Of a stretch of DNA of 62,215 nt, positions 1 to 62,215 are shown piece after piece. Numbering within the stretch: position 1 is the first letter of the stretch; each line of letters starts with the position of its first letter. Origin of the DNA: a virus; IMG/VR virus record IMGVR_UViG_3300020051_001561, positions 1-62,215 of that record. One strand, 5' to 3'. Position numbers and translations under genes: made by a program. Under the pieces are notes generated by a model. The model made no database searches and was not told the DNA's origin. It saw only the letters and a program-made list of their open reading frames with translations.

Positions 1-1643
1 GTACCTCTAACAACTTCAACCTTCATTGGGTCGGTATTAGTAACCTTTGCAACATTAACAGGAATGATGGCACTTGGTACTACACCTGAGCCTGAACCCG
101 AACCTGAATTAGAACCACCTAAACCAGATACATTCGCAAGGGCATTTCTAGCTCTACTTCTAGCATTTGTCAAATCAGCACTCAAATCAGCTTTGGCAAT
201 TTTTGCATATGCATTAACCGCGGCACCATAGAAAGCATCACCAATCCCATCAACACCACTGGTTGCAAAATGTTCAAATACACTTGTAAATCCCTCCACA
301 CCTTCTTTGAATATTGTATCTACCGTACCAAATACTTTTATCATATTTTTCTCGTTTATAACACTACCTATAACCTTACTTATTTCTGTTGCCGCAGATA
401 AAGTAGTTTCCTCAATTTTTCCATATTTAGCAGAACCAGCAATCTCAGCTGAAACTCTCCTTGCTGGTTCTTCTAATGTTTTTTGGATTACTTCTAATAC
501 AGTCAATTGTTCTTTAGCAACATCTAAGGCTGACATATTTGCAGTCTCCGAACGTTCTCTAAGTTCCTTTATTTGGTCTTTTGTTAAGTCCGTTGCAGAA
601 ACTAATTCAGTAAACTTTTTACCATCTTCGTCCTCACGCTGGAAAGTAAATTTTAACTCACCACCATCGAACTGACCGATATTTGCCAACATTTCTTTGG
701 TCTCATCATCATAACCACCTAAAATATCTAATTGAGATAACGCTTCTTGACGTTGTGCAGATTTGACTGCAGTATTGGCTAACTCCTCATAATCCATACC
801 AAGAGCGTTTGCTTGAGCCCTTAACCTTCTCATTTCAGTGGCAGATATGGCAAAGTCACCCGTTTCAGAATTAAATGATACCGCAGCACTCGCAGCATTT
901 ACAATAGACTCTTGAAGACCATCGATGTCATTTTGAGCCATGTTCATTAATTGGAACGGGTCTGCTAATGCACCAACAGCTCCACCCAACATTTGGAACT
1001 CAGCAGCTAAATTAATAGCCTCAGAAGGGTCAAGTAATTTACCCGCTAAACTTGTAACATCAGCCATGTTAATTCTCAAAGCTTGAGAACGAGCAACCAT
1101 ATTAGTAAATCCTTCAACACCATTCCTAAAATTATAAGAGTTGATGAGTTTTACATTATCTCCAACAGTTTTCAAGAATTGACCGGTATTTAGACCTAAA
1201 GACGCTGCTCTTTTACGTGCACTTTCAATTTGTTCGGCGGCTTGTGTTGGACCAACACCAATTGAATCAAAACCTTCAACAAGTGTAGCCATTTCTTCAG
1301 CAGTAAGATTTGTGGCCTTTTGTATTGCGATAAAATCAGTTAACTGTTTATTAGTCAAAGTAACATTTCTTTGCATAATACTACCAATCGCAGCCATCTG
1401 TACCCCAACTTCAGTTGCACTAACACCTAACGCCGTAAGGTCTTTTACTGATTGTGAAATAGTCTTTTGCATTTCTTGGGACGCTTTAGCTCCCTGACCA
1501 AAAACATCCGCAGTTACTGACTTAGCAGCACTGTCAAATTCAAAAATCGCCGAACGTAGTTCTTTAGTATATTGAATGGCACTACTAATCGCGTCATTCA
1601 AATCTTTAGGACCACCACCACCACTGTTATCTTGTAAAAACAT
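1..1643 (-). CDS. Tail tape measure protein, N-terminal part (cut by window edge)
   Basis: Reading the minus strand from ATG at 1643 gives an open frame that runs off the left edge (about 547 codons visible). The translation is Ala/Gln/Glu-rich and mostly helical, with phrases such as ALADPFQLMNMAQNDIDGL and ATEMRRLRAQANALGMDYEEL. These are typical of phage tape measure proteins, which set tail length inside the tube. A Gly/Ser-rich stretch (GGSNSGSGSGSG) occurs near the visible end. It lies directly downstream of the gp26/gp51-like pair, the usual place for a tape measure in contractile phages. A TATTTATA motif sits 15 nt before the start. The T4 equivalent would be gp29, but the visible sequence looks more like long tape measures of other myoviruses. 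Family call is by composition and position, not by a diagnostic motif. Confidence 0.75.
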   Translation of the reverse strand, partial: MFLQDNSGGGGPKDLNDAISSAIQYTKELRSAIFEFDSAAKSVTADVFGQGAKASQEMQKTISQSVKDLTALGVSATEVGVQMAAIGSIMQRNVTLTNKQLTDFIAIQKATNLTAEEMATLVEGFDSIGVGPTQAAEQIESARKRAASLGLNTGQFLKTVGDNVKLINSYNFRNGVEGFTNMVARSQALRINMADVTSLAGKLLDPSEAINLAAEFQMLGGAVGALADPFQLMNMAQNDIDGLQESIVNAASAAVSFNSETGDFAISATEMRRLRAQANALGMDYEELANTAVKSAQRQEALSQLDILGGYDDETKEMLANIGQFDGGELKFTFQREDEDGKKFTELVSATDLTKDQIKELRERSETANMSALDVAKEQLTVLEVIQKTLEEPARRVSAEIAGSAKYGKIEETTLSAATEISKVIGSVINEKNMIKVFGTVDTIFKEGVEGFTSVFEHFATSGVDGIGDAFYGAAVNAYAKIAKADLSADLTNARSRARNALANVSGLGGSNSGSGSGSGVVPSAIIPVNVAKVTNTDPMKVEVVRG

Positions 1644-1658
1644 TTAGACTATTTTACT

Positions 1659-1666
1659 TATAAATA
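1659..1666 (-). promoter_or_regulatory. TATTTATA late-promoter-like motif, tape measure gene
   Basis: The coding strand reads TATTTATA with 15 nt between it and the ATG at 1643. It overlaps the stop region of the gp51-like gene. Confidence 0.55.
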
Positions 1667-1668
1667 CC

Positions 1669-1821
1669 TTAACGTGAACTTTGTCTACGTTTCTCGTTCA
1701 ACTTTTCCATATCATCAATATACTTTTTGATAAAATACTTCCTTTCGAACGTAGGCATTTTAAGAAGGTCAGAATAGGAGAACCCCAATTCTTTGACACA
1801 ATAATAAAACTCATCAAGCAT
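1669..1821 (-). CDS. Small tail-assembly protein, gp51-like / chaperone GT-like
   Basis: The 50-codon frame starts at ATG 1821 and reads MLDEFYYCVKELGFSYSDLL, followed by a basic helical part containing MPTFERKYFIKKYIDDMEKL. The pattern MP-x(3)-R-x-(Y/F)-F-I resembles small T4-like gp51 (baseplate hub assembly) proteins. The reading frame stays open well upstream of ATG 1821 and overlaps the end of the gp26-like gene in the +1 frame. It could therefore be made partly as a frameshift extension of that protein (see the slip site at 1849-1855). It sits between gp26-like and tape measure genes, exactly where many phages encode a G/GT frameshift pair. Function is inferred from position and a short motif. 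Confidence 0.6.
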   Translation of the reverse strand: MLDEFYYCVKELGFSYSDLLKMPTFERKYFIKKYIDDMEKLNEKRRQSSR

Positions 1822-1834
1822 AGCTTGACGGTAA

Positions 1835-2584
1835 TCAGAAGAAAGGACGAAAAAACTCCGCCCCGAAGGCGATACGAGTCGACACCTTTTCTCCTGACGG
1901 GGCTACAAAAACACGGTCCAAATCTAACTTCGGTTCCGCACCTTCCATTGTGTTTCTAATATACTTAGAATCTGCAATCGGAAGATTGACAATAGTTGAT
2001 GATATATCAGCCGGGTCCTTAGAACCATCAAACTCGACAATCATTTTTTCTAATCTCTTAGTAACCACAGGAGCAACCATACCATCAGGGTATGCGTCTC
2101 TCATCTTTTGAAGGTCTTGAATATCTCTTTGATTTAAGATACGACACTTAACCATTTTTTGACTAACAGGTAACATTAACTCAAATAAACCTTCACCGTT
2201 TGGTTCAATAGTTGTCGGTTTAACATTTAACTCATCCAATAAAATACTTTGTTCAAAGTCCTTCATTGTTTTAGGGTCACGAAGATTGAATGTGTATTCA
2301 GGACCGAATGAAGAGTTTCTTAAGAAAATAAGTATTGCCTCAACATCACACTCCAACAATTCCATTGGGTCAAAACCAGGCTCATAAATTTTATTTCTTA
2401 ATAAAGTCATAATGATGTTGTCACCATTTCTTTGACCCAACAAAGTATTTTCATCCTGAGCTGTTAAATAACCTACTTTAATTGAGGACTTCCCACTTTT
2501 ATAGTACTTACCCTTCGAAGGTAATTGTACCACGTCATGAGGTAGGTTGAAGTCTTGTTGTCCGTATTGTGCTGCGTTGTCCAT
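1835..2584 (-). CDS. Baseplate hub protein, gp26-like (T4_baseplate family)
   Basis: The protein has 249 aa. The N-terminal region LPSKGKYYKSGKSSIKVGYL followed by TAQDENTLL matches the conserved start of T4-like gp26 proteins (LPS-K-G-x-x-Y ... L-T-x-x-E). The C-terminus GAEFFRPFF resembles the FFxP ending of that family. T4 gp26 (208 aa) belongs to the central hub of the baseplate. The start is ATG 2584, with a hairpin and a weaker CATTTATA motif upstream at 2633-2640. The gene ends 13 nt before the ATG of the gp51-like frame, and the two frames overlap if frameshifting occurs. In phages outside T4 the same position is held by the tape-measure chaperone gpG, so a chaperone role is an alternative. 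Confidence 0.65.
   Translation of the reverse strand: MDNAAQYGQQDFNLPHDVVQLPSKGKYYKSGKSSIKVGYLTAQDENTLLGQRNGDNIIMTLLRNKIYEPGFDPMELLECDVEAILIFLRNSSFGPEYTFNLRDPKTMKDFEQSILLDELNVKPTTIEPNGEGLFELMLPVSQKMVKCRILNQRDIQDLQKMRDAYPDGMVAPVVTKRLEKMIVEFDGSKDPADISSTIVNLPIADSKYIRNTMEGAEPKLDLDRVFVAPSGEKVSTRIAFGAEFFRPFF
1849..1855 (-). other. Candidate programmed +1 frameshift site
   Basis: The coding strand near the 3' end of the gp26-like gene reads GAG TTT TTT CGT CCT TTC TTC TGA. Re-pairing of Phe-tRNA from UUU to UUC at TTTTTTC moves the ribosome +1 into a frame that is open through the gp51-like ORF. The fusion would be about 304 aa. The downstream frame has no stop before its own ATG. A sequencing indel or simple overlap of two genes is also possible. 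Confidence 0.4.
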
Positions 2585-2596
2585 ATCTTATATAAT

Positions 2597-2629
2597 AAAA
2601 AAACCATAGAGAGTCTCCCCTCTATGGTT
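2597..2629 (-). terminator. Rho-independent terminator after tail tube gene
   Basis: Ten-base arms AACCATAGAG (2602-2611) and CTCTATGGTT (2620-2629) form a stem with an 8-nt loop. On the minus strand it is followed by a run of T. It lies between the tube gene and the gp26-like gene. Confidence 0.75.
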
Positions 2630-2665
2630 AAATATAAATGAACTGATTTTTTCGTAAATAGTATA

Positions 2666-3154
2666 TTAGTAAACTAAAATACATCTATCAGGACGTAATG
2701 TCGCCGTGATAGTTGCAATACCATCATCACCATAACCAAGTGAATCAAAGTTCACGTCAGTTAGGAATGTTCCTTGTAAAATCCACTTTTCTACTGCCAC
2801 ACCTGTTGGGTCTAACATTTCCAAGTTGATATTTTTCTTATAACCTGCAGCGTATCCCATACGACCAGTTACAGATTCAGCGTGTAAACGAACCCACTCC
2901 ATTAACGCTTGAGAAGCTGAAGGACCGATTGGGTCACGGAATGTTACGTTTAGTGTGTTCCAAGTAAATCTACCTGCAACATATGTTGAAGTATTCAAGA
3001 ATGGAACTTCAACAGAATTGATTGATACTTGTGGACGTGAAGTTGACTCCACATACCAAGAGTTGATACCCAATGAAGAATCAAAGGTCATGATGAACCT
3101 ATTTTTTCTTTTTGGTTCATAAGGTATCGGCATTTTCATTAATAAATCAGCCAT
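2666..3154 (-). CDS. gp19: Tail tube protein, gp19-like
   Basis: The protein has 162 aa, the same size as T4 gp19 (163 aa). It has the layout of phage tube proteins: an N-terminal strand with RKNRFIMTF, then SRPQVSINSVEVPFLNT, then TWNTLNVTFRDPIGPSASQA, then MLDPTGVAVEKWILQGTF. T4-like tubes share the order basic RxxRF, SxP, 'lNvTFRDp' and WxLxGxF. It polymerises into the inner tail tube. A terminator follows and a TATTTATA motif lies 35 nt before ATG 3154. The neighbouring sheath gene supports the call, but here a HAD enzyme gene separates the two. Confidence 0.9.
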   Translation of the reverse strand: MADLLMKMPIPYEPKRKNRFIMTFDSSLGINSWYVESTSRPQVSINSVEVPFLNTSTYVAGRFTWNTLNVTFRDPIGPSASQALMEWVRLHAESVTGRMGYAAGYKKNINLEMLDPTGVAVEKWILQGTFLTDVNFDSLGYGDDGIATITATLRPDRCILVY

Positions 3155-3189
3155 TGTATTTTTGTTTTTATATTTTTTTGTTTATTACT

Positions 3190-3197
3190 TATAAATA
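3190..3197 (-). promoter_or_regulatory. TATTTATA late-promoter-like motif, tail tube gene
   Basis: TATTTATA on the coding strand, 35 nt before the ATG at 3154, followed by an A-rich leader typical of this genome. Confidence 0.6.
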
Positions 3198-3270
3198 GTT
3201 GGAGTAGTGAAAATTTTTCTATTTACTTTGTTTTGAAAAACCACATTATATAGAAGCTAACTATAAATTT

Positions 3271-4122
3271 TTATACTTCTTTTTTCTCTCCTCCTTTAGT
3301 TAAATAAGTTTTTACTGGTTTATCATCCTTATATTCTTTATCTAAGAAATTCTTAATGCTTTCAATATTTCCTGGGTCATCATCAGAAAAACCAATCATA
3401 GGAACGAAATTATTTTTAATGTCGTTCTTAAAGAAAGCTCTCTGATTTAATTTACCAGCCATATCCTTTACATAAGAGATAAAGTTTTTAAGGGCTTTTA
3501 TCTTTCCTTCTTCAGGGTTCGCAGCACTACCTTCACCATAAGTTACTGGGTGGAACTTTAATAAGTCCAAATACGATTCAACTATATCATCATCAGTCAT
3601 TTCGTCCTCACCAGAGATGTCTCTAAAATTCTTGAGGTTTGAGATTAATTCTTCTTTATTAATACCCTTGTGATTAGTCATAATCATATTATATACAGCA
3701 TCTTTTAATACCGAAGGTGTGTGTCCACGTGCCGTGATAATTGAGAAAATTGAACCTCCATTGATTGCCTCAACAAAATCATCCCATGAAGGACCCGTCT
3801 CAGCAACCATTGCATCAACAATAAATTGTGAGTCACCTTCAGTAGTGAAGTTTCTATAAGGGTTTTCGGCGTAACCAACAATAGTATCACCTTTATAATC
3901 AAAAGGTTCTTTACCTAAAACCCCACGATATTCTGCGAAGTCCTCAGTAGACATACCCACTTCTTTACCGTCCTCAGTTTGAACGATGATTTGTGTAGGC
4001 ATCATCAAAATGTTGTCATCCCAGTCAAAAGCATAATACTTCATATTAGGATTACCCGCTTCGTCAAAACCCTCATTGAGTTGTTTTTCCTCAATATATT
4101 CTCTTAAGATACTACGAATCAT
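3271..4122 (-). CDS. HAD-superfamily hydrolase with capsid-targeting-like N-terminus
   Basis: The protein has 283 aa. Motif I is FDWDDNIL with D33 and D35 as nucleophile and acid/base. Motif II is SIITARG and motif IV is GFSDDDPGN. All fit the HAD fold of phosphatases and nucleotidases. The first 18 residues, MIRSILREYIEEKQLNEG, form an amphipathic segment with I/L-x-E sites (IEE|K, LNE|G). These resemble the capsid-targeting peptides of T4 internal proteins and the consensus cut by the gp21 protease. The start codon overlaps the preceding stop (TAATG). It lies between tube and sheath genes, so it is expressed with virion proteins. The substrate is unknown; packaging in the head is inference. 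Confidence 0.7.
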   Translation of the reverse strand: MIRSILREYIEEKQLNEGFDEAGNPNMKYYAFDWDDNILMMPTQIIVQTEDGKEVGMSTEDFAEYRGVLGKEPFDYKGDTIVGYAENPYRNFTTEGDSQFIVDAMVAETGPSWDDFVEAINGGSIFSIITARGHTPSVLKDAVYNMIMTNHKGINKEELISNLKNFRDISGEDEMTDDDIVESYLDLLKFHPVTYGEGSAANPEEGKIKALKNFISYVKDMAGKLNQRAFFKNDIKNNFVPMIGFSDDDPGNIESIKNFLDKEYKDDKPVKTYLTKGGEKKEV

Positions 4123-4265
4123 TACTTTGTCTCGTTTAGTCTCTCAATTAATCTTTCTAATTGTTCTTCTGAAATCACAATGTTTTGTGGTTTTTCAGAA
4201 AATGTTTTTACACCATTGTTCTCAACATTTAGGTGTTCCATTAAGTTTGATTTCTTAAATTCCAT
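4122..4265 (-). CDS. Small protein of 47 aa with SEEQLERL motif
   Basis: ATG at 4265, stop at 4122-4124 sharing one base with the next ATG (TAATG). The product is hydrophilic and ends with VISEEQLERLIERLNETK. This resembles the ITEEQLEQI and ITESQLQKL starts of the proteins at 51987 and 59629. No known domain. Translational coupling to the HAD enzyme suggests they are made together. Confidence 0.6.
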   Translation of the reverse strand: MEFKKSNLMEHLNVENNGVKTFSEKPQNIVISEEQLERLIERLNETK

Positions 4266-4300
4266 GTTCTTATTTTAATTAAACGTTTAATAAGGCTAAT

Positions 4301-4323
4301 GGGGGTCACCATCGGTAACCCCC
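4301..4323 (-). terminator. Hairpin after the sheath gene
   Basis: Ten-base arms GGGGGTTACC and GGTGACCCCC (one G-U pair) around a 3-nt loop lie 20 nt after the sheath stop on the minus strand. The following T-run is weak, so it may attenuate or protect mRNA ends rather than terminate fully. Confidence 0.5.
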
Positions 4324-4342
4324 AATTTATAAATATATCAAA

Positions 4343-7300
4343 TTAGATATCTTCGAAAGATGCTCCCGTTGGAGTAATCAAGAACTCAATATCGATGAAT
4401 TCAAGTGCTCTCGTTGGTTTCAAGTAGATTTTACCTGTCAATTGGTTATTATCCAAATCTTCAGGTGTGTTTTCTACAACCACACGGAAGTCGATTAAAC
4501 CTCTGTCTCTTCTAATAGAGTCTAAGATTGGGTTAACCGCATCTAAGAAGTCTTGTCTTACTTGGTCATCGTTCTGTTCGAACAACAATCTTACCGCTAC
4601 CGCCGAAATCAACTTACGAGCTTGTAACAACAATCTTCTTACATTAATTCTGTCAAGTGCAGATTCTCTAATTTGTAGAGTCTTATTACCCCAAATTACT
4701 GTACCCACATCTGAGAATGTTGCGATTGGGTTCAATCTACCTTGGTATAATGTATCTCTATCTTCTTGAGTTAACTTCTTACGTGCTTTAACAGCATTTA
4801 CCAAACCTCTTGTGTAACCCGCAGTTGCGAACCAAGGGAATGCGATGTTATCTGTTAACGCTAAGTTCTTAACAACCTCTGCCGTTGGTGGGATGTAGAT
4901 TTGTGTGTTGTTCACACTATCCCTTGTCAATACCCATGGGTAGTAAGTTGCCGTGTAGTTCGAATCTATATCTGACTCTTCTAAGTTATCCACTGCTTCA
5001 TCAGGGTAGATGAAATCTGTTTCGAACGCTGAAGTATTAGGAACAAACATGTTGTAATCAGGAGTTGTACAGATGTAAATTGAATCTGCTCTATCTGTTT
5101 CAATCATGTCAATCGCCTCTTCAACCAAGTTTGAGTGATTAGTGTAATCAATACCTGGTGTTGTGAAAATATTAATGTTCACTGCTTCAGGGTTTTCGAA
5201 TGTTTTCTGACCCATTAAGTAAGCGTAGTAATCAGTGTTTGCCCAATCAGTTGAGTTTTCACCAACAGTGATTTGTTTGAATTGTCCCCATCCTGTTGCA
5301 GTTGGGAATGACACTGAAGGTGCTGCACCTAATAAGTAACCTGTACCACCCAATCTAAATGAATCTTGATTTGAACGGAACTCTCTGTAGATATCCCATC
5401 CGTCAAAACCACCTTTAGGTAATAATGTGAACTTACGAGCATTTAATCTGTAGTAAGGGTTTGATTGTGATGTTGGTTCACTTCTGAATTCTGCATCACC
5501 CACTTCAAACGCCGTTTCACCTGAAGTCACATATTGACCTGAAATCGTTACTACTGTTGCTCCTGAATCCATGTGGAAACCTTTTGTAAGGTATGCCCAA
5601 TTGTTACCTTCAGTAGCAGTACCCAAGTTAGTTGGGTTTTGTTTACCTTTATACATAAAGAAGTCAGAATCAATACCTACAGTATTTGAAATACCTAAGT
5701 AAGTCTTTCTTACTTTATCACCTGCACTTCTTGAGATGTTACTACCACCTGTAGATGTACCGAATGGTGGGTTGTAAACTACCTCACCTGGTGTATTATA
5801 TTTTGTTTTGTATGCAATGAATGGACTCTTAGCTCCTGAGTACTCTCTAAAGTCGTAACCTTCGAAACCACAAGGAAGTGCATCTACAGGTGCATCTTCA
5901 TCCATTTCCAACATAATAAATTTAGACTTAAGTTCAAACTCTCCATTAGCAGTACCGACTTTCTTAGCTACATATCCATTTTCACCTGGACTCATTGTAC
6001 AGTTAGTGAATTTCTCAATAACTACAGGGTTTGCATCTGTATCAAAGAAATCACGAACGATGATGTCGAACGTTGAATTAGCAAATGAGATGTTAGCAAT
6101 AGAAATCTTAACTTGGTTGTTAGCTGCATTACCATCAGAAATTAAGATAAATCTAAATAGTCTATCAACTTGTGAACCTCTCAATTCTGAAACCACAAAC
6201 GGAGTGTGTGGTGTTTGATATTGTTCCAAGTACCAACCGATTGAACTATTAGTTGCGTTATCTTCTCTTGCCGATGGAAGAGCAACTAAATCACAGTTAA
6301 GACCACGAATTTTACCTTTTCTATAACCTTCAGTTAATAATGAGTAATAAACCTCTTCCGCAAATAATGGGAACTCATTTCTACTCTTACCAAAGTTTGT
6401 ACCACCAAATACTTTATTGATGTAGTTAGTATCTGATAAAGTGAACGATGTTTTGAATGTGAAGTTATCACCGTCATTCGTTACACCTGAAATACCAAAT
6501 GAAGAATATGGGTTTTTCTGAACATCAGCATAATCACCTGAACAATCCATAATAACTTGTGAAACACCACTAGCCATGTAAACAGGACCACCATCGTTAT
6601 TATCGTTGATACCTCTTGAACGAAGTGTTGCCACAACTACATCATTGTACTCAGTAAATGCGGTTGCGTTATACGATAACACTGAACCACTTAAAGTACC
6701 TGAGAAGTTACCACCACCTAAGTCTGTGAAGTCAGAGTTCATAACAACATTGAATGAAATACCTGAGTAATTATCTTGTGAACCTGGTTCGAAACATGCG
6801 TAGTACCAAGGGTCCATTAATGAATCGTCGTAATCCGCAACTGAATCGTATAGACCGTCAACAGATAAGAAGTTATTATCATCTGAAATAGTGTACCCAG
6901 CACCAGTAAATGAATTATACACAGCATCTGTAACCACACCCCATTGTGCACCTGTAGTAGCACTTAATGAGTTATCTAATATTAGACTGTGAACAAATGT
7001 TTGTAATTGACCCGACATTGTTGTTGAGTCACCATTGTATAATTGAATACTATCGTTAATGTAATCATTTAATGGAGATGAGAATGCCCCCGTGAACTCA
7101 ACAGTACTTGTTGAACCTGTCGAACCAGTAAAGGTAACAGACCATGTAGAGAGAGTAGGGGTATCTAATGTTGAGGGGTCTAAGTTTGCTTGAGTTGTAA
7201 TAGACCAAGACGGACCAGCATCGTAACCTGATAAACCTAATACTCTGGTTACAAATAATTGGTTTGATTGTTGTAAATACGCCTTCGCTATGTAAGCGGC

Positions 7301-7528
7301 TTCATATTTTGGAATCTGCGTGTTTACAAATTTTGTTGGATTTGTTCCTCCGAAGTAAGCTTGAAATTCGTCGAAGTTGGAGATGAATATAGGTTCGAAT
7401 GCTGGACCCGATAAGGTCTCACCAACAATACCCATAGTAGTTACACCTACACTCTGTGCCACGAAACTCAAGTCTCTTTCTGATGTATAAACACCCGGAG
7501 AAACGAAAACTTTGTTTGAACTTGCCAT
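4343..7528 (-). CDS. gp18: Tail sheath protein, gp18-like, enlarged
   Basis: The protein has 1061 aa against 659 in T4 gp18. The N-terminus FVSPGVYTSERDLSF is the classic sheath start (sPGVy..E.D.S). The C-terminal 200 residues contain a conserved sheath core: NPIATFSDVGTVIWGNKTL, INVRRLLLQARK and FRVVVENTPEDLDNNQL, followed by an IDIEF strand. The central region (roughly residues 120-650) is a large, Asp/Asn/Ser/Gly-rich insertion, probably surface-exposed extra domains. The sheath contracts to drive the tube through the envelope. A TATTTATA motif lies 31 nt before ATG 7528, and the leader is A-rich. Confidence 0.92.
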   Translation of the reverse strand: MASSNKVFVSPGVYTSERDLSFVAQSVGVTTMGIVGETLSGPAFEPIFISNFDEFQAYFGGTNPTKFVNTQIPKYEAAYIAKAYLQQSNQLFVTRVLGLSGYDAGPSWSITTQANLDPSTLDTPTLSTWSVTFTGSTGSTSTVEFTGAFSSPLNDYINDSIQLYNGDSTTMSGQLQTFVHSLILDNSLSATTGAQWGVVTDAVYNSFTGAGYTISDDNNFLSVDGLYDSVADYDDSLMDPWYYACFEPGSQDNYSGISFNVVMNSDFTDLGGGNFSGTLSGSVLSYNATAFTEYNDVVVATLRSRGINDNNDGGPVYMASGVSQVIMDCSGDYADVQKNPYSSFGISGVTNDGDNFTFKTSFTLSDTNYINKVFGGTNFGKSRNEFPLFAEEVYYSLLTEGYRKGKIRGLNCDLVALPSAREDNATNSSIGWYLEQYQTPHTPFVVSELRGSQVDRLFRFILISDGNAANNQVKISIANISFANSTFDIIVRDFFDTDANPVVIEKFTNCTMSPGENGYVAKKVGTANGEFELKSKFIMLEMDEDAPVDALPCGFEGYDFREYSGAKSPFIAYKTKYNTPGEVVYNPPFGTSTGGSNISRSAGDKVRKTYLGISNTVGIDSDFFMYKGKQNPTNLGTATEGNNWAYLTKGFHMDSGATVVTISGQYVTSGETAFEVGDAEFRSEPTSQSNPYYRLNARKFTLLPKGGFDGWDIYREFRSNQDSFRLGGTGYLLGAAPSVSFPTATGWGQFKQITVGENSTDWANTDYYAYLMGQKTFENPEAVNINIFTTPGIDYTNHSNLVEEAIDMIETDRADSIYICTTPDYNMFVPNTSAFETDFIYPDEAVDNLEESDIDSNYTATYYPWVLTRDSVNNTQIYIPPTAEVVKNLALTDNIAFPWFATAGYTRGLVNAVKARKKLTQEDRDTLYQGRLNPIATFSDVGTVIWGNKTLQIRESALDRINVRRLLLQARKLISAVAVRLLFEQNDDQVRQDFLDAVNPILDSIRRDRGLIDFRVVVENTPEDLDNNQLTGKIYLKPTRALEFIDIEFLITPTGASFEDI

Positions 7529-7559
7529 GTTTTTTAATTTCTTAAGAATTTATTTTTAT

Positions 7560-7567
7560 TATAAATA
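7560..7567 (-). promoter_or_regulatory. TATTTATA late-promoter-like motif, sheath gene
   Basis: TATTTATA on the coding strand, 31 nt before ATG 7528. Leader is almost only A and T. Confidence 0.6.
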
Positions 7568-7599
7568 TTTCGAAAAATCTTAAAAAACATTTACACCAG

Positions 7600-7620
7600 C
7601 CCTATATTTATCGATTAGGG
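7600..7620. promoter_or_regulatory. Small inverted repeat with embedded TATTTATC
   Basis: Arms CCCTA (7600-7604) and TAGGG (7616-7620) flank TATTTATC (7605-7612, plus strand), 41 nt before the start of the RHH-like gene at 7654. It could be the promoter and an operator for that gene, possibly autoregulated. Arms are only 5 bp. Confidence 0.3.
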
Positions 7621-7653
7621 AGAATTTTTTCTGCCTTTTTTCACACTAATATT

Positions 7654-7803
7654 ATGAAAGACATAAAGAATATTAAGATATCTACAGAGGTTCACTCAAC
7701 ACTAAAAGAGTATTGTGATGAGAATGGATTGAAGATGTATAAGTTTTTGGAGAAGTTAATTATGGACAAATGTTCTCGTCCAAAAGATATCTACGGTGAA
7801 TAA
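7654..7803 (+). CDS. Ribbon-helix-helix-like small DNA-binding protein
   Basis: ATG 7654 to TAA 7801-7803 encodes 49 aa. The sequence IKISTEVHSTLKEYCDENGL followed by KMYKFLEKLI has the RHH pattern: a short strand, then helix with LKxYxxxxG, then a second helix ending FLEKLI. RHH proteins bind operators as dimers. It is the only plus-strand gene among minus-strand tail genes and is convergent with the gp15-like gene (1 nt gap). Its target is unknown; the inverted repeat upstream is a candidate. Confidence 0.6.
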   Translation: MKDIKNIKISTEVHSTLKEYCDENGLKMYKFLEKLIMDKCSRPKDIYGE

Positions 7804-7804
7804 A

Positions 7805-8842
7805 TTATAACAACTTAGCGGTTGTATATATTCGTGCTTCACCATCTACATCTTTATCTACAACGAACCTTACCAAGTCATTAGTATTGATTTGAATCTT
7901 ACTCAAATCATCACCAACATAATTGTTGTTAATGTAAACTGAGAAACTATCTACATTATATGTTTCGTTCAAATATAAATCGGCAGTGTATCTGAAAGTT
8001 TCACTCAACTCATTGTTACCATCGACAAATAATAAATCTACAGGAAACTCGTTAGGGTTTTCAGGTTTTGGTTCAACCTTTCTCGATGAGTTAAGTTGTG
8101 ACACTTCATACATTGTAAGTGCTCTTGAAATACCTGGACTTACTTCAAATTCTTCTTCATCCATTAAGAACCCTAACATTGTGAATTCATAGTTTTGGAT
8201 GTAATACTTTCTTTTGTCAATGTCTAAGACAGACTCATCTGAAATGTTATTTAATATAATAGGAATGTAGTGACCCTTTATATTAGTATACGCTTGACGG
8301 GATGCAAAGTTTTGTAATACGTTTTTGTTGAATTCATTCAACGACCTCATTCTGTTTACAAACAGTTTAACATTATAAGTAATATCAACAGGAATAGGTT
8401 GAGGAATTTTATAGACATCAACACCTTTTCTTTGTCCGTCCCAAGTTGGTACTTTAGCATAATAAAATTGTTTTCTATTTGGTATAGTATATTGTAATGA
8501 TGGGTTGGTACCATAAGGAACCTCAGGTTGTCTTACTGTTGACACAAAAGGTGGTTTCACGTTCTTATCCAAATCTTGGAAGTTCCATGTTTCAGTAAAC
8601 TGAGCCCAATTCTGTGTGGTGATAATAATATCTACAGTAGGTATAACCTTACCATCCATAAATGTTTTCAAATCATTCTTAACGAAGTCCAACATACCAC
8701 GGTCCAAATCTGCATGACCTATACCTTTTGGCAAATAAGTTCCATCCTTTTGAATATCTTCCAAAAGTTGTTCCCTTCTTGCAAGTCCCGTTTTATTAGG
8801 AATAAGGTCAAGTGTCTTTTTTATTTTCTTTGGTAATGCCAT
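7805..8842 (-). CDS. Tail sheath stabiliser / terminator, gp15-like
   Basis: The protein has 345 aa. The central part, KIPQPIPVDITYNVKLFVNR followed by MRSLNEFNKNVLQNFASRQA and IPIIL, resembles the T4 gp15 stretch in which a P-x-x-x-x-Y-x-L-x-(I/L)-F-x-R segment precedes a helix and a 'F' rich turn. gp15 caps the tail and joins it to the neck. ATG 8842 overlaps the preceding gene's stop, so both are coupled. Its place beside a neck gene and near the sheath fits. The similarity is a remembered pattern, so this is a moderate call. Confidence 0.55.
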   Translation of the reverse strand: MALPKKIKKTLDLIPNKTGLARREQLLEDIQKDGTYLPKGIGHADLDRGMLDFVKNDLKTFMDGKVIPTVDIIITTQNWAQFTETWNFQDLDKNVKPPFVSTVRQPEVPYGTNPSLQYTIPNRKQFYYAKVPTWDGQRKGVDVYKIPQPIPVDITYNVKLFVNRMRSLNEFNKNVLQNFASRQAYTNIKGHYIPIILNNISDESVLDIDKRKYYIQNYEFTMLGFLMDEEEFEVSPGISRALTMYEVSQLNSSRKVEPKPENPNEFPVDLLFVDGNNELSETFRYTADLYLNETYNVDSFSVYINNNYVGDDLSKIQINTNDLVRFVVDKDVDGEARIYTTAKLL

Positions 8843-9357
8843 TAGATTCCGTTGAACTCATCATTTGATACCGGCGACGCAGTGATACTGCGGTAATATG
8901 GTTTATAACCACCATAAGTGTGCCTGTTATCCGAGGTGATACGACCGTCATCAACGACGGAATAGTATCTAACTCTATCTTCTTTTTCATAATAACCAAT
9001 GTAGTCTCCGAACTCAATGTCGACACCCATCTCATCTAAATAAGATTGATAGATACCCACTTTGAGATTACCAGGTTCAACCTGTCCAATTCTTGAGTTA
9101 CCCATAAACGCATTTGTAGGAGCCTCAATCTGAACATAACCTTTAAGTTCCACAGGTGCATGGTACTGAATACCTTCAGATACTACCTCACCATAGACAT
9201 CGTCTTTTTTCGTCCTTTGTTTATCAACACGATACAATACAAACGTAAAGTTCATATCCCCATGCAACCATTCTTGGCCGAGGGATATGTCTAAATCAAA
9301 ATCTTCTTCTGCGAAGAATTTGTTTAATCTCGTTATTGGAACTTTTCTTTGACTCAT
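8842..9357 (-). CDS. Neck / head-completion protein, gp14-like by position
   Basis: The protein has 171 aa from ATG 9357; an in-frame TTG lies just upstream at 9360. Features are DDVYGEVVSEGIQYHAPVEL, then strands with YIGYYEKEDRVRYYSVVDDG, and an aromatic C-terminus YGGYKPYYRSI. The DVYGE ... Y-x-x-P-x-E-L pattern recurs in phage head-tail connector proteins. It overlaps the gp15-like gene by one base. T4 gp14 is longer (256 aa), so the name rests mainly on neighbourhood. Confidence 0.5.
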   Translation of the reverse strand: MSQRKVPITRLNKFFAEEDFDLDISLGQEWLHGDMNFTFVLYRVDKQRTKKDDVYGEVVSEGIQYHAPVELKGYVQIEAPTNAFMGNSRIGQVEPGNLKVGIYQSYLDEMGVDIEFGDYIGYYEKEDRVRYYSVVDDGRITSDNRHTYGGYKPYYRSITASPVSNDEFNGI

Positions 9358-9362
9358 CAATT

Positions 9363-9370
9363 GATAAATA
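9363..9370 (-). promoter_or_regulatory. TATTTATC late-promoter-like motif, neck gene
   Basis: TATTTATC on the coding strand, 5 nt before ATG 9357. On the other strand the helicase gene at 9407 has a variant TATTTAAC (9396-9403) 3 nt before its ATG. Confidence 0.45.
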
Positions 9371-9406
9371 TCTATAAAATGATTATTATTAAAGGTATTT
9401 AACTGT

Positions 9407-11164
9407 ATGGAAGAAAATAAAGTAATGTCTAAAATACCTGAAGTAAGGGCAACCCGTATCTTAGAAGACTACGAAGGGTTCAACAATTACATATTGGGTC
9501 TAAAGAAAAAAATGCAAGTCAAAAAGCATTTTAAGATGACTCGTGCTCAGGCAGATTACATTATTGACTTCCACGATGTTACCCCAAAGGTGGCAAGAAA
9601 ATGGGTAGAGTTGGATGAATACTTTGGTAAAAAAATGATGGAAGAGAAACTTCTTACCAAAAGACCGACACAAATATACGTAGAAAAAATCTTAGTAGAA
9701 AAAGATAAATCATTTCATATCTACGGAAAGTTATTTGAGACCGAAGAATTATACGACTTTTGGTTACCTAAAGCTGCGGTGATTCAAAATAGAGAAAGAA
9801 AAGTGGAAATTGATTACACTAAGTATTCTCATCGTCCACCACTCGAACATCAGAAACTCGCTATTGAAAAGTTGGTTGGGAATGACAAATATATTCTCGC
9901 AGATGATATGGGATTGGGTAAGACCACAGCAACGGTGATTGGTGCATTGGAAGCTAAAGCCAATAAAGTATTGATTATTTGTCCCGCATCTTTGAAAATT
10001 AACTGGCAACGTGAGATTGCCAATTACACAGATAAAGAGGTATCAATCATCGAAGGTAAGAAGTGGGAACCAAAAGATTTTACCATTATCAACTTTGATA
10101 TCTTAAAGAACTTCCACGACTTAAAGAAAGTAAAAGAGTCTTTGGTATTAAAGGAAGAATTTGATTTGGTAATTATAGATGAAGCTCATTACATCCAAAA
10201 CAAACAAGCTCAGAGAACAAAGATTGCAAACGATATATGTAAGAAAGTTGGAAAGGTATGGTTACTAACGGGTACACCAATGACCTCACGACCAATTAAC
10301 TATTTCAACCTATTAGATTTGGTAGACTCACCAATCGCTTATAATTGGATGGCTTATGCAATCCGTTATTGTGAAGGTTACCAATTCAATGTTGGTAACA
10401 GAAAGGTATGGAATGTCAACGGGGCATCTAACCTAACAGAATTAAGAGACCGAACAAAAACACACGTCCTAAGAAGACTAAAACAGGATATATTAGATTT
10501 ACCTGAAAAAATTCTCACACCCGTTTATCTAAGATTAAAGTCAAAACAATACGAAGCACTTATGGGTGAATACTTCGATTGGTATGACAACAACTCCGAG
10601 GAGTCATCCTCATTAACCGTGCAGTTCTCAAAACTGATGAAAGTAAGACAGGTCATTGCCGAAGAGAAGGTAAAAGACACCATTGAGATTGCAGAAAATA
10701 TTATTGAACAGGGAAAAAAAGTTATTATCTTCACCAACTTTACCGATACATTAAACCAAATTAAATCACATTTTGGAAAGTCCGCCGTCGCATTGGACGG
10801 AAGGATGAGTAAACCCGCAAGACAAAACTCTGTGGATGAATTCCAAAACAATGAAAAGGTAATGGTATTTGTTGGTAACCTCAAAGCCGCAGGTGTGGGA
10901 ATCACACTGACCGCAGCAGAAGCCGTTATTATGAATGACCTCTCGTTCGTCCCTTCTGACCACTCACAGGCAGAAGACCGAGCATATAGATATGGACAGA
11001 AATCAAACGTATCTGTCTTTTATCCAATTTTTGAAAATACGATTGAAGGTGTTATTTACGATATATTATCCAATAAAAAAAATGTATTTGAAACCGTTAT
11101 GGGTGATAATATAGACAGAGGGACGGTTGTAGAGGAAATATTGAATACAATTTCAAGAAGGTAG
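9407..11164 (+). CDS. SNF2-family DEAD/H helicase
   Basis: The protein has 585 aa. Walker A is DDMGLGKTT (about 167-173) and Walker B is IIDEAH (about 257-261). Motif Ia is LIICPASLKINW, motif III is LLTGTPM, and the C-terminal RecA lobe has FTNFTDTL, the GVGITLTAA region and motif VI QAEDRAYRYGQ. This is the arrangement of SNF2/SMARCAL1-type ATP-dependent DNA translocases. T4 UvsW does related work (branch migration, fork remodelling) but is a different subfamily. It begins a plus-strand run and is divergent from the neck gene. It probably acts in replication or recombination. Confidence 0.85.
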   Translation: MEENKVMSKIPEVRATRILEDYEGFNNYILGLKKKMQVKKHFKMTRAQADYIIDFHDVTPKVARKWVELDEYFGKKMMEEKLLTKRPTQIYVEKILVEKDKSFHIYGKLFETEELYDFWLPKAAVIQNRERKVEIDYTKYSHRPPLEHQKLAIEKLVGNDKYILADDMGLGKTTATVIGALEAKANKVLIICPASLKINWQREIANYTDKEVSIIEGKKWEPKDFTIINFDILKNFHDLKKVKESLVLKEEFDLVIIDEAHYIQNKQAQRTKIANDICKKVGKVWLLTGTPMTSRPINYFNLLDLVDSPIAYNWMAYAIRYCEGYQFNVGNRKVWNVNGASNLTELRDRTKTHVLRRLKQDILDLPEKILTPVYLRLKSKQYEALMGEYFDWYDNNSEESSSLTVQFSKLMKVRQVIAEEKVKDTIEIAENIIEQGKKVIIFTNFTDTLNQIKSHFGKSAVALDGRMSKPARQNSVDEFQNNEKVMVFVGNLKAAGVGITLTAAEAVIMNDLSFVPSDHSQAEDRAYRYGQKSNVSVFYPIFENTIEGVIYDILSNKKNVFETVMGDNIDRGTVVEEILNTISRR

Positions 11165-11185
11165 GAATATTTTCCCATACGATAT

Positions 11186-11193
11186 TATTTATA
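11186..11193 (+). promoter_or_regulatory. TATTTATA late-promoter-like motif, dismutase fusion gene
   Basis: TATTTATA 15 nt before ATG 11209, in a short AT-rich gap after the helicase gene. Confidence 0.55.
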
Positions 11194-11208
11194 AGAAAAT
11201 GAAAACGT

Positions 11209-12750
11209 ATGGAATTCAAAAAAAGCCAAGAAAGAATCCATGAGATAGAACAACAAATCTCAGGTTCTGAAAGAAAAGAAATAATTCAAGAAAACAAAAA
11301 AGACGTGAAAAGAATATCGGCAATTAAGTTACCGTATTCATATTCTTCACTAAGCCGTTTTGTGGACAAAGAAACAATGAATGTTCACTATAACCAACAT
11401 TACAAAGGTTATCTTAAAAAACTCAACAAAGCATTAGAATCGGTAAAAGATAAGGATATGGACCTTGAACTACTCATTAAAGGTATTTCAAGATACAATA
11501 GAACAATCAAAAACAACGCTGGTGGTGCTTACAACCACGAATTGTTTTGGCAAATGTTATCACCAAAAAAACAAGAACCTAATGGACCTGTTTTTGATAA
11601 GATTAAAAAACAATATAAAACATTATCCAACTTCAAAAAAGAATTTAAGAAAAAAGCAGTTTCACAATTTGGTTCAGGATGGGTATGGTTAGTCCTTAAT
11701 AAGAATGGTAGTATTAAAATTATGACCACTTCAAATCAGGACAACCCACTTATGAACACAATGAAAAATGGTGGAATTCCTTTATTAGGGTTGGATTTGT
11801 GGGAACACGCCTATTACTTAAAATATAAAAATAGAAGAGACCAATATGTTGATAATTTCTTTGAGGTTATTAACTGGTCGTTCGTTAACAAACAATTTGA
11901 CCAATATCAAAAAGGCAAGATAAACGAATCTAAGGTGGTGAAATCATTAATTACTGAGGGTACATCAAGAGGATGTTCACCAAAACAGGTAAACACTTAT
12001 AGAATGATTTTTAACAGAAACCCTCAGGTTAAGAAGAAGTTTATGTATGCAATTATGGATATCTTAAAAGAAGTATATTCTGAATTCCATTATGGAAAGA
12101 ACGAATATGCACCTGGACAGATGTCGGGTATCTATGATTTTGAACAACCTGGTCGTTCAGTAATCAACAAATTAAATACCAACTACTCAGCATTCTGTAT
12201 ATTAGTTAATGACTTGAACGCAGTATTAAAACACTACGGTCAGGACCCACTTAACTTTATTGGTGGTAACAATCAACAACAACTTCAAGAGACTGATAGA
12301 ATGATACAACTTATGATTCAATTCAGACACCGTATCTTCAATCAGGATTCAGGAACATTCCAAACAATTATGGCTTCATTAGATAGGTCAAACAAGTTTG
12401 GTGATGAAAGAGAGTTAAAGGCTGTTGTCAATATGAAGGATATCTTTAATACGAAGAAGGTATTCAAAGTAGGTGAATTAGGAGGTAAAGACGATATGAT
12501 TGGTGGTATTGATGCGACGGTTGAAATTGACGGTCAAAATAAAACCATTCAAATTAAACCTTTCAACGGTTACGAAGAAGAAGATGGTAGAATGGTAGTG
12601 TTCGGTACTGGTAACGTAAAACCTTACAAAACAGACTACATTGCTTTCCATAATGACTCTAAAGGTACTATCGTATTTGCAAACGATAATACTGAAATCA
12701 AAAATGGTAGGTTTACGTTCCCTGTTGATAGTTGGGTTAATCCTAAATAA
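11209..12750 (+). CDS. Fe/Mn superoxide dismutase fused to a nuclease-like domain
   Basis: The protein has 513 aa. Residues about 38-235 are a full Fe/Mn dismutase: LPYSYSSL, TMNVHYNQHYKGY, NNAGGAYNHELFW, FGSGWVWLV and PLLGLDLWEHAYYLKYKNRR. The four metal ligands are all present (H60, H110, D196, H200). Residues about 240-250 read SKVVKSLITE, then G, which resembles a gp21-type cleavage site (I-T-E|G). The rest (251-513) is not SOD. Near 401-450 it has E-L-K, then GGIDATVEIDGQNKTIQIK, compatible with a PD-(D/E)XK nuclease core (D435, K450). It lies before a neck gene with a TATTTATA motif, so it is probably made late. Detoxifying superoxide from inside the virion or host is inference. Confidence 0.8.
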   Translation: MEFKKSQERIHEIEQQISGSERKEIIQENKKDVKRISAIKLPYSYSSLSRFVDKETMNVHYNQHYKGYLKKLNKALESVKDKDMDLELLIKGISRYNRTIKNNAGGAYNHELFWQMLSPKKQEPNGPVFDKIKKQYKTLSNFKKEFKKKAVSQFGSGWVWLVLNKNGSIKIMTTSNQDNPLMNTMKNGGIPLLGLDLWEHAYYLKYKNRRDQYVDNFFEVINWSFVNKQFDQYQKGKINESKVVKSLITEGTSRGCSPKQVNTYRMIFNRNPQVKKKFMYAIMDILKEVYSEFHYGKNEYAPGQMSGIYDFEQPGRSVINKLNTNYSAFCILVNDLNAVLKHYGQDPLNFIGGNNQQQLQETDRMIQLMIQFRHRIFNQDSGTFQTIMASLDRSNKFGDERELKAVVNMKDIFNTKKVFKVGELGGKDDMIGGIDATVEIDGQNKTIQIKPFNGYEEEDGRMVVFGTGNVKPYKTDYIAFHNDSKGTIVFANDNTEIKNGRFTFPVDSWVNPK

Positions 12751-12765
12751 TTCACATTTACTGGA

Positions 12766-12773
12766 TATTTATA
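12766..12773 (+). promoter_or_regulatory. TATTTATA late-promoter-like motif, gp13-like gene
   Basis: TATTTATA 14 nt before ATG 12788. Confidence 0.55.
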
Positions 12774-12787
12774 TATAAAAGTCCACG

Positions 12788-13900
12788 ATGTCGATTATTA
12801 TTGAACCACAAAGAACAAAACTTTACACGAGAATTCGTCACTTACTCGGTGCACCTCTAAGAGGCATTGAGATAGAAGACGAAATGATGGATTCTTTATT
12901 GGAATTATCCATTGAAGACTATTCTCAATATGTGAATGATTGGTTAATTGAATCACAATGGACATCTTTATATGGTCTTAATCAAGATACACAATCCGTA
13001 GCTAAAGCACTTATCACTCGTTCTTTAGATTGGGAAACACAATACACTTACGCATATTCTAAGATTGTAGGTTTACAGGCAGGTGGTGACGCTGTTCTTA
13101 AAAAGGACTACATCAACCTACAAAGAAACCAACAAATTTATGAAATCCCTGCGGGTCGTGAACTTAATGAACTATTATGGTTCACAAGAGCAGAATTAGA
13201 CGCAGCATTCTTCGACCCATTCATGGGTGGTTTCGGAGGATTTGGTGGTATCGGTCTTGGTGGTGGTGCTGGTTTCTCACAAATGGGAGGTCAAGGAAAC
13301 TACTTCGTAACGCCAGCATTTGATATCTTATTAAGAATGCAAGACATCAATATTAAAAGAAGACTTATTGGTGGTGAACTTACTTATAGAGTAACCGCAC
13401 TTCCTGAAGGTAAAAAGGCAATTCACCTTTATAATGTACCTGGTGGTAAGTTTGATTTTGGTAATATTGCAAACAACGAATACAAAGTATGGTATTGGTA
13501 CTATGAAACAGATGACAGAGAATCTTGTTTAGCCGAAAACCCTGATATCGTTCGATTACCATCGGATGTTAATTTAGACAACTTAAGATGGGACCAACTT
13601 AACTCACCGGCACAAACGTGGGTTCGTAGATGGTTTACCGCATATGTTAAAGAAACATTAGGTAGGGTAAGAGGTAAATTCAGTGGTAATCTAAAAACTC
13701 CTGATTCTGAACTTCAATTGGAATATGATTCATTATTGAGTGAATCTAAAGATGAGAAGTCTAAATTAGAGGAGGAGTTAAAAATGAGATTAGAGAGACT
13801 CCGTCCTGATAAAATGATGGAAGTTAAAGCAAGTCAAGCTGAAAGTTTGAACAAACAATTACAATATAGAGCACTTCCACGACAGATATACATTATCTAA
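12788..13900 (+). CDS. Neck protein, gp13-like
   Basis: The protein has 370 aa. The N-terminal segment LGAPLRGIEIEDEMMDSLLE is the conserved opening of T4-like neck proteins (LG.P...IEl.D..i...i..al..Y..Y). A Gly/Phe-rich loop (FGGFGGIGLGGGAGF) lies near residue 145-165. The C-terminus contains QTWVRRWFTAYVKETLGRVR, typical of the family, and a coiled-coil tail of charged residues. The protein seals the portal vertex and joins it to the tail. T4 gp13 is 309 aa. It is followed immediately (1 nt) by the small gene at 13902. Confidence 0.65.
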   Translation: MSIIIEPQRTKLYTRIRHLLGAPLRGIEIEDEMMDSLLELSIEDYSQYVNDWLIESQWTSLYGLNQDTQSVAKALITRSLDWETQYTYAYSKIVGLQAGGDAVLKKDYINLQRNQQIYEIPAGRELNELLWFTRAELDAAFFDPFMGGFGGFGGIGLGGGAGFSQMGGQGNYFVTPAFDILLRMQDINIKRRLIGGELTYRVTALPEGKKAIHLYNVPGGKFDFGNIANNEYKVWYWYYETDDRESCLAENPDIVRLPSDVNLDNLRWDQLNSPAQTWVRRWFTAYVKETLGRVRGKFSGNLKTPDSELQLEYDSLLSESKDEKSKLEEELKMRLERLRPDKMMEVKASQAESLNKQLQYRALPRQIYII

Positions 13901-13901
13901 T

Positions 13902-14234
13902 ATGGGAATTTTTAAGAGTTACCCCGTTATTAAAATTGTTAACGGAAAAGAAGTTAAAACTTCTGATGCAATTATCTGTACAAATACAGGATATACAACA
14001 AACGGTGAAGCCGCAATTATTATAAAAAATGTGGAACAGTGTGTTGTAACTTTAGATGAAACAACCACTGACCACATTACAATTAAATCTATGACTAATG
14101 TCACAATCAAAAGTGACAAACTAATCGATGACGAATATAACCAAATAGAAACCGAAAGAGGTGCCTCTGTTGAATTACGTTATATAGGACAAGGTTGGTA
14201 TATTATGTCGTCTGATGGCTTAAAGAACTCATAA
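13902..14234 (+). CDS. Small virion-associated protein, beta-rich
   Basis: The protein has 110 aa, with a strand-rich pattern (VTLDETTTDHITIKSMTNVT, then VTIKSDKLI) and the end ELRYIGQGWYIMSSDGLKNS. Such 'GxGWYIxSSDGLK' endings occur on phage fibre and decoration proteins. It starts one base after the gp13-like gene stop. Its last 32 bp overlap the convergent end of DNA polymerase. Exact role is unknown. Confidence 0.55.
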   Translation: MGIFKSYPVIKIVNGKEVKTSDAIICTNTGYTTNGEAAIIIKNVEQCVVTLDETTTDHITIKSMTNVTIKSDKLIDDEYNQIETERGASVELRYIGQGWYIMSSDGLKNS

Positions 14235-16962
14235 GTTTTCTATTCTTAGAAACATACTCTTCATCCACTAATTCCATCGTACCTTCTACATACATATAGT
14301 ATGGGTCAATACCTACACTATCCCAAAACTTAATTTCAGTATCTGAGATGGTTAATACCTCCTCTAAGGTATCTTGGTCCCCTTCACGACGAGGATAACC
14401 CCTCACCAACTCCGTCTGTGTCTTAGTAAAGAATGGACGTTTAGTTGGGTCTTCGACCAATATCTCATCACGAATTTCCGTAGAAAAAACAACTAATAGT
14501 GGTTCAATACGTTTGTTAAATGATGCAAGATATCGAGGTACGTTGTATTCACCTAACATATCAGGTTTTTCAGATATGTCTTTTTCATCAATCAAATAAC
14601 AATTCAAGACGACCTCATCTTTTTTCTTTTGTACATCACCGTGAGACTTTCTTTCACCATTATTTACATAGTAGATAGTATCACCCAAACCAACCTGTAG
14701 GTCATGTTTCATCGCTAATTCCATATGTGCTTGACGAGACATTAGTGAACCCGATTTTGTTCTTTTAGTTATGTGTTTTTTATACTCCGCTATTGATTGT
14801 TTTACACGTGCTTTATTGGCAATCTTTGAGATGGGTATCTGACGATTGTAGATGATATCTACATATTCGTAGTAGTACTCTAAGAATTCGTGACCCTTAC
14901 CATCTAACAACATACGAAGACCTTTATCCAAAAATTCAGCAACATAAGTTGGAAGTTTCTTAGACTTAATCGTGTTACCAGTAAGTTTTACTTTACCTGT
15001 GTCTGTTAATAGTGCGTAGTTTTTACGTGCCACGTTAATTGTTGCTGGCCATTGACCATCAGTATCGAGACCCATTTCACCCCTCATAAAGATATCGTTG
15101 TACTCAGCAACATCAGCTTCGGAACCGTGATATTCCTTACCCTCAACTACAAGACCATTAATACCTTTACCTATATATGTGTGGGAATCTCTACCCTCAG
15201 GTACTGAGAAGTTCACACCATCCGTATCCATTACGAGTGGTTTGTATCCTCTTTCCATAAACCACATAATCATCTGACGTAAGTATTGACGACCTGTACA
15301 GGTAATCTGCTCACCCATGTCCATATCTCCCCATGGGAATACGTGAGGTGCTGACAACGAACCGAAGAATGCGTTAATGAAAATCTTAATGGGTAATTGT
15401 TTACGGTTGTATTGTGAGGATAATTTCTTGTCCGTTGATGAGTATTCAGCCGCGAGTTGTTTGTATTTAATACGAGTATCACGGAAATACTTCAACATAC
15501 TCTTCATTGCACCTGTAACATCACACTTAGGGAACACATCGTGAACCAACTGAATGGATGGGTATAGTGATGAGTAATCGAGTTTTAGTACATCTGTTGA
15601 ATAACCCACCGCTAACAAACGTGACAAACCACCTGTAAAGGGTCGTTTATCTCCCTTCTGAGGGATTGCAAGTCCGTGCTTGTATGACCACGAAGCCATA
15701 ATCATTTTCCACAGTGTGGCGGTACCCATGGTGGACAGACGTTCGTAGGTGGTTGGTACCAACTTAGCAAGTAAGAAGTTAGCTTGATTGTATTCTTCAT
15801 CAACTACCATTGTTTCCCAAATATCATCGTATAGATATCTTTCAATGATGTACTTACCATTAACCTCTTCAAATGCACCTGGAAAACGCTCCATTAAATT
15901 TTCTGTACCAGGTGCTCCGACTTCTTTATATCCACCTGACTTAGGATTGAAATAGTAATCCTTATTGTCAAAATAGATTTTACCAATCTTATCACCCTGA
16001 ACATACACACGGTTTGGTTTCTCAGCCCCGATAAATTGGGTAATATACTTAAGACCCCAACTCTTAATGTCTGAGTTGATTGCTTGTGCTCTACGAACCG
16101 CATGGGCAATATCCACAACATTGTAACCCCACATCTGCATCTGAGTGTATTCTTCCATCTCATTTGCCAACTTCAACATCCCGTCCTTTGTTCTAAAATT
16201 AACTTCAGGATTAAGGGTTTTGATAATCTTCTTTGGGTCCAAACCTAAAATCTCTGCTCTACGAATTAAGAATGGAAAATCGAAGAATGCCGAGTTGTAT
16301 CCACCAATAAGTGTTGGTTTAAGGTGATTTACAATATCAAAAAACTCAATGATAAGTTTTCTTTCTTCTTCAGGATTTTCTGCTGATAATACCTTTTCAT
16401 ACCCTCTATTGTCTTTCATACCAATGAGGAAGATTTGACTGTCTTCAGGTGAGAGACCTGTGGTCTCGATATCGAATACAAAACGGTGAACCTCATCATA
16501 TTCGTCAAACCCTTTGAAAAGTCGTTTCCCCTTCTGACATAGATATTGTTCTGTTGGTGGTAGAATCATAATATCCCCTGAGTTATCTCTATTCCATGGG
16601 TCTAATCCCCCACCTTTGAAGAAGTTAACTAAGTTTGAGTATGATTTGGTTGTCTTGACTATATATTTCAAACCTTTTTCCATTCTCTCATCTCCATGAG
16701 TATCTAACTTCTCAATAAGGATACCGTGGGTTGACATCGCTTGTTTCTGAGATGCTTTTGAACCACCATAGAAATTCTTTCCATGAAGGTCTCCCACCCA
16801 TGCAAAAGGAATAAATGAGTCTGATTTGATTTGTTTACCCTGAATAGGGTCTTGAATTACTTTGAATATTTTTCCTGAACGATAGTCGTACTCTAACGCA
16901 ACTATATACTTTTCAGGGTCCTCCCCTAATAGGAATTCTTCGATTACTTCTTGTGATACCAT
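14203..16962 (-). CDS. gp43: Family B DNA polymerase, gp43-like
   Basis: The protein has 919 aa (T4 gp43 is 898). The exonuclease domain has FDIETTGL (Exo I) and GGYNSAFFDFPFLIRR (Exo II). The polymerase domain has motif A LKLDYSSLYPSIQL, motif B KIFINAFFGSLSAP and motif C VMDTDGVNF. Motif C departs from the usual GDTDS: G becomes M and S becomes G, with both Asp kept. It replicates the phage genome. No TATTTATA precedes it, fitting early or middle expression, but a hairpin lies in its leader. The C-terminus overlaps the plus-strand gene at 13902 tail to tail. Confidence 0.93.
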   Translation of the reverse strand: MVSQEVIEEFLLGEDPEKYIVALEYDYRSGKIFKVIQDPIQGKQIKSDSFIPFAWVGDLHGKNFYGGSKASQKQAMSTHGILIEKLDTHGDERMEKGLKYIVKTTKSYSNLVNFFKGGGLDPWNRDNSGDIMILPPTEQYLCQKGKRLFKGFDEYDEVHRFVFDIETTGLSPEDSQIFLIGMKDNRGYEKVLSAENPEEERKLIIEFFDIVNHLKPTLIGGYNSAFFDFPFLIRRAEILGLDPKKIIKTLNPEVNFRTKDGMLKLANEMEEYTQMQMWGYNVVDIAHAVRRAQAINSDIKSWGLKYITQFIGAEKPNRVYVQGDKIGKIYFDNKDYYFNPKSGGYKEVGAPGTENLMERFPGAFEEVNGKYIIERYLYDDIWETMVVDEEYNQANFLLAKLVPTTYERLSTMGTATLWKMIMASWSYKHGLAIPQKGDKRPFTGGLSRLLAVGYSTDVLKLDYSSLYPSIQLVHDVFPKCDVTGAMKSMLKYFRDTRIKYKQLAAEYSSTDKKLSSQYNRKQLPIKIFINAFFGSLSAPHVFPWGDMDMGEQITCTGRQYLRQMIMWFMERGYKPLVMDTDGVNFSVPEGRDSHTYIGKGINGLVVEGKEYHGSEADVAEYNDIFMRGEMGLDTDGQWPATINVARKNYALLTDTGKVKLTGNTIKSKKLPTYVAEFLDKGLRMLLDGKGHEFLEYYYEYVDIIYNRQIPISKIANKARVKQSIAEYKKHITKRTKSGSLMSRQAHMELAMKHDLQVGLGDTIYYVNNGERKSHGDVQKKKDEVVLNCYLIDEKDISEKPDMLGEYNVPRYLASFNKRIEPLLVVFSTEIRDEILVEDPTKRPFFTKTQTELVRGYPRREGDQDTLEEVLTISDTEIKFWDSVGIDPYYMYVEGTMELVDEEYVSKNRKLMSSLSHQTT

Positions 16963-16992
16963 AATATTTTCTTTTCGTCTGAGACATTATAC

Positions 16993-17011
16993 TCACATCG
17001 TAGTGATGTGA
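16993..17011 (-). promoter_or_regulatory. Leader hairpin of the DNA polymerase gene
   Basis: TCACATC and GATGTGA form a 7-bp stem with a 5-nt loop, about 30 nt before ATG 16962. T4 gp43 represses its own mRNA by binding a leader hairpin, so a similar operator is plausible. No sequence similarity is claimed. Confidence 0.35.
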
Positions 17012-17063
17012 TTACTCTTTGACATTTATACTATGGAAATAATAAGAAGTGTTTTCCTTCTTG

Positions 17064-17417
17064 TCAAATGATATTGATATAAAGATTTTCCCTAATTGGT
17101 GCAATCAGTTCACCCATTGAATTAATGATTGAGAACTCACCTAAATACCTACCTTTTCTACGTGTGTCTCTTTGTGTCCACTTATAGAAAATATAATAGG
17201 ATGGTGTGGCATCAGGGTTTTGTTGAATCTTTTCGGTGATGAATGCGTTGTTCATCACAATCTTTGGAATACCTGTGGATTCTTCTTTCATTGAGAAACG
17301 GATTGTTGCATTGTCTAAATCCGCATCGAACAACTTCCACGAATCTGTTCGACCATCTCTAACAACCTCCATCTTTAAGATTGGTAACTCACTGTTTTGT
17401 TTTATAAAGAATTCCAT
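17064..17417 (-). CDS. Baseplate/fibre adaptor, BppU N-domain-like
   Basis: The protein has 117 aa. The start MEFFIKQNSELPILKMEV and later pattern ATIRFSMKEE, YIFYKWTQRDTRRKGRYLGE then FSIINSMGELIAP follow the phage BppU N-terminal (DUF2479) layout: f.I...s.LP.L, tv.FsM, Y.w...dt...G.y..eF. It is a clear paralogue of the first ~115 residues of the 1538-aa fibre at 21572, including a nearly identical upstream site (TATTTATAGACA). It may anchor a fibre to the baseplate. It follows a terminator and precedes the polymerase gene. Confidence 0.6.
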   Translation of the reverse strand: MEFFIKQNSELPILKMEVVRDGRTDSWKLFDADLDNATIRFSMKEESTGIPKIVMNNAFITEKIQQNPDATPSYYIFYKWTQRDTRRKGRYLGEFSIINSMGELIAPIRENLYINII

Positions 17418-17421
17418 TGTC

Positions 17422-17429
17422 TATAAATA
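17422..17429 (-). promoter_or_regulatory. TATTTATA motif 4 nt from the adaptor start
   Basis: TATTTATA then GACA then ATG 17417. The spacing leaves almost no leader if this is a promoter. Confidence 0.5.
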
Positions 17430-17436
17430 TCTTGAT

Positions 17437-17466
17437 AAAGAAAAACCCCTCCGAAGAGGGGTTTTA
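17437..17466 (-). terminator. Rho-independent terminator after 1180-aa fibre gene
   Basis: Arms AAAACCCCTC (17442-17451) and GAGGGGTTTT (17456-17465) around CGAA, followed on the minus strand by TTTTTC. It ends transcription of the gene that stops at 17489. Confidence 0.85.
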
Positions 17467-17488
17467 TATTTTATGTGTTTTTAATTTG

Positions 17489-20400
17489 TTATAATGCTTG
17501 TGGTACAAAGTCGTAACCAATCGATATGTTGTTATTACCAAGTGTAAATGATTCTGAATCACTTGCCGGAGTTAAACCACTATTCGCTGAAATTGATGAA
17601 ACCTCTTGTCCCAATACAGAACCCGCACCTTGTGTTTCTGCGTATATCTGACATCCTGAACCTAATACACCTTGAGATTCAACGTAGTAAAGGATTGTAT
17701 CACCTGGGAACGCTTGGATTGAATCCGTAGAGTCATTTCCACTACCTGTTGCTGTGTATGAAGATTGTAACACTCCATTCACGTAAATAGCTGCCGAACC
17801 TCTAGCACATGTTGCACTTGTGTAGTTAATACTAATCGTTTTTGGTGATACCGATGTCGACGGTGTTACCGTTGGTGTCTTAGTTGGTGTTCTTGTAGGT
17901 GTTCTCGTTGGTGTTGGTGACGCAGTCAATGAAATTGTTGGTGTAACTGTTGGTGTTCTCGTTGGTGTTGGTGACGGAGTTGGTGTTGGTAATGCACAGA
18001 ATGAACATGTCGTACCAAATACGTCGATTGAGTATGTTGGAGGTTCAGGTGATTCATCAAAACCAATAATTTGCCAACAAGGAGCCACATCACCACCTTT
18101 AGATGATAATGATACGTAGTCACCAACCGATGGTACTGCTGGTAAACCAGGAGCTAAGTCGGCGATTGCTTGTGTCGCACCAGGTTGACAGTTACCATCA
18201 AAGTAAGTTATCTCCTGAATTAGGAATTTATATTCAACACATGGATATGTTTGTACACAACTACTACATCTAGGGAATAATGGGTCATTAGCTGACCATG
18301 GTTGTCCTCCATCAGCTAACCAATCACCGTCTTTATTTCCTAAGTCACGGAACTCACCACCTGTATATGATGGACCGATAAATCCAACACAACCGTCAAT
18401 ATAACCTGTTTGGTTTTCTAAGTATAATGATGGATTACCTTCCTCAAGTGAATTCATAATTGATGTGTATTCAGGTCCGTTCAATCCAATTTTGTAAACG
18501 TAACTATCACAACATGCTGAGAAGTACATTGAGTAGTATACCGTTGATGGTGTTACTGAAGGAGTAACAGACGGAGTAACACTAATAGATGGTGTTATCG
18601 TCGGCTGAGGAGTTTGTGTTGCCTGTGGAGTGTTAGAAGGTGTAACCGTTTGTGTAGGTGCTGGTGTTTGTGTTGCCTGTGCCGTTGGAGTAACTGTTGA
18701 ACTTGCCGTAGGTGCTGGTGTTGATGTCGGTGCTGGTGTACCTGTTGGTTCAGGTGTTGAAGTAGGTGCTGGTGTTGATGTCGGTTGAGGTGTTGACGTA
18801 GGTGTTACACTTGCAGTTTGTGTAGGAGTATTAGTTGGTGTCTCAGTTGGTGTTGGAGTAACAGACGATGTTGGAGTTACACTTGCAGTCGGAGTAGGAC
18901 TCGATGTTGGTGTATTAGTTGGAGTATATGTCGGTGACGGTGTCACTGAACTTGTAGGTGTTACCGTTGATGTTGGAGTGTTACTTGGTGTTACTGTGTT
19001 AGTAGGTGTTGGTGACTGAGTAGGTGTGTTTGTCGGTGTTCTTGATAGAGAAACCGTTGGAGTCACTGTACTTGTTGAAGTAACGGTTGGAGTAACTGTT
19101 GGTGTTACTGATGACGTTACTGAAGGCGTTGGTGTGTTTGTAGGTGTCTTCGTAGGAGTAACTGTTGGAGTTACTGAAGAAGTTACCGTAGATGTAATAG
19201 TTGCTGTCGGTGTCAACGTAGCTTGTGGTGTCGTTGAAGGTGTTACCGATTGAGTTGGTGTTTGTGTTGGTGTGTTTGATGCAGTAATTGTAGGAGTTAC
19301 AGAAGGTGTAACTGATATTGTTGGTGTTACCGTTGATGTTGTAGTAGGTGTAAATGATACTGTTGGAGTAGGTGTTGTACTTACCCCTGGCGTTTGAGAT
19401 ACCGATGCGGTTACTGATGGTGTCGGAGTGAATGTTACTGACGCAGTTACTGAAGGTGTAGGTGTCTTTGTAGGTGTAGGTGTTTTTGTTGTTGTTGGTG
19501 TGGCAGTTGTTGTAGACTGTGGAGTTGCCGTCGGTGTTGGAGTTGTAGTGGACTGTGGTGTTTGTGTAGGAGTAACTGTAGTTGTAACAGTTGACGTAGG
19601 TGTAGGTGTTGAAGTACCACCAGGTGTTTGAGTCGGTGTACTCGTTGATGTAGATGCTGGTGTTGATGAAGGCGTAACCGAACTTGTAGGTGTCGGAGTC
19701 GACGTTCCTGCAGGTGTACTGCTCGGAGTGACTGATGATGTTATTGTTGGTGTAAATGATATTGTTGGTGTTGGTGTAGCACTTGAACCTGGCGTATTTG
19801 ATACTGAAACTGTTGGAGTTACAGTCGGTGACGGAGTTGCGGTCACTGATTGAGTTGGAGTATTTGTAGGTGTAGACTCTGGAGTCGATGTTGGTTGTGC
19901 AGTTCCTGTTGGTGTTGGAGTTGCAGTACCACCTGGAGTTCCTGTTGGAGTACTTGTATGTGTTGGTTCTGGTGTTGATGAAGGAGTAACCGAACTTGTT
20001 GGTGTTGGAGTTGCCGTACCACCTGGTGTTCCTGTCGGTGTACTTGTAGATGTTGGGTCTGGTGTTACAGATACACTCGCAGTGACTGACGGTGTTGGTG
20101 TTACCGTACCACCTGGAGTCTGTGTAGGTGTATTTGTTGGTGTTGCAGTTGCCGTGTTAGACGGTGTAACTGAACTACTTGGCGTATTTGTTGGGGTAAC
20201 ATCAGGTGTAGTTGAAATAGTTGGTGTTGGTGTGTTACTAACACCTGGTGTATCAGAAACTGAAACTGAAGGTGTTGGAGTACTTGTTGTTGTTGATGTT
20301 GGAGTAGATGCTGGTGTACCTGTTGGTGTAGGTGTGGATGTTGTCTGTGGAGTACTTGTAGGTGTTTGTGTCGGCGTAGATGTTGAAGTAGATTGAGGTG

Positions 20401-21031
20401 TACTTGTTGGAGTTGCCGTTGTAGACGCAGTCGGTGTTACTGTTGATTGTGGTGTACCTGTTGGCGTACTTGTTGAAGTGGCTTGAGGTGTTGATGTTGG
20501 TGATGCTGTAACTGTTGCCGTTGGAGTTACTGTAGATTGAGGAGTTCCCGTTGGTGTACTTGTGTGTGTTGGTTCTGGAGTTGAAGTAACAGTTGCCGTG
20601 ATAGTTGCTGTTGGTGTTGACGTGGCTTGTGGTGTACTTGTTGGTGTTCTTGTTGGAGAAACCGTCTGAGTAATTGTTGCGGTCATCGTAGGTGTTACCG
20701 TAGATGTTATCGTTGCAGTGATAGATGGAGTCACCGAAGGTGTTACTGATGGAGTAACTGATGCCGTCACAGAAGGAGTTAACGTAACCGTAGGTGTAAC
20801 TGTTTGTGTTTGTGTCGGAGTAGGTGTTGGGTGACCAATCACATAAGTGTAAGACGCTTCGTATGTTTCAGAATAGATTGTATAAGTTCCGTAAAAGTAG
20901 TCAGTAACTAAATCCGCAGGCATAGTAACAACACCAAAGTCCGTTACAGTAGAACCTGTGTCTGCAGTAAAAGTAATGTGAACACTTTCACCTACTAAAT
21001 TGTCACTCAAAAATCTAATTCCGTTTGCCAT
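17489..21031 (-). CDS. Giant Thr/Pro-rich fibre protein 1 (1180 aa)
   Basis: Residues 1-67 form a beta-like head domain ([20 protein letters not shown]). Residues about 68-828 are an almost pure Thr/Pro/Ser/Val repeat (TPTxTPxxT, VTPSVT). Then come a Cys-rich domain (about 829-1017, with [12 protein letters not shown] and CSFC), a short TP linker and a C-terminal domain (about 1066-1180, starting [20 protein letters not shown]). It looks like a stalk with a terminal receptor-binding knob. The repeat resembles mucin or extensin stalks rich in Ser/Thr for O-glycans. It has TATTTATA 4 nt before its ATG. No known family over the repeat; fibre role is inferred from neighbours. Confidence 0.7.
18545..20830 (-). 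repeat. Thr/Pro low-complexity tract in fibre 1
   Basis: The plus strand is G/T-rich with recurring GTTGGTGTTAC-type units; the minus strand encodes about 760 residues of TP-type repeats. Units are imperfect but share a 6-residue-like period. It is prone to slippage and recombination. Confidence 0.85.
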
Positions 21032-21035
21032 TACA

Positions 21036-21043
21036 TATAAATA
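21036..21043 (-). promoter_or_regulatory. TATTTATA motif 4 nt from fibre 1 start
   Basis: TATTTATA then TGTA then ATG 21031. Confidence 0.5.
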
Positions 21044-21079
21044 CTTTACAATATTAATTTGTTAGTTAAAAAAATAAAC

Positions 21080-21532
21080 TTACCAAGAAGTTTCTATATT
21101 AATTCTTCTCCAAGAATTTTGTGATATACACACATACATGTATGAATCATCAAAAACTACATCTCCCTTATTACCTTCAGAAGTTGAGGATGTTGGTACT
21201 GAGGCGTTTTTTATCTCCATACTGTCATCAACATTAGTTTCACTAATTGTTTTGTTACCAATATGTATTGTGTTACTTCCTAAATATAAATCTCTAAATT
21301 TATATTCTGCACTACCCAAATCGTATGTATCATTTGTTGTTGGAATTATATGTCCTGTTAAATTAAATTGTGACCCATCAGCTTGTAATGATGTTGAACC
21401 TGAGAAAATTTTTGTTAATAATTCTGCGTATGTTATTTTTTTGGCGTTATTACCATCATGAATAATAATTAAATCAGTACTTTGTGGTGTACCTGTAAAT
21501 GATGTTAATTGTTCTATCGTTAAATTAGCCAT
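21080..21532 (-). CDS. Short tail/head fibre protein
   Basis: The protein has 150 aa. The centre GHIIPTTNDTYDLGSAEYKF continues with RDLYLGSNTIHIG, the T4-like fibre repeat (P..d.tYDLGs...~fr~lyl...tI.iG). The N-terminus LTIEQLTSFTGTP and the QNSWRRINIETSW end suit a trimeric short fibre. It is encoded between two giant fibre genes with TATTTATA 13 nt upstream. It may cap or join fibres. Confidence 0.65.
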   Translation of the reverse strand: MANLTIEQLTSFTGTPQSTDLIIIHDGNNAKKITYAELLTKIFSGSTSLQADGSQFNLTGHIIPTTNDTYDLGSAEYKFRDLYLGSNTIHIGNKTISETNVDDSMEIKNASVPTSSTSEGNKGDVVFDDSYMYVCISQNSWRRINIETSW

Positions 21533-21545
21533 TTCTTTTTTATTT

Positions 21546-21553
21546 TATAAATA
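21546..21553 (-). promoter_or_regulatory. TATTTATA late-promoter-like motif, short fibre gene
   Basis: TATTTATA 13 nt before ATG 21532. Confidence 0.55.
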
Positions 21554-21571
21554 GTTTATCTTATGAGAATA

Positions 21572-24500
21572 TTATGGGTAAGGGTTGGTAGCATTAAAGT
21601 TGTTTAATACTTGTAATGATGTTAATGCGGTATTGTATAATCTAATAATACCGTATTCACCTCTAAAGTCTCCAGTGTTATCAGCACCAGGATTCTGTTG
21701 ACCGAAGAAGATATTATTATCAACACCACTTGATAAGTATGAAACACCATTCTGACTATCATTCAATACACCATCGATGTATAGACTTTGTGTTGCGTTT
21801 GCAAAATCCCAAACCAATACCACTTGATACCACTGACCTTGGTTGAATGGTGTCGTTGAGTATAAGTAATTATTCGCCCAAATCTTACCTCTAAATCTGC
21901 CAGTTTCAGCAGCTATCGGTGGCATGTTCCAATTATTTTGTGGGTTAGTCTCTGACATTGACATGATGTTACCATCTACATCATCAGGTTTAATCCATAA
22001 CTCATATGTAAATGATTGGGTGGCATTACCAGTACCTGCAACATTACTTAATAAAATGTAATCATCGATACCGTCTGTAACTATAGACTTATCCGTAGAG
22101 TTATATGTCGGTCCATTAACTAAAGTACCATTATAGTTACCCTGTAAATCCGTCCACAGAGTACCTGTTCCTGGATATGAACTTGTATTTCTCGCATCTA
22201 AATTAACTAATAAATTAGATGTAATAATATTATTCGGTGTTGATGAAGGAGTCACAGTTGGTTGTGGTGTTTCAGTTACTGTTGGAGTTGGTGTCACATC
22301 CGCAGTTGATGATGGCGTTACTGAAACTGTAATAGATGGTGTTGGTGTTACCGGTGATGATGATGATGGTGTAACTGTCGGTGTTACAGTCGCAGTTGAG
22401 GTTGGTGTTGGTGAGGGAACTGGCCCTGTAGACATCACTATAAAGTCATTGTCATCAGTAATAATATAGTTACCTAAATCATCAACCAATACATTTTGTT
22501 GTACAGGCGTATTAGATGGTGTTATCGATGGAGTAACACTACTCGTCGGTGTGTATGTTGGAGTTGTTGTTGGTGTAGGAGTATTAGACGCGGTGACTGT
22601 AGGTGTTGGTGTTACATATGGTAACGGTGATAATGAATATCTTTCGTAATAAGTGTTATAGAATGTTGTGATTTCTGAATCTGTTAATGCTCTATCATAA
22701 ATGGCCACGATACCCATATTACCATCAAAGAATTGGTCAGCAGTCCAGTTACTATCTGCAATTAAGTTGTTTGTTCTCGTTAAGTTATTTGGTAATACAC
22801 TTGTTGAACCTGATACCGATGTTGTTTGATTAAACACTTTGAATGTTGAACCATCGAGACGACCACCATAGAATCCCCAACCATTATTTGTTATACCATT
22901 AGTTATGTTTTCTGCTAATACTTGAGTGGCCCCATGACGAAGTTCAAACCACAAGTTATTAGTTGACGATTCTCTACCTAAAAGAATATTATCACTTGCA
23001 CTACCATTACCAAAATCAATAATTCTTTCCCAAGTAGACACTCCGTTGAAATTAATGAAGGTTAATATTGTAATACCATTACTAAAGTTATCAAATCCTG
23101 AAGGAGCAGTACCATATTGTGATGTACCATTAAATGTTACAATACCACCGTTGGATGATGATACCGTTGGAGAGTTATATAAGGTAACATCATTTCCAGA
23201 ACCACTGGTATCTGTCCATGTAGTCGATGTTGCATTTGCACCATCAAGTAATAATATTGGTGAACCTACAACCGATGTAGGTGACGGTGTTGGTGTCAAT
23301 GTAGGTGTTGGAGTGGCTGAATTAGCAAATGGTGTTGCCGTGAAGTCCATTGTCGGAGCTGGTGTATCAGTCGGAGTAATTGACTGAGTAACCGTAGGTG
23401 TTACAGTTGATTCAGGTGTAACTGAAGGTGTAACTGATTGAGTCAATGTTGGAGTTACAGTGGCAGTTTTAGTAACCGTAGGTGTGTTAGTTGGAGTATT
23501 AGACGGTGTTAATGTCTGAGTAACAGAAGGACTCACCGTTTGTGTTGGCGTGTTTGTATTTGTCACAGTTGGAGTAACAGTAGAAGTAACTGAAGGTGTA
23601 ACTGTGTTAGTTGGTGTATTAGATGGTGTTAATGTTTGAGTAACAGAAGGACTCACCGTTTGTGTCGGTGTGTTCGTAGGAGTAACTGTTGGAGTACTCG
23701 TAGATGAAGATGTTGGTGTTATAGTATTTGTTGGAGTAATAGTTGCTGTAACTGTCGGAGTCACTGTACTTGTCGGAGTAGAAGTAGGACTTGATGGTGG
23801 AGTTACTGATACTGAAATACTTGGTGTGTTTGTTGGTGTATAGGTAGGAGTTACCGTTGATGTTACAGTTGGAGTTACTGATGCAGTCACTGATGGTGTC
23901 AATGTTGGTGTAGTTGACGGAGATACAGTCTGAGTTGGCGTGTTTGTATTTGTCACTGTAGGAGTAACGGTAGAGGTAACCGAAGGAGTTACAGTTTGAG
24001 TTGGAGTATTAGTTGGTGTCAATGTTGGTGTTACCGAAGCAGTAACAGATGCGGTCGGAGTATTTGTATTCGTAACCGTTGGTGTAACTGTAGATGTTAC
24101 CGATGGTGTTACCGTACTTGTTGGTGTATTAGTAGGGGTTACGGAAGAAGTAACAGTTGCTGTTACCGTTTGTGTCGGTGTGTTTGTTGCGGTTACCGTT
24201 GGCGTTACAGACGCAGTAACCGAAGGAGTTACAGTCTGAGTCGGAGTATTGGTTTGTGTAATAGTTGGAGTAATAGAAGCAGTCACAGTTTGTGTCGGAG
24301 TATTGGTTGCGGTTACCGTTGGTGTTACAGATGCAGTAACCGAAGGAGTTACAGTCTGAGTTGGCGTATTAGTTGGTGTTACTGTCGGAGTTACAGAAGC
24401 CGTCACAGTTTGTGTCGGTGTATTAGTTGCCGTCACAGTTGGAGTTACCGATGCGGTTACCGAAGGAGTCGGAGTTTGTGTATTTGATGGTGTTACGGTT

Positions 24501-26188
24501 TGTGTCTGAGTATTAGATGGAGTAACAGTCTGAGTTGGAGTATTTGTTGGAGTGACACTTGGTGTTGGTGTATTTGTGGCAGTATATGTTGGAGTTGCCG
24601 TACCTGTCGGAGTTTTCGTCAATGTAATTGTTGGTTGTGGTGTATTAGATGGGGTTATGGTAGGAGTGGCAAATGGTGTTGCGGTAATGTCACTTGTTGG
24701 GGCCGGCGTATCTGATGGTGTTGCAAATGGTGTTGCCGTCACATCGTTAGTTGGTGCTGGTGTATTTGAAACTGATGGAGTCACAGTACCAATAGGAGTT
24801 GCAGTAATATCAACAGTAGGTGCCGGTGTGTCAGTCGGTTGAGGCGTATTAGTAGGAGTAACCGTTGGAGTGGCAAATGGAGTTGCCGTAATGTCACTTG
24901 TTGGAGCTGGTGTGTCTGACGGAGTCGCAAATGGAGTTGCCGTAATATCTACAGTCGGTGATGGAGTATCTGTTTGTGTTAATGTCGGAGTGAATGTTGG
25001 GGTTGGCGTTGGAGATGCACCCGCAGTCAAACTTGGAGTTATAGTTGGTTGAGGGGTATTTGTGGCAGTTGGTGTAACTTCACTTGTTGGTGTAGGTGTT
25101 TGAGTTGAAGTAATACTTGGGGTAACACTTGGTGTTGAAGTGTTTGTAGGTGTTGATGTTGGTGACAACAATGGAGTACCTGAAGGACTTGCCGTTGGTG
25201 TAACCGTTGAAGTTACAGTTGGCGTTGCCGTTGACGTTGGAGTCTTAGTTGGTGTACTCGTAGATGTTAATGTAGGTTGTGGTGTTGATGTTGGAGATTC
25301 ACTTGGTGTTATAGTTGGAGTTACAGTATTCGATGGAGTAACCGTTGGGGTTACAGATGAACTAACTGAAGGTGTAACTGATGGAGTTACACTCATAGTT
25401 GGTGTTGGACTAGATGTCGGAGTTACAGAAATAGATGGTGTAACCGTAGGTGTCGGAGTTGGACTCGATGTTGGAGTTGGTGTTAATGTTGTATCAAACA
25501 CAAACTTAGGTTCAACAACATATCTAAAGTCTTTAGAAACGGTATTAGTATCAACTTTAATGTTTCTATAGTAAACCTCGCCTGTAACTAAGTCATATCT
25601 TCTATTAACTTCAAGTAATCTTTGACCTGTTTTCTCACCCTTAGGGATTGTAATCAATACCTTATTTTCAATATTGTTACCATCAGACATCTCAATCACA
25701 TTATCAAACGTGATTTCAACATCGGCATCAACAGGTAATTCCGCAGTTGCAGTGTATAATGAGATAACTGAACCACTCGTATAATCGGCAGTCAACGAAA
25801 TAAAGTTAGTTCTCTTATTTCTACGACAACACATGTCAACATCTGCAAATGAATCCGCAATACTAATAAAGAGGTTACTTTCTAAAGGAACCTTAGAAGT
25901 ACCTTGACTATTCTTTATTGTAAAGAATCCATGAAATCTACCCTGTTTTTTTGTATTTCTTTTTGAGAATTGGTACGAAAGTATATAACCTGAACCGTCT
26001 TCTTTTAACTTAATAGATGCGGGTAGGTTGGCTATTTTATACATTCCCGTCTCAACATCATACATCGAGAAAGTTACCGTAGATGCAGAAATAAGTGGGT
26101 CGAGTTGGTTGTAACCGTTCCTCGACTCATTAATAACCTCTACTTGTAGTTTAGGTAATGTACTATTTTTCTTTATAAAAAACTCCAC
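21572..26188 (-). CDS. Giant Thr/Pro-rich fibre protein 2 (1538 aa) with two lectin-like domains
   Basis: Starts at GTG 26188. Residues 1-~115 are BppU-like and paralogous to the 17064 gene. About 121-232 are a further beta domain. About 233-972 are TP repeats, some with DITATPFATP units. About 973-1190 and 1317-1538 are two concanavalin/LamG-like domains (PILLLDGANAT, LVNLDARNTSSYPGTGTLWT, GIVAIYDRALT, FTYELWIKPDD, GIIRLYNTALT). They are joined by another TP linker carrying NVLVDDLGNYIITDDNDF. The order anchor, stalk, lectin, linker, lectin suggests a baseplate-attached adhesion fibre that binds host glycans. The motif TATTTATA ends 4 nt before the start. Confidence 0.75.
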   Translation of the reverse strand: MEFFIKKNSTLPKLQVEVINESRNGYNQLDPLISASTVTFSMYDVETGMYKIANLPASIKLKEDGSGYILSYQFSKRNTKKQGRFHGFFTIKNSQGTSKVPLESNLFISIADSFADVDMCCRRNKRTNFISLTADYTSGSVISLYTATAELPVDADVEITFDNVIEMSDGNNIENKVLITIPKGEKTGQRLLEVNRRYDLVTGEVYYRNIKVDTNTVSKDFRYVVEPKFVFDTTLTPTPTSSPTPTPTVTPSISVTPTSSPTPTMSVTPSVTPSVSSSVTPTVTPSNTVTPTITPSESPTSTPQPTLTSTSTPTKTPTSTATPTVTSTVTPTASPSGTPLLSPTSTPTNTSTPSVTPSITSTQTPTPTSEVTPTATNTPQPTITPSLTAGASPTPTPTFTPTLTQTDTPSPTVDITATPFATPSDTPAPTSDITATPFATPTVTPTNTPQPTDTPAPTVDITATPIGTVTPSVSNTPAPTNDVTATPFATPSDTPAPTSDITATPFATPTITPSNTPQPTITLTKTPTGTATPTYTATNTPTPSVTPTNTPTQTVTPSNTQTQTVTPSNTQTPTPSVTASVTPTVTATNTPTQTVTASVTPTVTPTNTPTQTVTPSVTASVTPTVTATNTPTQTVTASITPTITQTNTPTQTVTPSVTASVTPTVTATNTPTQTVTATVTSSVTPTNTPTSTVTPSVTSTVTPTVTNTNTPTASVTASVTPTLTPTNTPTQTVTPSVTSTVTPTVTNTNTPTQTVSPSTTPTLTPSVTASVTPTVTSTVTPTYTPTNTPSISVSVTPPSSPTSTPTSTVTPTVTATITPTNTITPTSSSTSTPTVTPTNTPTQTVSPSVTQTLTPSNTPTNTVTPSVTSTVTPTVTNTNTPTQTVSPSVTQTLTPSNTPTNTPTVTKTATVTPTLTQSVTPSVTPESTVTPTVTQSITPTDTPAPTMDFTATPFANSATPTPTLTPTPSPTSVVGSPILLLDGANATSTTWTDTSGSGNDVTLYNSPTVSSSNGGIVTFNGTSQYGTAPSGFDNFSNGITILTFINFNGVSTWERIIDFGNGSASDNILLGRESSTNNLWFELRHGATQVLAENITNGITNNGWGFYGGRLDGSTFKVFNQTTSVSGSTSVLPNNLTRTNNLIADSNWTADQFFDGNMGIVAIYDRALTDSEITTFYNTYYERYSLSPLPYVTPTPTVTASNTPTPTTTPTYTPTSSVTPSITPSNTPVQQNVLVDDLGNYIITDDNDFIVMSTGPVPSPTPTSTATVTPTVTPSSSSPVTPTPSITVSVTPSSTADVTPTPTVTETPQPTVTPSSTPNNIITSNLLVNLDARNTSSYPGTGTLWTDLQGNYNGTLVNGPTYNSTDKSIVTDGIDDYILLSNVAGTGNATQSFTYELWIKPDDVDGNIMSMSETNPQNNWNMPPIAAETGRFRGKIWANNYLYSTTPFNQGQWYQVVLVWDFANATQSLYIDGVLNDSQNGVSYLSSGVDNNIFFGQQNPGADNTGDFRGEYGIIRLYNTALTSLQVLNNFNATNPYP
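23272..25493 (-). repeat. Thr/Pro low-complexity tract in fibre 2
   Basis: About 740 residues of TP-type repeat. Near-duplicate units such as [15 protein letters not shown] occur in tandem in 23990-24500, showing recent internal duplication. Confidence 0.85.
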
Positions 26189-26192
26189 AGTC

Positions 26193-26200
26193 TATAAATA
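26193..26200 (-). promoter_or_regulatory. TATTTATA motif 4 nt from fibre 2 start
   Basis: TATTTATA then GACT then GTG 26188. The region up to FFIK is nearly identical to that of the 17064 gene, so gene and signal duplicated together. Confidence 0.5.
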
Positions 26201-26207
26201 CCAACTT

Positions 26208-29200
26208 TTATATTGTTATTGCCCATTTATTGGATAGATATGTTTCGACTGAGTTAAGTTCAGATGGAGGTAACGCCCTACTATAAACTAATACATCAAA
26301 AATAAATCCATTATAGAAATATTGTTCATTTCCTGATACTTGTGTAGTGTAAGACACACCCATAAATGCATATGTGGTAAGTGGACTGGTCTGAGTATCC
26401 ACAGGAGAAGTAAACGCTAAACCTTGTTCAACACCATCTATTCTAAATTTCAATCTTTCGGCATCATTGGAACCCGTACCACTATACACTACCGATAGTA
26501 TGTGTGGGTTTTCATCAACAGGTTGTCCACCTGACAACGCAAAACCACCGGCTTCTGCAATGTTATAGGTACCACCACTTTGTCTTATAAACAGAGAATT
26601 TAGACCTGTATTACCATCTTCACCACCCTGAATGTATTGTGAGTCCGCAGTTGGGTTTAATGACCTAACTACAATAACTAATGTTTGACCTGAAATACCT
26701 TGTAGGTCAGTAAGTGGATTAACACTTAAACCATCTGTTGTTCCATTAAAGTATACCCCACCTAAACCATTCTGAACATTTGACCACCATTCAGGTGCAG
26801 GTCCACTACCACCACCTATTGGATTGGCATTGTGTGCACTTGCAGATGAATCTTCCCATTGATTAAATGTATCCCCACTTGTTGGTGTTGGTGTGAAGTA
26901 AGTATCCAAATCACCTTGATAGTAAATCTCAAGTGTCGGGTCACTAGGAATGACCGCTTGTGTTGGTGACGGTGTTAAGGTTTGTGTGATTGTTGGTGTT
27001 ATAGTATTTGTAGGTGTGAATGATGGTGTTGGTGTTGGAGTAACGCTCGCAGTTATTGATGGTGTTGGAGTTGGAGGTGTAGGAGAACCACACTCAGAAC
27101 ATTCCACAAATGGACCTTCAGTCATTGTTAAATTTATATCACCTGTTGCCTCACCTATGACAAGATAACAATTACCACCATCATCCTTAATATAGTTACT
27201 AGAAACGGCACCGAGTGTATTCAATGCGTAGTAAATTGTACCAGCATCTATACTACATGTACTTAGATTCGTAACTTGTCTTAATTGGAATACAGAAGGG
27301 GCAACTTCTGATGGTGTCACTGTAGGTGTAACTGTTGGCGTTACGGATGAGGTAACTGATGGAGTTAAACTAATCGTTGGTGATGGTGTGACAGAAGAGG
27401 TAGGTGTGACAGTCAATGTTGGAGTGTTTGTTGAAGTAGCAACAGGTGTCCCTGTTGGTGTTGAACTAACAGTGGCAGTTGGGGTAACTGTAGAAGTTAC
27501 CGTTGGAGTATTAGTTGGTGTCGGAACAGGAGTTCTTGTTGGTGTTAAACTAATTGTTGGTGATGGAGTAACTGATGGGGTTACTGATGACGATGGGGTT
27601 ACAGTATTAGTTGGTTCAGGAGAACCTGTAGGGGTGTTAGATGGAGTGGCAGTAACTGTAGATTGTGGAGTACTTGTAGGTGTTGGTGTAGGTGATTCTG
27701 TTGATGTTATTGTTGGAGTCACAGTACTGGTTTGTGTATTTGTTGGTGTAACATCAGGAGTTGAAGATATTGTAGGAGTTGGTGTGGCACTTGACGGTGG
27801 AGTTGGAGTAACCGATGCAGTAACCGTATTCGTCATTGTAATTGTGGCAGTGATTGTTGGGGTAACTGTAGAAGTTACCGTTGGTGTGACTGTTGACTCA
27901 GGAGTCTGAGTCGGTGTTAATGTATTTGATGGAGTAACCGTCGCAGTATTGGTCTGTGTTATGGTAGGAGTAATTGAAGGTGTTGGAGTTGGTGTACTGG
28001 TTAGTGTCTGAGTAACTGTTTGTGTTGGTGTACTGGTCACTGTTTGAGTAGGTGTTTGAGACGGTGTAAGTGTCTGTGTAATCGTGGAGGTCATTGTTGG
28101 TGTTGGAGTCACTGATGATGTTACCGTTTGAGTAGGGGTATTGGTAGTTGTTACAGTTGGTGTAATAGATGTTGTCACCGAAGGAGTAACAGTTTGTGTC
28201 GGAGTAGTAGTTTGAGTTGGTAACGGTGTAGATGTAGGAGTTACCGATATTGTTGGAGTTGGTGATGGAGTAATAGACAACGCATTGAAGTCAGTATCAC
28301 AATCTGATGCCACTATATTAAAGTCTGACCTACATTCCACACTTGATAAATCAATACCAAATCCACAATCAACACCAACAGTCGTGAATCCAAATCCACA
28401 TGTTGATTCAACAACTGTAAATCCAAAGTCACAAGCAATGTCATTGGCAATAAAGTCAAACTCACAACTTTCAATATCGATACCAAAGTCGAAGTAACAT
28501 TGTGAAAGTATCTCCAAACAGTTTGGACACCAGAAGTCAAATAAATTATAAGTGTCTCTTTCAATTCTAAAGTTGTGTTGAACCTGTGGTGAACTTAATG
28601 GTTCAGTGTAAAATCTCATCTTTGAGATACCTCCCATAAATGTACCACCAAAGTTTGGCTCCATTTCAATATTTGTCTGTAACTCATTTAATGAAGTTGC
28701 AGATAAACTCTCATTTGGCATACACTCTGGGTCTTGAATATAAGGACCTTCAAACGCTGTACAACCACTTGGTATTAAAGACTCTCTTAAACCTTGTGTA
28801 CCTCCACCCCATGATATTGTATAAGGAACACCAATCTGTTTTTCCTTTTCAGTATTAAGTTCGTGAGGGATAATTTCCTCAAAATCTTCAATAATCATAA
28901 AGAGGTAACCATTCACATATAGTTTCAAAAGACCTCGTCTATCATCAACTTGATTCAACCATTTCTGAGTCCACTGTATTTCCGTTATCTTTTCATCATT
29001 AAGACCACCCGGCTGAATAAGGTTCGTGGAGACATCGTAAGTTGATGCGGTGTAGGTTTCTTTCCTAATATCACCTAATCCACCAACATTCAATAAATCA
29101 CAATCTTCTAAGTACCTATACCTTTCAAACACCGCCGAAATCATCAACCATCTTTCCTTTGTTCTTTCAGATTCGGCAATTGGATATCCACATGTGTCGT

Positions 29201-30428
29201 AGATACCTGCAGTTGAACATATTTCAGTGAAACAATACCCTGATGTATATGTTAAACCTGTGGTCTCACATGAACCCGTTGTAATACAGTCACCAGTATA
29301 TTTTACATATTTTACACATAGATGTGGGTTTTTAGGGTCACCGTCCAATCTAAGTGACATACCGTTTGATAAAATATCAAAACGAGGGTCTTGAGTTTCA
29401 CCTGTCCATTTTACATCACAACCTCTACACTCCAAACCGTTGTTTCGTGTTACGGTGGTTGCCGTTGTTGGATATATCTTCATACAATTAGAAGATGTAA
29501 CCCCCGTATCGGCACATGCACAAGTTTTGAAACAGTTAACCAAATCTTCAGTTACTCTTTTATATTTCTCAACTGTGGCACCACTGATGGTAACACCAAA
29601 GTCACAACCGAAGTCATTGTAAGTCTCAACATCTCCACTGGCAGGATGATAAAATTTGTTTTCAGCCCTTGTACCAAAGAAGAAGAACGTACCGGCATTA
29701 CCTGAATAAACATCGTTCAAATATTCTTGGTGGTCCATCAAAGTATACTCATCAACCTGACGTGGTTTGATAAGTGTTTCCATTGTCCAACCTTTATTAA
29801 CTCTCTCAGGGAAAACCTCATAATCATACCCATGAAGTTTGTAAAATCCTTGCATAAAACCACCATATAATTCTTGGTAATAACCCACAGAACTATCAGT
29901 TTTATTTACTATGTTGTATACCGTTTCTTTTGTATTACCTGAGAATCTATGGTTAGGTTGATTTGTAAATGAACCTACAGGGTGTAGTTTCATCCTTCTA
30001 TCATGGTATAATGGGTCGTGAGTTTTACTCGGAAAAAGACCCATTGAATAGTATAGAGTGTCGCCCGTAATCTTATTAAAAAGACCCACATCAATCATTG
30101 TAAGTCCCGCATCACAAAGTCCTGTGAATCCTGTATAACAAGATAAATCTTCATTATTTGGGTTATAGTAATTCGTTGAAGTTAACGTATTTCCTGTGTT
30201 TGAGGCATCCCAGTAAAGGTTTGGTTGAGTTGTGGTACCCGTATTGGTTAGGTCAAAATTAATAGGAAGACGGTTACCATCATTTAAGGCAATAACATCG
30301 GTTGAGAAGATTACCTCCTCATCATAATCACGTTCATCGGATGCTAAAGTGAGGTCAAAATACTCACTCGTATCCATTCTTACCTTGAACCTTTTGAAAT
30401 TATAATTATTGATGCTCTGACCTGCCAT
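26208..30428 (-). CDS. Giant fibre protein 3 (1406 aa) with Cys undecapeptide repeats and lectin-like domains
   Basis: Residues 1-~640 are a non-repetitive region with several Cys pairs and LamG-like phrases (GWTMETLIKPR, ISKMRFYTEPLSSPQVQHNF). Residues 644-720 are seven exact 11-residue repeats, each starting with Cys. TP repeats follow (about 721-1040). Then comes a Cys-containing insert, another TP linker, and a C-terminal concanavalin-like domain (about 1159-1406; SGQTLVIVVRS, IFDVLVYSRALPPSELNSVE). A large fibre or spike exposed on the virion is likely. TATTTATC lies 12 nt before ATG 30428. It is divergent from the gene at 30482. Confidence 0.7.
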   Translation of the reverse strand: MAGQSINNYNFKRFKVRMDTSEYFDLTLASDERDYDEEVIFSTDVIALNDGNRLPINFDLTNTGTTTQPNLYWDASNTGNTLTSTNYYNPNNEDLSCYTGFTGLCDAGLTMIDVGLFNKITGDTLYYSMGLFPSKTHDPLYHDRRMKLHPVGSFTNQPNHRFSGNTKETVYNIVNKTDSSVGYYQELYGGFMQGFYKLHGYDYEVFPERVNKGWTMETLIKPRQVDEYTLMDHQEYLNDVYSGNAGTFFFFGTRAENKFYHPASGDVETYNDFGCDFGVTISGATVEKYKRVTEDLVNCFKTCACADTGVTSSNCMKIYPTTATTVTRNNGLECRGCDVKWTGETQDPRFDILSNGMSLRLDGDPKNPHLCVKYVKYTGDCITTGSCETTGLTYTSGYCFTEICSTAGIYDTCGYPIAESERTKERWLMISAVFERYRYLEDCDLLNVGGLGDIRKETYTASTYDVSTNLIQPGGLNDEKITEIQWTQKWLNQVDDRRGLLKLYVNGYLFMIIEDFEEIIPHELNTEKEKQIGVPYTISWGGGTQGLRESLIPSGCTAFEGPYIQDPECMPNESLSATSLNELQTNIEMEPNFGGTFMGGISKMRFYTEPLSSPQVQHNFRIERDTYNLFDFWCPNCLEILSQCYFDFGIDIESCEFDFIANDIACDFGFTVVESTCGFGFTTVGVDCGFGIDLSSVECRSDFNIVASDCDTDFNALSITPSPTPTISVTPTSTPLPTQTTTPTQTVTPSVTTSITPTVTTTNTPTQTVTSSVTPTPTMTSTITQTLTPSQTPTQTVTSTPTQTVTQTLTSTPTPTPSITPTITQTNTATVTPSNTLTPTQTPESTVTPTVTSTVTPTITATITMTNTVTASVTPTPPSSATPTPTISSTPDVTPTNTQTSTVTPTITSTESPTPTPTSTPQSTVTATPSNTPTGSPEPTNTVTPSSSVTPSVTPSPTISLTPTRTPVPTPTNTPTVTSTVTPTATVSSTPTGTPVATSTNTPTLTVTPTSSVTPSPTISLTPSVTSSVTPTVTPTVTPSEVAPSVFQLRQVTNLSTCSIDAGTIYYALNTLGAVSSNYIKDDGGNCYLVIGEATGDINLTMTEGPFVECSECGSPTPPTPTPSITASVTPTPTPSFTPTNTITPTITQTLTPSPTQAVIPSDPTLEIYYQGDLDTYFTPTPTSGDTFNQWEDSSASAHNANPIGGGSGPAPEWWSNVQNGLGGVYFNGTTDGLSVNPLTDLQGISGQTLVIVVRSLNPTADSQYIQGGEDGNTGLNSLFIRQSGGTYNIAEAGGFALSGGQPVDENPHILSVVYSGTGSNDAERLKFRIDGVEQGLAFTSPVDTQTSPLTTYAFMGVSYTTQVSGNEQYFYNGFIFDVLVYSRALPPSELNSVETYLSNKWAITI
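27310..28268 (-). repeat. Thr/Pro low-complexity tract in fibre 3
   Basis: About 320 residues of TP-type repeat following the Cys repeats. A shorter one (TPTPSITASVTPTPTP) lies at about 26950-27080. Confidence 0.8.
28269..28499 (-). repeat. Seven tandem 33-bp units coding an 11-residue Cys repeat
   Basis: Units in order: CYFDFGIDIES, CEFDFIANDIA, CDFGFTVVEST, CGFGFTTVGVD, CGFGIDLSSVE, CRSDFNIVASD, CDTDFNALSIT. Cys is always residue 1 and hydrophobic residues recur at 3, 5 and later odd positions. There are no gaps. It directly follows FWCPNCLEILSQ. Confidence 0.9.
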
Positions 30429-30440
30429 TCCCTTTTTTAA

Positions 30441-30448
30441 GATAAATA
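30441..30448 (-). promoter_or_regulatory. TATTTATC late-promoter-like motif, fibre 3 gene
   Basis: TATTTATC 12 nt before ATG 30428; the opposite strand has its own motif at 30461, so this 53-bp gap is a divergent control region. Confidence 0.5.
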
Positions 30449-30460
30449 CTTTCTTTGTGG

Positions 30461-30468
30461 TATTTATA
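30461..30468 (+). promoter_or_regulatory. TATTTATA late-promoter-like motif for the 30482 operon
   Basis: TATTTATA 13 nt before ATG 30482. It is the only clear copy ahead of the long plus-strand block up to 46406. Confidence 0.55.
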
Positions 30469-30481
30469 GTTAAAAAGTAAT

Positions 30482-31180
30482 ATGATTAAGTCCGATATCT
30501 TTAGAAAAGAGAAAGCCGCTTTATCAAAAGCTGAGGAATTGGGTTGTGAAGGAACTCACAAACACGATGGTGGTTTCATGCCTTGTAAGTCTCACAAAGA
30601 GTGGGAGGAACTTACCTCAAACGTAGATGGAGAGATTGATGAGTTGGTTGATTTCGATGGAACAATGAATAGTTCAAAAATTCCAATCGTTGACCCTCAC
30701 GTTTCACCGAGAAAAACGACAGACCAAACTGTAGCAGCAACAAGAACGTCACAAGACCCTTACGCTTTAGGTTTCAGAAGATACGTTGGTGAAGAAGATA
30801 TGTCATCGGCATTTGGTTGGGAAGAGACCGAAGATATGGGATTTGAAGAGACAATCAAATACTTGGAAGATGAATTGGGTGTGGACAATGCCGAAGAAAG
30901 AGCTGAAGAAATGGGTAAGGACCCTAACTTAGAAAAGAAAAAAGCTGACGGAGCCTTCACAAGAATGAGACTTCAGGAAAAAGAAAAAATGTTCACCAAA
31001 GAACAAATAATGAAAATGAAAGAAGATTTGTTGGTGGATAAAGATTCAGACAATGACATCAGACCGTCAGACGAATCTGTTTCAAAAATCATTATGAGAA
31101 ATATTAAGGCACTTAAGAAGTTGGCCAATAAAGAAGGTATCAGTGTAAAACAACTTTCAAAATTATTGAACAATGAATAG
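30482..31180 (+). CDS. Phage protein with GCxGxH...MPCxxH motif
   Basis: The protein has 232 aa. Near residue 20 it has LGCEGTHKHDGGFMPCKSH. This Cys/His pattern is common in structural-region proteins of T4-like phages and could bind zinc. The rest is acidic and helical, with a C-terminal helix KALKKLANKEGISVKQLSKL. It starts an operon whose next gene overlaps it by 8 bp. No function is known. Confidence 0.6.
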   Translation: MIKSDIFRKEKAALSKAEELGCEGTHKHDGGFMPCKSHKEWEELTSNVDGEIDELVDFDGTMNSSKIPIVDPHVSPRKTTDQTVAATRTSQDPYALGFRRYVGEEDMSSAFGWEETEDMGFEETIKYLEDELGVDNAEERAEEMGKDPNLEKKKADGAFTRMRLQEKEKMFTKEQIMKMKEDLLVDKDSDNDIRPSDESVSKIIMRNIKALKKLANKEGISVKQLSKLLNNE

Positions 31181-31628
31181 TAACTTATACGACAGAAAGG
31201 CAAAATTACCTAAATCACTCATCAAACACTTAGAAGAGTGTGGTGGTATGGTAGAGGCAGATTCAAACACAGAAGGTTTCAACAGAAACAAAGAGTTGAG
31301 AGAGTCAGGTGTTGTTACTTACCAACAAATCAAAAGAATCAAAAACTTCTTTGATAATTTTGAAGGTAATAAAGAAGATGCCCCTTTTGTACTAAATGGT
31401 GGTGACCGTATGAACAAATGGTGTAACCACGTTTTGGACCACTGGAGAGCAGTAGATAAAGGTGGAAAGAAAAGAAAAGCCGATGGGGGAATGGAAAATC
31501 AATTTATTGATAACCATGAGAAAAATGGTATAACAATGAACCCACATGATAAACATGAAAGAGGAATAAACAAATTTGATACCACTATACAAGAAAGTAT
31601 CACTAAAAGATTCAAAAGATTAATATAA
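31173..31628 (+). CDS. Conserved phage hypothetical protein
   Basis: The protein has 151 aa. It starts NLYDRKAKLPKSLIKHLEEC and contains TEGFNRNKELRESGVVTYQQ and FVLNGGDRMNKWCNHVL. The phrase 'vlNGG..M..Wv...L' recurs in T4-like phages next to a WYL gene. It overlaps the previous gene and has a 1-nt gap to the next. Role unknown; probably virion assembly given its companions. Confidence 0.6.
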   Translation: MNSNLYDRKAKLPKSLIKHLEECGGMVEADSNTEGFNRNKELRESGVVTYQQIKRIKNFFDNFEGNKEDAPFVLNGGDRMNKWCNHVLDHWRAVDKGGKKRKADGGMENQFIDNHEKNGITMNPHDKHERGINKFDTTIQESITKRFKRLI

Positions 31629-31629
31629 A

Positions 31630-31926
31630 ATGGCTGAACAAAACGACAAATTAGATTTCTCTCAACCAAAAAATACTATGAGTGAAATCGCTGAGAGAGA
31701 AAGAGCGAGACTTTTTCCTCGTAATGACTATTCACCAGTTTCTGACAAATATTCTGCAGAACATCCTGACGCTATTGCTGATGGTGACTCTGAAGGTAGA
31801 GGAACAGGTTCATTCTTAGACGTACATAACTTTGGTGCTGGAACGAACTTAGATATCAATGAAAGAAACGATGATATTAAGGTAAATAAGTATAACTACA
31901 AAAACGAGTACAAAGTAACTGAGTAA
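31630..31926 (+). CDS. Conserved phage hypothetical protein
   Basis: The protein has 98 aa and is polar. It contains EIAERERARLFPRNDYSPVS and HPDAIADGDSEGRGTGSFLD. This 'LFpRNdYs...YS..HPDA.a.GD..GkGtG.FLD' pattern recurs in related phages. The stop overlaps the next ATG (GAGTAATG). No domain known. Confidence 0.6.
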   Translation: MAEQNDKLDFSQPKNTMSEIAERERARLFPRNDYSPVSDKYSAEHPDAIADGDSEGRGTGSFLDVHNFGAGTNLDINERNDDIKVNKYNYKNEYKVTE

Positions 31927-32321
31927 TGAAACTACAAGAAACCTTTAGAAGTGTTCTTTTGGAAGTTGCATCAATGGATGACGTTCAAAGAGCAATCAAA
32001 CAAAAACAAGTGGTTACCATTTTCTATGATGGTGACGAACCTGGTGGTCGTGGTCTTAGAACCGTAGAACCAGTATGTTTGGGTTTCTCAAAAGCAGGTA
32101 ACAGAGTAGTTAGAGTATGGGACATGGAAGGTGCTTCCCACACTGCCAGAACAGGGGAACAACCCCTACCAGGATGGAGATTAATGAGGTTAGATAAAAT
32201 TATGACACTCAAACCTACAGGTGATAACTTTACAACTCCACGACCTGGCTATAACTTTAATGGTGATAAGAGCATGACAAGAGTCATAATCAACGCACAA
32301 TTTGACAATAACAATGAATAA
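31926..32321 (+). CDS. WYL-domain-like protein with capsid-targeting-like start
   Basis: The protein has 131 aa. The region VVTIFYDGDEPGGRGLRTVE, then PVCLGFSKAGNRVVRVWDME and GWRLMRLDKIM is WYL-like: i.Y.......R.vePv.lG.sk.gn...r...G...WR.fRlDrI. WYL domains sense nucleic acid ligands or regulate. The N-terminus MKLQETFRSVLLEVASM fits a packaging peptide with a cut after LLE. Only the WYL fold is present, without an HTH. Its next gene overlaps by 8 bp. Confidence 0.65.
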   Translation: MKLQETFRSVLLEVASMDDVQRAIKQKQVVTIFYDGDEPGGRGLRTVEPVCLGFSKAGNRVVRVWDMEGASHTARTGEQPLPGWRLMRLDKIMTLKPTGDNFTTPRPGYNFNGDKSMTRVIINAQFDNNNE

Positions 32322-32913
32322 CGATTTAATGCAAAAATTGGCCCTATCTAAAAAGATAATGGATGCCTCAGATAAAATTAAGCCAGGTCAGACACAAGGT
32401 GGTCTACCTATGACAGAGAATATTAATGCAACATATAATATTCCTCAGGATATGGTTCAACAACCAGTCCCTCAACAACCGACACAACAAATGGTACAAG
32501 CTCAACAAATGTCTCAACCACAACCAGTGACTGAAAGTAAAATTCAAAATTCTAAGTTACCTGATGAAATCAAACAATTGATGATGGAACACCCTATCCA
32601 ACAACCATCTTTCGGTGGTGGTAGTGGTACAGTTCTTTCAGATGATATTATCGAAGGTGCACAGAGACTGATGGGTAATACACCTAACCAAACCGTTAAC
32701 GAATCGGTAAATATACCGACAACAAACAATTCGGACTTAAAACAAATGATTCGTGATGTTGTTAGAGATACTGTTAGGGATGTAGTCAGAGAAGAACTAC
32801 AAAGTGCTGGAATGATTATGGAAGGTAACACAAAAACCAACGAATCATTACAACTTAGAGTTGGTAAGCACGTATTCGAAGGTAAGGTTACAAAAATCAA
32901 GAAAGTAAAATAA
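32314..32913 (+). CDS. Gln-rich hypothetical protein
   Basis: The start is ATG 32314, overlapping the preceding stop; a TTG at 32302 is less likely. About 199 aa. A Gln/Pro-rich segment (PQQPTQQMVQAQQMSQPQ) is followed by an amphipathic helix DLKQMIRDVVRDTVRDVVRE and a basic tail VGKHVFEGKVTKIKKVK. The helix looks like an oligomerisation or DNA-contact element. Last gene of this small cluster; a 55-nt gap follows. Confidence 0.55.
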   Translation: MNNDLMQKLALSKKIMDASDKIKPGQTQGGLPMTENINATYNIPQDMVQQPVPQQPTQQMVQAQQMSQPQPVTESKIQNSKLPDEIKQLMMEHPIQQPSFGGGSGTVLSDDIIEGAQRLMGNTPNQTVNESVNIPTTNNSDLKQMIRDVVRDTVRDVVREELQSAGMIMEGNTKTNESLQLRVGKHVFEGKVTKIKKVK

Positions 32914-32968
32914 CCACCCCCTTTTCTTATTACTGATTTTATCTTATACTTTTAACAAAATTGAAAGT

Positions 32969-34186
32969 ATGTCAAAGATAAAAGTATTAGTATTACCCTC
33001 CGACAGAACAGGTGTGGGTAAATTTCGTTCTGTTGAACCTCACATTTTCTTACAACAGGCAAAGCCTGAAGAATTTCACATAGATATTGATTATGAACCT
33101 AAGGTTAACGACCTGAATTATTGGAAACAATATAATATGGTTCATTTTCATAGGTCTATTGGTAGAGACCCTGTGGCTTCTGTTGAGTTAATTAAAAAAC
33201 TTAACGGAATGGGTATTGTAACCGTAATGGATTTGGACGATTATTGGTTACCAACTAAGGACCACCCTGCACATAATTTGGTAGTTCGAAATGAATTACA
33301 CAAAAGAATTATTGATAACTTAAGAGTTGCACAATATGTGACAACAACCACAACTATATTTGCTGAAGAGATTAAGAAGATTAACAAAAACGTTTTTATC
33401 TTACCTAACGCTATCAATCCCGATGAACCACAATTCAAAGCAGAAACACAACCGTCCGACAAATTAAGGTTTGGTTGGTTAGGTGGTTCTTCACACTTAG
33501 AAGACCTAAAACTTTTAGATGGTACTTTTGGTAAACTTAATAGTGTAAAAGATAAATACCGTCTTTATCTATGTGGTTTCGATATTCGTGGCAGTGTCAC
33601 AGAAATCAACCCACAAACAGGTGAGCAAAAACAAAGAACAATCAAACCACACGAAACTGTATGGTACAGTTATGAAAAGATTTTCACTAATAACTACAAA
33701 TTGGTAACTCCTGAACAAAAAGATTTCTTAGAAAAGTTCACACCAAATGAACCATACACATTAGAAGAAGACCCATTCTATACTCGTGTTTGGACGGAAC
33801 CTGTAACTTCATACGCTAAGAATTACTCTAACTTTGACGTTTCATTGGCACCACTTAAAAATCACATCTTTAATAGAGTTAAATCACAATTAAAAGTTAT
33901 TGAGGCAGGTTTTTACAAAAAGGCATTGATTGCATCAGATATTGGTCCTTACACCATCGACTTGAAACATTCATTACAAAATGGTAACTTTGTGGATGGA
34001 AACGCTTTGTTGGTTAAAGAAAATAGAAATCATTCTGATTGGTCTAAGTTTATGAAAAAACTTATCGATAACCCGTCATGGGCTGAAGATTTGGGTGAGA
34101 GACTATATGAAACCGTATCAAAGACTTACGACTTAAATATCGTTACTGAAACACGAGCACAAATTTATAAGGAGATTACAAAATGA
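32969..34186 (+). CDS. GT-B glycosyltransferase
   Basis: The protein has 405 aa. Features include VLVLPSDRTGVGKFRSVEPH, VVTVMDLDDYWLPTKDHPAH, FILPNAINPDE, RFGWLGGSSHLEDLKLL and the C-terminal SLAPLKNHIFNRVKSQLKVIE with EAGFYKKALIAS. This is the two-Rossmann GT-B layout (GT4-like). It probably transfers sugar from an NDP-sugar. It begins the sugar block; the next gene overlaps by 4 bp (ATGA). A candidate for decorating virion proteins; the acceptor is unknown. Confidence 0.75.
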   Translation: MSKIKVLVLPSDRTGVGKFRSVEPHIFLQQAKPEEFHIDIDYEPKVNDLNYWKQYNMVHFHRSIGRDPVASVELIKKLNGMGIVTVMDLDDYWLPTKDHPAHNLVVRNELHKRIIDNLRVAQYVTTTTTIFAEEIKKINKNVFILPNAINPDEPQFKAETQPSDKLRFGWLGGSSHLEDLKLLDGTFGKLNSVKDKYRLYLCGFDIRGSVTEINPQTGEQKQRTIKPHETVWYSYEKIFTNNYKLVTPEQKDFLEKFTPNEPYTLEEDPFYTRVWTEPVTSYAKNYSNFDVSLAPLKNHIFNRVKSQLKVIEAGFYKKALIASDIGPYTIDLKHSLQNGNFVDGNALLVKENRNHSDWSKFMKKLIDNPSWAEDLGERLYETVSKTYDLNIVTETRAQIYKEITK

Positions 34187-34884
34187 TAAACGCACCAAAG
34201 ACAAAACTATTATTTTTTGACTTAGAAACTGTTGGTATTGAACAGGACTTCAAGACATTGAAAAAGAACAAACCCGAACTTGCAAAATTGTTCGAGTCCT
34301 ACCAAGGTTGGTTATTAAAACGATACCCTGAAGAGGAAGGTAATTCCATCGAGGAAATGTTTTACAACAAAGCTGCCCTTATTCCTGAGTTTGCAAAAAT
34401 TATAGTGGCGTCTTTCGCCTTTTATGCTCCCGATGGGAAAATACACAAACAAACATTCTCCTCAGATGAAGAGATTGAAGTATTGACAGAAATCAAAAAT
34501 CTACTCACCAAAGTGGGTAAATTGGATTTCTTCCTTTGTGGACATAATATTAAAAACTTTGACATCCCAATGATTGGTAAACGAATGATTATCAATGGGA
34601 TGAAACCACCAGCACTTATCCCACAATACGATACAAAACCGTGGGACATCAAAGCGGTGGATACAATGGAGATTTGGAAGTTCGGAAATAACTTCTCAAT
34701 GGCTTCATTAGAACTTATGTGTGTTTCCATGGGTGTATCATCACCAAAAGAAGGTGAGGTTACAGGAAACATCGTACATCAAACTTATTGGGAAACTGAA
34801 GCATTAGACCCCATCGCAGCATATTGTGAAGAAGATGTTGATGTATTGGCAAAATTAATGGATAAAATTTATAATTTAGTATAA
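34183..34884 (+). CDS. DnaQ-like 3'-5' exonuclease
   Basis: The protein has 233 aa. Exo I is FFDLETVG, Exo II is CGHNIKNFDIPMIGKRM and Exo III is AAYCEEDVDVLAKLM (Y-x3-D). All four acidic residues are present. The layout matches the predicted polysaccharide/DNA polymerase-associated exonuclease family (DNA_pol_B_exo2). Probably supports replication. An AAGGAG-like run before the ATG looks accidental because other genes lack it. Overlaps both neighbours by 1-4 bp. Confidence 0.78.
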   Translation: MINAPKTKLLFFDLETVGIEQDFKTLKKNKPELAKLFESYQGWLLKRYPEEEGNSIEEMFYNKAALIPEFAKIIVASFAFYAPDGKIHKQTFSSDEEIEVLTEIKNLLTKVGKLDFFLCGHNIKNFDIPMIGKRMIINGMKPPALIPQYDTKPWDIKAVDTMEIWKFGNNFSMASLELMCVSMGVSSPKEGEVTGNIVHQTYWETEALDPIAAYCEEDVDVLAKLMDKIYNLV

Positions 34885-35483
34885 TGGGAAAATTTAAGGA
34901 TATGACAGAGGGTCTTAAAATGTTGAAAGACCTACAAAAGAATTTAGGTGGCATGAGTAGCATGACCGACCCACAAGAAATGTTGAGTTCATTAGGTTTG
35001 GATATGGACCAAATAAATGAACAGTTTATTCAACAAACCGCACCAAAAACAGTATTACGATACTCATACAAATCAGTAAACAAAGAACCTGAATACGCTT
35101 ACCCAACAGACTCAGGATTTGATTTAAGAGCCAATGAAAAAGTTACATTGGGTCCATTGGAAAGATACTTAGTACCGACAGGTCTATTCTTAGACATCCC
35201 TGAAGGTTACGAAGTTCAGGTTAGACCTAAGAGTGGCTTAGCAATCAAAAAAGGTTTATCTGTGGTAAACACACCAGGAACTGTAGACCAAGGGTACACA
35301 GGTGAAATTAAGGTTATTCTTATTAACCTCAGCAATGAAACACACACAATAGAAGTTGGTGATAAGATTGCTCAAGCAGTTTTAACTCCTGTAATGTCGG
35401 GTAAATATGTAAACCTACAAAGAGTCCTTAATGTCGACGATAAAGACCGTGGAGATAACGGTTTTGGTTCAACAGGAAACTAA
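34884..35483 (+). CDS. dut: dUTPase with N-terminal extension
   Basis: The protein has 199 aa against about 150 for a usual trimeric dUTPase. All five motifs are visible: DSGFDLRA, RPKSGLA, NTPGTVDQGYTGEIKV, GDKIAQAVL and RGDNGFGSTG. It removes dUTP to keep uracil out of DNA. The extra ~55 residues at the start (MGKFKDMTEGLKMLKDLQKN...) are Met/Leu-rich and helical, of unknown use. Start ATG overlaps the upstream stop (TAATG). Confidence 0.9.
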   Translation: MGKFKDMTEGLKMLKDLQKNLGGMSSMTDPQEMLSSLGLDMDQINEQFIQQTAPKTVLRYSYKSVNKEPEYAYPTDSGFDLRANEKVTLGPLERYLVPTGLFLDIPEGYEVQVRPKSGLAIKKGLSVVNTPGTVDQGYTGEIKVILINLSNETHTIEVGDKIAQAVLTPVMSGKYVNLQRVLNVDDKDRGDNGFGSTGN

Positions 35484-35484
35484 T

Positions 35485-37674
35485 ATGTTAACAATAGGAT
35501 ATAGTACAAAAAAGATAGACCCTGAATTTAGAGAATATATTGAGAAATCGTGTGGGTTAAAAGGTGTTGAAGTAATCCCATTTGAAAACCCTGGTACACA
35601 TTCACTCACCGAAGCGTATAATATCATTCTTGAGAAATCAACGAATGATATTGTTGTGCTTTGTCACGACGACATTTATTTTGAAAAAGGTAATTGGGGT
35701 AACAAAGTATTGAAACATTTCAAAAGAAATCCTGAATACGGGATTATTGGAGTTGCGGGTTCTAAGTTCATGCCAAAATCAGGTATGTGGTGGGAAATAC
35801 CTACTGAAATGTATGGTGTAGTAAATCACGAACATGAAGGAAAAAAATGGACATCAAAATATAGTGAACCAAAAGGTAATAAATTGGACCAAACCGTTTT
35901 AGTAGATGGTCTTTTTATGGTGGTAAACAAACCAAACCTAAAAACTCAATTTAATGAAGAGGTTAAAGGGTTCCATTTCTATGAAGTAGACTTCTGTTTT
36001 AGAAACTTATTAGAAGACGTAAAGATAGGTGTTTTTTATGATGTTAGAATTACGCATAAGTCTATTGGTATGACCAATGAACAATGGGAAAAAAATAGAC
36101 AACAATTTGTAAAAACCTATCAGGACAAATTACCTGTTTTACTTCCAACAAACTTCATAAAAAAACCAGTTAAAAATAATGAACCTTTAGTCACAATTGC
36201 AATGCCCATTTACAACTATGCAAAAAGACTAAATCCAACACTACAGTCAGTATTTAATCAAGATTATACCAACTTTGAAATTGTCATAGTAAATGACGGT
36301 TCAGACGATGAATATTGTCTAATGAAGTTAAATTCTTTAGATGGTCATGAAGGAATTAGAATAATACACAAAGAAAATAGTGGAGTTTCATCGACAAGAA
36401 ATCGTGCAGTTAAAGAAGGTAAAGGTGAATATATACTACCTTTGGATGCGGATGATATGATTTTACCTTCATATATTAAACAAGCTGTTGGTATATTAAA
36501 AACTAATCCTAATATAAGCCCAGTCTATTGTGATACGCACCACGTTGGTGAACTACAAGGAATAGAAAAAAGACCTAACTGGAGTACAGACCAACTAATG
36601 AAAGGTCCATTTATTGTTAATAGCTCATTATACCGTCGAGAGGCATATGAATATGTTGGAGGTTATGATGAAACACTACAAGGTTGGGAAGATTATGATT
36701 TTTGGATAAGGATGTCTAAGGAGGGTTACGAGGGTAAACATATACCTAAACCCCTATTTGTGTATTTTCACCACGAAAAAGACGGTTCAGTTTCTACTGA
36801 AGCAAACAAAGACCAACAAAAACTGTACGAAACCATAATGAAGAAAAATTTCATGAATACTCAGACTTATGTTTTCAATGATAGAAATATAACACCTGAC
36901 AATAAAATGAACTGGGGTGATTTAGTACCCTATAAAATCATTAATGAATTGTTTGATTCTAATGTAAAAGAGAGTGACGTATTCAATGTAAAACAACCTA
37001 ACGCAAATTATACAATATACTCAACAGGTAGTGTGATGTTATTCACTAAACCAAATAGTATTGTGTGGGGGACAGGATGTATAGATAAGGGTATGATTGG
37101 TCAAAACCCAAGTAAAGTTTATGCCGTTAGAGGACCCTTAACCCGAGAAGAATTATTAAAAAGAGGGATTGAATGTCCTGAAGTTTATGGTGACCCAGCC
37201 CTACTTTATCCAATGATATATAATCCAAATATAGAAAAGAAACACAAATGGGGAATTATACCTCATTACATTGAATTTGAATCTGCCAGAGACAGAGAGG
37301 TACTTAAAAACCTTGAAAACCAAGGATTTAAGATTATCGACATCTGTTCAGGAGAAAAGGAATTTATAAACGAATTACTTGAGGTTGAAAACATTTTATC
37401 GTCAAGTCTTCATGGTTTAATTATGGCAGATGCTTATGGGATTCCTAACGCAAGGGTAAACATCTCAAATAAACTTATAGGTGGAGATTTTAAGTTCAAA
37501 GATTATTGTTTATCTGTAGATAGAAAAATTGACTTAGGTTATCAACTGACTAAGGACACCAAAATAAGTGATATCGAAAATATATATTTTAATAAATCAA
37601 TTAAGTTTGATAGTAATAAATTATTAAACTCTTCACCATGGAGTTTGAAAAAAATAAAACAATATGAAATATAA
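35485..37674 (+). CDS. Three-domain GT / GT2 / pyruvyltransferase fusion
   Basis: Taken from ATG 35485 (729 aa), two bases after the dut stop. Residues ~1-200 look like a GT-A domain (DIVVLCHDDIYFEKGNWGNK, YGIIGVAGSKF). Residues ~220-460 are GT2: TIAMPIYNYAKRLNPTLQSV, IVIVNDGSDD, LPLDADDMILPSYI and WEDYDFWIRM. Residues ~470-700 match polysaccharide pyruvyltransferase: MNWGDLVPYKI, WGTGCIDKGM, VRGPLTREELLKRGI, GDPALLYP and SSSLHGLIMADAYGIP. It would build and ketal-modify a glycan. Such a fusion is unusual. Function is inferred from domains. Confidence 0.75.
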   Translation: MLTIGYSTKKIDPEFREYIEKSCGLKGVEVIPFENPGTHSLTEAYNIILEKSTNDIVVLCHDDIYFEKGNWGNKVLKHFKRNPEYGIIGVAGSKFMPKSGMWWEIPTEMYGVVNHEHEGKKWTSKYSEPKGNKLDQTVLVDGLFMVVNKPNLKTQFNEEVKGFHFYEVDFCFRNLLEDVKIGVFYDVRITHKSIGMTNEQWEKNRQQFVKTYQDKLPVLLPTNFIKKPVKNNEPLVTIAMPIYNYAKRLNPTLQSVFNQDYTNFEIVIVNDGSDDEYCLMKLNSLDGHEGIRIIHKENSGVSSTRNRAVKEGKGEYILPLDADDMILPSYIKQAVGILKTNPNISPVYCDTHHVGELQGIEKRPNWSTDQLMKGPFIVNSSLYRREAYEYVGGYDETLQGWEDYDFWIRMSKEGYEGKHIPKPLFVYFHHEKDGSVSTEANKDQQKLYETIMKKNFMNTQTYVFNDRNITPDNKMNWGDLVPYKIINELFDSNVKESDVFNVKQPNANYTIYSTGSVMLFTKPNSIVWGTGCIDKGMIGQNPSKVYAVRGPLTREELLKRGIECPEVYGDPALLYPMIYNPNIEKKHKWGIIPHYIEFESARDREVLKNLENQGFKIIDICSGEKEFINELLEVENILSSSLHGLIMADAYGIPNARVNISNKLIGGDFKFKDYCLSVDRKIDLGYQLTKDTKISDIENIYFNKSIKFDSNKLLNSSPWSLKKIKQYEI

Positions 37675-38524
37675 TTTTGACTACATACTGAATAACATCA
37701 AAACATCTGAGTTTATTTCAGAACCTTTTGAACATCTTTTGATTGATGATTTCTTATCTCAAGAACACTTTAATTTATTAATTAATAATAAACAAATCCA
37801 TTTTGAGGAGGTAAACAGTAATAATGATTTAAGGGATAGATTACACAAAAACAATTTTCAACCAATCCCTTTTCCTGGATGTACTACTAACGAAGACTTA
37901 TATTTTGAATTATTAGAACAGGGTAGGTTAAACGAAGCAAAAACTGAAGGAGATTCTGAAGGTGTGGGAATTGCATATAATTTAACCAATACAAATGATG
38001 ATTTTATAAAACATTTAATGCATTTTCTTAATAGTAATATATTCAAAAGTACGTTAGAAAATAAATTCAATATAAATCAAGAAACTAGAGTTACCACTAG
38101 AATTCAAAAATATTTAACAGGTTATGAAATATCACCTCACCCCGATATTCGTCAAAAAGCATTAACCTATCTTTTGAATATTAATAAAAATAAAGAATCT
38201 GAAAATCTTAATATCCATACATCACTACTAAAATTAAAAGAAGATTATAACTTTATTTATGATTATTGGAACAAGAATACCAAAGAAAACAGAGCTTGGG
38301 TTTCGTGGGATTGGTGTGATATCGAAAAAACAGTCACTAAAAATAATAGTATGGTTATCTTCAAACCTACTGACTATTCATTACATGCGGTAAAGTTAGA
38401 TTACGACCATCTAAAACAACAAAGGACTCAAATTTATGGTAATCTTATGTTTAGTTATCCTCCAAGATATGCAACTCAAAATATTAGTAAATTTAGAGAA
38501 ATGATTGAACGTGGACAACGATAA
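37664..38524 (+). CDS. 2OG-Fe(II) oxygenase, prolyl-4-hydroxylase-like
   Basis: The protein has 286 aa. The C-terminal half has the double-stranded beta-helix signature: H159-P-D161 (in YEISPHPDIRQ), H241 (in SLHAVKLD) and R254 (in QQRTQIYGNLMF). These are the iron and 2-oxoglutarate binding residues. Pro-rich phage fibres are encoded in the same window, so Pro hydroxylation is possible, but other 2OG substrates are equally consistent. It overlaps the previous gene by 11 bp and the next by 20 bp. Confidence 0.65.
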   Translation: MKYNFDYILNNIKTSEFISEPFEHLLIDDFLSQEHFNLLINNKQIHFEEVNSNNDLRDRLHKNNFQPIPFPGCTTNEDLYFELLEQGRLNEAKTEGDSEGVGIAYNLTNTNDDFIKHLMHFLNSNIFKSTLENKFNINQETRVTTRIQKYLTGYEISPHPDIRQKALTYLLNINKNKESENLNIHTSLLKLKEDYNFIYDYWNKNTKENRAWVSWDWCDIEKTVTKNNSMVIFKPTDYSLHAVKLDYDHLKQQRTQIYGNLMFSYPPRYATQNISKFREMIERGQR

Positions 38525-39104
38525 TATTGCTTTTATACATATAAATAAATGCGGGGGTACAAGTATCAAATATGTAAATCCCGAAAAAAAACTTATCTAT
38601 ATGGCATTAAACAATGATTACTTACTTAATCTAAAAAATAACAAGTCTTGGAGAGATATTGAAAAAATAACATTTGTTAGAAATCCATATAATAGAATAA
38701 TTTCATTGTTTTGTATGTCGGTTAGAGACCAATATAAATTCACATTTGATGAAATTATTAATATTATTACTGATGATAGTATAAAATATCGTGCTGAAGA
38801 TGGTGGAATGATTAAGAACACTAAAGAGTATATTAAAAGACACGGTTTACCAATGACACACGAACATTACTCAGTATATGATAAAGAAACTAAAACATTA
38901 AATGTTGACCATGTTTTTAAGATTGAAGAAATAAGTGAAAAATCTAATATAATAAAGAAATTACTAGGTATTACACAAGATATTCCACACAAAAATAAAA
39001 CCTCTAATTGTGTCGATTTAGATTACTTTAGTAAAGAACAAATAAGAAAAATAAATGATTATTTTCATTTAGACTTCTCAATTTTTAATTATGAAAAATT
39101 ATGA
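38505..39104 (+). CDS. Sulfotransferase-like protein
   Basis: The protein is about 199 aa from a TTG at 38505 (GTG 38511 is an alternative). IHINKCGGTSIK is the PAPS 5'-phosphosulfate loop and KITFVRNPYNRIISLF is the 3'-phosphate element of Sulfotransfer_2 type enzymes. It would move sulfate from PAPS to a sugar or protein. It lies inside the glycan block. The rest is AT-rich and more divergent. Confidence 0.7.
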   Translation: MNVDNDNIAFIHINKCGGTSIKYVNPEKKLIYMALNNDYLLNLKNNKSWRDIEKITFVRNPYNRIISLFCMSVRDQYKFTFDEIINIITDDSIKYRAEDGGMIKNTKEYIKRHGLPMTHEHYSVYDKETKTLNVDHVFKIEEISEKSNIIKKLLGITQDIPHKNKTSNCVDLDYFSKEQIRKINDYFHLDFSIFNYEKL

Positions 39105-39931
39105 ATAATAAAAAAATAGTCGGAGTAATTGGTAATGGATTCGTTGGTGAATCTCAGATTTTTGCATTCTCACCAATATCCGAAATCCGTGTTTATGATG
39201 TGGACCCATTAAAATCCACACATACAAAAGAAGAAACTCATGAGTCTGACTTCATATTCGTTTGCGTACCCACACCAATGGATATGGGTGGTAATCAGGA
39301 CCTATCGTATATAGAAAAGGTATTTAGAGACTCTAAAGAGGGTCCGATTTACATTATTAAATCTACGGTATTACCTGGTACCACAGAAATGTTACAAAGA
39401 CAATATCCTCATCTTAACATTATATTCTCACCTGAGTTCTTAACTGAGAGAACTGCAAAGTTAGATATGTTAACTCAAGCCAGAGTTATCTTCGGAGGAG
39501 ATAAAGTATTAACTGAGAGAGTTGAAGAATTGTTTTCTGAGAGATTCATGAATAGACATTTTATACATACCGACTCTAAAACTGCTGAGTTCATAAAATA
39601 TATGAACAACACTTTCTTCGCCACTAAGGTATCGTTAATGAACGAATATTATAGACTTGCTCAGTTAGTAGATGTTAATTGGGACGATGCACTTTATGGT
39701 TTTGCATCGGATGGACGAGTGGGTGACTCACACTTACACGTACCAGGTCCTGATGGTAAAGTTGGTTTTGGTGGTACTTGTTTCCCCAAAGATATAAATG
39801 CCTTAATTAACATGTCCAAAGAGGTGGGTGTAAATATGAATGTTTTGGAGGCCGCTTGGAAAACTAACTTAGAAATAAGACCAGAACAAGATTGGAATAA
39901 ATTAAAGGGTAGGGCAATATCAGACAAATGA
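39101..39931 (+). CDS. UDP-glucose/GDP-mannose dehydrogenase family, short form
   Basis: The protein has 276 aa. NAD site is GVIGNGFVGES and the catalytic Cys is in GFGGTCFPKDINAL. Substrate-domain helices are present, but the C-terminal UDP-binding domain of normal ~430-aa enzymes is missing. It may work with the next gene, which has a fuller length, or act as a truncated NDP-sugar oxidase. Overlaps both neighbours by 4 bp. Confidence 0.75.
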   Translation: MNNKKIVGVIGNGFVGESQIFAFSPISEIRVYDVDPLKSTHTKEETHESDFIFVCVPTPMDMGGNQDLSYIEKVFRDSKEGPIYIIKSTVLPGTTEMLQRQYPHLNIIFSPEFLTERTAKLDMLTQARVIFGGDKVLTERVEELFSERFMNRHFIHTDSKTAEFIKYMNNTFFATKVSLMNEYYRLAQLVDVNWDDALYGFASDGRVGDSHLHVPGPDGKVGFGGTCFPKDINALINMSKEVGVNMNVLEAAWKTNLEIRPEQDWNKLKGRAISDK

Positions 39932-41094
39932 AAAAAATAGGAGTTATCGGTGTTGGAAAGTTAGGATTATCTTTCGCACTATTGGCAGAAAATATGGGTT
40001 TTGAAGTATGGGGTTCTGATATATCAGAAGATTATATAAATCACCTAAAAAATAAAACCCTTAAAAGTAATGAACCTTATATTGAAGAATTCCTTAAAGG
40101 TTCCAATAACTTTCACCCAACAATACACAATGTTGATGTAATTGAAAATTGTGATATCATCTTCACTTTTGTACCTACACCATCATTACCAACGGGTGAG
40201 TATAATCACAAATATGTAGAAGAGGTTGTTGATGTTTTTGATGCAATGTATCAAACTGGTCACGATTTAGCGGGTAAGATATTTGTTGTCGGTTGTACCA
40301 CAAATCCAGGTTATTGTGACACTGTAACTGAACGACTCTCAGAATATGGAATGGACGTTTGTTACAATCCTGAGTTTATTGCTCAAGGAGATATTGTAAA
40401 CGGTCTAAAATATGCCGATATGGTCCTTATTGGGACCTCATCAATGGAAGAAGTGGAAAGGGTAAAAGACGTTTATAAAACATTAATGGGAGACGAAAAC
40501 CCTAACTTTAATGTTATGTCCAACACCGCCGCTGAAATCACTAAAATAGCCGTTAATTGTTACCTAACCACTAAAATATCATTCGCCAATATGATTGGTG
40601 AGATTTGTCATAATACCGGTATTGGTGATGAAGTATCAACAGTATTATCAGCAATTGGTGATGACAGTAGAGTTGGTAAAAAATATCTTAATTATGGGTT
40701 TGGTTTTGGTGGTCCGTGTTTACCACGAGACAACAGAGCATTAGGTGTTCACGCCGAGAAGGTAGGTTTAGAAATTAATTTACCTTTAGAGATTGATAAG
40801 TTTAATATTGAGCACCACAAGTACTTAGTGAATCAATATGTTGCAAAATACCCTGATAGAAATACAACATTTGTTTTCGATTCTGTCACATATAAGAAGG
40901 GTGTGAATATATTAGAAGAATCACAACAATTAAACCTTCTTTTATCATTACTTGGTGAAGGATACAACTGTGTCGTAATTGAGGAATATGAAATCATTAA
41001 AACTTTAGAAGAACCCTTATCAAGAGCATATGGTGAAAGAATAAAATTTCAACCTTTAGGAACTATATCTGAAGGTGTAAAAATTATATTATGA
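39928..41094 (+). CDS. UDP-glucose/GDP-mannose dehydrogenase family, full form
   Basis: The protein has 388 aa. NAD motif GVIGVGKLGLSF, substrate helices CYLTTKISFANMIGEICHN, the catalytic Cys in GGPCLPRDNRALG and a C-terminal nucleotide-sugar domain (YKKGVNILEESQQLNLLLSL). It would oxidise an NDP-hexose to an NDP-uronate. Translationally coupled to its short paralogue upstream and to the epimerase downstream. Confidence 0.8.
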   Translation: MKKIGVIGVGKLGLSFALLAENMGFEVWGSDISEDYINHLKNKTLKSNEPYIEEFLKGSNNFHPTIHNVDVIENCDIIFTFVPTPSLPTGEYNHKYVEEVVDVFDAMYQTGHDLAGKIFVVGCTTNPGYCDTVTERLSEYGMDVCYNPEFIAQGDIVNGLKYADMVLIGTSSMEEVERVKDVYKTLMGDENPNFNVMSNTAAEITKIAVNCYLTTKISFANMIGEICHNTGIGDEVSTVLSAIGDDSRVGKKYLNYGFGFGGPCLPRDNRALGVHAEKVGLEINLPLEIDKFNIEHHKYLVNQYVAKYPDRNTTFVFDSVTYKKGVNILEESQQLNLLLSLLGEGYNCVVIEEYEIIKTLEEPLSRAYGERIKFQPLGTISEGVKIIL

Positions 41095-42179
41095 AAAAAG
41101 TAGTAGTATTAGGTGGAGGTGGATTTATTGGTGGTCATCTATCGAAAAGGTTAAAAGATGAAGGACATGAAGTCACAATTTGTGATATCAAAGAACATGA
41201 ATATTGGAATCACGATGATATCTGTGATAAATTTATAGTTGGGGACTTACGAGACCCCAATGTTGTTTCTGAAGTTATCTCAGAAGGTGTTGATGAAGTT
41301 TATCAACTTGCCGCTGATATGGGAGGTGCTGGATACATTTTTACAGGAGATAACGATGCCAACGTTATGCACAATTCGGCATTGATTAATTTGAATGTTG
41401 TTCATGAATGTACCAAGAAAAAGGTTGGTAAAGTCTTTTACTCATCATCTGCATGTATGTACCCAGAACATAATCAGTTAGACCCTGATAATCCAAACTG
41501 TGAAGAATCATCTGCATATCCCGCAAATCCCGATTCTGAATACGGTTGGGAAAAGTTATTCTCCGAGAGATTATTCTTAGCTTTCAATCGTAACTATGGT
41601 TTAGACGTAAGAATTGCTCGCTTCCATAACATCTTTGGACCTATGGGTACATGGACAGGTGGTAAAGAGAAAGCACCGGCTGCGATGTGTAGAAAAGCCG
41701 CAGAGTCACAAGATGAAATTGAAGTATGGGGTGATGGATTACAAACACGTTCATTCCTTTATGTTGATGAATGTGTAGAGGCCGTGTTAAGATTAATGGA
41801 ATCTGATTTTATCGAACCCGTCAATATAGGTTCAGAGGAAATGGTAACTATCAATGAGTTGGCACAGATGTCTATTGATATATCAGGAAAAGAGATTAAA
41901 ATTAAGAATATAGGTGGAGAGGAATTTATAGACAAATATGGATTCAGTTGCCCAACAGGAGTCAGAGGTAGAAACTCGGATAATAAACTTTATAAAGAAA
42001 AAGTAGGTTGGGAAGTATCTCAACCACTTAGAGTAGGTATGGAAAAGACGTATAATTGGATTAATGAACAAGTAGAAGAAAGTAAAAAAACGTATATCTA
42101 TGAAAGTCCTGATAAAGGAAAGACGGTATACAGAAGAGAATTTGGTGCTGACCACAATACAAGAGAACTTGTTAAATAA
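41091..42179 (+). CDS. GDP-mannose 3,5-epimerase-like SDR enzyme
   Basis: The protein has 362 aa. NAD motif GGGGFIGGHL; SACMYPE; catalytic YGWEK (Y-x3-K); RFHNIFGPMGTWTGGKEKAP; GDGLQTRSFLYVDECVEAVL; NIGSEEMVTINE; and GVRGRNSDNKL. These phrases closely match plant GDP-mannose 3,5-epimerase, which makes GDP-L-galactose and GDP-gulose. The last ~40 residues (after YNWINEQVEESKKTYIY) are extra. Provides an activated sugar for the glycosyltransferases. Confidence 0.8.
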   Translation: MKKVVVLGGGGFIGGHLSKRLKDEGHEVTICDIKEHEYWNHDDICDKFIVGDLRDPNVVSEVISEGVDEVYQLAADMGGAGYIFTGDNDANVMHNSALINLNVVHECTKKKVGKVFYSSSACMYPEHNQLDPDNPNCEESSAYPANPDSEYGWEKLFSERLFLAFNRNYGLDVRIARFHNIFGPMGTWTGGKEKAPAAMCRKAAESQDEIEVWGDGLQTRSFLYVDECVEAVLRLMESDFIEPVNIGSEEMVTINELAQMSIDISGKEIKIKNIGGEEFIDKYGFSCPTGVRGRNSDNKLYKEKVGWEVSQPLRVGMEKTYNWINEQVEESKKTYIYESPDKGKTVYRREFGADHNTRELVK

Positions 42180-42196
42180 CTTTTAAGAAAAATTTG

Positions 42197-42907
42197 ATGG
42201 CTACGAAAGGTAGAAAAAGTGATTTCAACCCAAAGAAATCAAGAAAAGAAATAATCAGGGAAATAGTTGGGAGGACCCCAAGAAAGAAGTTTCTTTCTGA
42301 AAGTCAAAAAGAATATTATGATATTCTAACAAACAATGAAATAACGATTTGTACGGGACCTGCGGGTGTCGGTAAATCATATGTGGCAATGAGTGCTGCA
42401 GTTCAACTGTTACTCGATGATAGTAACTCTTATGAGAAAATTATCATTGTAAGACCAGCAGTTGAAGCTGAAGAAAAACTCGGAGCATTACCAGGTAACT
42501 TAGAAGAAAAATTGGACCCATACATTTTTCCATCATATTATCTGTTAAATAAAATTATTGGGAAAGAGTCCAGAGAAAAACTGAAAGAACATGATGTGAT
42601 TGAAGTATTTGCTTTGGCGTATATGAGAGGGATGAATATTGATAACTCAATATTAATTTTTGAGGAAGCTCAAAATTCAACACCCTCACAAATGAAACTA
42701 TTGTTGACTAGAATCGGATTCAACTCTAAGTTCTTTATATCGGGTGACATTGAACAGACTGACCGTTATAAAGACAAGACACAATCAGGTTTATATGATG
42801 CAATGAGTAAATTCACTGATTTGGATGAGGTTGGTACTTATGACTTCAAAAATGAAGATATAATTAGAAACCCTATTATCAGTAAAATATTAAAGAAATA
42901 CGAATGA
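42197..42907 (+). CDS. phoH: PhoH-like ATPase
   Basis: About 236 aa from ATG 42197; a TTG at 42194 is in frame. Walker A is CTGPAGVGKSYVAM. PhoH-type motifs follow: IIVRPAVEAEEKLGALPGNL, EEKLDPYIFP, ILIFEEAQNSTPSQMKLLLT, RIGFNSKFFISGDIEQTDR. PhoH is widespread in marine T4-like phages and is thought to act in RNA metabolism. The last base pairs overlap the next ATG. Confidence 0.85.
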   Translation: MATKGRKSDFNPKKSRKEIIREIVGRTPRKKFLSESQKEYYDILTNNEITICTGPAGVGKSYVAMSAAVQLLLDDSNSYEKIIIVRPAVEAEEKLGALPGNLEEKLDPYIFPSYYLLNKIIGKESREKLKEHDVIEVFALAYMRGMNIDNSILIFEEAQNSTPSQMKLLLTRIGFNSKFFISGDIEQTDRYKDKTQSGLYDAMSKFTDLDEVGTYDFKNEDIIRNPIISKILKKYE

Positions 42908-43503
42908 AAATAGCATTTGAAGTTAATGGTGTATTGAGAAATACTTTTGGTAAGGCTGAAGAGGTTTACCAAAAGTTTTTCATTGATGACTATGTACAAG
43001 GTGATGATGAGGAAGATTTTGAGTTCAAACTTAATCTTCCAATCACATCAACGACATTGAGTAATCATTTTGTTTTCCCTGATGAGGAAAGACTAATGGA
43101 ATTCTTTTACGTGGATTTCCCTATGAACATTTTTGGTCACTCACAGTCAACAGAAAACTCAACATTCCATGACTTAAATGACATATACAAAGATTTGAGA
43201 GACGACCATGAGTTGGTTATAGTATCTAATGAGATTGAAAAGTCTAAACCCGCAACACTGTTCTTCTTATCTAAGTTTGGATGTATGTTTGAAAAGATAA
43301 TCTTTTATAATCAATTTACTGAGGAAGATATTCTTTCTGATTTTGATTTAATTATCTCGGCACAACCTCAGATTTTAGAAAAAGATTATAACTATAAAAC
43401 CGTAAAATATAAAACCACATATAATGAAGAAGTCTCTTCTGATTTCGAAATAGAAACCTTAAAAGAATTCAAAGATTTATATGAAAAACTTAATTTGAAA
43501 TGA
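42904..43503 (+). CDS. Degenerate HAD-like protein
   Basis: The protein has 199 aa. The start KIAFEVNGVLRNTFG aligns with HAD motif I (aFDvDGvLrnt) but both Asp are replaced (E and N). HELVIVSNEIEKSKPATLFF resembles motif II with S, and DFDLIISAQPQIL motif III/IV. It looks like an inactive HAD, perhaps a structural or regulatory protein. Overlaps both neighbours by 4 bp. Confidence 0.5.
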   Translation: MKIAFEVNGVLRNTFGKAEEVYQKFFIDDYVQGDDEEDFEFKLNLPITSTTLSNHFVFPDEERLMEFFYVDFPMNIFGHSQSTENSTFHDLNDIYKDLRDDHELVIVSNEIEKSKPATLFFLSKFGCMFEKIIFYNQFTEEDILSDFDLIISAQPQILEKDYNYKTVKYKTTYNEEVSSDFEIETLKEFKDLYEKLNLK

Positions 43504-43784
43504 TAGAATTTTTAGGACAAATGTATTACATCGATATGGATGTACTTGAAAACTTTGTGGAGTTAAAGGACTTCAAACCATCCTCAGAAGAAGATAAAGA
43601 CCACCAACATTTTTCAATCATTAAATTTGAACTTATAAAGATGATGATTGAAGTCGTATTAACTGAGAGACTTGAAGATATGGATGATAATTTAGGATTA
43701 CATAATGCTAAAAGTACAAGTATTCCCTTTCGTATCGCATTTAATACATTATTAAGACATAACATTATTAAATATTTTGACTAA
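43500..43784 (+). CDS. Small hypothetical protein
   Basis: The protein has 94 aa, is acidic and helical, with FELIKMMIEVVLTERLEDMD and IAFNTLLRHNIIKYFD. No recognised domain. It lies between the HAD-like and glycosyltransferase genes with tight overlaps, so it is part of the same transcript. Confidence 0.5.
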   Translation: MIEFLGQMYYIDMDVLENFVELKDFKPSSEEDKDHQHFSIIKFELIKMMIEVVLTERLEDMDDNLGLHNAKSTSIPFRIAFNTLLRHNIIKYFD

Positions 43785-44851
43785 TGGACCAAGATACAAT
43801 TAAAAAAGTAGAACTTTCAATACAGAAATTGGAAGAAAAAACATCGAGAATTTACCTTATGGTGCAAGACACTAAAGGTAACGCAAAAGCCGGTATCCGT
43901 TTGGTTTACCAAATGGCATTAACCTTGAAAAATAACGGATACAACCCAATCATCCTACACGAATCAAATGATTATACTGGTGTTGGTGAATGGATGGGTG
44001 AAGAATATATGGAATTACCTCATCAATCGATTGAAGGTCAAAACCTACAAATCTCACCTGAAGACTTTGTTATCGTTCCTGAATTATACGGGCACGTAAT
44101 GGAACAAATCAAAAATTTACCTTGTGGTAAAATTGTTTTGTGTCAAGCATATGACTACATGTTGGAGACCATTCAACCAGGTATGAATTGGGCTATGAAC
44201 GGTTTCTTAAAAGGTATCACCACAAATGAAGCACAGAAGACGTTCATTGACGGAATTATGAAGAATACATCATTAGATGTTATCACACCATTAATTCCTG
44301 AAATCTTCACTAAGAAATCTATCCCCGCAAAACCAATAATTGCAGTTCATACTCGTGACCAAAGAGACACGATGAAAATCATTAAGTCTTTTTATTTGAA
44401 ATACCCACAATTTAGATGGGTTACCTTCCGTGATATGAGAGGTTTATCACAAGAAGAGTTTGTAACTAACTTACAAGAGTCATTCGTATCTGTATGGGTT
44501 GACGACATCAGTGGTTTCGGAACATACCCACTCGAAAGTATGGCATGTGGAACACCTGTAATCGGTAAAGTTCCAAATATGAAACCTGAATGGATGTCAG
44601 ACACAAATGGTGTTTGGACATACGAACTTAACAATATGGTGGATGTCATCGCTGAGTATACTCAGAATTGGTTAGAAGATAATATTTCAGACCAACTATA
44701 TAACTCAGGAATTGAGACAGCATCTTCATACCAAAACAAAGAAGAATTTGATTCTCAAGTGGTTTCAACATTTGACACTTACTTGTCAGTTCGTTTAGAG
44801 AACTTTAAGACTCAGTTAGAGAGATTAACAGTAACAGAAGAAACAGAATAA
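43784..44851 (+). CDS. Glycosyltransferase (GT-B, GT4-like)
   Basis: The protein has 355 aa. KAGIRLVYQMALTLKNNGYN and the C-terminal GFGTYPLESMACGTPVIGKV (donor-binding E-x7-E-like region) fit GT4 proteins. Residues about 205-240 show the C-terminal Rossmann domain (FRWVTFRDMRGLS). It overlaps the previous stop by one base. Acceptor and donor unknown. Confidence 0.7.
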   Translation: MDQDTIKKVELSIQKLEEKTSRIYLMVQDTKGNAKAGIRLVYQMALTLKNNGYNPIILHESNDYTGVGEWMGEEYMELPHQSIEGQNLQISPEDFVIVPELYGHVMEQIKNLPCGKIVLCQAYDYMLETIQPGMNWAMNGFLKGITTNEAQKTFIDGIMKNTSLDVITPLIPEIFTKKSIPAKPIIAVHTRDQRDTMKIIKSFYLKYPQFRWVTFRDMRGLSQEEFVTNLQESFVSVWVDDISGFGTYPLESMACGTPVIGKVPNMKPEWMSDTNGVWTYELNNMVDVIAEYTQNWLEDNISDQLYNSGIETASSYQNKEEFDSQVVSTFDTYLSVRLENFKTQLERLTVTEETE

Positions 44852-44853
44852 TT

Positions 44854-45651
44854 ATGAAAGATATTTCAGTAATTCTCCCAGTAGAGAGTTCAAAACACAA
44901 GAATTTTAATGAGTTATTTACTAACTCAATCGTATCAATCAAAAATCAATCAGTTCAACCTAAGGAGTTGGTTTTGGTACACACCAATGAAGAATCTTTA
45001 GTTTCATACCTAAATGACTTTGACTTCAGTGGTTTGACTGTGAATATGGTTGAAAATAAAGGTAACTCAGATTTCGCATCTCAAATGAATTTAGGTGTCG
45101 AAAACGCGACATCTGAATGGGTTTCTTTCTTAGAGTTTGATGATGAATATGCATCTATTTGGTTTAAGAACGTACAAGAATACATTACTGCACATCCTGA
45201 AGTAAAAGCATTCTTATCGTTGGTTGTAGATGTTGACGATAAAGGTACGTTTGCTGGATTCACAAATGAAGCGACATTTGCGGCATCTATGAACACTGAG
45301 ATTGGTTACTTAACTAATGAAGTATTGTTAGATTATCAAAACTTCCAAACTGCAGGTATGGTAGTAAGAAAAGACACATACCAAGAATTAGGTGGTTTCA
45401 AACCATCAATTAAACTAACATTCGTTTATGAATTCTTACTTCGTTTGACTTACAATTCTACAAAGATAATGACTATCCCACGTATTGGTTACAAACACCT
45501 TAATATGAGAGAAGGTTCAATCTTCTGGAGTTATAAGAATGGTGAACAGAAAGTAACTGAGGACGAAGTTAGATTTTGGTTAGAATCTGCAAAAAAAGAA
45601 CATTTCTTCACTGAAGACAGAAATATAAAGTATGAACCTGAAAATGTTTAA
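44854..45651 (+). CDS. GT-A family glycosyltransferase
   Basis: The protein has 265 aa. DISVILPVESSKHKNFNELF, then KELVLVHTNE and NLGVENATSEWVSFLEFDDE fit GT2 layout, with FDDE in place of the usual DxD. Then GMVVRKDTYQELGGFKPSI. Role in glycan assembly inferred. Its TAA overlaps the ATG of the sigma factor (TAATG). Confidence 0.65.
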   Translation: MKDISVILPVESSKHKNFNELFTNSIVSIKNQSVQPKELVLVHTNEESLVSYLNDFDFSGLTVNMVENKGNSDFASQMNLGVENATSEWVSFLEFDDEYASIWFKNVQEYITAHPEVKAFLSLVVDVDDKGTFAGFTNEATFAASMNTEIGYLTNEVLLDYQNFQTAGMVVRKDTYQELGGFKPSIKLTFVYEFLLRLTYNSTKIMTIPRIGYKHLNMREGSIFWSYKNGEQKVTEDEVRFWLESAKKEHFFTEDRNIKYEPENV

Positions 45652-46406
45652 TGACTACATCAGGAAATACAAATTCTCCGGAACCTACCCCTACAAAAAA
45701 GAGGGGTAGGAAACCGAAGACTAACACTAACTATTTCGCCGAAAGGGAAGAAAATGCAGTTAGAATGTTTCTTACTGCCAGTACTTTCAATGAGAAGAAT
45801 GAAATTTATAATGAATATCTAAAAGCTCCATTAGATAAGATGATTGAGTCCATTATCAGAAGATATAAGTTATATCGTAAAGGAATGGAATTTAATGATA
45901 TTCATGTAGATACCCACTCATTCTTAATCACAAAAGTTGACAAGTTCAAGCCAGCGAAAGGTAAAAAAGCATACTCGTATTTTGGTACGATATGTAAAAA
46001 CTATTTAATGGGTCAAATCATTAAAGACCAAAAAGACCAAAATAGAAAAATTTCATACGAAGACATATCCTCTTCTTTAGAAAATAGACCTGACTTAATC
46101 TACCATTTAGAACATGATAAGGTAGAACCAAATCAGGTTATTAAACATTTCCTAAAAGAAATGGAAGAGTTCATGGAAAAAAGTAATCTCAATAAAAATG
46201 AGGTTAAGTTAGGATACGCACTTATGGAGTTATTCGAAAACTATGAGACTATTTTTATTGGTACTGACAATAACAAATTCAATAAGAATATTATACTTCT
46301 TTCATTGAGAGAAATGACAAATATGTCAACAAAAGAAATTAGAACTTCAATGAAGAAATATAAGGTTTTATATTACGAATTAGTTAAAAAAATCAATAAT
46401 CTATAA
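45651..46406 (+). CDS. gp55: Late-transcription sigma factor, gp55-like
   Basis: The protein has 251 aa (T4 gp55 is 185). After a basic Thr/Pro-rich start (KKRGRKPKTNTN), the region PLDKMIESIIRRYKLYRKGM followed by DTHSFLITKVDKFKPAKGKK and AYSYFGTICKNYLMGQIIKD is sigma region 2-like. The C-terminal helix (MTNMSTKEIRTSMKKYKVLY) is a region 4-like stub. T4 gp55 recruits host RNA polymerase to TATAAATA late promoters with gp33 and gp45. Here it probably reads TATTTATA sites. It is the last gene of the sugar block and the structural genes follow. Confidence 0.75.
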   Translation: MTTSGNTNSPEPTPTKKRGRKPKTNTNYFAEREENAVRMFLTASTFNEKNEIYNEYLKAPLDKMIESIIRRYKLYRKGMEFNDIHVDTHSFLITKVDKFKPAKGKKAYSYFGTICKNYLMGQIIKDQKDQNRKISYEDISSSLENRPDLIYHLEHDKVEPNQVIKHFLKEMEEFMEKSNLNKNEVKLGYALMELFENYETIFIGTDNNKFNKNIILLSLREMTNMSTKEIRTSMKKYKVLYYELVKKINNL

Positions 46407-46421
46407 AATTTACTCCAAAGA

Positions 46422-46429
46422 TATTTATA
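46422..46429 (+). promoter_or_regulatory. TATTTATA motif 4 nt from the 46434 start
   Basis: TATTTATA then ATTA then ATG 46434, directly after the sigma factor gene. It begins the structural operon. Confidence 0.5.
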
Positions 46430-46433
46430 ATTA

Positions 46434-46811
46434 ATGGGACGCCCAAAGAAAAAAGAAATATCATTAAATAAAGATTCTGTACTGAGTCTGATGCAGGAAA
46501 TCTACAATGAACTTGTGGAACAGAGAGCAACTGCCGTAAGAATCCAAAATAAGATGTTGGCAATGTTGAAAGACCCTAAAGACATGACAGTCATAGGTCC
46601 AGTAATCAAAGAACAACAAAAGATTATTAATGATACCATCGAAAAGAAATTATCTCTTTCGAAATTACAATCAACAATTTGGGAAAAGTCTAACAACACT
46701 TCAGAGGAATCTTTCAATATTACAGATATGGATGATGATGTCCTCTCAGCACTTATTGAAAAAGATTCTGATACAAGTAAAGGAAACTCTGAAGGGTATA
46801 AATTAGAATAA
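46434..46811 (+). CDS. Small coiled-coil hypothetical protein
   Basis: The protein has 125 aa. It starts MGRPKKKEISLNKDSVLSLM, then long helical stretches (LVEQRATAVRIQNKMLAML, KEQQKIINDTIEKKLSLSKL) and an acidic tail. A small terminase subunit or assembly factor is possible, but nothing diagnostic is seen. Confidence 0.5.
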   Translation: MGRPKKKEISLNKDSVLSLMQEIYNELVEQRATAVRIQNKMLAMLKDPKDMTVIGPVIKEQQKIINDTIEKKLSLSKLQSTIWEKSNNTSEESFNITDMDDDVLSALIEKDSDTSKGNSEGYKLE

Positions 46812-46823
46812 TACAATACTCCA

Positions 46824-48767
46824 ATGGGTTTAGATTTGAACAATGATTACGATAGTGTAAAATCCAAAATTAAGGCTTATCAAACAACTGTTGAGAGTAA
46901 AAAGGATTTTCTTACCTCCATCAAAAATAATTCTGGTGACAACTTCGAACAGGCTAAAAAATCACATTTTAGTAACTTAAACGAATGGGGTCAAACTATT
47001 GACGGTGCAAACGCCGATAGAAAAAAACAACTACAAGATACTGCTAAGACTCAATTGGACCAATTGATTGAAATCTTCATGGTTTCATCATCAGTAGCGG
47101 GTGATTCAAAAACATTAGATAAATTATTTGACATTTATAATCAAACAATCCTAAATACTCGTGATAGAATTAAGGATATGTTTATTAAAGAAATTATTAA
47201 ATCAGCCGGTTGTTCAGAAGAACAACAATTCACAACGTCTCCTTTATACATCAAAGTACAATCTATTGATTTATATAAGAAGTTATATGAAGACCCAAAC
47301 TCCGCAACGGGTAGTCTTCTTTACGAAAATGATGATACACCTAATGGTGGGTTTCCTTACGCAATGAATAGACAATTATATAATCGTCTACAAAACAAAG
47401 GTTTTTCCTTCTCACAAGAATATGGTTCAGATTATATCGGAGCATCTGTAAATCCGATTATGGACTTAGAATATGTGGACCAAGACGATAACGGTAATTT
47501 TGGAGACTATATTAAAGTAACACCTAAAAATAAAAATTTAAGTGTTGGTAGTATAACTCAATTCTTATACGATTATTACAGTTCTATAAATCTTATAGAT
47601 ATTGATGAATTAATCACAATAATAATGGATAACTTAACTAAAGCGGTTACCATGGATTTGAATGTCGATATAAACTTCGACAGAGAACAATTAAAGATTG
47701 AAAAACTTCTACAACGTATCTTAGGTCTTTGTTTTGATAATGGTAAAGAAATAGATGTTTCAGGTATTGCTAAACTTTCTGTGTTGGATAATATAGACGA
47801 ATCGTTTTTTGAACTAACATCAAATGATTTGAGAACCATTGAAAATGATTTAGATAATATTCAAAAAGGAGTCACTGAGTTTACCGATTGTGATAATGTA
47901 AAATTACCAGTTAATACTGAAGCCATTATCAATCAAATCAAAAACATTAGAAACGAAGATAATGACACCAAAAAATTGGAAGCCTTCAAAGGGGCTATCG
48001 ATAGTTTAGCCGACAATGAGGAATGGAAATCAATTATTCCAAATATTAATATTAATGGTTCAATAAAATTTGATTTATTGGGAATTATCCCAAAAGGTAT
48101 AATGCAAGCACTACTATCACCTAAGAACGTATTAGGTATTATGGTGGTATTCAAAGCGGTTCAAAACTTCATCGTAGACCAAATTGAAACTTTGGAAGAC
48201 TTCTTTAATGAGTTCAAAGATTTAGTTATCGAAGTGATGAGTAAAATTGGAGCGATATTCGTAGAGGAATTATTCAGAGAAATTGAAAAAAACCTCACAA
48301 TCTTAGTTCGTCTAATCATTGAAGAAATCGCCATTGAAAGTAAGGAAAACTACTCAAAGATGATTTTCACAATTATTAATTACGCAATATTAGTCGCCGA
48401 TGGGTTAAAAGATTGGAGACAATGTAAAAATGTTGTTGATGATTTACTAAAATTATTACAATTTACAGGTAATGTATTAGGTATTGGATTACCTGCGTTT
48501 AGTTTATCACTAGCGAGGTTATTACCAGGACAATCACAAACACGAGCATTTTCAAATTATATTGAAGAATTACAAAAATCAGGAATACCAACTGGTGACT
48601 TACCTGATGGCTCGCCTAACTTAATGTTACAGAGTGCGTTATCTATGATTGAAGGTCAACATAAAGAAATGGTTGAAAATGGTAAGGTTGAAGTGGCAAT
48701 TGACCCATTATCAGTTATAGGTGGTGCAACCACTGGTGTTGTTAAAGCTTATGGTAAATCATATTAA
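46824..48767 (+). CDS. Large virion structural protein, probably baseplate
   Basis: The protein has 647 aa, with an N-terminal coiled coil and a helical C-terminal part that contains hydrophobic stretches (VLGIMVVFKAVQNFIV, MIFTIINYAILVADGL). The spot between a small gene and the OB-fold spike suggests a baseplate or tail-tip component. The hydrophobic helices could cross or contact the host membrane. No known family recognised. Confidence 0.55.
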   Translation: MGLDLNNDYDSVKSKIKAYQTTVESKKDFLTSIKNNSGDNFEQAKKSHFSNLNEWGQTIDGANADRKKQLQDTAKTQLDQLIEIFMVSSSVAGDSKTLDKLFDIYNQTILNTRDRIKDMFIKEIIKSAGCSEEQQFTTSPLYIKVQSIDLYKKLYEDPNSATGSLLYENDDTPNGGFPYAMNRQLYNRLQNKGFSFSQEYGSDYIGASVNPIMDLEYVDQDDNGNFGDYIKVTPKNKNLSVGSITQFLYDYYSSINLIDIDELITIIMDNLTKAVTMDLNVDINFDREQLKIEKLLQRILGLCFDNGKEIDVSGIAKLSVLDNIDESFFELTSNDLRTIENDLDNIQKGVTEFTDCDNVKLPVNTEAIINQIKNIRNEDNDTKKLEAFKGAIDSLADNEEWKSIIPNININGSIKFDLLGIIPKGIMQALLSPKNVLGIMVVFKAVQNFIVDQIETLEDFFNEFKDLVIEVMSKIGAIFVEELFREIEKNLTILVRLIIEEIAIESKENYSKMIFTIINYAILVADGLKDWRQCKNVVDDLLKLLQFTGNVLGIGLPAFSLSLARLLPGQSQTRAFSNYIEELQKSGIPTGDLPDGSPNLMLQSALSMIEGQHKEMVENGKVEVAIDPLSVIGGATTGVVKAYGKSY

Positions 48768-48768
48768 T

Positions 48769-48969
48769 ATGGACGAGAATACATTAAAAAATATTATTTC
48801 AGATTATAAAAACCGTAGTAATAACGAGTTAAAAATAGCCCTATCTGAATTGTCAAAAGATTTTGAAGAAACCAAAGGTTTGATGATTAAATTATCACAC
48901 CATTTAGACGGTACTGAAAAAATATACAATGACATATTAAAAGAATATAAAAACAGAGGTAATAAATAA
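48769..48969 (+). CDS. Small coiled-coil protein (66 aa)
   Basis: ATG 48769, one base after the previous stop. Product MDENTLKNIISDYKNRSNNE continues with a coiled-coil helix and ends KEYKNRGNK. TAATGG overlap with the next gene. Probably a structural accessory. Confidence 0.55.
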   Translation: MDENTLKNIISDYKNRSNNELKIALSELSKDFEETKGLMIKLSHHLDGTEKIYNDILKEYKNRGNK

Positions 48970-50504
48970 TGGCAATTCCTGGAACGGTTGATATAGGTGG
49001 AAATGGTAAATTACCATTTAATTATAGACAGATTATCTATCAGGGTAGAGTGGTGGATAATGAAGACCCTTTTATGCTTGGTAGAGTCAGAGTTTATCCT
49101 GAGGACCAAAACATTCAAGACCGATTAGGTTCCATACCTAATTTCAATGAAGGTAGTGACAAATGGAGTGAGAAAGACCCTTTTGTATTTTTACCATTAT
49201 TACCGTATTTCATCTATCAGGTACCTAAAGTTGATGAATATGTTCACATTCTTTACACCAATCCTAACGATAAGACTAACAAAGGTCAGTATTATGTACA
49301 AGGTCCATTCTCATCACCCACATCGATTGTAAAAGAAAACAACGAATCTGCCAAATCGTTTTTAAGTTCAGGTATTAGAAATAAGAGATATCAACCAATT
49401 AAAAATAAAGACGGTGAAGTATCAAATCCTCAGACTTATGGTGTATATCCTGAACCTGAAGATGTTGCCATTTTAGGTAGGAATAATTCTGATATGATTC
49501 TGAAAGACGGTGAGGTTCTTATTCGTGCAGGTAAACACGGTAATTTTAATAGAACACAAATCCCCGTGGCTAAAACAAATAGGGCTTTTATTCAATTAAG
49601 TAAGTACGATACGTTAGAACAATATGCCAGTCCATCCACTAAATTCACAATTAGAAAACTGGATGAACAAACCAAAAAACTTATTGAGTTTGAAGTATTC
49701 AACCCTGAAAATCAGTTTAGCTCGTTCACAGGACAGATAATTCTTTATAACTTAGTACCTGATGATGTGTCGGGAACTACCATGGCAACATCTATAACCA
49801 ATAATACTGACTTATCGGAGTTCAAAAGAATTCAATATATTGAACAATTTAATGCCCTTAGCATGCCTGAAGTGGCAATCAAAATTAATAAGTTTATTAA
49901 AAGTGTTATGAAAGGTAGAATGGAGTCCGGTATGGTCATCAATAATCAATTCCCATTTTACTATCGTGCAAACAAACAAAATAGGGACAATGGTGACCCC
50001 GTTTCTTTTGCTAACCTAACACTTTTATATAGTTTAATTAAGCCTAGTGAATTTATTAATAATTTGAGAGGTTTCGGATTAATTTATGATAAGACGGGTA
50101 AAAACAATGTTCCGACTAAAGTTGAAAAGGAACAGTTCCGTCCTAAGAGGATTCTAAACCAAGAAAATACTGTGGGTATTGTGGGTGCAAATCAATTATA
50201 TCTTTTATCTCACGATGCTAATAACCCAGCCAAGGCTAAAATTAACTTAAAGGACACCATATATGGTATTGACCAATCAACGGTGGTTAATGAAATACAA
50301 CCAAAAACATCCTCAGTTGTTAGAGGTGAAGAACTTATGACATTAATTGAATTGATTGTAAGATATTTGGTTACTCACGTTCATCCATATCCTGGGTTAC
50401 CACCAGTACCTGTAAGTTCTGATGGAACGCGTGTTGAAGATTTATTAAAAGAGTTACTTGAAGCAAGTTCTAAGATATTAAATAAAAATATTCGTATAAA
50501 CTAA
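48969..50504 (+). CDS. Baseplate spike/hub protein with gp5-like OB fold
   Basis: The protein has 511 aa. Near the start IYQGRVVDNEDPFMLGRVRV then YPED matches the OB-fold (G.V.d..DP...GRv.v.f). It lacks the T4 gp5 lysozyme. The C-terminus THVHPYPGLPPVPVSSDG resembles the tail of spike proteins that contain a His/Pro rich, metal-binding turn. It probably forms the central spike. TATTTATA of the next gene lies 2 nt after its stop. Confidence 0.6.
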   Translation: MAIPGTVDIGGNGKLPFNYRQIIYQGRVVDNEDPFMLGRVRVYPEDQNIQDRLGSIPNFNEGSDKWSEKDPFVFLPLLPYFIYQVPKVDEYVHILYTNPNDKTNKGQYYVQGPFSSPTSIVKENNESAKSFLSSGIRNKRYQPIKNKDGEVSNPQTYGVYPEPEDVAILGRNNSDMILKDGEVLIRAGKHGNFNRTQIPVAKTNRAFIQLSKYDTLEQYASPSTKFTIRKLDEQTKKLIEFEVFNPENQFSSFTGQIILYNLVPDDVSGTTMATSITNNTDLSEFKRIQYIEQFNALSMPEVAIKINKFIKSVMKGRMESGMVINNQFPFYYRANKQNRDNGDPVSFANLTLLYSLIKPSEFINNLRGFGLIYDKTGKNNVPTKVEKEQFRPKRILNQENTVGIVGANQLYLLSHDANNPAKAKINLKDTIYGIDQSTVVNEIQPKTSSVVRGEELMTLIELIVRYLVTHVHPYPGLPPVPVSSDGTRVEDLLKELLEASSKILNKNIRIN

Positions 50505-50505
50505 G

Positions 50506-50513
50506 TATTTATA
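50506..50513 (+). promoter_or_regulatory. TATTTATA late-promoter-like motif, 50527 gene
   Basis: TATTTATA 13 nt before ATG 50527, immediately after the preceding stop. Confidence 0.55.
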
Positions 50514-50526
50514 GTAAAAACGAATA

Positions 50527-51990
50527 ATGTCAATTTATAAGTCATATTTCAAACGTAACGACACGTTAATCTTCAATTCTTATACCAACACAGGTAGAAA
50601 CCCTGTTGTTGAATTATTCTTTGGTAGGGTTGATAACCTAAACTCACCAAAAGGATACTCTCGTTTTATCTTTGATGTCGACTTAGAAGACTTACAAAAT
50701 AAATTAGCCAATGGTGAAATATCTACAGGGTGTACTGAAGGTATGACTCACACATTAAGAATGACTAATACCTCATCATTCGATGAGGAGTTATTAAATT
50801 CAACGTGGTCTAACGGTAGAAGACGTGCAACTTCATTTGACTTAGTATTATTCCGTATCCCTAAAGTATCAGGTTCTACAGGTGATGTCCAAACATGGGA
50901 CGAAGGTGTAGGTCAAGACTACTACAATTACAATGATGTTATTGAAGGTAACAAAGCATTCTCAGATAGACCAGCAAGTTGGTTCCAAAGAACGACAATT
51001 AAAAATTGGTCACAAGAAGGAATTTACGACAATGAAAATGGTAACCCAATAAGTGGTCTTAACTATGATGGTTTAACAATTGTGGATACTCAACACTTTG
51101 AGTTCGGTAATGAAGATATTGCTTTTGATATGACTGATGAAATCAATGGTATATTAGACGGTACCATTACAGGTGTTTCAGGTTGGGGTGTTGCATTTGT
51201 TCCTGAAGTGGAAAACATCACAGGAATGACTGAGAACTATTCAGTTGGTTTCTTCTCACGTCACACACAAACATTCTACGAGCCTTACTTGGAAACAAAT
51301 TATAACGATTTAATCCAAGATGATAGATACACATTCTATGAAGGTGTTTCTAACAAACTATATCTTTACGCTTACGTAAATGGTAATCCAATTACTTTAG
51401 ACAACGACCCTGTTGTAGATATCATCGACGAGAATGATGATGTAATCTACACATTAACAGGTTGTAGTAGAACTAAGGGTGTTTATGAAATTACTGTTCC
51501 TGCAATTTCTTCAACTAATGTACCTTGTATGTATTACGATTACTGGAGAGAATTAAACTACAACGGTGAGTCAATCACATCTGTTGAAAACGAATTTGTA
51601 CTTCTTAAGAACGAGGATTATTTCACGATAGGTACCAGAACTGAAGAACCATCTATCTATGGTTTTGATTTCAATGGTATCCTACAAAATGAAAAAATTC
51701 TTAATACTGACATTAGAAAAGTCAATGTAACCCTTAAAAAGGCTTACACCGCCAAAGAAGTACTTAAACATGTAGAATGTTTCTACAGAGTTTATGTTAG
51801 AGAAGGTAACATCGAGGTTCAGGTCCAAGATTGGACACAAATCAATAGAACCGCAGACGGTTACTTCTTCGTATTCGACACAACAGATAAGATACCAAAT
51901 GAATATTTTATAGATATCAAGGTGAACACCGACAGGGAAGTTAATACTTATAAAAGAGAACTACAATTCCAAATCGTAAGTAAGAAATGA
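50527..51990 (+). CDS. Virion structural protein, beta-rich
   Basis: The protein has 487 aa. MSIYKSYFKRNDTLIFNSYT and many Asp/Asn/Tyr-rich beta strands; DYYNYNDVIEGNKAFSDRPA; C-terminal Ig-like region with FFVFDTTDKIPNEYFIDIKV. Looks like a baseplate or fibre-attachment component of many Bacteroidota phages. No motif for a specific function. Confidence 0.55.
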   Translation: MSIYKSYFKRNDTLIFNSYTNTGRNPVVELFFGRVDNLNSPKGYSRFIFDVDLEDLQNKLANGEISTGCTEGMTHTLRMTNTSSFDEELLNSTWSNGRRRATSFDLVLFRIPKVSGSTGDVQTWDEGVGQDYYNYNDVIEGNKAFSDRPASWFQRTTIKNWSQEGIYDNENGNPISGLNYDGLTIVDTQHFEFGNEDIAFDMTDEINGILDGTITGVSGWGVAFVPEVENITGMTENYSVGFFSRHTQTFYEPYLETNYNDLIQDDRYTFYEGVSNKLYLYAYVNGNPITLDNDPVVDIIDENDDVIYTLTGCSRTKGVYEITVPAISSTNVPCMYYDYWRELNYNGESITSVENEFVLLKNEDYFTIGTRTEEPSIYGFDFNGILQNEKILNTDIRKVNVTLKKAYTAKEVLKHVECFYRVYVREGNIEVQVQDWTQINRTADGYFFVFDTTDKIPNEYFIDIKVNTDREVNTYKRELQFQIVSKK

Positions 51991-52250
51991 GAAAGATAAG
52001 AATCACAGAGGAACAACTCGAACAAATCGTTAGACGAGTTATAGACGAAAAGAAAAAGTCTAAGAAGAAAAAAAAGAAAAAGAAGAAAGACACCACCCTA
52101 TGTTCACGTGGTAAAAACGCAGCAAAGGCGAAATATGAGGTTTACCCCTCAGCTTACGCTAACGGATACGCAGTCCAAGTATGTAAAGGTAAGATGCCTG
52201 GTTTGGACGGTGAAAAAAGATGTTCAGGAAAGTATTGTTCGGGTAAGTAA
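51987..52250 (+). CDS. Small basic protein, packaged-peptide-like start
   Basis: The protein has 87 aa. It begins MRKIRITEEQLEQIVRRVID then E21 and a Lys tract; a cut after I-D-E would release a basic protein. The rest is CSRGKNAAKAKYEVYPSAYA then NGYAVQVCKGK, the DUF5872-like pattern seen in many phages. Cys pairs could bind metal or form disulfides. It overlaps the previous gene by 4 bp (ATGA). Confidence 0.6.
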   Translation: MRKIRITEEQLEQIVRRVIDEKKKSKKKKKKKKKDTTLCSRGKNAAKAKYEVYPSAYANGYAVQVCKGKMPGLDGEKRCSGKYCSGK

Positions 52251-52265
52251 TTTTTCTTACCTTTG
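52235..52265 (+). promoter_or_regulatory. Bacteroidota-type promoter
   Basis: TTG (52235-52237), 20 nt, then TACCTTTG (52258-52265), a perfect TAnnTTTG -7 element. This is the housekeeping promoter pattern of Bacteroidota and stands out in a phage otherwise using TATTTATA. It faces the small gene at 52288. Confidence 0.6.
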
Positions 52266-52287
52266 TATTTTGTAAATTATTTGTGTC

Positions 52288-52464
52288 ATGTCATATACCT
52301 ATTCAACCTATCAATTAAAGAAAGGAGATAAAGTACTAATGGAAGTTAGTGCAAGTTGTGTTGAGAGAGCTCAAGATTATTTCTATGAAGAAATGCCTGA
52401 AGCATATAGTTCAGACTATATGGTCACTCCAAAACCATTAAGTGTTACTCCTTCATTAAACTAA
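52288..52464 (+). CDS. Small hypothetical protein (58 aa)
   Basis: ATG 52288 to TAA 52462-52464. Product MSYTYSTYQLKKGDKVLMEV, then SASCVERAQDYFYEEMPEAY and a Pro-rich end. No domain. Host-type promoter ahead suggests early expression. Its 3' end overlaps the convergent cupin-like gene by 9 bp. Confidence 0.6.
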   Translation: MSYTYSTYQLKKGDKVLMEVSASCVERAQDYFYEEMPEAYSSDYMVTPKPLSVTPSLN

Positions 52465-52986
52465 CGAACGGATTACCCATTCGTAACCCTTTAGACCCCC
52501 ATAAGATAGATAAGTCATGTTGTTCTTATCATTTTGGGGGTTTCTATTTTCTGTGATGTATGGTTTGTCACAAAAAGATTTGATTTCTTCTAATACTTCT
52601 CTTGGAACGTACTGATTTTCCAAAATCATATTGGCTATTTTTGTATCAACACCTGACTTTTTAATTCTATATAAGTTCTTCTTAACCGATTCTCTTACCA
52701 CTTTTGGCACTCTAAACTTATTGAACCCTTCATCGATGGTAATTTTAAGGTCACCAGTACCTTTAATCACCCTGTGATACACCATCTTAGGTATGATATA
52801 AGTTTGTCCCTCTTGCAAGACCTGAGGTAGTTCCTCGTCCATTTGTAACATCCATCCGTTGCTCTGTTCAACAAAAACCTTACGGTCACTTGTATCTCTG
52901 TGCCATACCAACTCCTCAGAGTCCACATTTTCAGTGAATACTCTCTTGAATTTATACTTACTGATATTTTCCTGTTCGTATACCAT
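52456..52986 (-). CDS. Cupin-like protein
   Basis: Start ATG 52986 (176 aa) overlaps the previous stop (TAATG); a TTG at 52992 is probably spurious. The N-terminal part EELVWHRDTSDRKVFVEQSN, then GWMLQMDEELPQVLQEGQTY and IIPKMVYHRVIKGTGDLKI has cupin beta-strand pattern with H-x-D and H-R residues near metal. The C-terminal half is helical (VDTKIANMILENQYVPREVL). Perhaps a metal-dependent phage protein; substrate unknown. Confidence 0.55.
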   Translation of the reverse strand: MVYEQENISKYKFKRVFTENVDSEELVWHRDTSDRKVFVEQSNGWMLQMDEELPQVLQEGQTYIIPKMVYHRVIKGTGDLKITIDEGFNKFRVPKVVRESVKKNLYRIKKSGVDTKIANMILENQYVPREVLEEIKSFCDKPYITENRNPQNDKNNMTYLSYGGLKGYEWVIRSLV

Positions 52987-54218
52987 TACCAAAATCTTCC
53001 AGGTACATTCTTACCAAAATCTTTATGTGCTCTACACGCCCAATAACCTGCCTTAGTTTTGTCTTTCTTCTTCTCACATTGGTGTCTCGCAGCAAAACTC
53101 TTTCTTGCTTCAGGGTCATTCCATTTAGCAGTCATAACAGGGGAACCGTAACTTACCTTTTTGATTTTACCCGTTTTAGGATTACGGACATAAACATACC
53201 ACTTCTTAGGACCACCACTCTTAGGGTCATTAAGTTTAACTTTCTTACCCTTATACTCCGCCTCCGATAAACCAAATATTTTTTTAGCCATAGGATTTAA
53301 GTCTGATGGTTTAATAAGTTTAGCAGGTATGGTTTCTGATTTAGACCTTAATGCTTTTTGTGCTCTATGGTTCCCATCTAATATCCATAGAATTTTACCA
53401 TTTTCGTCCACCATAATTAAAATAGGATATTGAGATGAGACATCCACTTGAGAAATTCGTTCAATTTCCTCAGGATTATTATCCCAATTTAGGACAATAT
53501 CGACCAATTTTTCAGTTGGAAAGTTAATAATTTTAATGTCTTTTGTAAGTTCTAAAATATCTTGAAGAGTAATTCTATCTTCGTCTCTTGACCAAGATGT
53601 TTCTGCCCCTTGCTCATTTACCAATGGGAAATCTAACGGTAATCTCTCACCTTCATAGATAAAGAACTTACCCAAATCACTATCCAACAACTCATTGTCC
53701 AATTCGTTCTCGTAAAGTCCTTTTTTTCTCAACTTCCTTGCTTCATTAATAACATCAAAGTATTTCGGTGAACCTGTTCTAAACACATTCTCACTCAATG
53801 GTATGTTATTATCAATATGGTATTGTAAATCTTCAGAAATAGTTTTTTTCACTTGAATAAATTCCTGTAACACATTCTGAATCAAATTAGGGTCGATAGA
53901 CTCTTTTTTGTAGTTTTTTACTTTGATACGTGTCGGCTTTTGACCTTTACCTGTCTGAGTATCTTTCTTTTCCTTTTCTCTTTTTCTACGACATGCTGAG
54001 TCTTTTTCTGATTGTGACATCTTTCCTGCAACACCAGCTCCTCTACATACAGGGTATCCACCCTCATCGGCATCTTTTCTTCCACAAGGAGGGTGACCCC
54101 CACCTTTCTTCTTCTTACATATATTAACCCACGGACCCTTAGGTTGAGATGAACCTTTCTTTTTCTTCTTCTTTCCGAACCAAACCGCTAAATCCTCACT
54201 TAAAATGTATTTACTCAT
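52986..54218 (-). CDS. Three-part protein with ParB/Srx-like motif
   Basis: The protein has 410 aa. Start MSKYILSEDLAVWFGKKKKK has a possible L-S-E|D cut. Part 1 (~25-90): WVNICKKKKGGGHPPCGRKD and YPVCRGAGVAGKMS, a Cys-rich basic domain seen in T4-like phages. Part 2 (~200-310): YPILIMVDENGKILWILDGN then HRAQKALRSK, ParB/sulfiredoxin-like. Part 3 (~330-410): KKWYVYVRNPKTGKIKKVSY, then FAARHQC and GYWACRAH, another recurrent phage domain. A role with head assembly or DNA is inferred from basicity and neighbours. Confidence 0.6.
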   Translation of the reverse strand: MSKYILSEDLAVWFGKKKKKKGSSQPKGPWVNICKKKKGGGHPPCGRKDADEGGYPVCRGAGVAGKMSQSEKDSACRRKREKEKKDTQTGKGQKPTRIKVKNYKKESIDPNLIQNVLQEFIQVKKTISEDLQYHIDNNIPLSENVFRTGSPKYFDVINEARKLRKKGLYENELDNELLDSDLGKFFIYEGERLPLDFPLVNEQGAETSWSRDEDRITLQDILELTKDIKIINFPTEKLVDIVLNWDNNPEEIERISQVDVSSQYPILIMVDENGKILWILDGNHRAQKALRSKSETIPAKLIKPSDLNPMAKKIFGLSEAEYKGKKVKLNDPKSGGPKKWYVYVRNPKTGKIKKVSYGSPVMTAKWNDPEARKSFAARHQCEKKKDKTKAGYWACRAHKDFGKNVPGRFW

Positions 54219-54251
54219 AACTTGACAATCGTATACTTTTGATATACATTT

Positions 54252-54259
54252 AATAAATA
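54252..54259 (-). promoter_or_regulatory. TATTTATT late-promoter-like motif, 52986 gene
   Basis: TATTTATT on the coding strand, 33 nt before ATG 54218. Confidence 0.4.
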
Positions 54260-54294
54260 TTCAGAAATAGATAAACAAAACAATATTTCCAAAA

Positions 54295-54636
54295 ATGGCA
54301 AAAACTAAAAAAACCGAAGAAACTAAAGTCACTGAAGAAACAGTAGACCAAGTAACACAAGAAGAAACAACACAAGAAGAAGGTCCTCAACCAATTGGAC
54401 AGTTGTTTAACACAATCAACTACAACAACATGGATGACCTTAATAGTTTCATCTCTAACATGACCCCTGACCAAGGATTATATATCTTGGTTCAAGCAAC
54501 ACGAGCAGCACAAACAAGAGGTGCTTATGGAATGGAAGAAACTGAAACATTATCAAAAGCAATTAGAACATTGACTAATCCTTCTAGTCAGCCTCAGGAA
54601 GCTACTGGCGAACCTGAAGTAAAAACGGAGGAATAA
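54295..54636 (+). CDS. Acidic hypothetical protein (113 aa)
   Basis: Starts MAKTKKTEETKVTEETVDQV; Thr/Glu/Gln-rich ends flank a helical core IGQLFNTINYNNMDDLNSFI ... GLYILVQATRAAQTRGAYGM. No domain recognised. Followed by a clear terminator. Confidence 0.55.
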   Translation: MAKTKKTEETKVTEETVDQVTQEETTQEEGPQPIGQLFNTINYNNMDDLNSFISNMTPDQGLYILVQATRAAQTRGAYGMEETETLSKAIRTLTNPSSQPQEATGEPEVKTEE

Positions 54637-54653
54637 TTTTTAGTTTAGTTGGG

Positions 54654-54681
54654 AATGGGGGGTTTTTACTCCCCATTTTTA
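54654..54681 (+). terminator. Rho-independent terminator after 54295 gene
   Basis: AATGGGG (54654-54660) and CCCCATT (54671-54677) arms, then TTT. Confidence 0.7.
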
Positions 54682-54714
54682 TGCTCTAAAAAATTTTGCC
54701 TAAAAATTACTGAC

Positions 54715-54888
54715 ATGGACAAAAAAGAAATGAATTCACGTATAATTGAAATTGAAATGATTATACGTAGAGCTATGGCTAAAGGTCACCATCCTTCTGA
54801 CGGTGACGAATTTCAACCCCTTAGAGTAGAAAGGGATATTCTAAAAATGATAGTCTCTCAGGACTATAGACCAAAACCGTGGAAATAA
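54715..54888 (+). CDS. Small hypothetical protein (57 aa)
   Basis: ATG 54715 is chosen because the upstream in-frame part is the terminator. Product MDKKEMNSRIIEIEMIIRRA continues with MAKGHHPSDGDEFQPLRVER and ends RPKPWK. No known domain. It sits between two terminators. Confidence 0.5.
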   Translation: MDKKEMNSRIIEIEMIIRRAMAKGHHPSDGDEFQPLRVERDILKMIVSQDYRPKPWK

Positions 54889-54890
54889 AA

Positions 54891-54912
54891 AAGGGGACCG
54901 AATGGTCCCCTT
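54891..54912. terminator. Bidirectional terminator between small gene and capsid gene
   Basis: AAGGGGACC / GGTCCCCTT with GAAT loop. On the minus strand it is followed by a T run, ending the capsid transcript. Confidence 0.85.
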
Positions 54913-54934
54913 CTTGTATCATATAAGATATTGA

Positions 54935-56686
54935 TTATCTCAATTCTCTTAAGTCGAAAGTTCTAACACCATCAACTGTAATCTTACCGTAGAAACGGTT
55001 GTTCACCATCTTCTTAGCGTATCTAGTCATGATACCTTTGATTGGTGTGAAGTTGAATGGGTTATACATTGTAGGTGTCAACTGTAATGGTACGTATGGT
55101 GCGTAAACGTAACCTGTATCCAATAAAGAAGAACCTTTGTGACCTAACAATACAGTGTTTGGTGGGAAGTAAGGGTCACGGTAAACTTGATATCTACCTG
55201 ATAACGTACCTACTCTCTCAATACCCATGTTGTATTGGTCTTGGTCTGGTGCTGCGTTTGATACGTGGAAGTATTCCAAGTCATCAAAGATTGCAGAAAT
55301 TTCAGAAGAAACTACAATCCAGTTAGCACCACCTCTAAGAGTTGATTTGTGAATTTGAGCTGAGATTTGGTTAATCGCAGTAATCAACGTTTGGTTCCAG
55401 TCTTTTTGGTTGTAGTTAACTGAACCGTTAGATACTCTCTTCCATCCGTTGTAGTCCCATCTTAGTGACCATGCCGCACCTTTTCTCAAGTCTCTTAAGA
55501 TTTCACGGTCGATTTCCGCTGCCACTTGCTCAGACAATAAAGCTGTCAATTCAGCTTCAGCGTCGATGTTGTGGAATGCAGAAACGTCTTGTGCAAGTTC
55601 TGGAGACCATTGTGCTCTTAATTTTCTTTCTGTTACAGAAACAGTAACTGCTTCAAGGTCGAAAGATACCTCACCGATTTTATCTTCGAATTCTAAAGTT
55701 TCGTATCTTCTCCATGATGCTGTGAATGTAGCACCTGAAGCAACTGTAGTACCTGTGTAACCGTCTAATGACGTAGAGCCGATAGCTGCTGGAGTTGATA
55801 GGTCTAACTCTAAGTAGATGATACCGTTAGCATCACAGATGTCGTCATACTTACCACCTGGACCTGAACCTGGGAATGGTGCTGCTACTTCTTCACCATA
55901 CTGTACGATACCTTTACCATATTTCTGAGTTACTACTCTGAAGTTATAGTAAACATCATCAGTTGTGTCAAAGTAAGTTTCCAATGAAGCCAAGAAGTCT
56001 TCATTATCCATTTCCTGACCATCAGGACCGATTAATTTACCAGCACCTGCGTTAGAGAAACCTGACAATGCGAACAACAAGCTTCTTACATTAGCAGAAG
56101 CGCCACCCAATACGTCATCCAAAGTAGTTGCTACCAATGCACCTGCATCCCATTTAACTGGAACCAATGTGTCAGTCAATGCTGTGTAAGCACCTTTTGA
56201 GTAGTCAAACAAACCTGCTGGGTCTGAATTTGGAGTTTCTCCTTCGTAGAAACGGTCGTACAAGTTCTTACCACTACCGTAGTTTGAATCTGAAGTAGAT
56301 GGACCGTTAGGTGCACCGAATGGTGCTACGTGTGTACCATCAGAGTTTCTGTTTTGGATTTTAGGTACGAAGTAGAACAATTTACCGATTGGTAAGTTCA
56401 TAGCTTGTACAGATACGATATCGTTAGCCAATAATTTAGAGAATACTCTTCTAACGATAGGAAAGACTACAGTTTCGAATGAACCTGAGTCAGAAGCGTT
56501 TGCTGCTTCGTTGATTAAGTGAGACGCTTGGTTTTCGTATAATTGTGCCACGTTTTCTTTCAAGTGACCTTTCAATCCATCCAAGAAACCTAATTTGTCC
56601 CATTTGTTGATTGTGTCTTCTTTGATAACTTTCAAGTGCTTAAGACCGATGTTACCAACAAGACCTGATTCTAATAATGCTCCCAT
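54935..56686 (-). CDS. gp23: Major capsid protein, gp23-like
   Basis: The protein has 583 aa (T4 gp23 is 521). Phrases ETVVFPIVRRVFSKLLAN, IVSVQAMNLPIGKLFYF, WRRYETLEFEDKIGEVSFDL, VTERKLRAQWSPELAQD, REILRDLRKGAA and MVNNRFYGKITVDG are characteristic of T4-like capsids. The N-terminal region contains HLINE|AANA (cut after E60), matching the I/L-x-E consensus and the place where T4 removes residues 1-65. The scaffold gene lies just upstream. Confidence 0.93.
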   Translation of the reverse strand: MGALLESGLVGNIGLKHLKVIKEDTINKWDKLGFLDGLKGHLKENVAQLYENQASHLINEAANASDSGSFETVVFPIVRRVFSKLLANDIVSVQAMNLPIGKLFYFVPKIQNRNSDGTHVAPFGAPNGPSTSDSNYGSGKNLYDRFYEGETPNSDPAGLFDYSKGAYTALTDTLVPVKWDAGALVATTLDDVLGGASANVRSLLFALSGFSNAGAGKLIGPDGQEMDNEDFLASLETYFDTTDDVYYNFRVVTQKYGKGIVQYGEEVAAPFPGSGPGGKYDDICDANGIIYLELDLSTPAAIGSTSLDGYTGTTVASGATFTASWRRYETLEFEDKIGEVSFDLEAVTVSVTERKLRAQWSPELAQDVSAFHNIDAEAELTALLSEQVAAEIDREILRDLRKGAAWSLRWDYNGWKRVSNGSVNYNQKDWNQTLITAINQISAQIHKSTLRGGANWIVVSSEISAIFDDLEYFHVSNAAPDQDQYNMGIERVGTLSGRYQVYRDPYFPPNTVLLGHKGSSLLDTGYVYAPYVPLQLTPTMYNPFNFTPIKGIMTRYAKKMVNNRFYGKITVDGVRTFDLRELR

Positions 56687-56710
56687 TTTTAGTAATTTTT
56701 AAGTTTTATT

Positions 56711-58108
56711 TTATTTTATTATTTTTGACATCAAATCCTTCATTCTCATGAATTGTGGATTCTCATATGTCTTAGATTCGATAAGATTTGCTGATGAACC
56801 TTTAGATGGAGTCTTACTTACTTTCTCAGTCATAGATTCTGAGATTGTGTTAGCTTCCTTGCTTTCGAATTCTTCTTTCAAAGTCTTATACAAACCTTTT
56901 GATTCTTTCAATGTTTCTACTGAATCGAATCTTCTGAGGATATTGATTTTCTCTTGCTTAGTGGTAGTGTTCTCTGTGAACAAACGTGTAGCGTAAGCCA
57001 AGTTAGAATTGAATACTGCAACCTCGTTCAACTTCTCTTTGAAGATGTTAAGTGCCTTACGGTACTCTTCATTCTTTTCTCTAAGTTGTTGTAACTCTTT
57101 TTCTGTACCTTCACCCAAACGAGCTTTGTTTGGTACTGAATGAGGTCTTGGTAAACCTTTAGATTTGTCAGAAGACGCTTTCTGTCCAGCAGCGTGACTT
57201 CTCACCATACCTTCAACAGCTTCACCTTCAGACTTCTCTTCACGGTCTTTAATGTCATCTTCTAAATCTTCAATATGATATTCATCATTCTTGATATCAG
57301 CTTCATTGTCAGACATTTCTTTCATTTCAGATTCAAATGCTCCGTACTTACCGTCTTCTTCCTCGTGACCATCCACATCTTTTCTGTGGTATTCGTCACC
57401 TTTGTTCATACCGTACTTACCTTCAGCCATTTCCTCTTCTTTATACTCTTCGTCCATATCGTCTTCTTCAGATACTTCGATTTCGTAAACAACTTCATCC
57501 ATATCTTCTTCAGATACTTCCTCAGCCATTTCTTCCTCTTTCTCTTCTGATTCCATTTGGATTTTGTATTCAACGTCAGCTTCTTCGTCTTTGAGTACAA
57601 CATCGTCACCATCTTGAGAGATGATAATTCCGTCTTCTTCACCCATAGCTTTGAAAACCTTTAAGATTTCCTCGTCAGATGCTCCTGTTAAATCAAGAGG
57701 TAAAAGAACTTCTTCTTCATCATCAACTTCCAACTCATCACCAGGTAAGTCCATCATCAACATATCTTCTACGTCTTCCATGTCCATCTCCTCGCCTTCG
57801 TCTTCCATTTCTGAATCTTCATCAGATTCCATGTCCATATCAATGTCCATTTCCTCTTCTCCGTCTTCCATGTCAAGTTCCATTTCTTGTTCAGCCATTT
57901 CTGACCCTTCTTCCATTTTTGAACTTTCTTCCATGTCGACCATTTCAATCTCCTCTTCCTCAGAGAGCGATTCTTTTACTAATTCACTGATTTCTTCCTT
58001 CATTGTAGAAGCAAGTATTCCTTTTGCATTTTCCGTTACGGCTTCTTCCAAATTTTTCATTTGAAGTAGTGCCTCTTCAACTAATGATTTTTTAGTTTCG
58101 TTCGCCAT
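56711..58108 (-). CDS. gp22: Prohead core scaffold, gp22-like
   Basis: The protein has 465 aa and is very acidic. Residues ~45-300 are Glu/Asp/Met-rich (MELDMEDGEEEMDIDM and similar), and the C-terminal part is a coiled coil: LREKNEEYRKALNIFKEKLN and LAYATRLFTENTTTKQEKIN, the most conserved part of gp22. It is larger than T4 gp22 (269 aa) because of the acidic insert. It assembles the core with the protease and is later destroyed. TATTTATA lies 38 nt before ATG 58108. Confidence 0.8.
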   Translation of the reverse strand: MANETKKSLVEEALLQMKNLEEAVTENAKGILASTMKEEISELVKESLSEEEEIEMVDMEESSKMEEGSEMAEQEMELDMEDGEEEMDIDMDMESDEDSEMEDEGEEMDMEDVEDMLMMDLPGDELEVDDEEEVLLPLDLTGASDEEILKVFKAMGEEDGIIISQDGDDVVLKDEEADVEYKIQMESEEKEEEMAEEVSEEDMDEVVYEIEVSEEDDMDEEYKEEEMAEGKYGMNKGDEYHRKDVDGHEEEDGKYGAFESEMKEMSDNEADIKNDEYHIEDLEDDIKDREEKSEGEAVEGMVRSHAAGQKASSDKSKGLPRPHSVPNKARLGEGTEKELQQLREKNEEYRKALNIFKEKLNEVAVFNSNLAYATRLFTENTTTKQEKINILRRFDSVETLKESKGLYKTLKEEFESKEANTISESMTEKVSKTPSKGSSANLIESKTYENPQFMRMKDLMSKIIK

Positions 58109-58146
58109 TTTTTACTTTTTGCGCAAATGTTTATTTATTCGTATAC

Positions 58147-58154
58147 TATAAATA
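58147..58154 (-). promoter_or_regulatory. TATTTATA late-promoter-like motif, scaffold gene
   Basis: TATTTATA 38 nt before ATG 58108; the leader is AT-rich. Confidence 0.5.
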
Positions 58155-58197
58155 TTACGAAAACACAAAAAATATCATTTTTGAAATATTAGGGCAC

Positions 58198-58224
58198 AAA
58201 AAAATCGGAAGTCACCCTCCGATT
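58198..58224 (-). terminator. Rho-independent terminator after 58250 gene
   Basis: AATCGGA (58203-58209) and TCCGATT (58218-58224) arms followed on the minus strand by TTTTTTT. Confidence 0.75.
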
Positions 58225-58249
58225 CTTAAATTTTTTGGTTTGGTTTTTG

Positions 58250-58459
58250 TTATTCGTAAACCTCGTCGATTTTACTTTCAGCACATGCGGTGATTCTCCA
58301 ATCATGTGGGAAACCCTCGAATTTCTTAGTGACTTTAGATTCAACTTCTGTTACGTTGTATCCTTTTACAAGTTTCTCTTCTCTGATTTTTTTAATCTTT
58401 CCTGAATTCTCGTCAGGTAGGTCATACTGAATTTTTGCTACGAAATATTTCTCATCCAT
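58250..58459 (-). CDS. DUF4494-like small protein
   Basis: The protein has 69 aa. KYFVAKIQYDL, KIKKIREEKLVKGYNVTEVE and SKVTKKFEGFPHDWRITACA fit DUF4494, a family common in Bacteroidota (y.v.v.y...g..k...E..lv.a.s.teAE). Function unknown. Lies between gp21 and gp22-like genes. Confidence 0.5.
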   Translation of the reverse strand: MDEKYFVAKIQYDLPDENSGKIKKIREEKLVKGYNVTEVESKVTKKFEGFPHDWRITACAESKIDEVYE

Positions 58460-58472
58460 GGTTATAAAATTT

Positions 58473-59192
58473 TTAATTACCTAAATAATCGGATAATCTT
58501 CTCATTAAGTCAATAGATGCACCCATTCCACCATCAATTCTTGCTTCAGGTTCAGGTCTTTTTTCCTCTTCTAAGTTTTCTTCGTACTTACCCTTATCGT
58601 CCTTATTAAGGAAAAGGTATGCACCTGGAGTAGATGGAGACGATACAAGGTCAAAACAAATAAGTTCAAAATCTTCCTGTACTTCGTTTCTTTCACCCTT
58701 CTTAGCTAATGAACCTACACCACGAGAAGATACACCCATAGTAACACCTTGTCTCATTAAGTTTGCGGCTTGGTCACCAGGACACGAAACAACACCACTA
58801 TCATGGAAACCTGGTGAAGTTAATAATTTTAACTTACCCATTAATGTATTACCTTCCCACCACATATCAGTGATAAGATGTGATACACGGTCCAAATCAA
58901 TCAATGATGATTCAGGGTGGTTCAACTCAGAAATGGATAAACCTTTATTGATAGCCCCTTGATATCTTTCGGCTTCTCTTCTTAATATTTTTTCAGGGTA
59001 GACACGACCGTTTCTGTTTGGTGTATCGAATTTTTGTAATACAGCATAAAACTCAAATGGTTTCGAGTGGTCCAACTGACCATACGATTCTTTGATAACT
59101 TCAGCATTACGGCTATCGTGTGGGTTTACATATCCTGCATCCCATTCAATCAATATTCCCTTCCCTGTATCTTGTGGTCCTAAAACTCTCAT
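58473..59192 (-). CDS. gp21: Prohead maturation protease, gp21-like
   Basis: The protein has 239 aa (T4 gp21 is 212). YAVLQKFDTPNRNGRVYPEK, ISELNHPESSLIDLDRVSHL (catalytic His92), TMGVSSRGVGS (Ser155/156) and ELICFDLVSSPSTPGAYLF are the family motifs. It cuts after I/L-x-E in head proteins. The acidic C-terminal tail may regulate it. TATTTATA lies 16 nt before ATG. Confidence 0.9.
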   Translation of the reverse strand: MRVLGPQDTGKGILIEWDAGYVNPHDSRNAEVIKESYGQLDHSKPFEFYAVLQKFDTPNRNGRVYPEKILRREAERYQGAINKGLSISELNHPESSLIDLDRVSHLITDMWWEGNTLMGKLKLLTSPGFHDSGVVSCPGDQAANLMRQGVTMGVSSRGVGSLAKKGERNEVQEDFELICFDLVSSPSTPGAYLFLNKDDKGKYEENLEEEKRPEPEARIDGGMGASIDLMRRLSDYLGN

Positions 59193-59208
59193 ATGAATAA
59201 ATCTTTAT

Positions 59209-59216
59209 TATAAATA
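59209..59216 (-). promoter_or_regulatory. TATTTATA late-promoter-like motif, protease gene
   Basis: TATTTATA 16 nt before ATG 59192. Confidence 0.55.
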
Positions 59217-59230
59217 CTTAGAAATGGGGA

Positions 59231-59629
59231 TTATTCTATAATGATGTCCCACTCACTTATTTCTACACCAATATACTTTGTATATTTTTTATTCATCACT
59301 TCAGCAACTTTGTTATTGATAACATAACCTAATGGTAAATCTTCTCCTGAATAAACGTCTTTGAGGGCCCAAGTCGATGCGAAACCAGTCACGTCTTGTT
59401 CACCATCATAAGTATATAAAATCTTATCAATCATGACCCTGACAGAAATGTCATTATCTTCCATATCACCTTCTAACATTACATTTCTAAAAGTCACTAC
59501 AGTAAAATCCTCATTTACCGTGAAATCAGACGGGTTAATAATATTGTTAAGGTCATCAATGGCGGTGTTAGCCTCACTGATGACCTTTCTTAATTTTTGT
59601 AGTTGTGATTCTGTAATTTTGATTTTCAC
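59231..59629 (-). CDS. Hypothetical protein with packaged-peptide-like start
   Basis: GTG start at 59629. The protein has 132 aa. MKIKITESQLQKLRKVISEA contains an I-S-E|A site. The body is beta-rich (FTVVTFRNVMLEGD, ISVRVMIDKILYTYDG). Location next to gp21 and the start peptide suggest an internal head protein. No domain known. Confidence 0.55.
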   Translation of the reverse strand: MKIKITESQLQKLRKVISEANTAIDDLNNIINPSDFTVNEDFTVVTFRNVMLEGDMEDNDISVRVMIDKILYTYDGEQDVTGFASTWALKDVYSGEDLPLGYVINNKVAEVMNKKYTKYIGVEISEWDIIIE

Positions 59630-59640
59630 GAAAAAGGTCT

Positions 59641-60111
59641 TTAAGATAAATATTCTTTCTTTTTCGTTTTGGTCTTAGACAACGTAAAATAATCTGAAGA
59701 CATCAATTCATCTGAATAGATTGATTTACATATTTTCTTTACACGGTCCCTCAAAATAATTGATTTGAAATCCATGTGTTCTTTTACAAATAATGTAACC
59801 TCTAAATTCATGAAAGATTTTTTACCCATTTGAATACCACTCGTTCTTAAGTCTAAATCTACAATATTATGTGTTTCAAAAATTAATGGGTCAACACACT
59901 CTAATAAGTTATGTTTAATGTTGCGATTTAAGTTTCCGTTTATTCTGTTCCAATTGTCACTTTCAACAGTTGGTTCAATCCATGATTGAATTGAAATATA
60001 AATTGATTTTAAGTTTTGTGCATCTACAGTTCCATAACTACACTTAGCGTTTTCGAAAATATTTAATTTCGAACTTTTACCTTTTTTCATATATTCTTCA
60101 TATATCTTCAC
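59641..60111 (-). CDS. Hypothetical protein (156 aa)
   Basis: GTG start at 60111, product MKIYEEYMKKGKSSKLNIFE..., with NLNRNIKHNLLECVDPLIFE and a Lys-rich C-terminus SKTKTKKKEYLS. May be a head-completion or connector subunit by position; not recognised. Confidence 0.5.
   Translation of the reverse strand: MKIYEEYMKKGKSSKLNIFENAKCSYGTVDAQNLKSIYISIQSWIEPTVESDNWNRINGNLNRNIKHNLLECVDPLIFETHNIVDLDLRTSGIQMGKKSFMNLEVTLFVKEHMDFKSIILRDRVKKICKSIYSDELMSSDYFTLSKTKTKKKEYLS
59645..59652 (-). promoter_or_regulatory. TATTTATC late-promoter-like motif, 59231 gene
   Basis: TATTTATC 15 nt before GTG 59629, inside the end of the upstream gene. Confidence 0.4.
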
Positions 60112-60175
60112 GTTTATTTGTTGATAAAAGTATAAGAAACTTTTCCTCCTCAGTCAAAATTTGACTTAAAAAAAC

Positions 60176-60183
60176 TATTTATT
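60176..60183 (+). promoter_or_regulatory. TATTTATT motif ahead of bS21
   Basis: TATTTATT 13 nt before ATG 60197. Confidence 0.4.
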
Positions 60184-60196
60184 ATAATAGTCAAGT

Positions 60197-60391
60197 ATGA
60201 TAGTAGTAAAAGTAGATAACAAAAAAGGTGGTATTGAGAGAGCTCTCAAGAATTATAAGTATAAGGTCATAAAGACCAAACAACTTAATAATTTAAGGGA
60301 TGGAAGATACTACGAGAAAAAAACCACAAAGAGAAGAAAGCAATTACAGAAAGCCAAGTATGTGGAAAAATTAAAGGGTTCAGAAGACTGA
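60197..60391 (+). CDS. rpsU: Ribosomal protein bS21, phage-encoded
   Basis: The protein has 64 aa. It starts IVVKVDNKKGGIERALKNYK, followed by REYYEK-like RYYEKKTTKRRKQLQKAKY, matching bS21 (I.V...e.ierALk.yk.k....g....lr.r..y.Kps.kRr.....A.Y...l). Tyr55 falls where Bacteroidota bS21 has the Tyr that helps bury the 16S anti-Shine-Dalgarno. Phage bS21 copies are known in other phages. It has no Shine-Dalgarno itself, and a terminator overlaps its stop. It is flanked by minus-strand head genes. Confidence 0.85.
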   Translation: MIVVKVDNKKGGIERALKNYKYKVIKTKQLNNLRDGRYYEKKTTKRRKQLQKAKYVEKLKGSED

Positions 60392-60402
60392 ACCCTTTTT
60401 TT
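60373..60402. terminator. Bidirectional terminator after bS21 and 60404 gene
   Basis: AAAGGGTTCAG / CTGAACCCTTT with AAGA loop and T-runs on both strands. Overlaps the last codons of bS21. Confidence 0.85.
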
Positions 60403-60403
60403 A

Positions 60404-61138
60404 TTATAGACCTGAATGTAATTGTTTGAGTTTGTATAATGAAACTAAATCGTTTTTACTTTCATTAATTTTAGAAATTGTATTATTAACTTTTTCAGTT
60501 AATTCTGTATCAGTACTTTCAGTTAAAGTAGATTTAAGTTTACCAATAACTGATTCTTTTAATTCAGTCATTTCTTTAGTAATCTCCTCTTTAGTCATTG
60601 ATAATAATCCTTTCAATTCCTCTTTCTCTGATTCACTAATATTTTCATATTCTTTGTTGAAAGTATTCGATGCAATTTTCAACATTGTAGACAATGGTAG
60701 ATTTACTGATTCTTTGATTACGTCTTCAATCTTTGTTTCAGAAAGTGTTCTCTGAATCTTTAATTTTGATTCCACAACTGTCTCCAATTTAGTTAAAGAT
60801 TTTTCGTAAATAACGTTATCAATATCTACGTAATTATTTTCAACAGATTCATCTAAAAGTTCATTAACCCACTTAGATAATTCTTCAATTTTTTCTTTGT
60901 TATTTGTGATGATATCATTTAACTTTTCAAACGACTCATTTACATATACCGAAGCAACTTCTTTAGATAAACCTTTTTGTGAACTTAATTCATCATAAAG
61001 GTAATAGGCTTCAGCCAAATTTTTGTCACCCAAGATTCTTTTTTTGAAACCCTGAAGGTTAGACTTAAAAGATTGTTTACCGTAAGTAGAAACTAACGTT
61101 CTTTCAATCTTTGATTTTATAGCACCGAACTTATTCAT
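60404..61138 (-). CDS. Helical protein of the head module
   Basis: The protein has 244 aa, almost all helix: KIERTLVSTYGKQSFKSNLQ, AEAYYLYDELSSQKGLSKEV, and a C-terminal Ser/Thr/Glu-rich region with KLKSTLTES and INESKNDLVSLYKL. It lies between portal and protease, where T4 has gp67/gp68 prohead core proteins, so a core protein is plausible. L-T-E|S could be a gp21-type cut site. No homologue recognised. Confidence 0.55.
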   Translation of the reverse strand: MNKFGAIKSKIERTLVSTYGKQSFKSNLQGFKKRILGDKNLAEAYYLYDELSSQKGLSKEVASVYVNESFEKLNDIITNNKEKIEELSKWVNELLDESVENNYVDIDNVIYEKSLTKLETVVESKLKIQRTLSETKIEDVIKESVNLPLSTMLKIASNTFNKEYENISESEKEELKGLLSMTKEEITKEMTELKESVIGKLKSTLTESTDTELTEKVNNTISKINESKNDLVSLYKLKQLHSGL

Positions 61139-61150
61139 AATTGTTTTATT

Positions 61151-61158
61151 TATAAATA
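61151..61158 (-). promoter_or_regulatory. TATTTATA late-promoter-like motif, 60404 gene
   Basis: TATTTATA 12 nt before ATG 61138. Confidence 0.55.
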
Positions 61159-61161
61159 TTA

Positions 61162-62215
61162 CTATTTGAGTAACTGGTTCAACTTTTCTTCCATCTCACC
61201 TAATGACTCTCTACCTTTAGATAGGTCAATAGTTTCGTCTTGACCAAATAATGTCATATCTTCTAAGATTAAATCTAAGTCTTTATTTCTAACAAATCTT
61301 TCAGGAGCTAATTCAGGTTCACCACCAGTTTCAACTTCACCAGCAGGTTCACCACCTAAGTCTCCTCCTAAGTCTCCACCGAAATCTCCACCTCCTCCGA
61401 AGTCTCCACCACCACCGAAGTCGTCTCCACCACCGAAGTCGTCTCCTCCTTCAGCATCAGCTTCACCTTCAGGTGCTGTACCTTTTTGACCATACAATTT
61501 GTCAAGATTGTCAAAGATACCAGTATTGATAATAACTTCTTGAGTTTTCTCCAATTCACCAGCAACCGCTCTTTCAATACGTTGTTGTTGTAAGTCAAGT
61601 TTGATTTCCTCATCAGAGAATCCAAGAATATGTTTCTTAGCCCATGATGATGAAACAGGTAAGATACCGTTTCCTGGGTCAGTAGTTGCATCACGATACA
61701 ATTGAATCTTCTGTTGCCATTGTTCCACCTTCAACAAGTCAGCTTGTGATGATGGGTTAGTTAATGCCAATTGGAAGTTTTGTAATTCATCCTCAAAACC
61801 TAAGATATATAAGTGGATGATTGCAATCTTATTCAACTCCTGAATCATAGACCTTTGAATTCTATTGATAGTTCTCGCAAAACGGATATCCTGTAATGCT
61901 AAGTTCTTACCTTCACCAGTAACCTCTTCAAAACCTAAGAATGCTTTAGGAACACGAAGTGCCGTCAACAATTTCTTTTGGATGTATTCAATATCCGCAA
62001 TCTCTGACAAGTTCTGCGCACCTGGTAAAGTATCAATAGGGTTCGGAGCGTTAGGGTCACGAACAGGAATAAAGTAATCTTGGTCTACGGCCATTTGGTT
62101 CATACGTAGGTCGACATTACCCGTTGAAGGGTCTGCGACCTGGTCACGTTTGAACTTGTTGGCAACTCGTTGTACATACGGTTCGACATCTTTATCATCC
62201 ATATTACCCACAAAT
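61162..62215 (-). CDS. gp20: Portal protein, gp20-like (cut by window edge)
   Basis: The frame is open to the right edge, so the N-terminal part lies outside. Visible phrases are MDDKDVEPYVQRVANKFKRD, IDTLPGAQNLSEIADIEYIQ, KLLTALRVPKAFLGFE and FARTINRIQRSMIQELNKIA, all conserved in T4-like portals. It forms the dodecameric vertex through which DNA passes. The C-terminus is unusual: a Gly/Asp/Phe-rich repeat (GGDDFGGG, GGDFGGGG, GGDLGGDL) precedes a final helix. Confidence 0.9.
   Translation of the reverse strand, partial: FVGNMDDKDVEPYVQRVANKFKRDQVADPSTGNVDLRMNQMAVDQDYFIPVRDPNAPNPIDTLPGAQNLSEIADIEYIQKKLLTALRVPKAFLGFEEVTGEGKNLALQDIRFARTINRIQRSMIQELNKIAIIHLYILGFEDELQNFQLALTNPSSQADLLKVEQWQQKIQLYRDATTDPGNGILPVSSSWAKKHILGFSDEEIKLDLQQQRIERAVAGELEKTQEVIINTGIFDNLDKLYGQKGTAPEGEADAEGGDDFGGGDDFGGGGDFGGGGDFGGDLGGDLGGEPAGEVETGGEPELAPERFVRNKDLDLILEDMTLFGQDETIDLSKGRESLGEMEEKLNQLLK

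Follow-up and report, generated by a model that had tools for sequence, protein, structure and literature searches.

The protein of 1406 amino acids encoded in the window (the whole stretch of viral DNA that was analysed, 62,215 bases from an IMG/VR virus record) contains an array of seven 11-residue units, each starting with cysteine, that is confirmed as a real, conserved repeat. The decisive basis is its exact 11-residue register, which recurs in 22 homologues. We propose that the array is a modular beta-strand/turn structural element, folded as a stacked stem with core-facing Cys residues, at the C-terminal end of a lectin-type phage fibre or tailspike protein; we give this reading a probability of about 50%.

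Sequence and conservation of the array

The Cys residues of the window array lie at positions 644, 655, 666, 677, 688, 699 and 710 of the protein, spaced exactly 11 residues apart, and open all seven units (units 1–4, CYFDFGIDIES, CEFDFIANDIA, CDFGFTVVEST and CGFGFTTVGVD; units 5–7, CGFGIDLSSVE, CRSDFNIVASD and CDTDFNALSIT). This bears out the preliminary description of seven gapless, Cys-started units. That description also placed hydrophobic residues at positions 3 and 5, which holds for position 5 in every unit (Phe, with one Ile) but for position 3 only in units 1–5, where it is Phe, units 6 and 7 having Ser or Thr. When 31 Cys were placed at random in 1406 residues, counting arithmetic runs of any period from 6 to 30, a run of seven occurred in none of 20,000 trials and the maximum was five. 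TRF reported no DNA tandem array over the region and the units share only 36–61% DNA identity pairwise, so at the DNA level the window array is no tandem duplication.

Scanning 2.9 million viral contigs with residues 1–743 identified 54 loci, and use of the array region as query gave further contigs. In all 22 array-bearing IMG/VR homologues the array follows the same domain and keeps the 11-residue register without an indel. Including the window, 23 members contain 92 units, with three copies in nine members, four in nine, five in two, six in two and seven in the window alone. Except in one relative (L014), the chain of the array-bearing relatives runs 7–16 residues past the start of the last unit, and in none of these 21 does it stop before position 7 of the putative strand. 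A Thr/Pro-rich (TPT) linker follows the array only in L014, with five units, and in the window. Programmed frameshifting of the short members into a downstream TPT frame was looked for and not found; the downstream frame opens with MEFFIKKN or a similar sequence. The array is missing from about 40 loci of more distant relationship, where the CxxC motif gives way to a linker, a stop or a different domain.

The units were defined by their first Cys, yet the register never skips. Position 1 is Cys in 92 of 92 units, position 3 is Phe in 82% and position 5 is Phe in 86%; position 4 is Asp, Gly or Asn in 100% of the 92, and position 7 is Ile, Val or Ala in 79%. For a 14-member subset, the hydrophobic fraction at positions 1–7 was 1.00, 0.24, 0.91, 0.00, 0.98, 0.24 and 0.78, with polar residues at positions 9 and 11. 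From this unit pattern we infer an amphipathic beta-strand followed by a short turn, with the Cys on the Phe face. The alternation of hydrophobic and polar residues would suit the beta-solenoid that the preliminary description listed among its options.

Some features are specific to the unit index: unit 1 begins C[YF]F, unit 2 mostly has N/D-E/D-I/V/L at positions 8–10 and unit 3 begins CDFGF or CNFGF in most members. Units of the same index are 54% identical between members, more than the 35% seen between unlike-numbered units within a member, which indicates an old unit order. The DNA of later units resembles that of unit 3 (0.73–0.81 in L011, L013, L014 and L017), and therefore the array has likely grown at its C-terminal end by unit duplication. 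The ratio dN/dS, for pairs where it was defined, was 0.01–0.25 in the array, where single values are rough because the array is short, compared with 0.02–0.14 in the N-terminal domain, the array usually being somewhat higher. Judged by these ratios, the array is under purifying selection. On a tree of the N-terminal domain, array presence and absence require three changes, which would fit one gain and two losses, although the tree is unrooted and the counts do not distinguish gain from loss.

Distribution of the repeat

The strict DNA pattern CxFxFx6CxFxFx6CxF was searched over the same 2.9 million viral contigs. Among the best 80 of 102 stretches, clearly coding arrays occurred solely in this fibre-protein family, directly after a WC..C junction, and the others of these 80 were antisense-type frames. 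A profile search of genome contigs with the array found none; 36 stretches of the strict DNA pattern in such contigs were, on visual inspection, taken as antisense frames or frames of DNA tandem repeats in non-relatives. One Acidobacteriales contig (L204:4777-4952) carries five copies of CGFSFMTNVKG, with the same period and C-x-F-x-F motif; these units are near-identical, form a DNA tandem repeat and are probably unrelated. When about 50,700 phage genomes were searched by tblastn with the whole protein and with the array, there was no match, or a chance match only (Bacillus phage CM1, E 2), and an alignment of the units alone was too poorly conserved for a locus search.

No Pfam family matched the array. 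A PDB search returned only a chance-like match to a CCCH zinc finger (NAB2-like, E 0.0018), by its Cys spacing, and no repeat of this kind was found described in literature searches. The earlier statement that no family with this pattern was known thus agrees with what we found, there being no convincing Pfam or PDB family match. As far as searched, the array appears to be an undescribed repeat that in these collections occurs in a single family of fibre-type phage proteins only.

Protein architecture and phage context

In the array protein, an N-terminal domain leads through a CxxC junction into the array. A TPT linker comes next, then a small Cys module, which a second linker connects to a C-terminal LamG domain (Table 1). 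The junction is also retained in most array-less homologues. An AlphaFold2 model of residues 1–729 (37 sequences) had a jelly-roll core of moderate to good confidence, with many residues at a pLDDT of at least 70. Its best match by VIA-align was the tailspike of cyanopodophage Pan3 (PDB 9vyh; Z 15.1 over 226 residues, 12% identity), and many ConA-like domains aligned with Z 13.6–15.1. As modelled, the N-terminal domain thus has the ConA/LamG jelly-roll fold. The PDB matches included sialidases, neurotoxin receptor domains and glycosidases, which have the lectin fold alone in common with it and are uninformative on function. Pfam gave no family above its curated cut-off for the window N-terminal domain, including Laminin_G_3 (PF13385), which was matched by 2 of 37 homologue domains with a best E of only 0.015. 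A BFVD entry from an uncultured Caudovirales phage (A0A6J5L643, uncharacterised and unannotated) belongs to the same family (48% identity over 662 alignment columns). The preliminary description placed the repeat in a fibre; the lectin/LamG content of this putative phage structural protein suggests that it is indeed fibre-like.

Table 1. Coordinates of the array gene, its protein features and the downstream gene in the window
Feature	Residues	Position	Strand	Basis
Putative fibre-type structural protein with array (1406 aa)		26208..30428	-	ORF; homologues
N-terminal conserved domain, predicted ConA/LamG jelly roll with inserts	36-637	28518..30323	-	AlphaFold2 (confident core only); VIA-align; conserved in 54 loci
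Loop insert, one unit-like stretch (CDFGVTISGAT)	275-285	29574..29606	-	Alignment, tally
Junction CxxC (C634-P-N-C637)	634-637	28518..28529	-	Alignment
Array of seven 11-residue units	644-720	28269..28499	-	Translation, homologue alignments, chance test
Thr/Pro/Ser-rich (TPT) linker after array, ~320 residues	721-1044	27297..28268	-	Translation
Small Cys module ending ECSEC	1045-1113	27090..27296	-	Translation
C-terminal second LamG domain (Laminin_G_3)	~1228-1391	26256..26747	-	Pfam, 29.6 bits (cut-off 27.6)
Downstream gene, N-terminus xEFFIKKNSTLP		21572..26188	-	Comparison with relatives; Pfam Laminin_G_3 at C-terminus

The small Cys module, which has spaced Cys residues, ends in CxxC and sits between TPT linkers, had no match in a Pfam search. 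Similar stretches (TCSFC, TCVEC and DCEVC) were seen in linker-borne modules of an 1180-aa protein of the window, L014 and L028.

The T4-type contractile tail sheath encoded in the window, which also has genes for a family B DNA polymerase and a phage DNA helicase, had its best-covered matches in an uncultured 484-kb phage and a Microcystis phage. At 1061 aa (4343-7528, minus strand) the sheath has a long extra N-terminal part, and only its last ~300 residues match sheath families. The array protein is one of several very large Thr/Pro-rich proteins encoded in succession, of which two contain LamG domains. Further giants of 1180 and 1538 aa (17489-21031 and 21572-26188, minus strand) are mostly TPT linker, and the second ends in LamG. 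In 16 of 16 array-bearing relatives inspected, the gene immediately after the array gene has a counterpart of this second protein's N-terminus; in array-phage relatives (L015, L018 and others) the gene encodes a short linker-less protein of ~130 aa. Its N-terminus is also resembled in outline by a 117-aa ORF at 17064-17417 (minus strand) that starts MEFFIKQNSELP. Beside the Thr/Pro-rich fibre genes, the plus strand from 32969 to 42179 carries glycosyltransferase-like genes (32969-34186 and 35431-37674) and a UDP-glucose/GDP-mannose dehydrogenase gene (39928-41094), which might serve glycosylation of the mucin-like TPT linkers or surface sugar synthesis.

Proposed stem, alternatives and known systems

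In the model we propose, each unit would form an amphipathic beta-strand over positions 1–8 (C-x-F-[DGN]-F-x-[IVA]-x) and end in a turn of three residues, and successive strands would stack into a short beta-helical stem, either within one chain or interleaved among the chains of a fibre trimer. Cys1, Phe3, Phe5 and Ile/Val7 would face the interior, with Asp, Asn or Gly at positions 2, 4 and 6 on the exterior. Stem length would be adjusted through C-terminal addition of 33-bp units. The chain stops shortly past the last putative strand in most phages, while in the window phage and L014 the Thr/Pro linker would prolong the stem; it bears additional modules, which in the window include a second LamG domain.

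Array pLDDT was ~27 in the AlphaFold2 model of residues 1–729 and averaged 34 when the array region was modelled alone (23 sequences); such shallow single-chain predictions neither favour nor rule against a stacked or interleaved beta-stem. Structure prediction, one of the follow-ups suggested in the preliminary description, gave no confident array fold. The contrary outcome envisaged there, a disordered linker with no conservation, was not what we found: although its predicted fold is of low confidence, the array is conserved under purifying selection. Three-unit arrays would be very short for a solenoid, unless oligomeric or capping the lectin domain. No sequence relative of the array was found among known structures.

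A narrower version of the proposal is tentative, though we consider it possible: an undescribed beta-helical stem in which one inner Cys per 11-residue layer (three if trimeric) would form a buried column of thiols, disulfides or metal, with length tuned by 33-bp units. If the array folds as we propose, it would provide phage fibres with a new short, length-tunable beta-repeat with an invariant inward Cys per layer, similar in its use to the needle of T4 gp5, and would bear on fibre stability, trimer engineering and phage fibre extension. The ~20 natural length variants (3–7 units) make the question of the fold directly testable.

The invariance of Cys1, stricter than that of Phe3 or Phe5, could instead indicate a solenoid stapled by disulfides, the stacked Cys of adjacent coils or chains being oxidised extracellularly. 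Other invariant Cys occur in the N-terminal domain (C97, C105, C303, C381, C387, C413 and C443 in the alignment), and the protein contains 2.2% Cys compared with 0.77% over the window proteins sampled. Nevertheless, arrays have three, four, five, six or seven copies with no parity rule, with or without inclusion of the loop Cys; since copy numbers are odd as well as even, obligatory intrachain Cys pairing is unlikely. The Cys also sits in the Phe-bearing row, and phage assembly generally takes place in the reducing cytoplasm. The disulfide ladder put forward as an option in the preliminary description is weakened by the lack of parity and by the position of the Cys, and we consider it unlikely; disulfides or metal between chains are possible.

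It is more doubtful that there is no separate stem and that the array strands are instead added to the LamG sheets, extending an edge or forming a cap jointly with the unit-like loop at residue 275. A CDFG[VI]-type loop insert is present in most of the 22 array-bearing homologues and in none of 15 array-less ones, and arrays go down to three units. Against this, the insert is missing in array-bearing L017–L019 and divergent in L011–L013, and seven units exceed the need of one edge. The association of the insert with the array is suggestive, the tree giving just two to three independent comparisons, too few for a test.

A metal column is slightly more doubtful still. Here Cys together with outward Asp, Asn or Glu, or three-Cys layers on a trimer axis, would bind Zn, Fe or, at the acidic face, Ca. 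The invariant Cys would suit such a column, as would the strongly acidic composition (in the window array, 15 residues are acidic and 1 is basic), with Asp/Asn at alternating positions 2, 4 and 6 and an acidic position 9. However, there is no known metal motif, and none of the 14 arrays tallied contains His, which weakens this option of the preliminary description and sets the array apart from the CCCH finger, defined by three Cys and one His ligands. A His-type zinc site is less likely than the proposed stem, as is an intrachain disulfide ladder. A functionless, low-complexity unfolded tail arising from repeat slippage is very improbable: low AlphaFold2 confidence, the Thr/Pro linker that comes next in the window and the distant homologues without an array would agree with it, but there is no DNA tandem repeat, selection is purifying, the register is indel-free across ~20 phages and the Phe/Ile/Val-rich units are unlike a linker.

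The ConA/LamG-type phage tailspike and fibre proteins, such as the Pan3 tailspike and members of PF13385, share the core fold predicted for the N-terminal domain, the window protein having a second LamG domain C-terminally. To our knowledge, no 11-residue Cys array is known in proteins of this type. The RTX calcium beta-roll is built from the nonapeptide GGxGxDxxx, whereas the array has a period of 11, GGxGxD in no unit and no Pfam match. The beetle antifreeze beta-helix (PMC8038014) likewise repeats a short Cys-bearing coil in exact register, but with 12 residues, two Cys per coil and disulfides, compared with 11 Phe-rich, acidic residues and as a rule one Cys in the array. In phage T4 gp5, a short repeat (VxGxxxxx) builds a trimeric beta-helix whose surface carries an N/D ladder (PMC4576200). 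The 11-residue C-x-F-[DGN]-F unit, with Cys at position 1 and no VxG, differs from this octapeptide and no sequence relation was seen, a trimer being only a possibility for the array. Both are short repeats in phage tail proteins, with hydrophobic residues that lie inside, Asn/Asp outward and length adjustable by units in gp5 and, if our model holds, in the array, which suggests a likeness of kind rather than of family.
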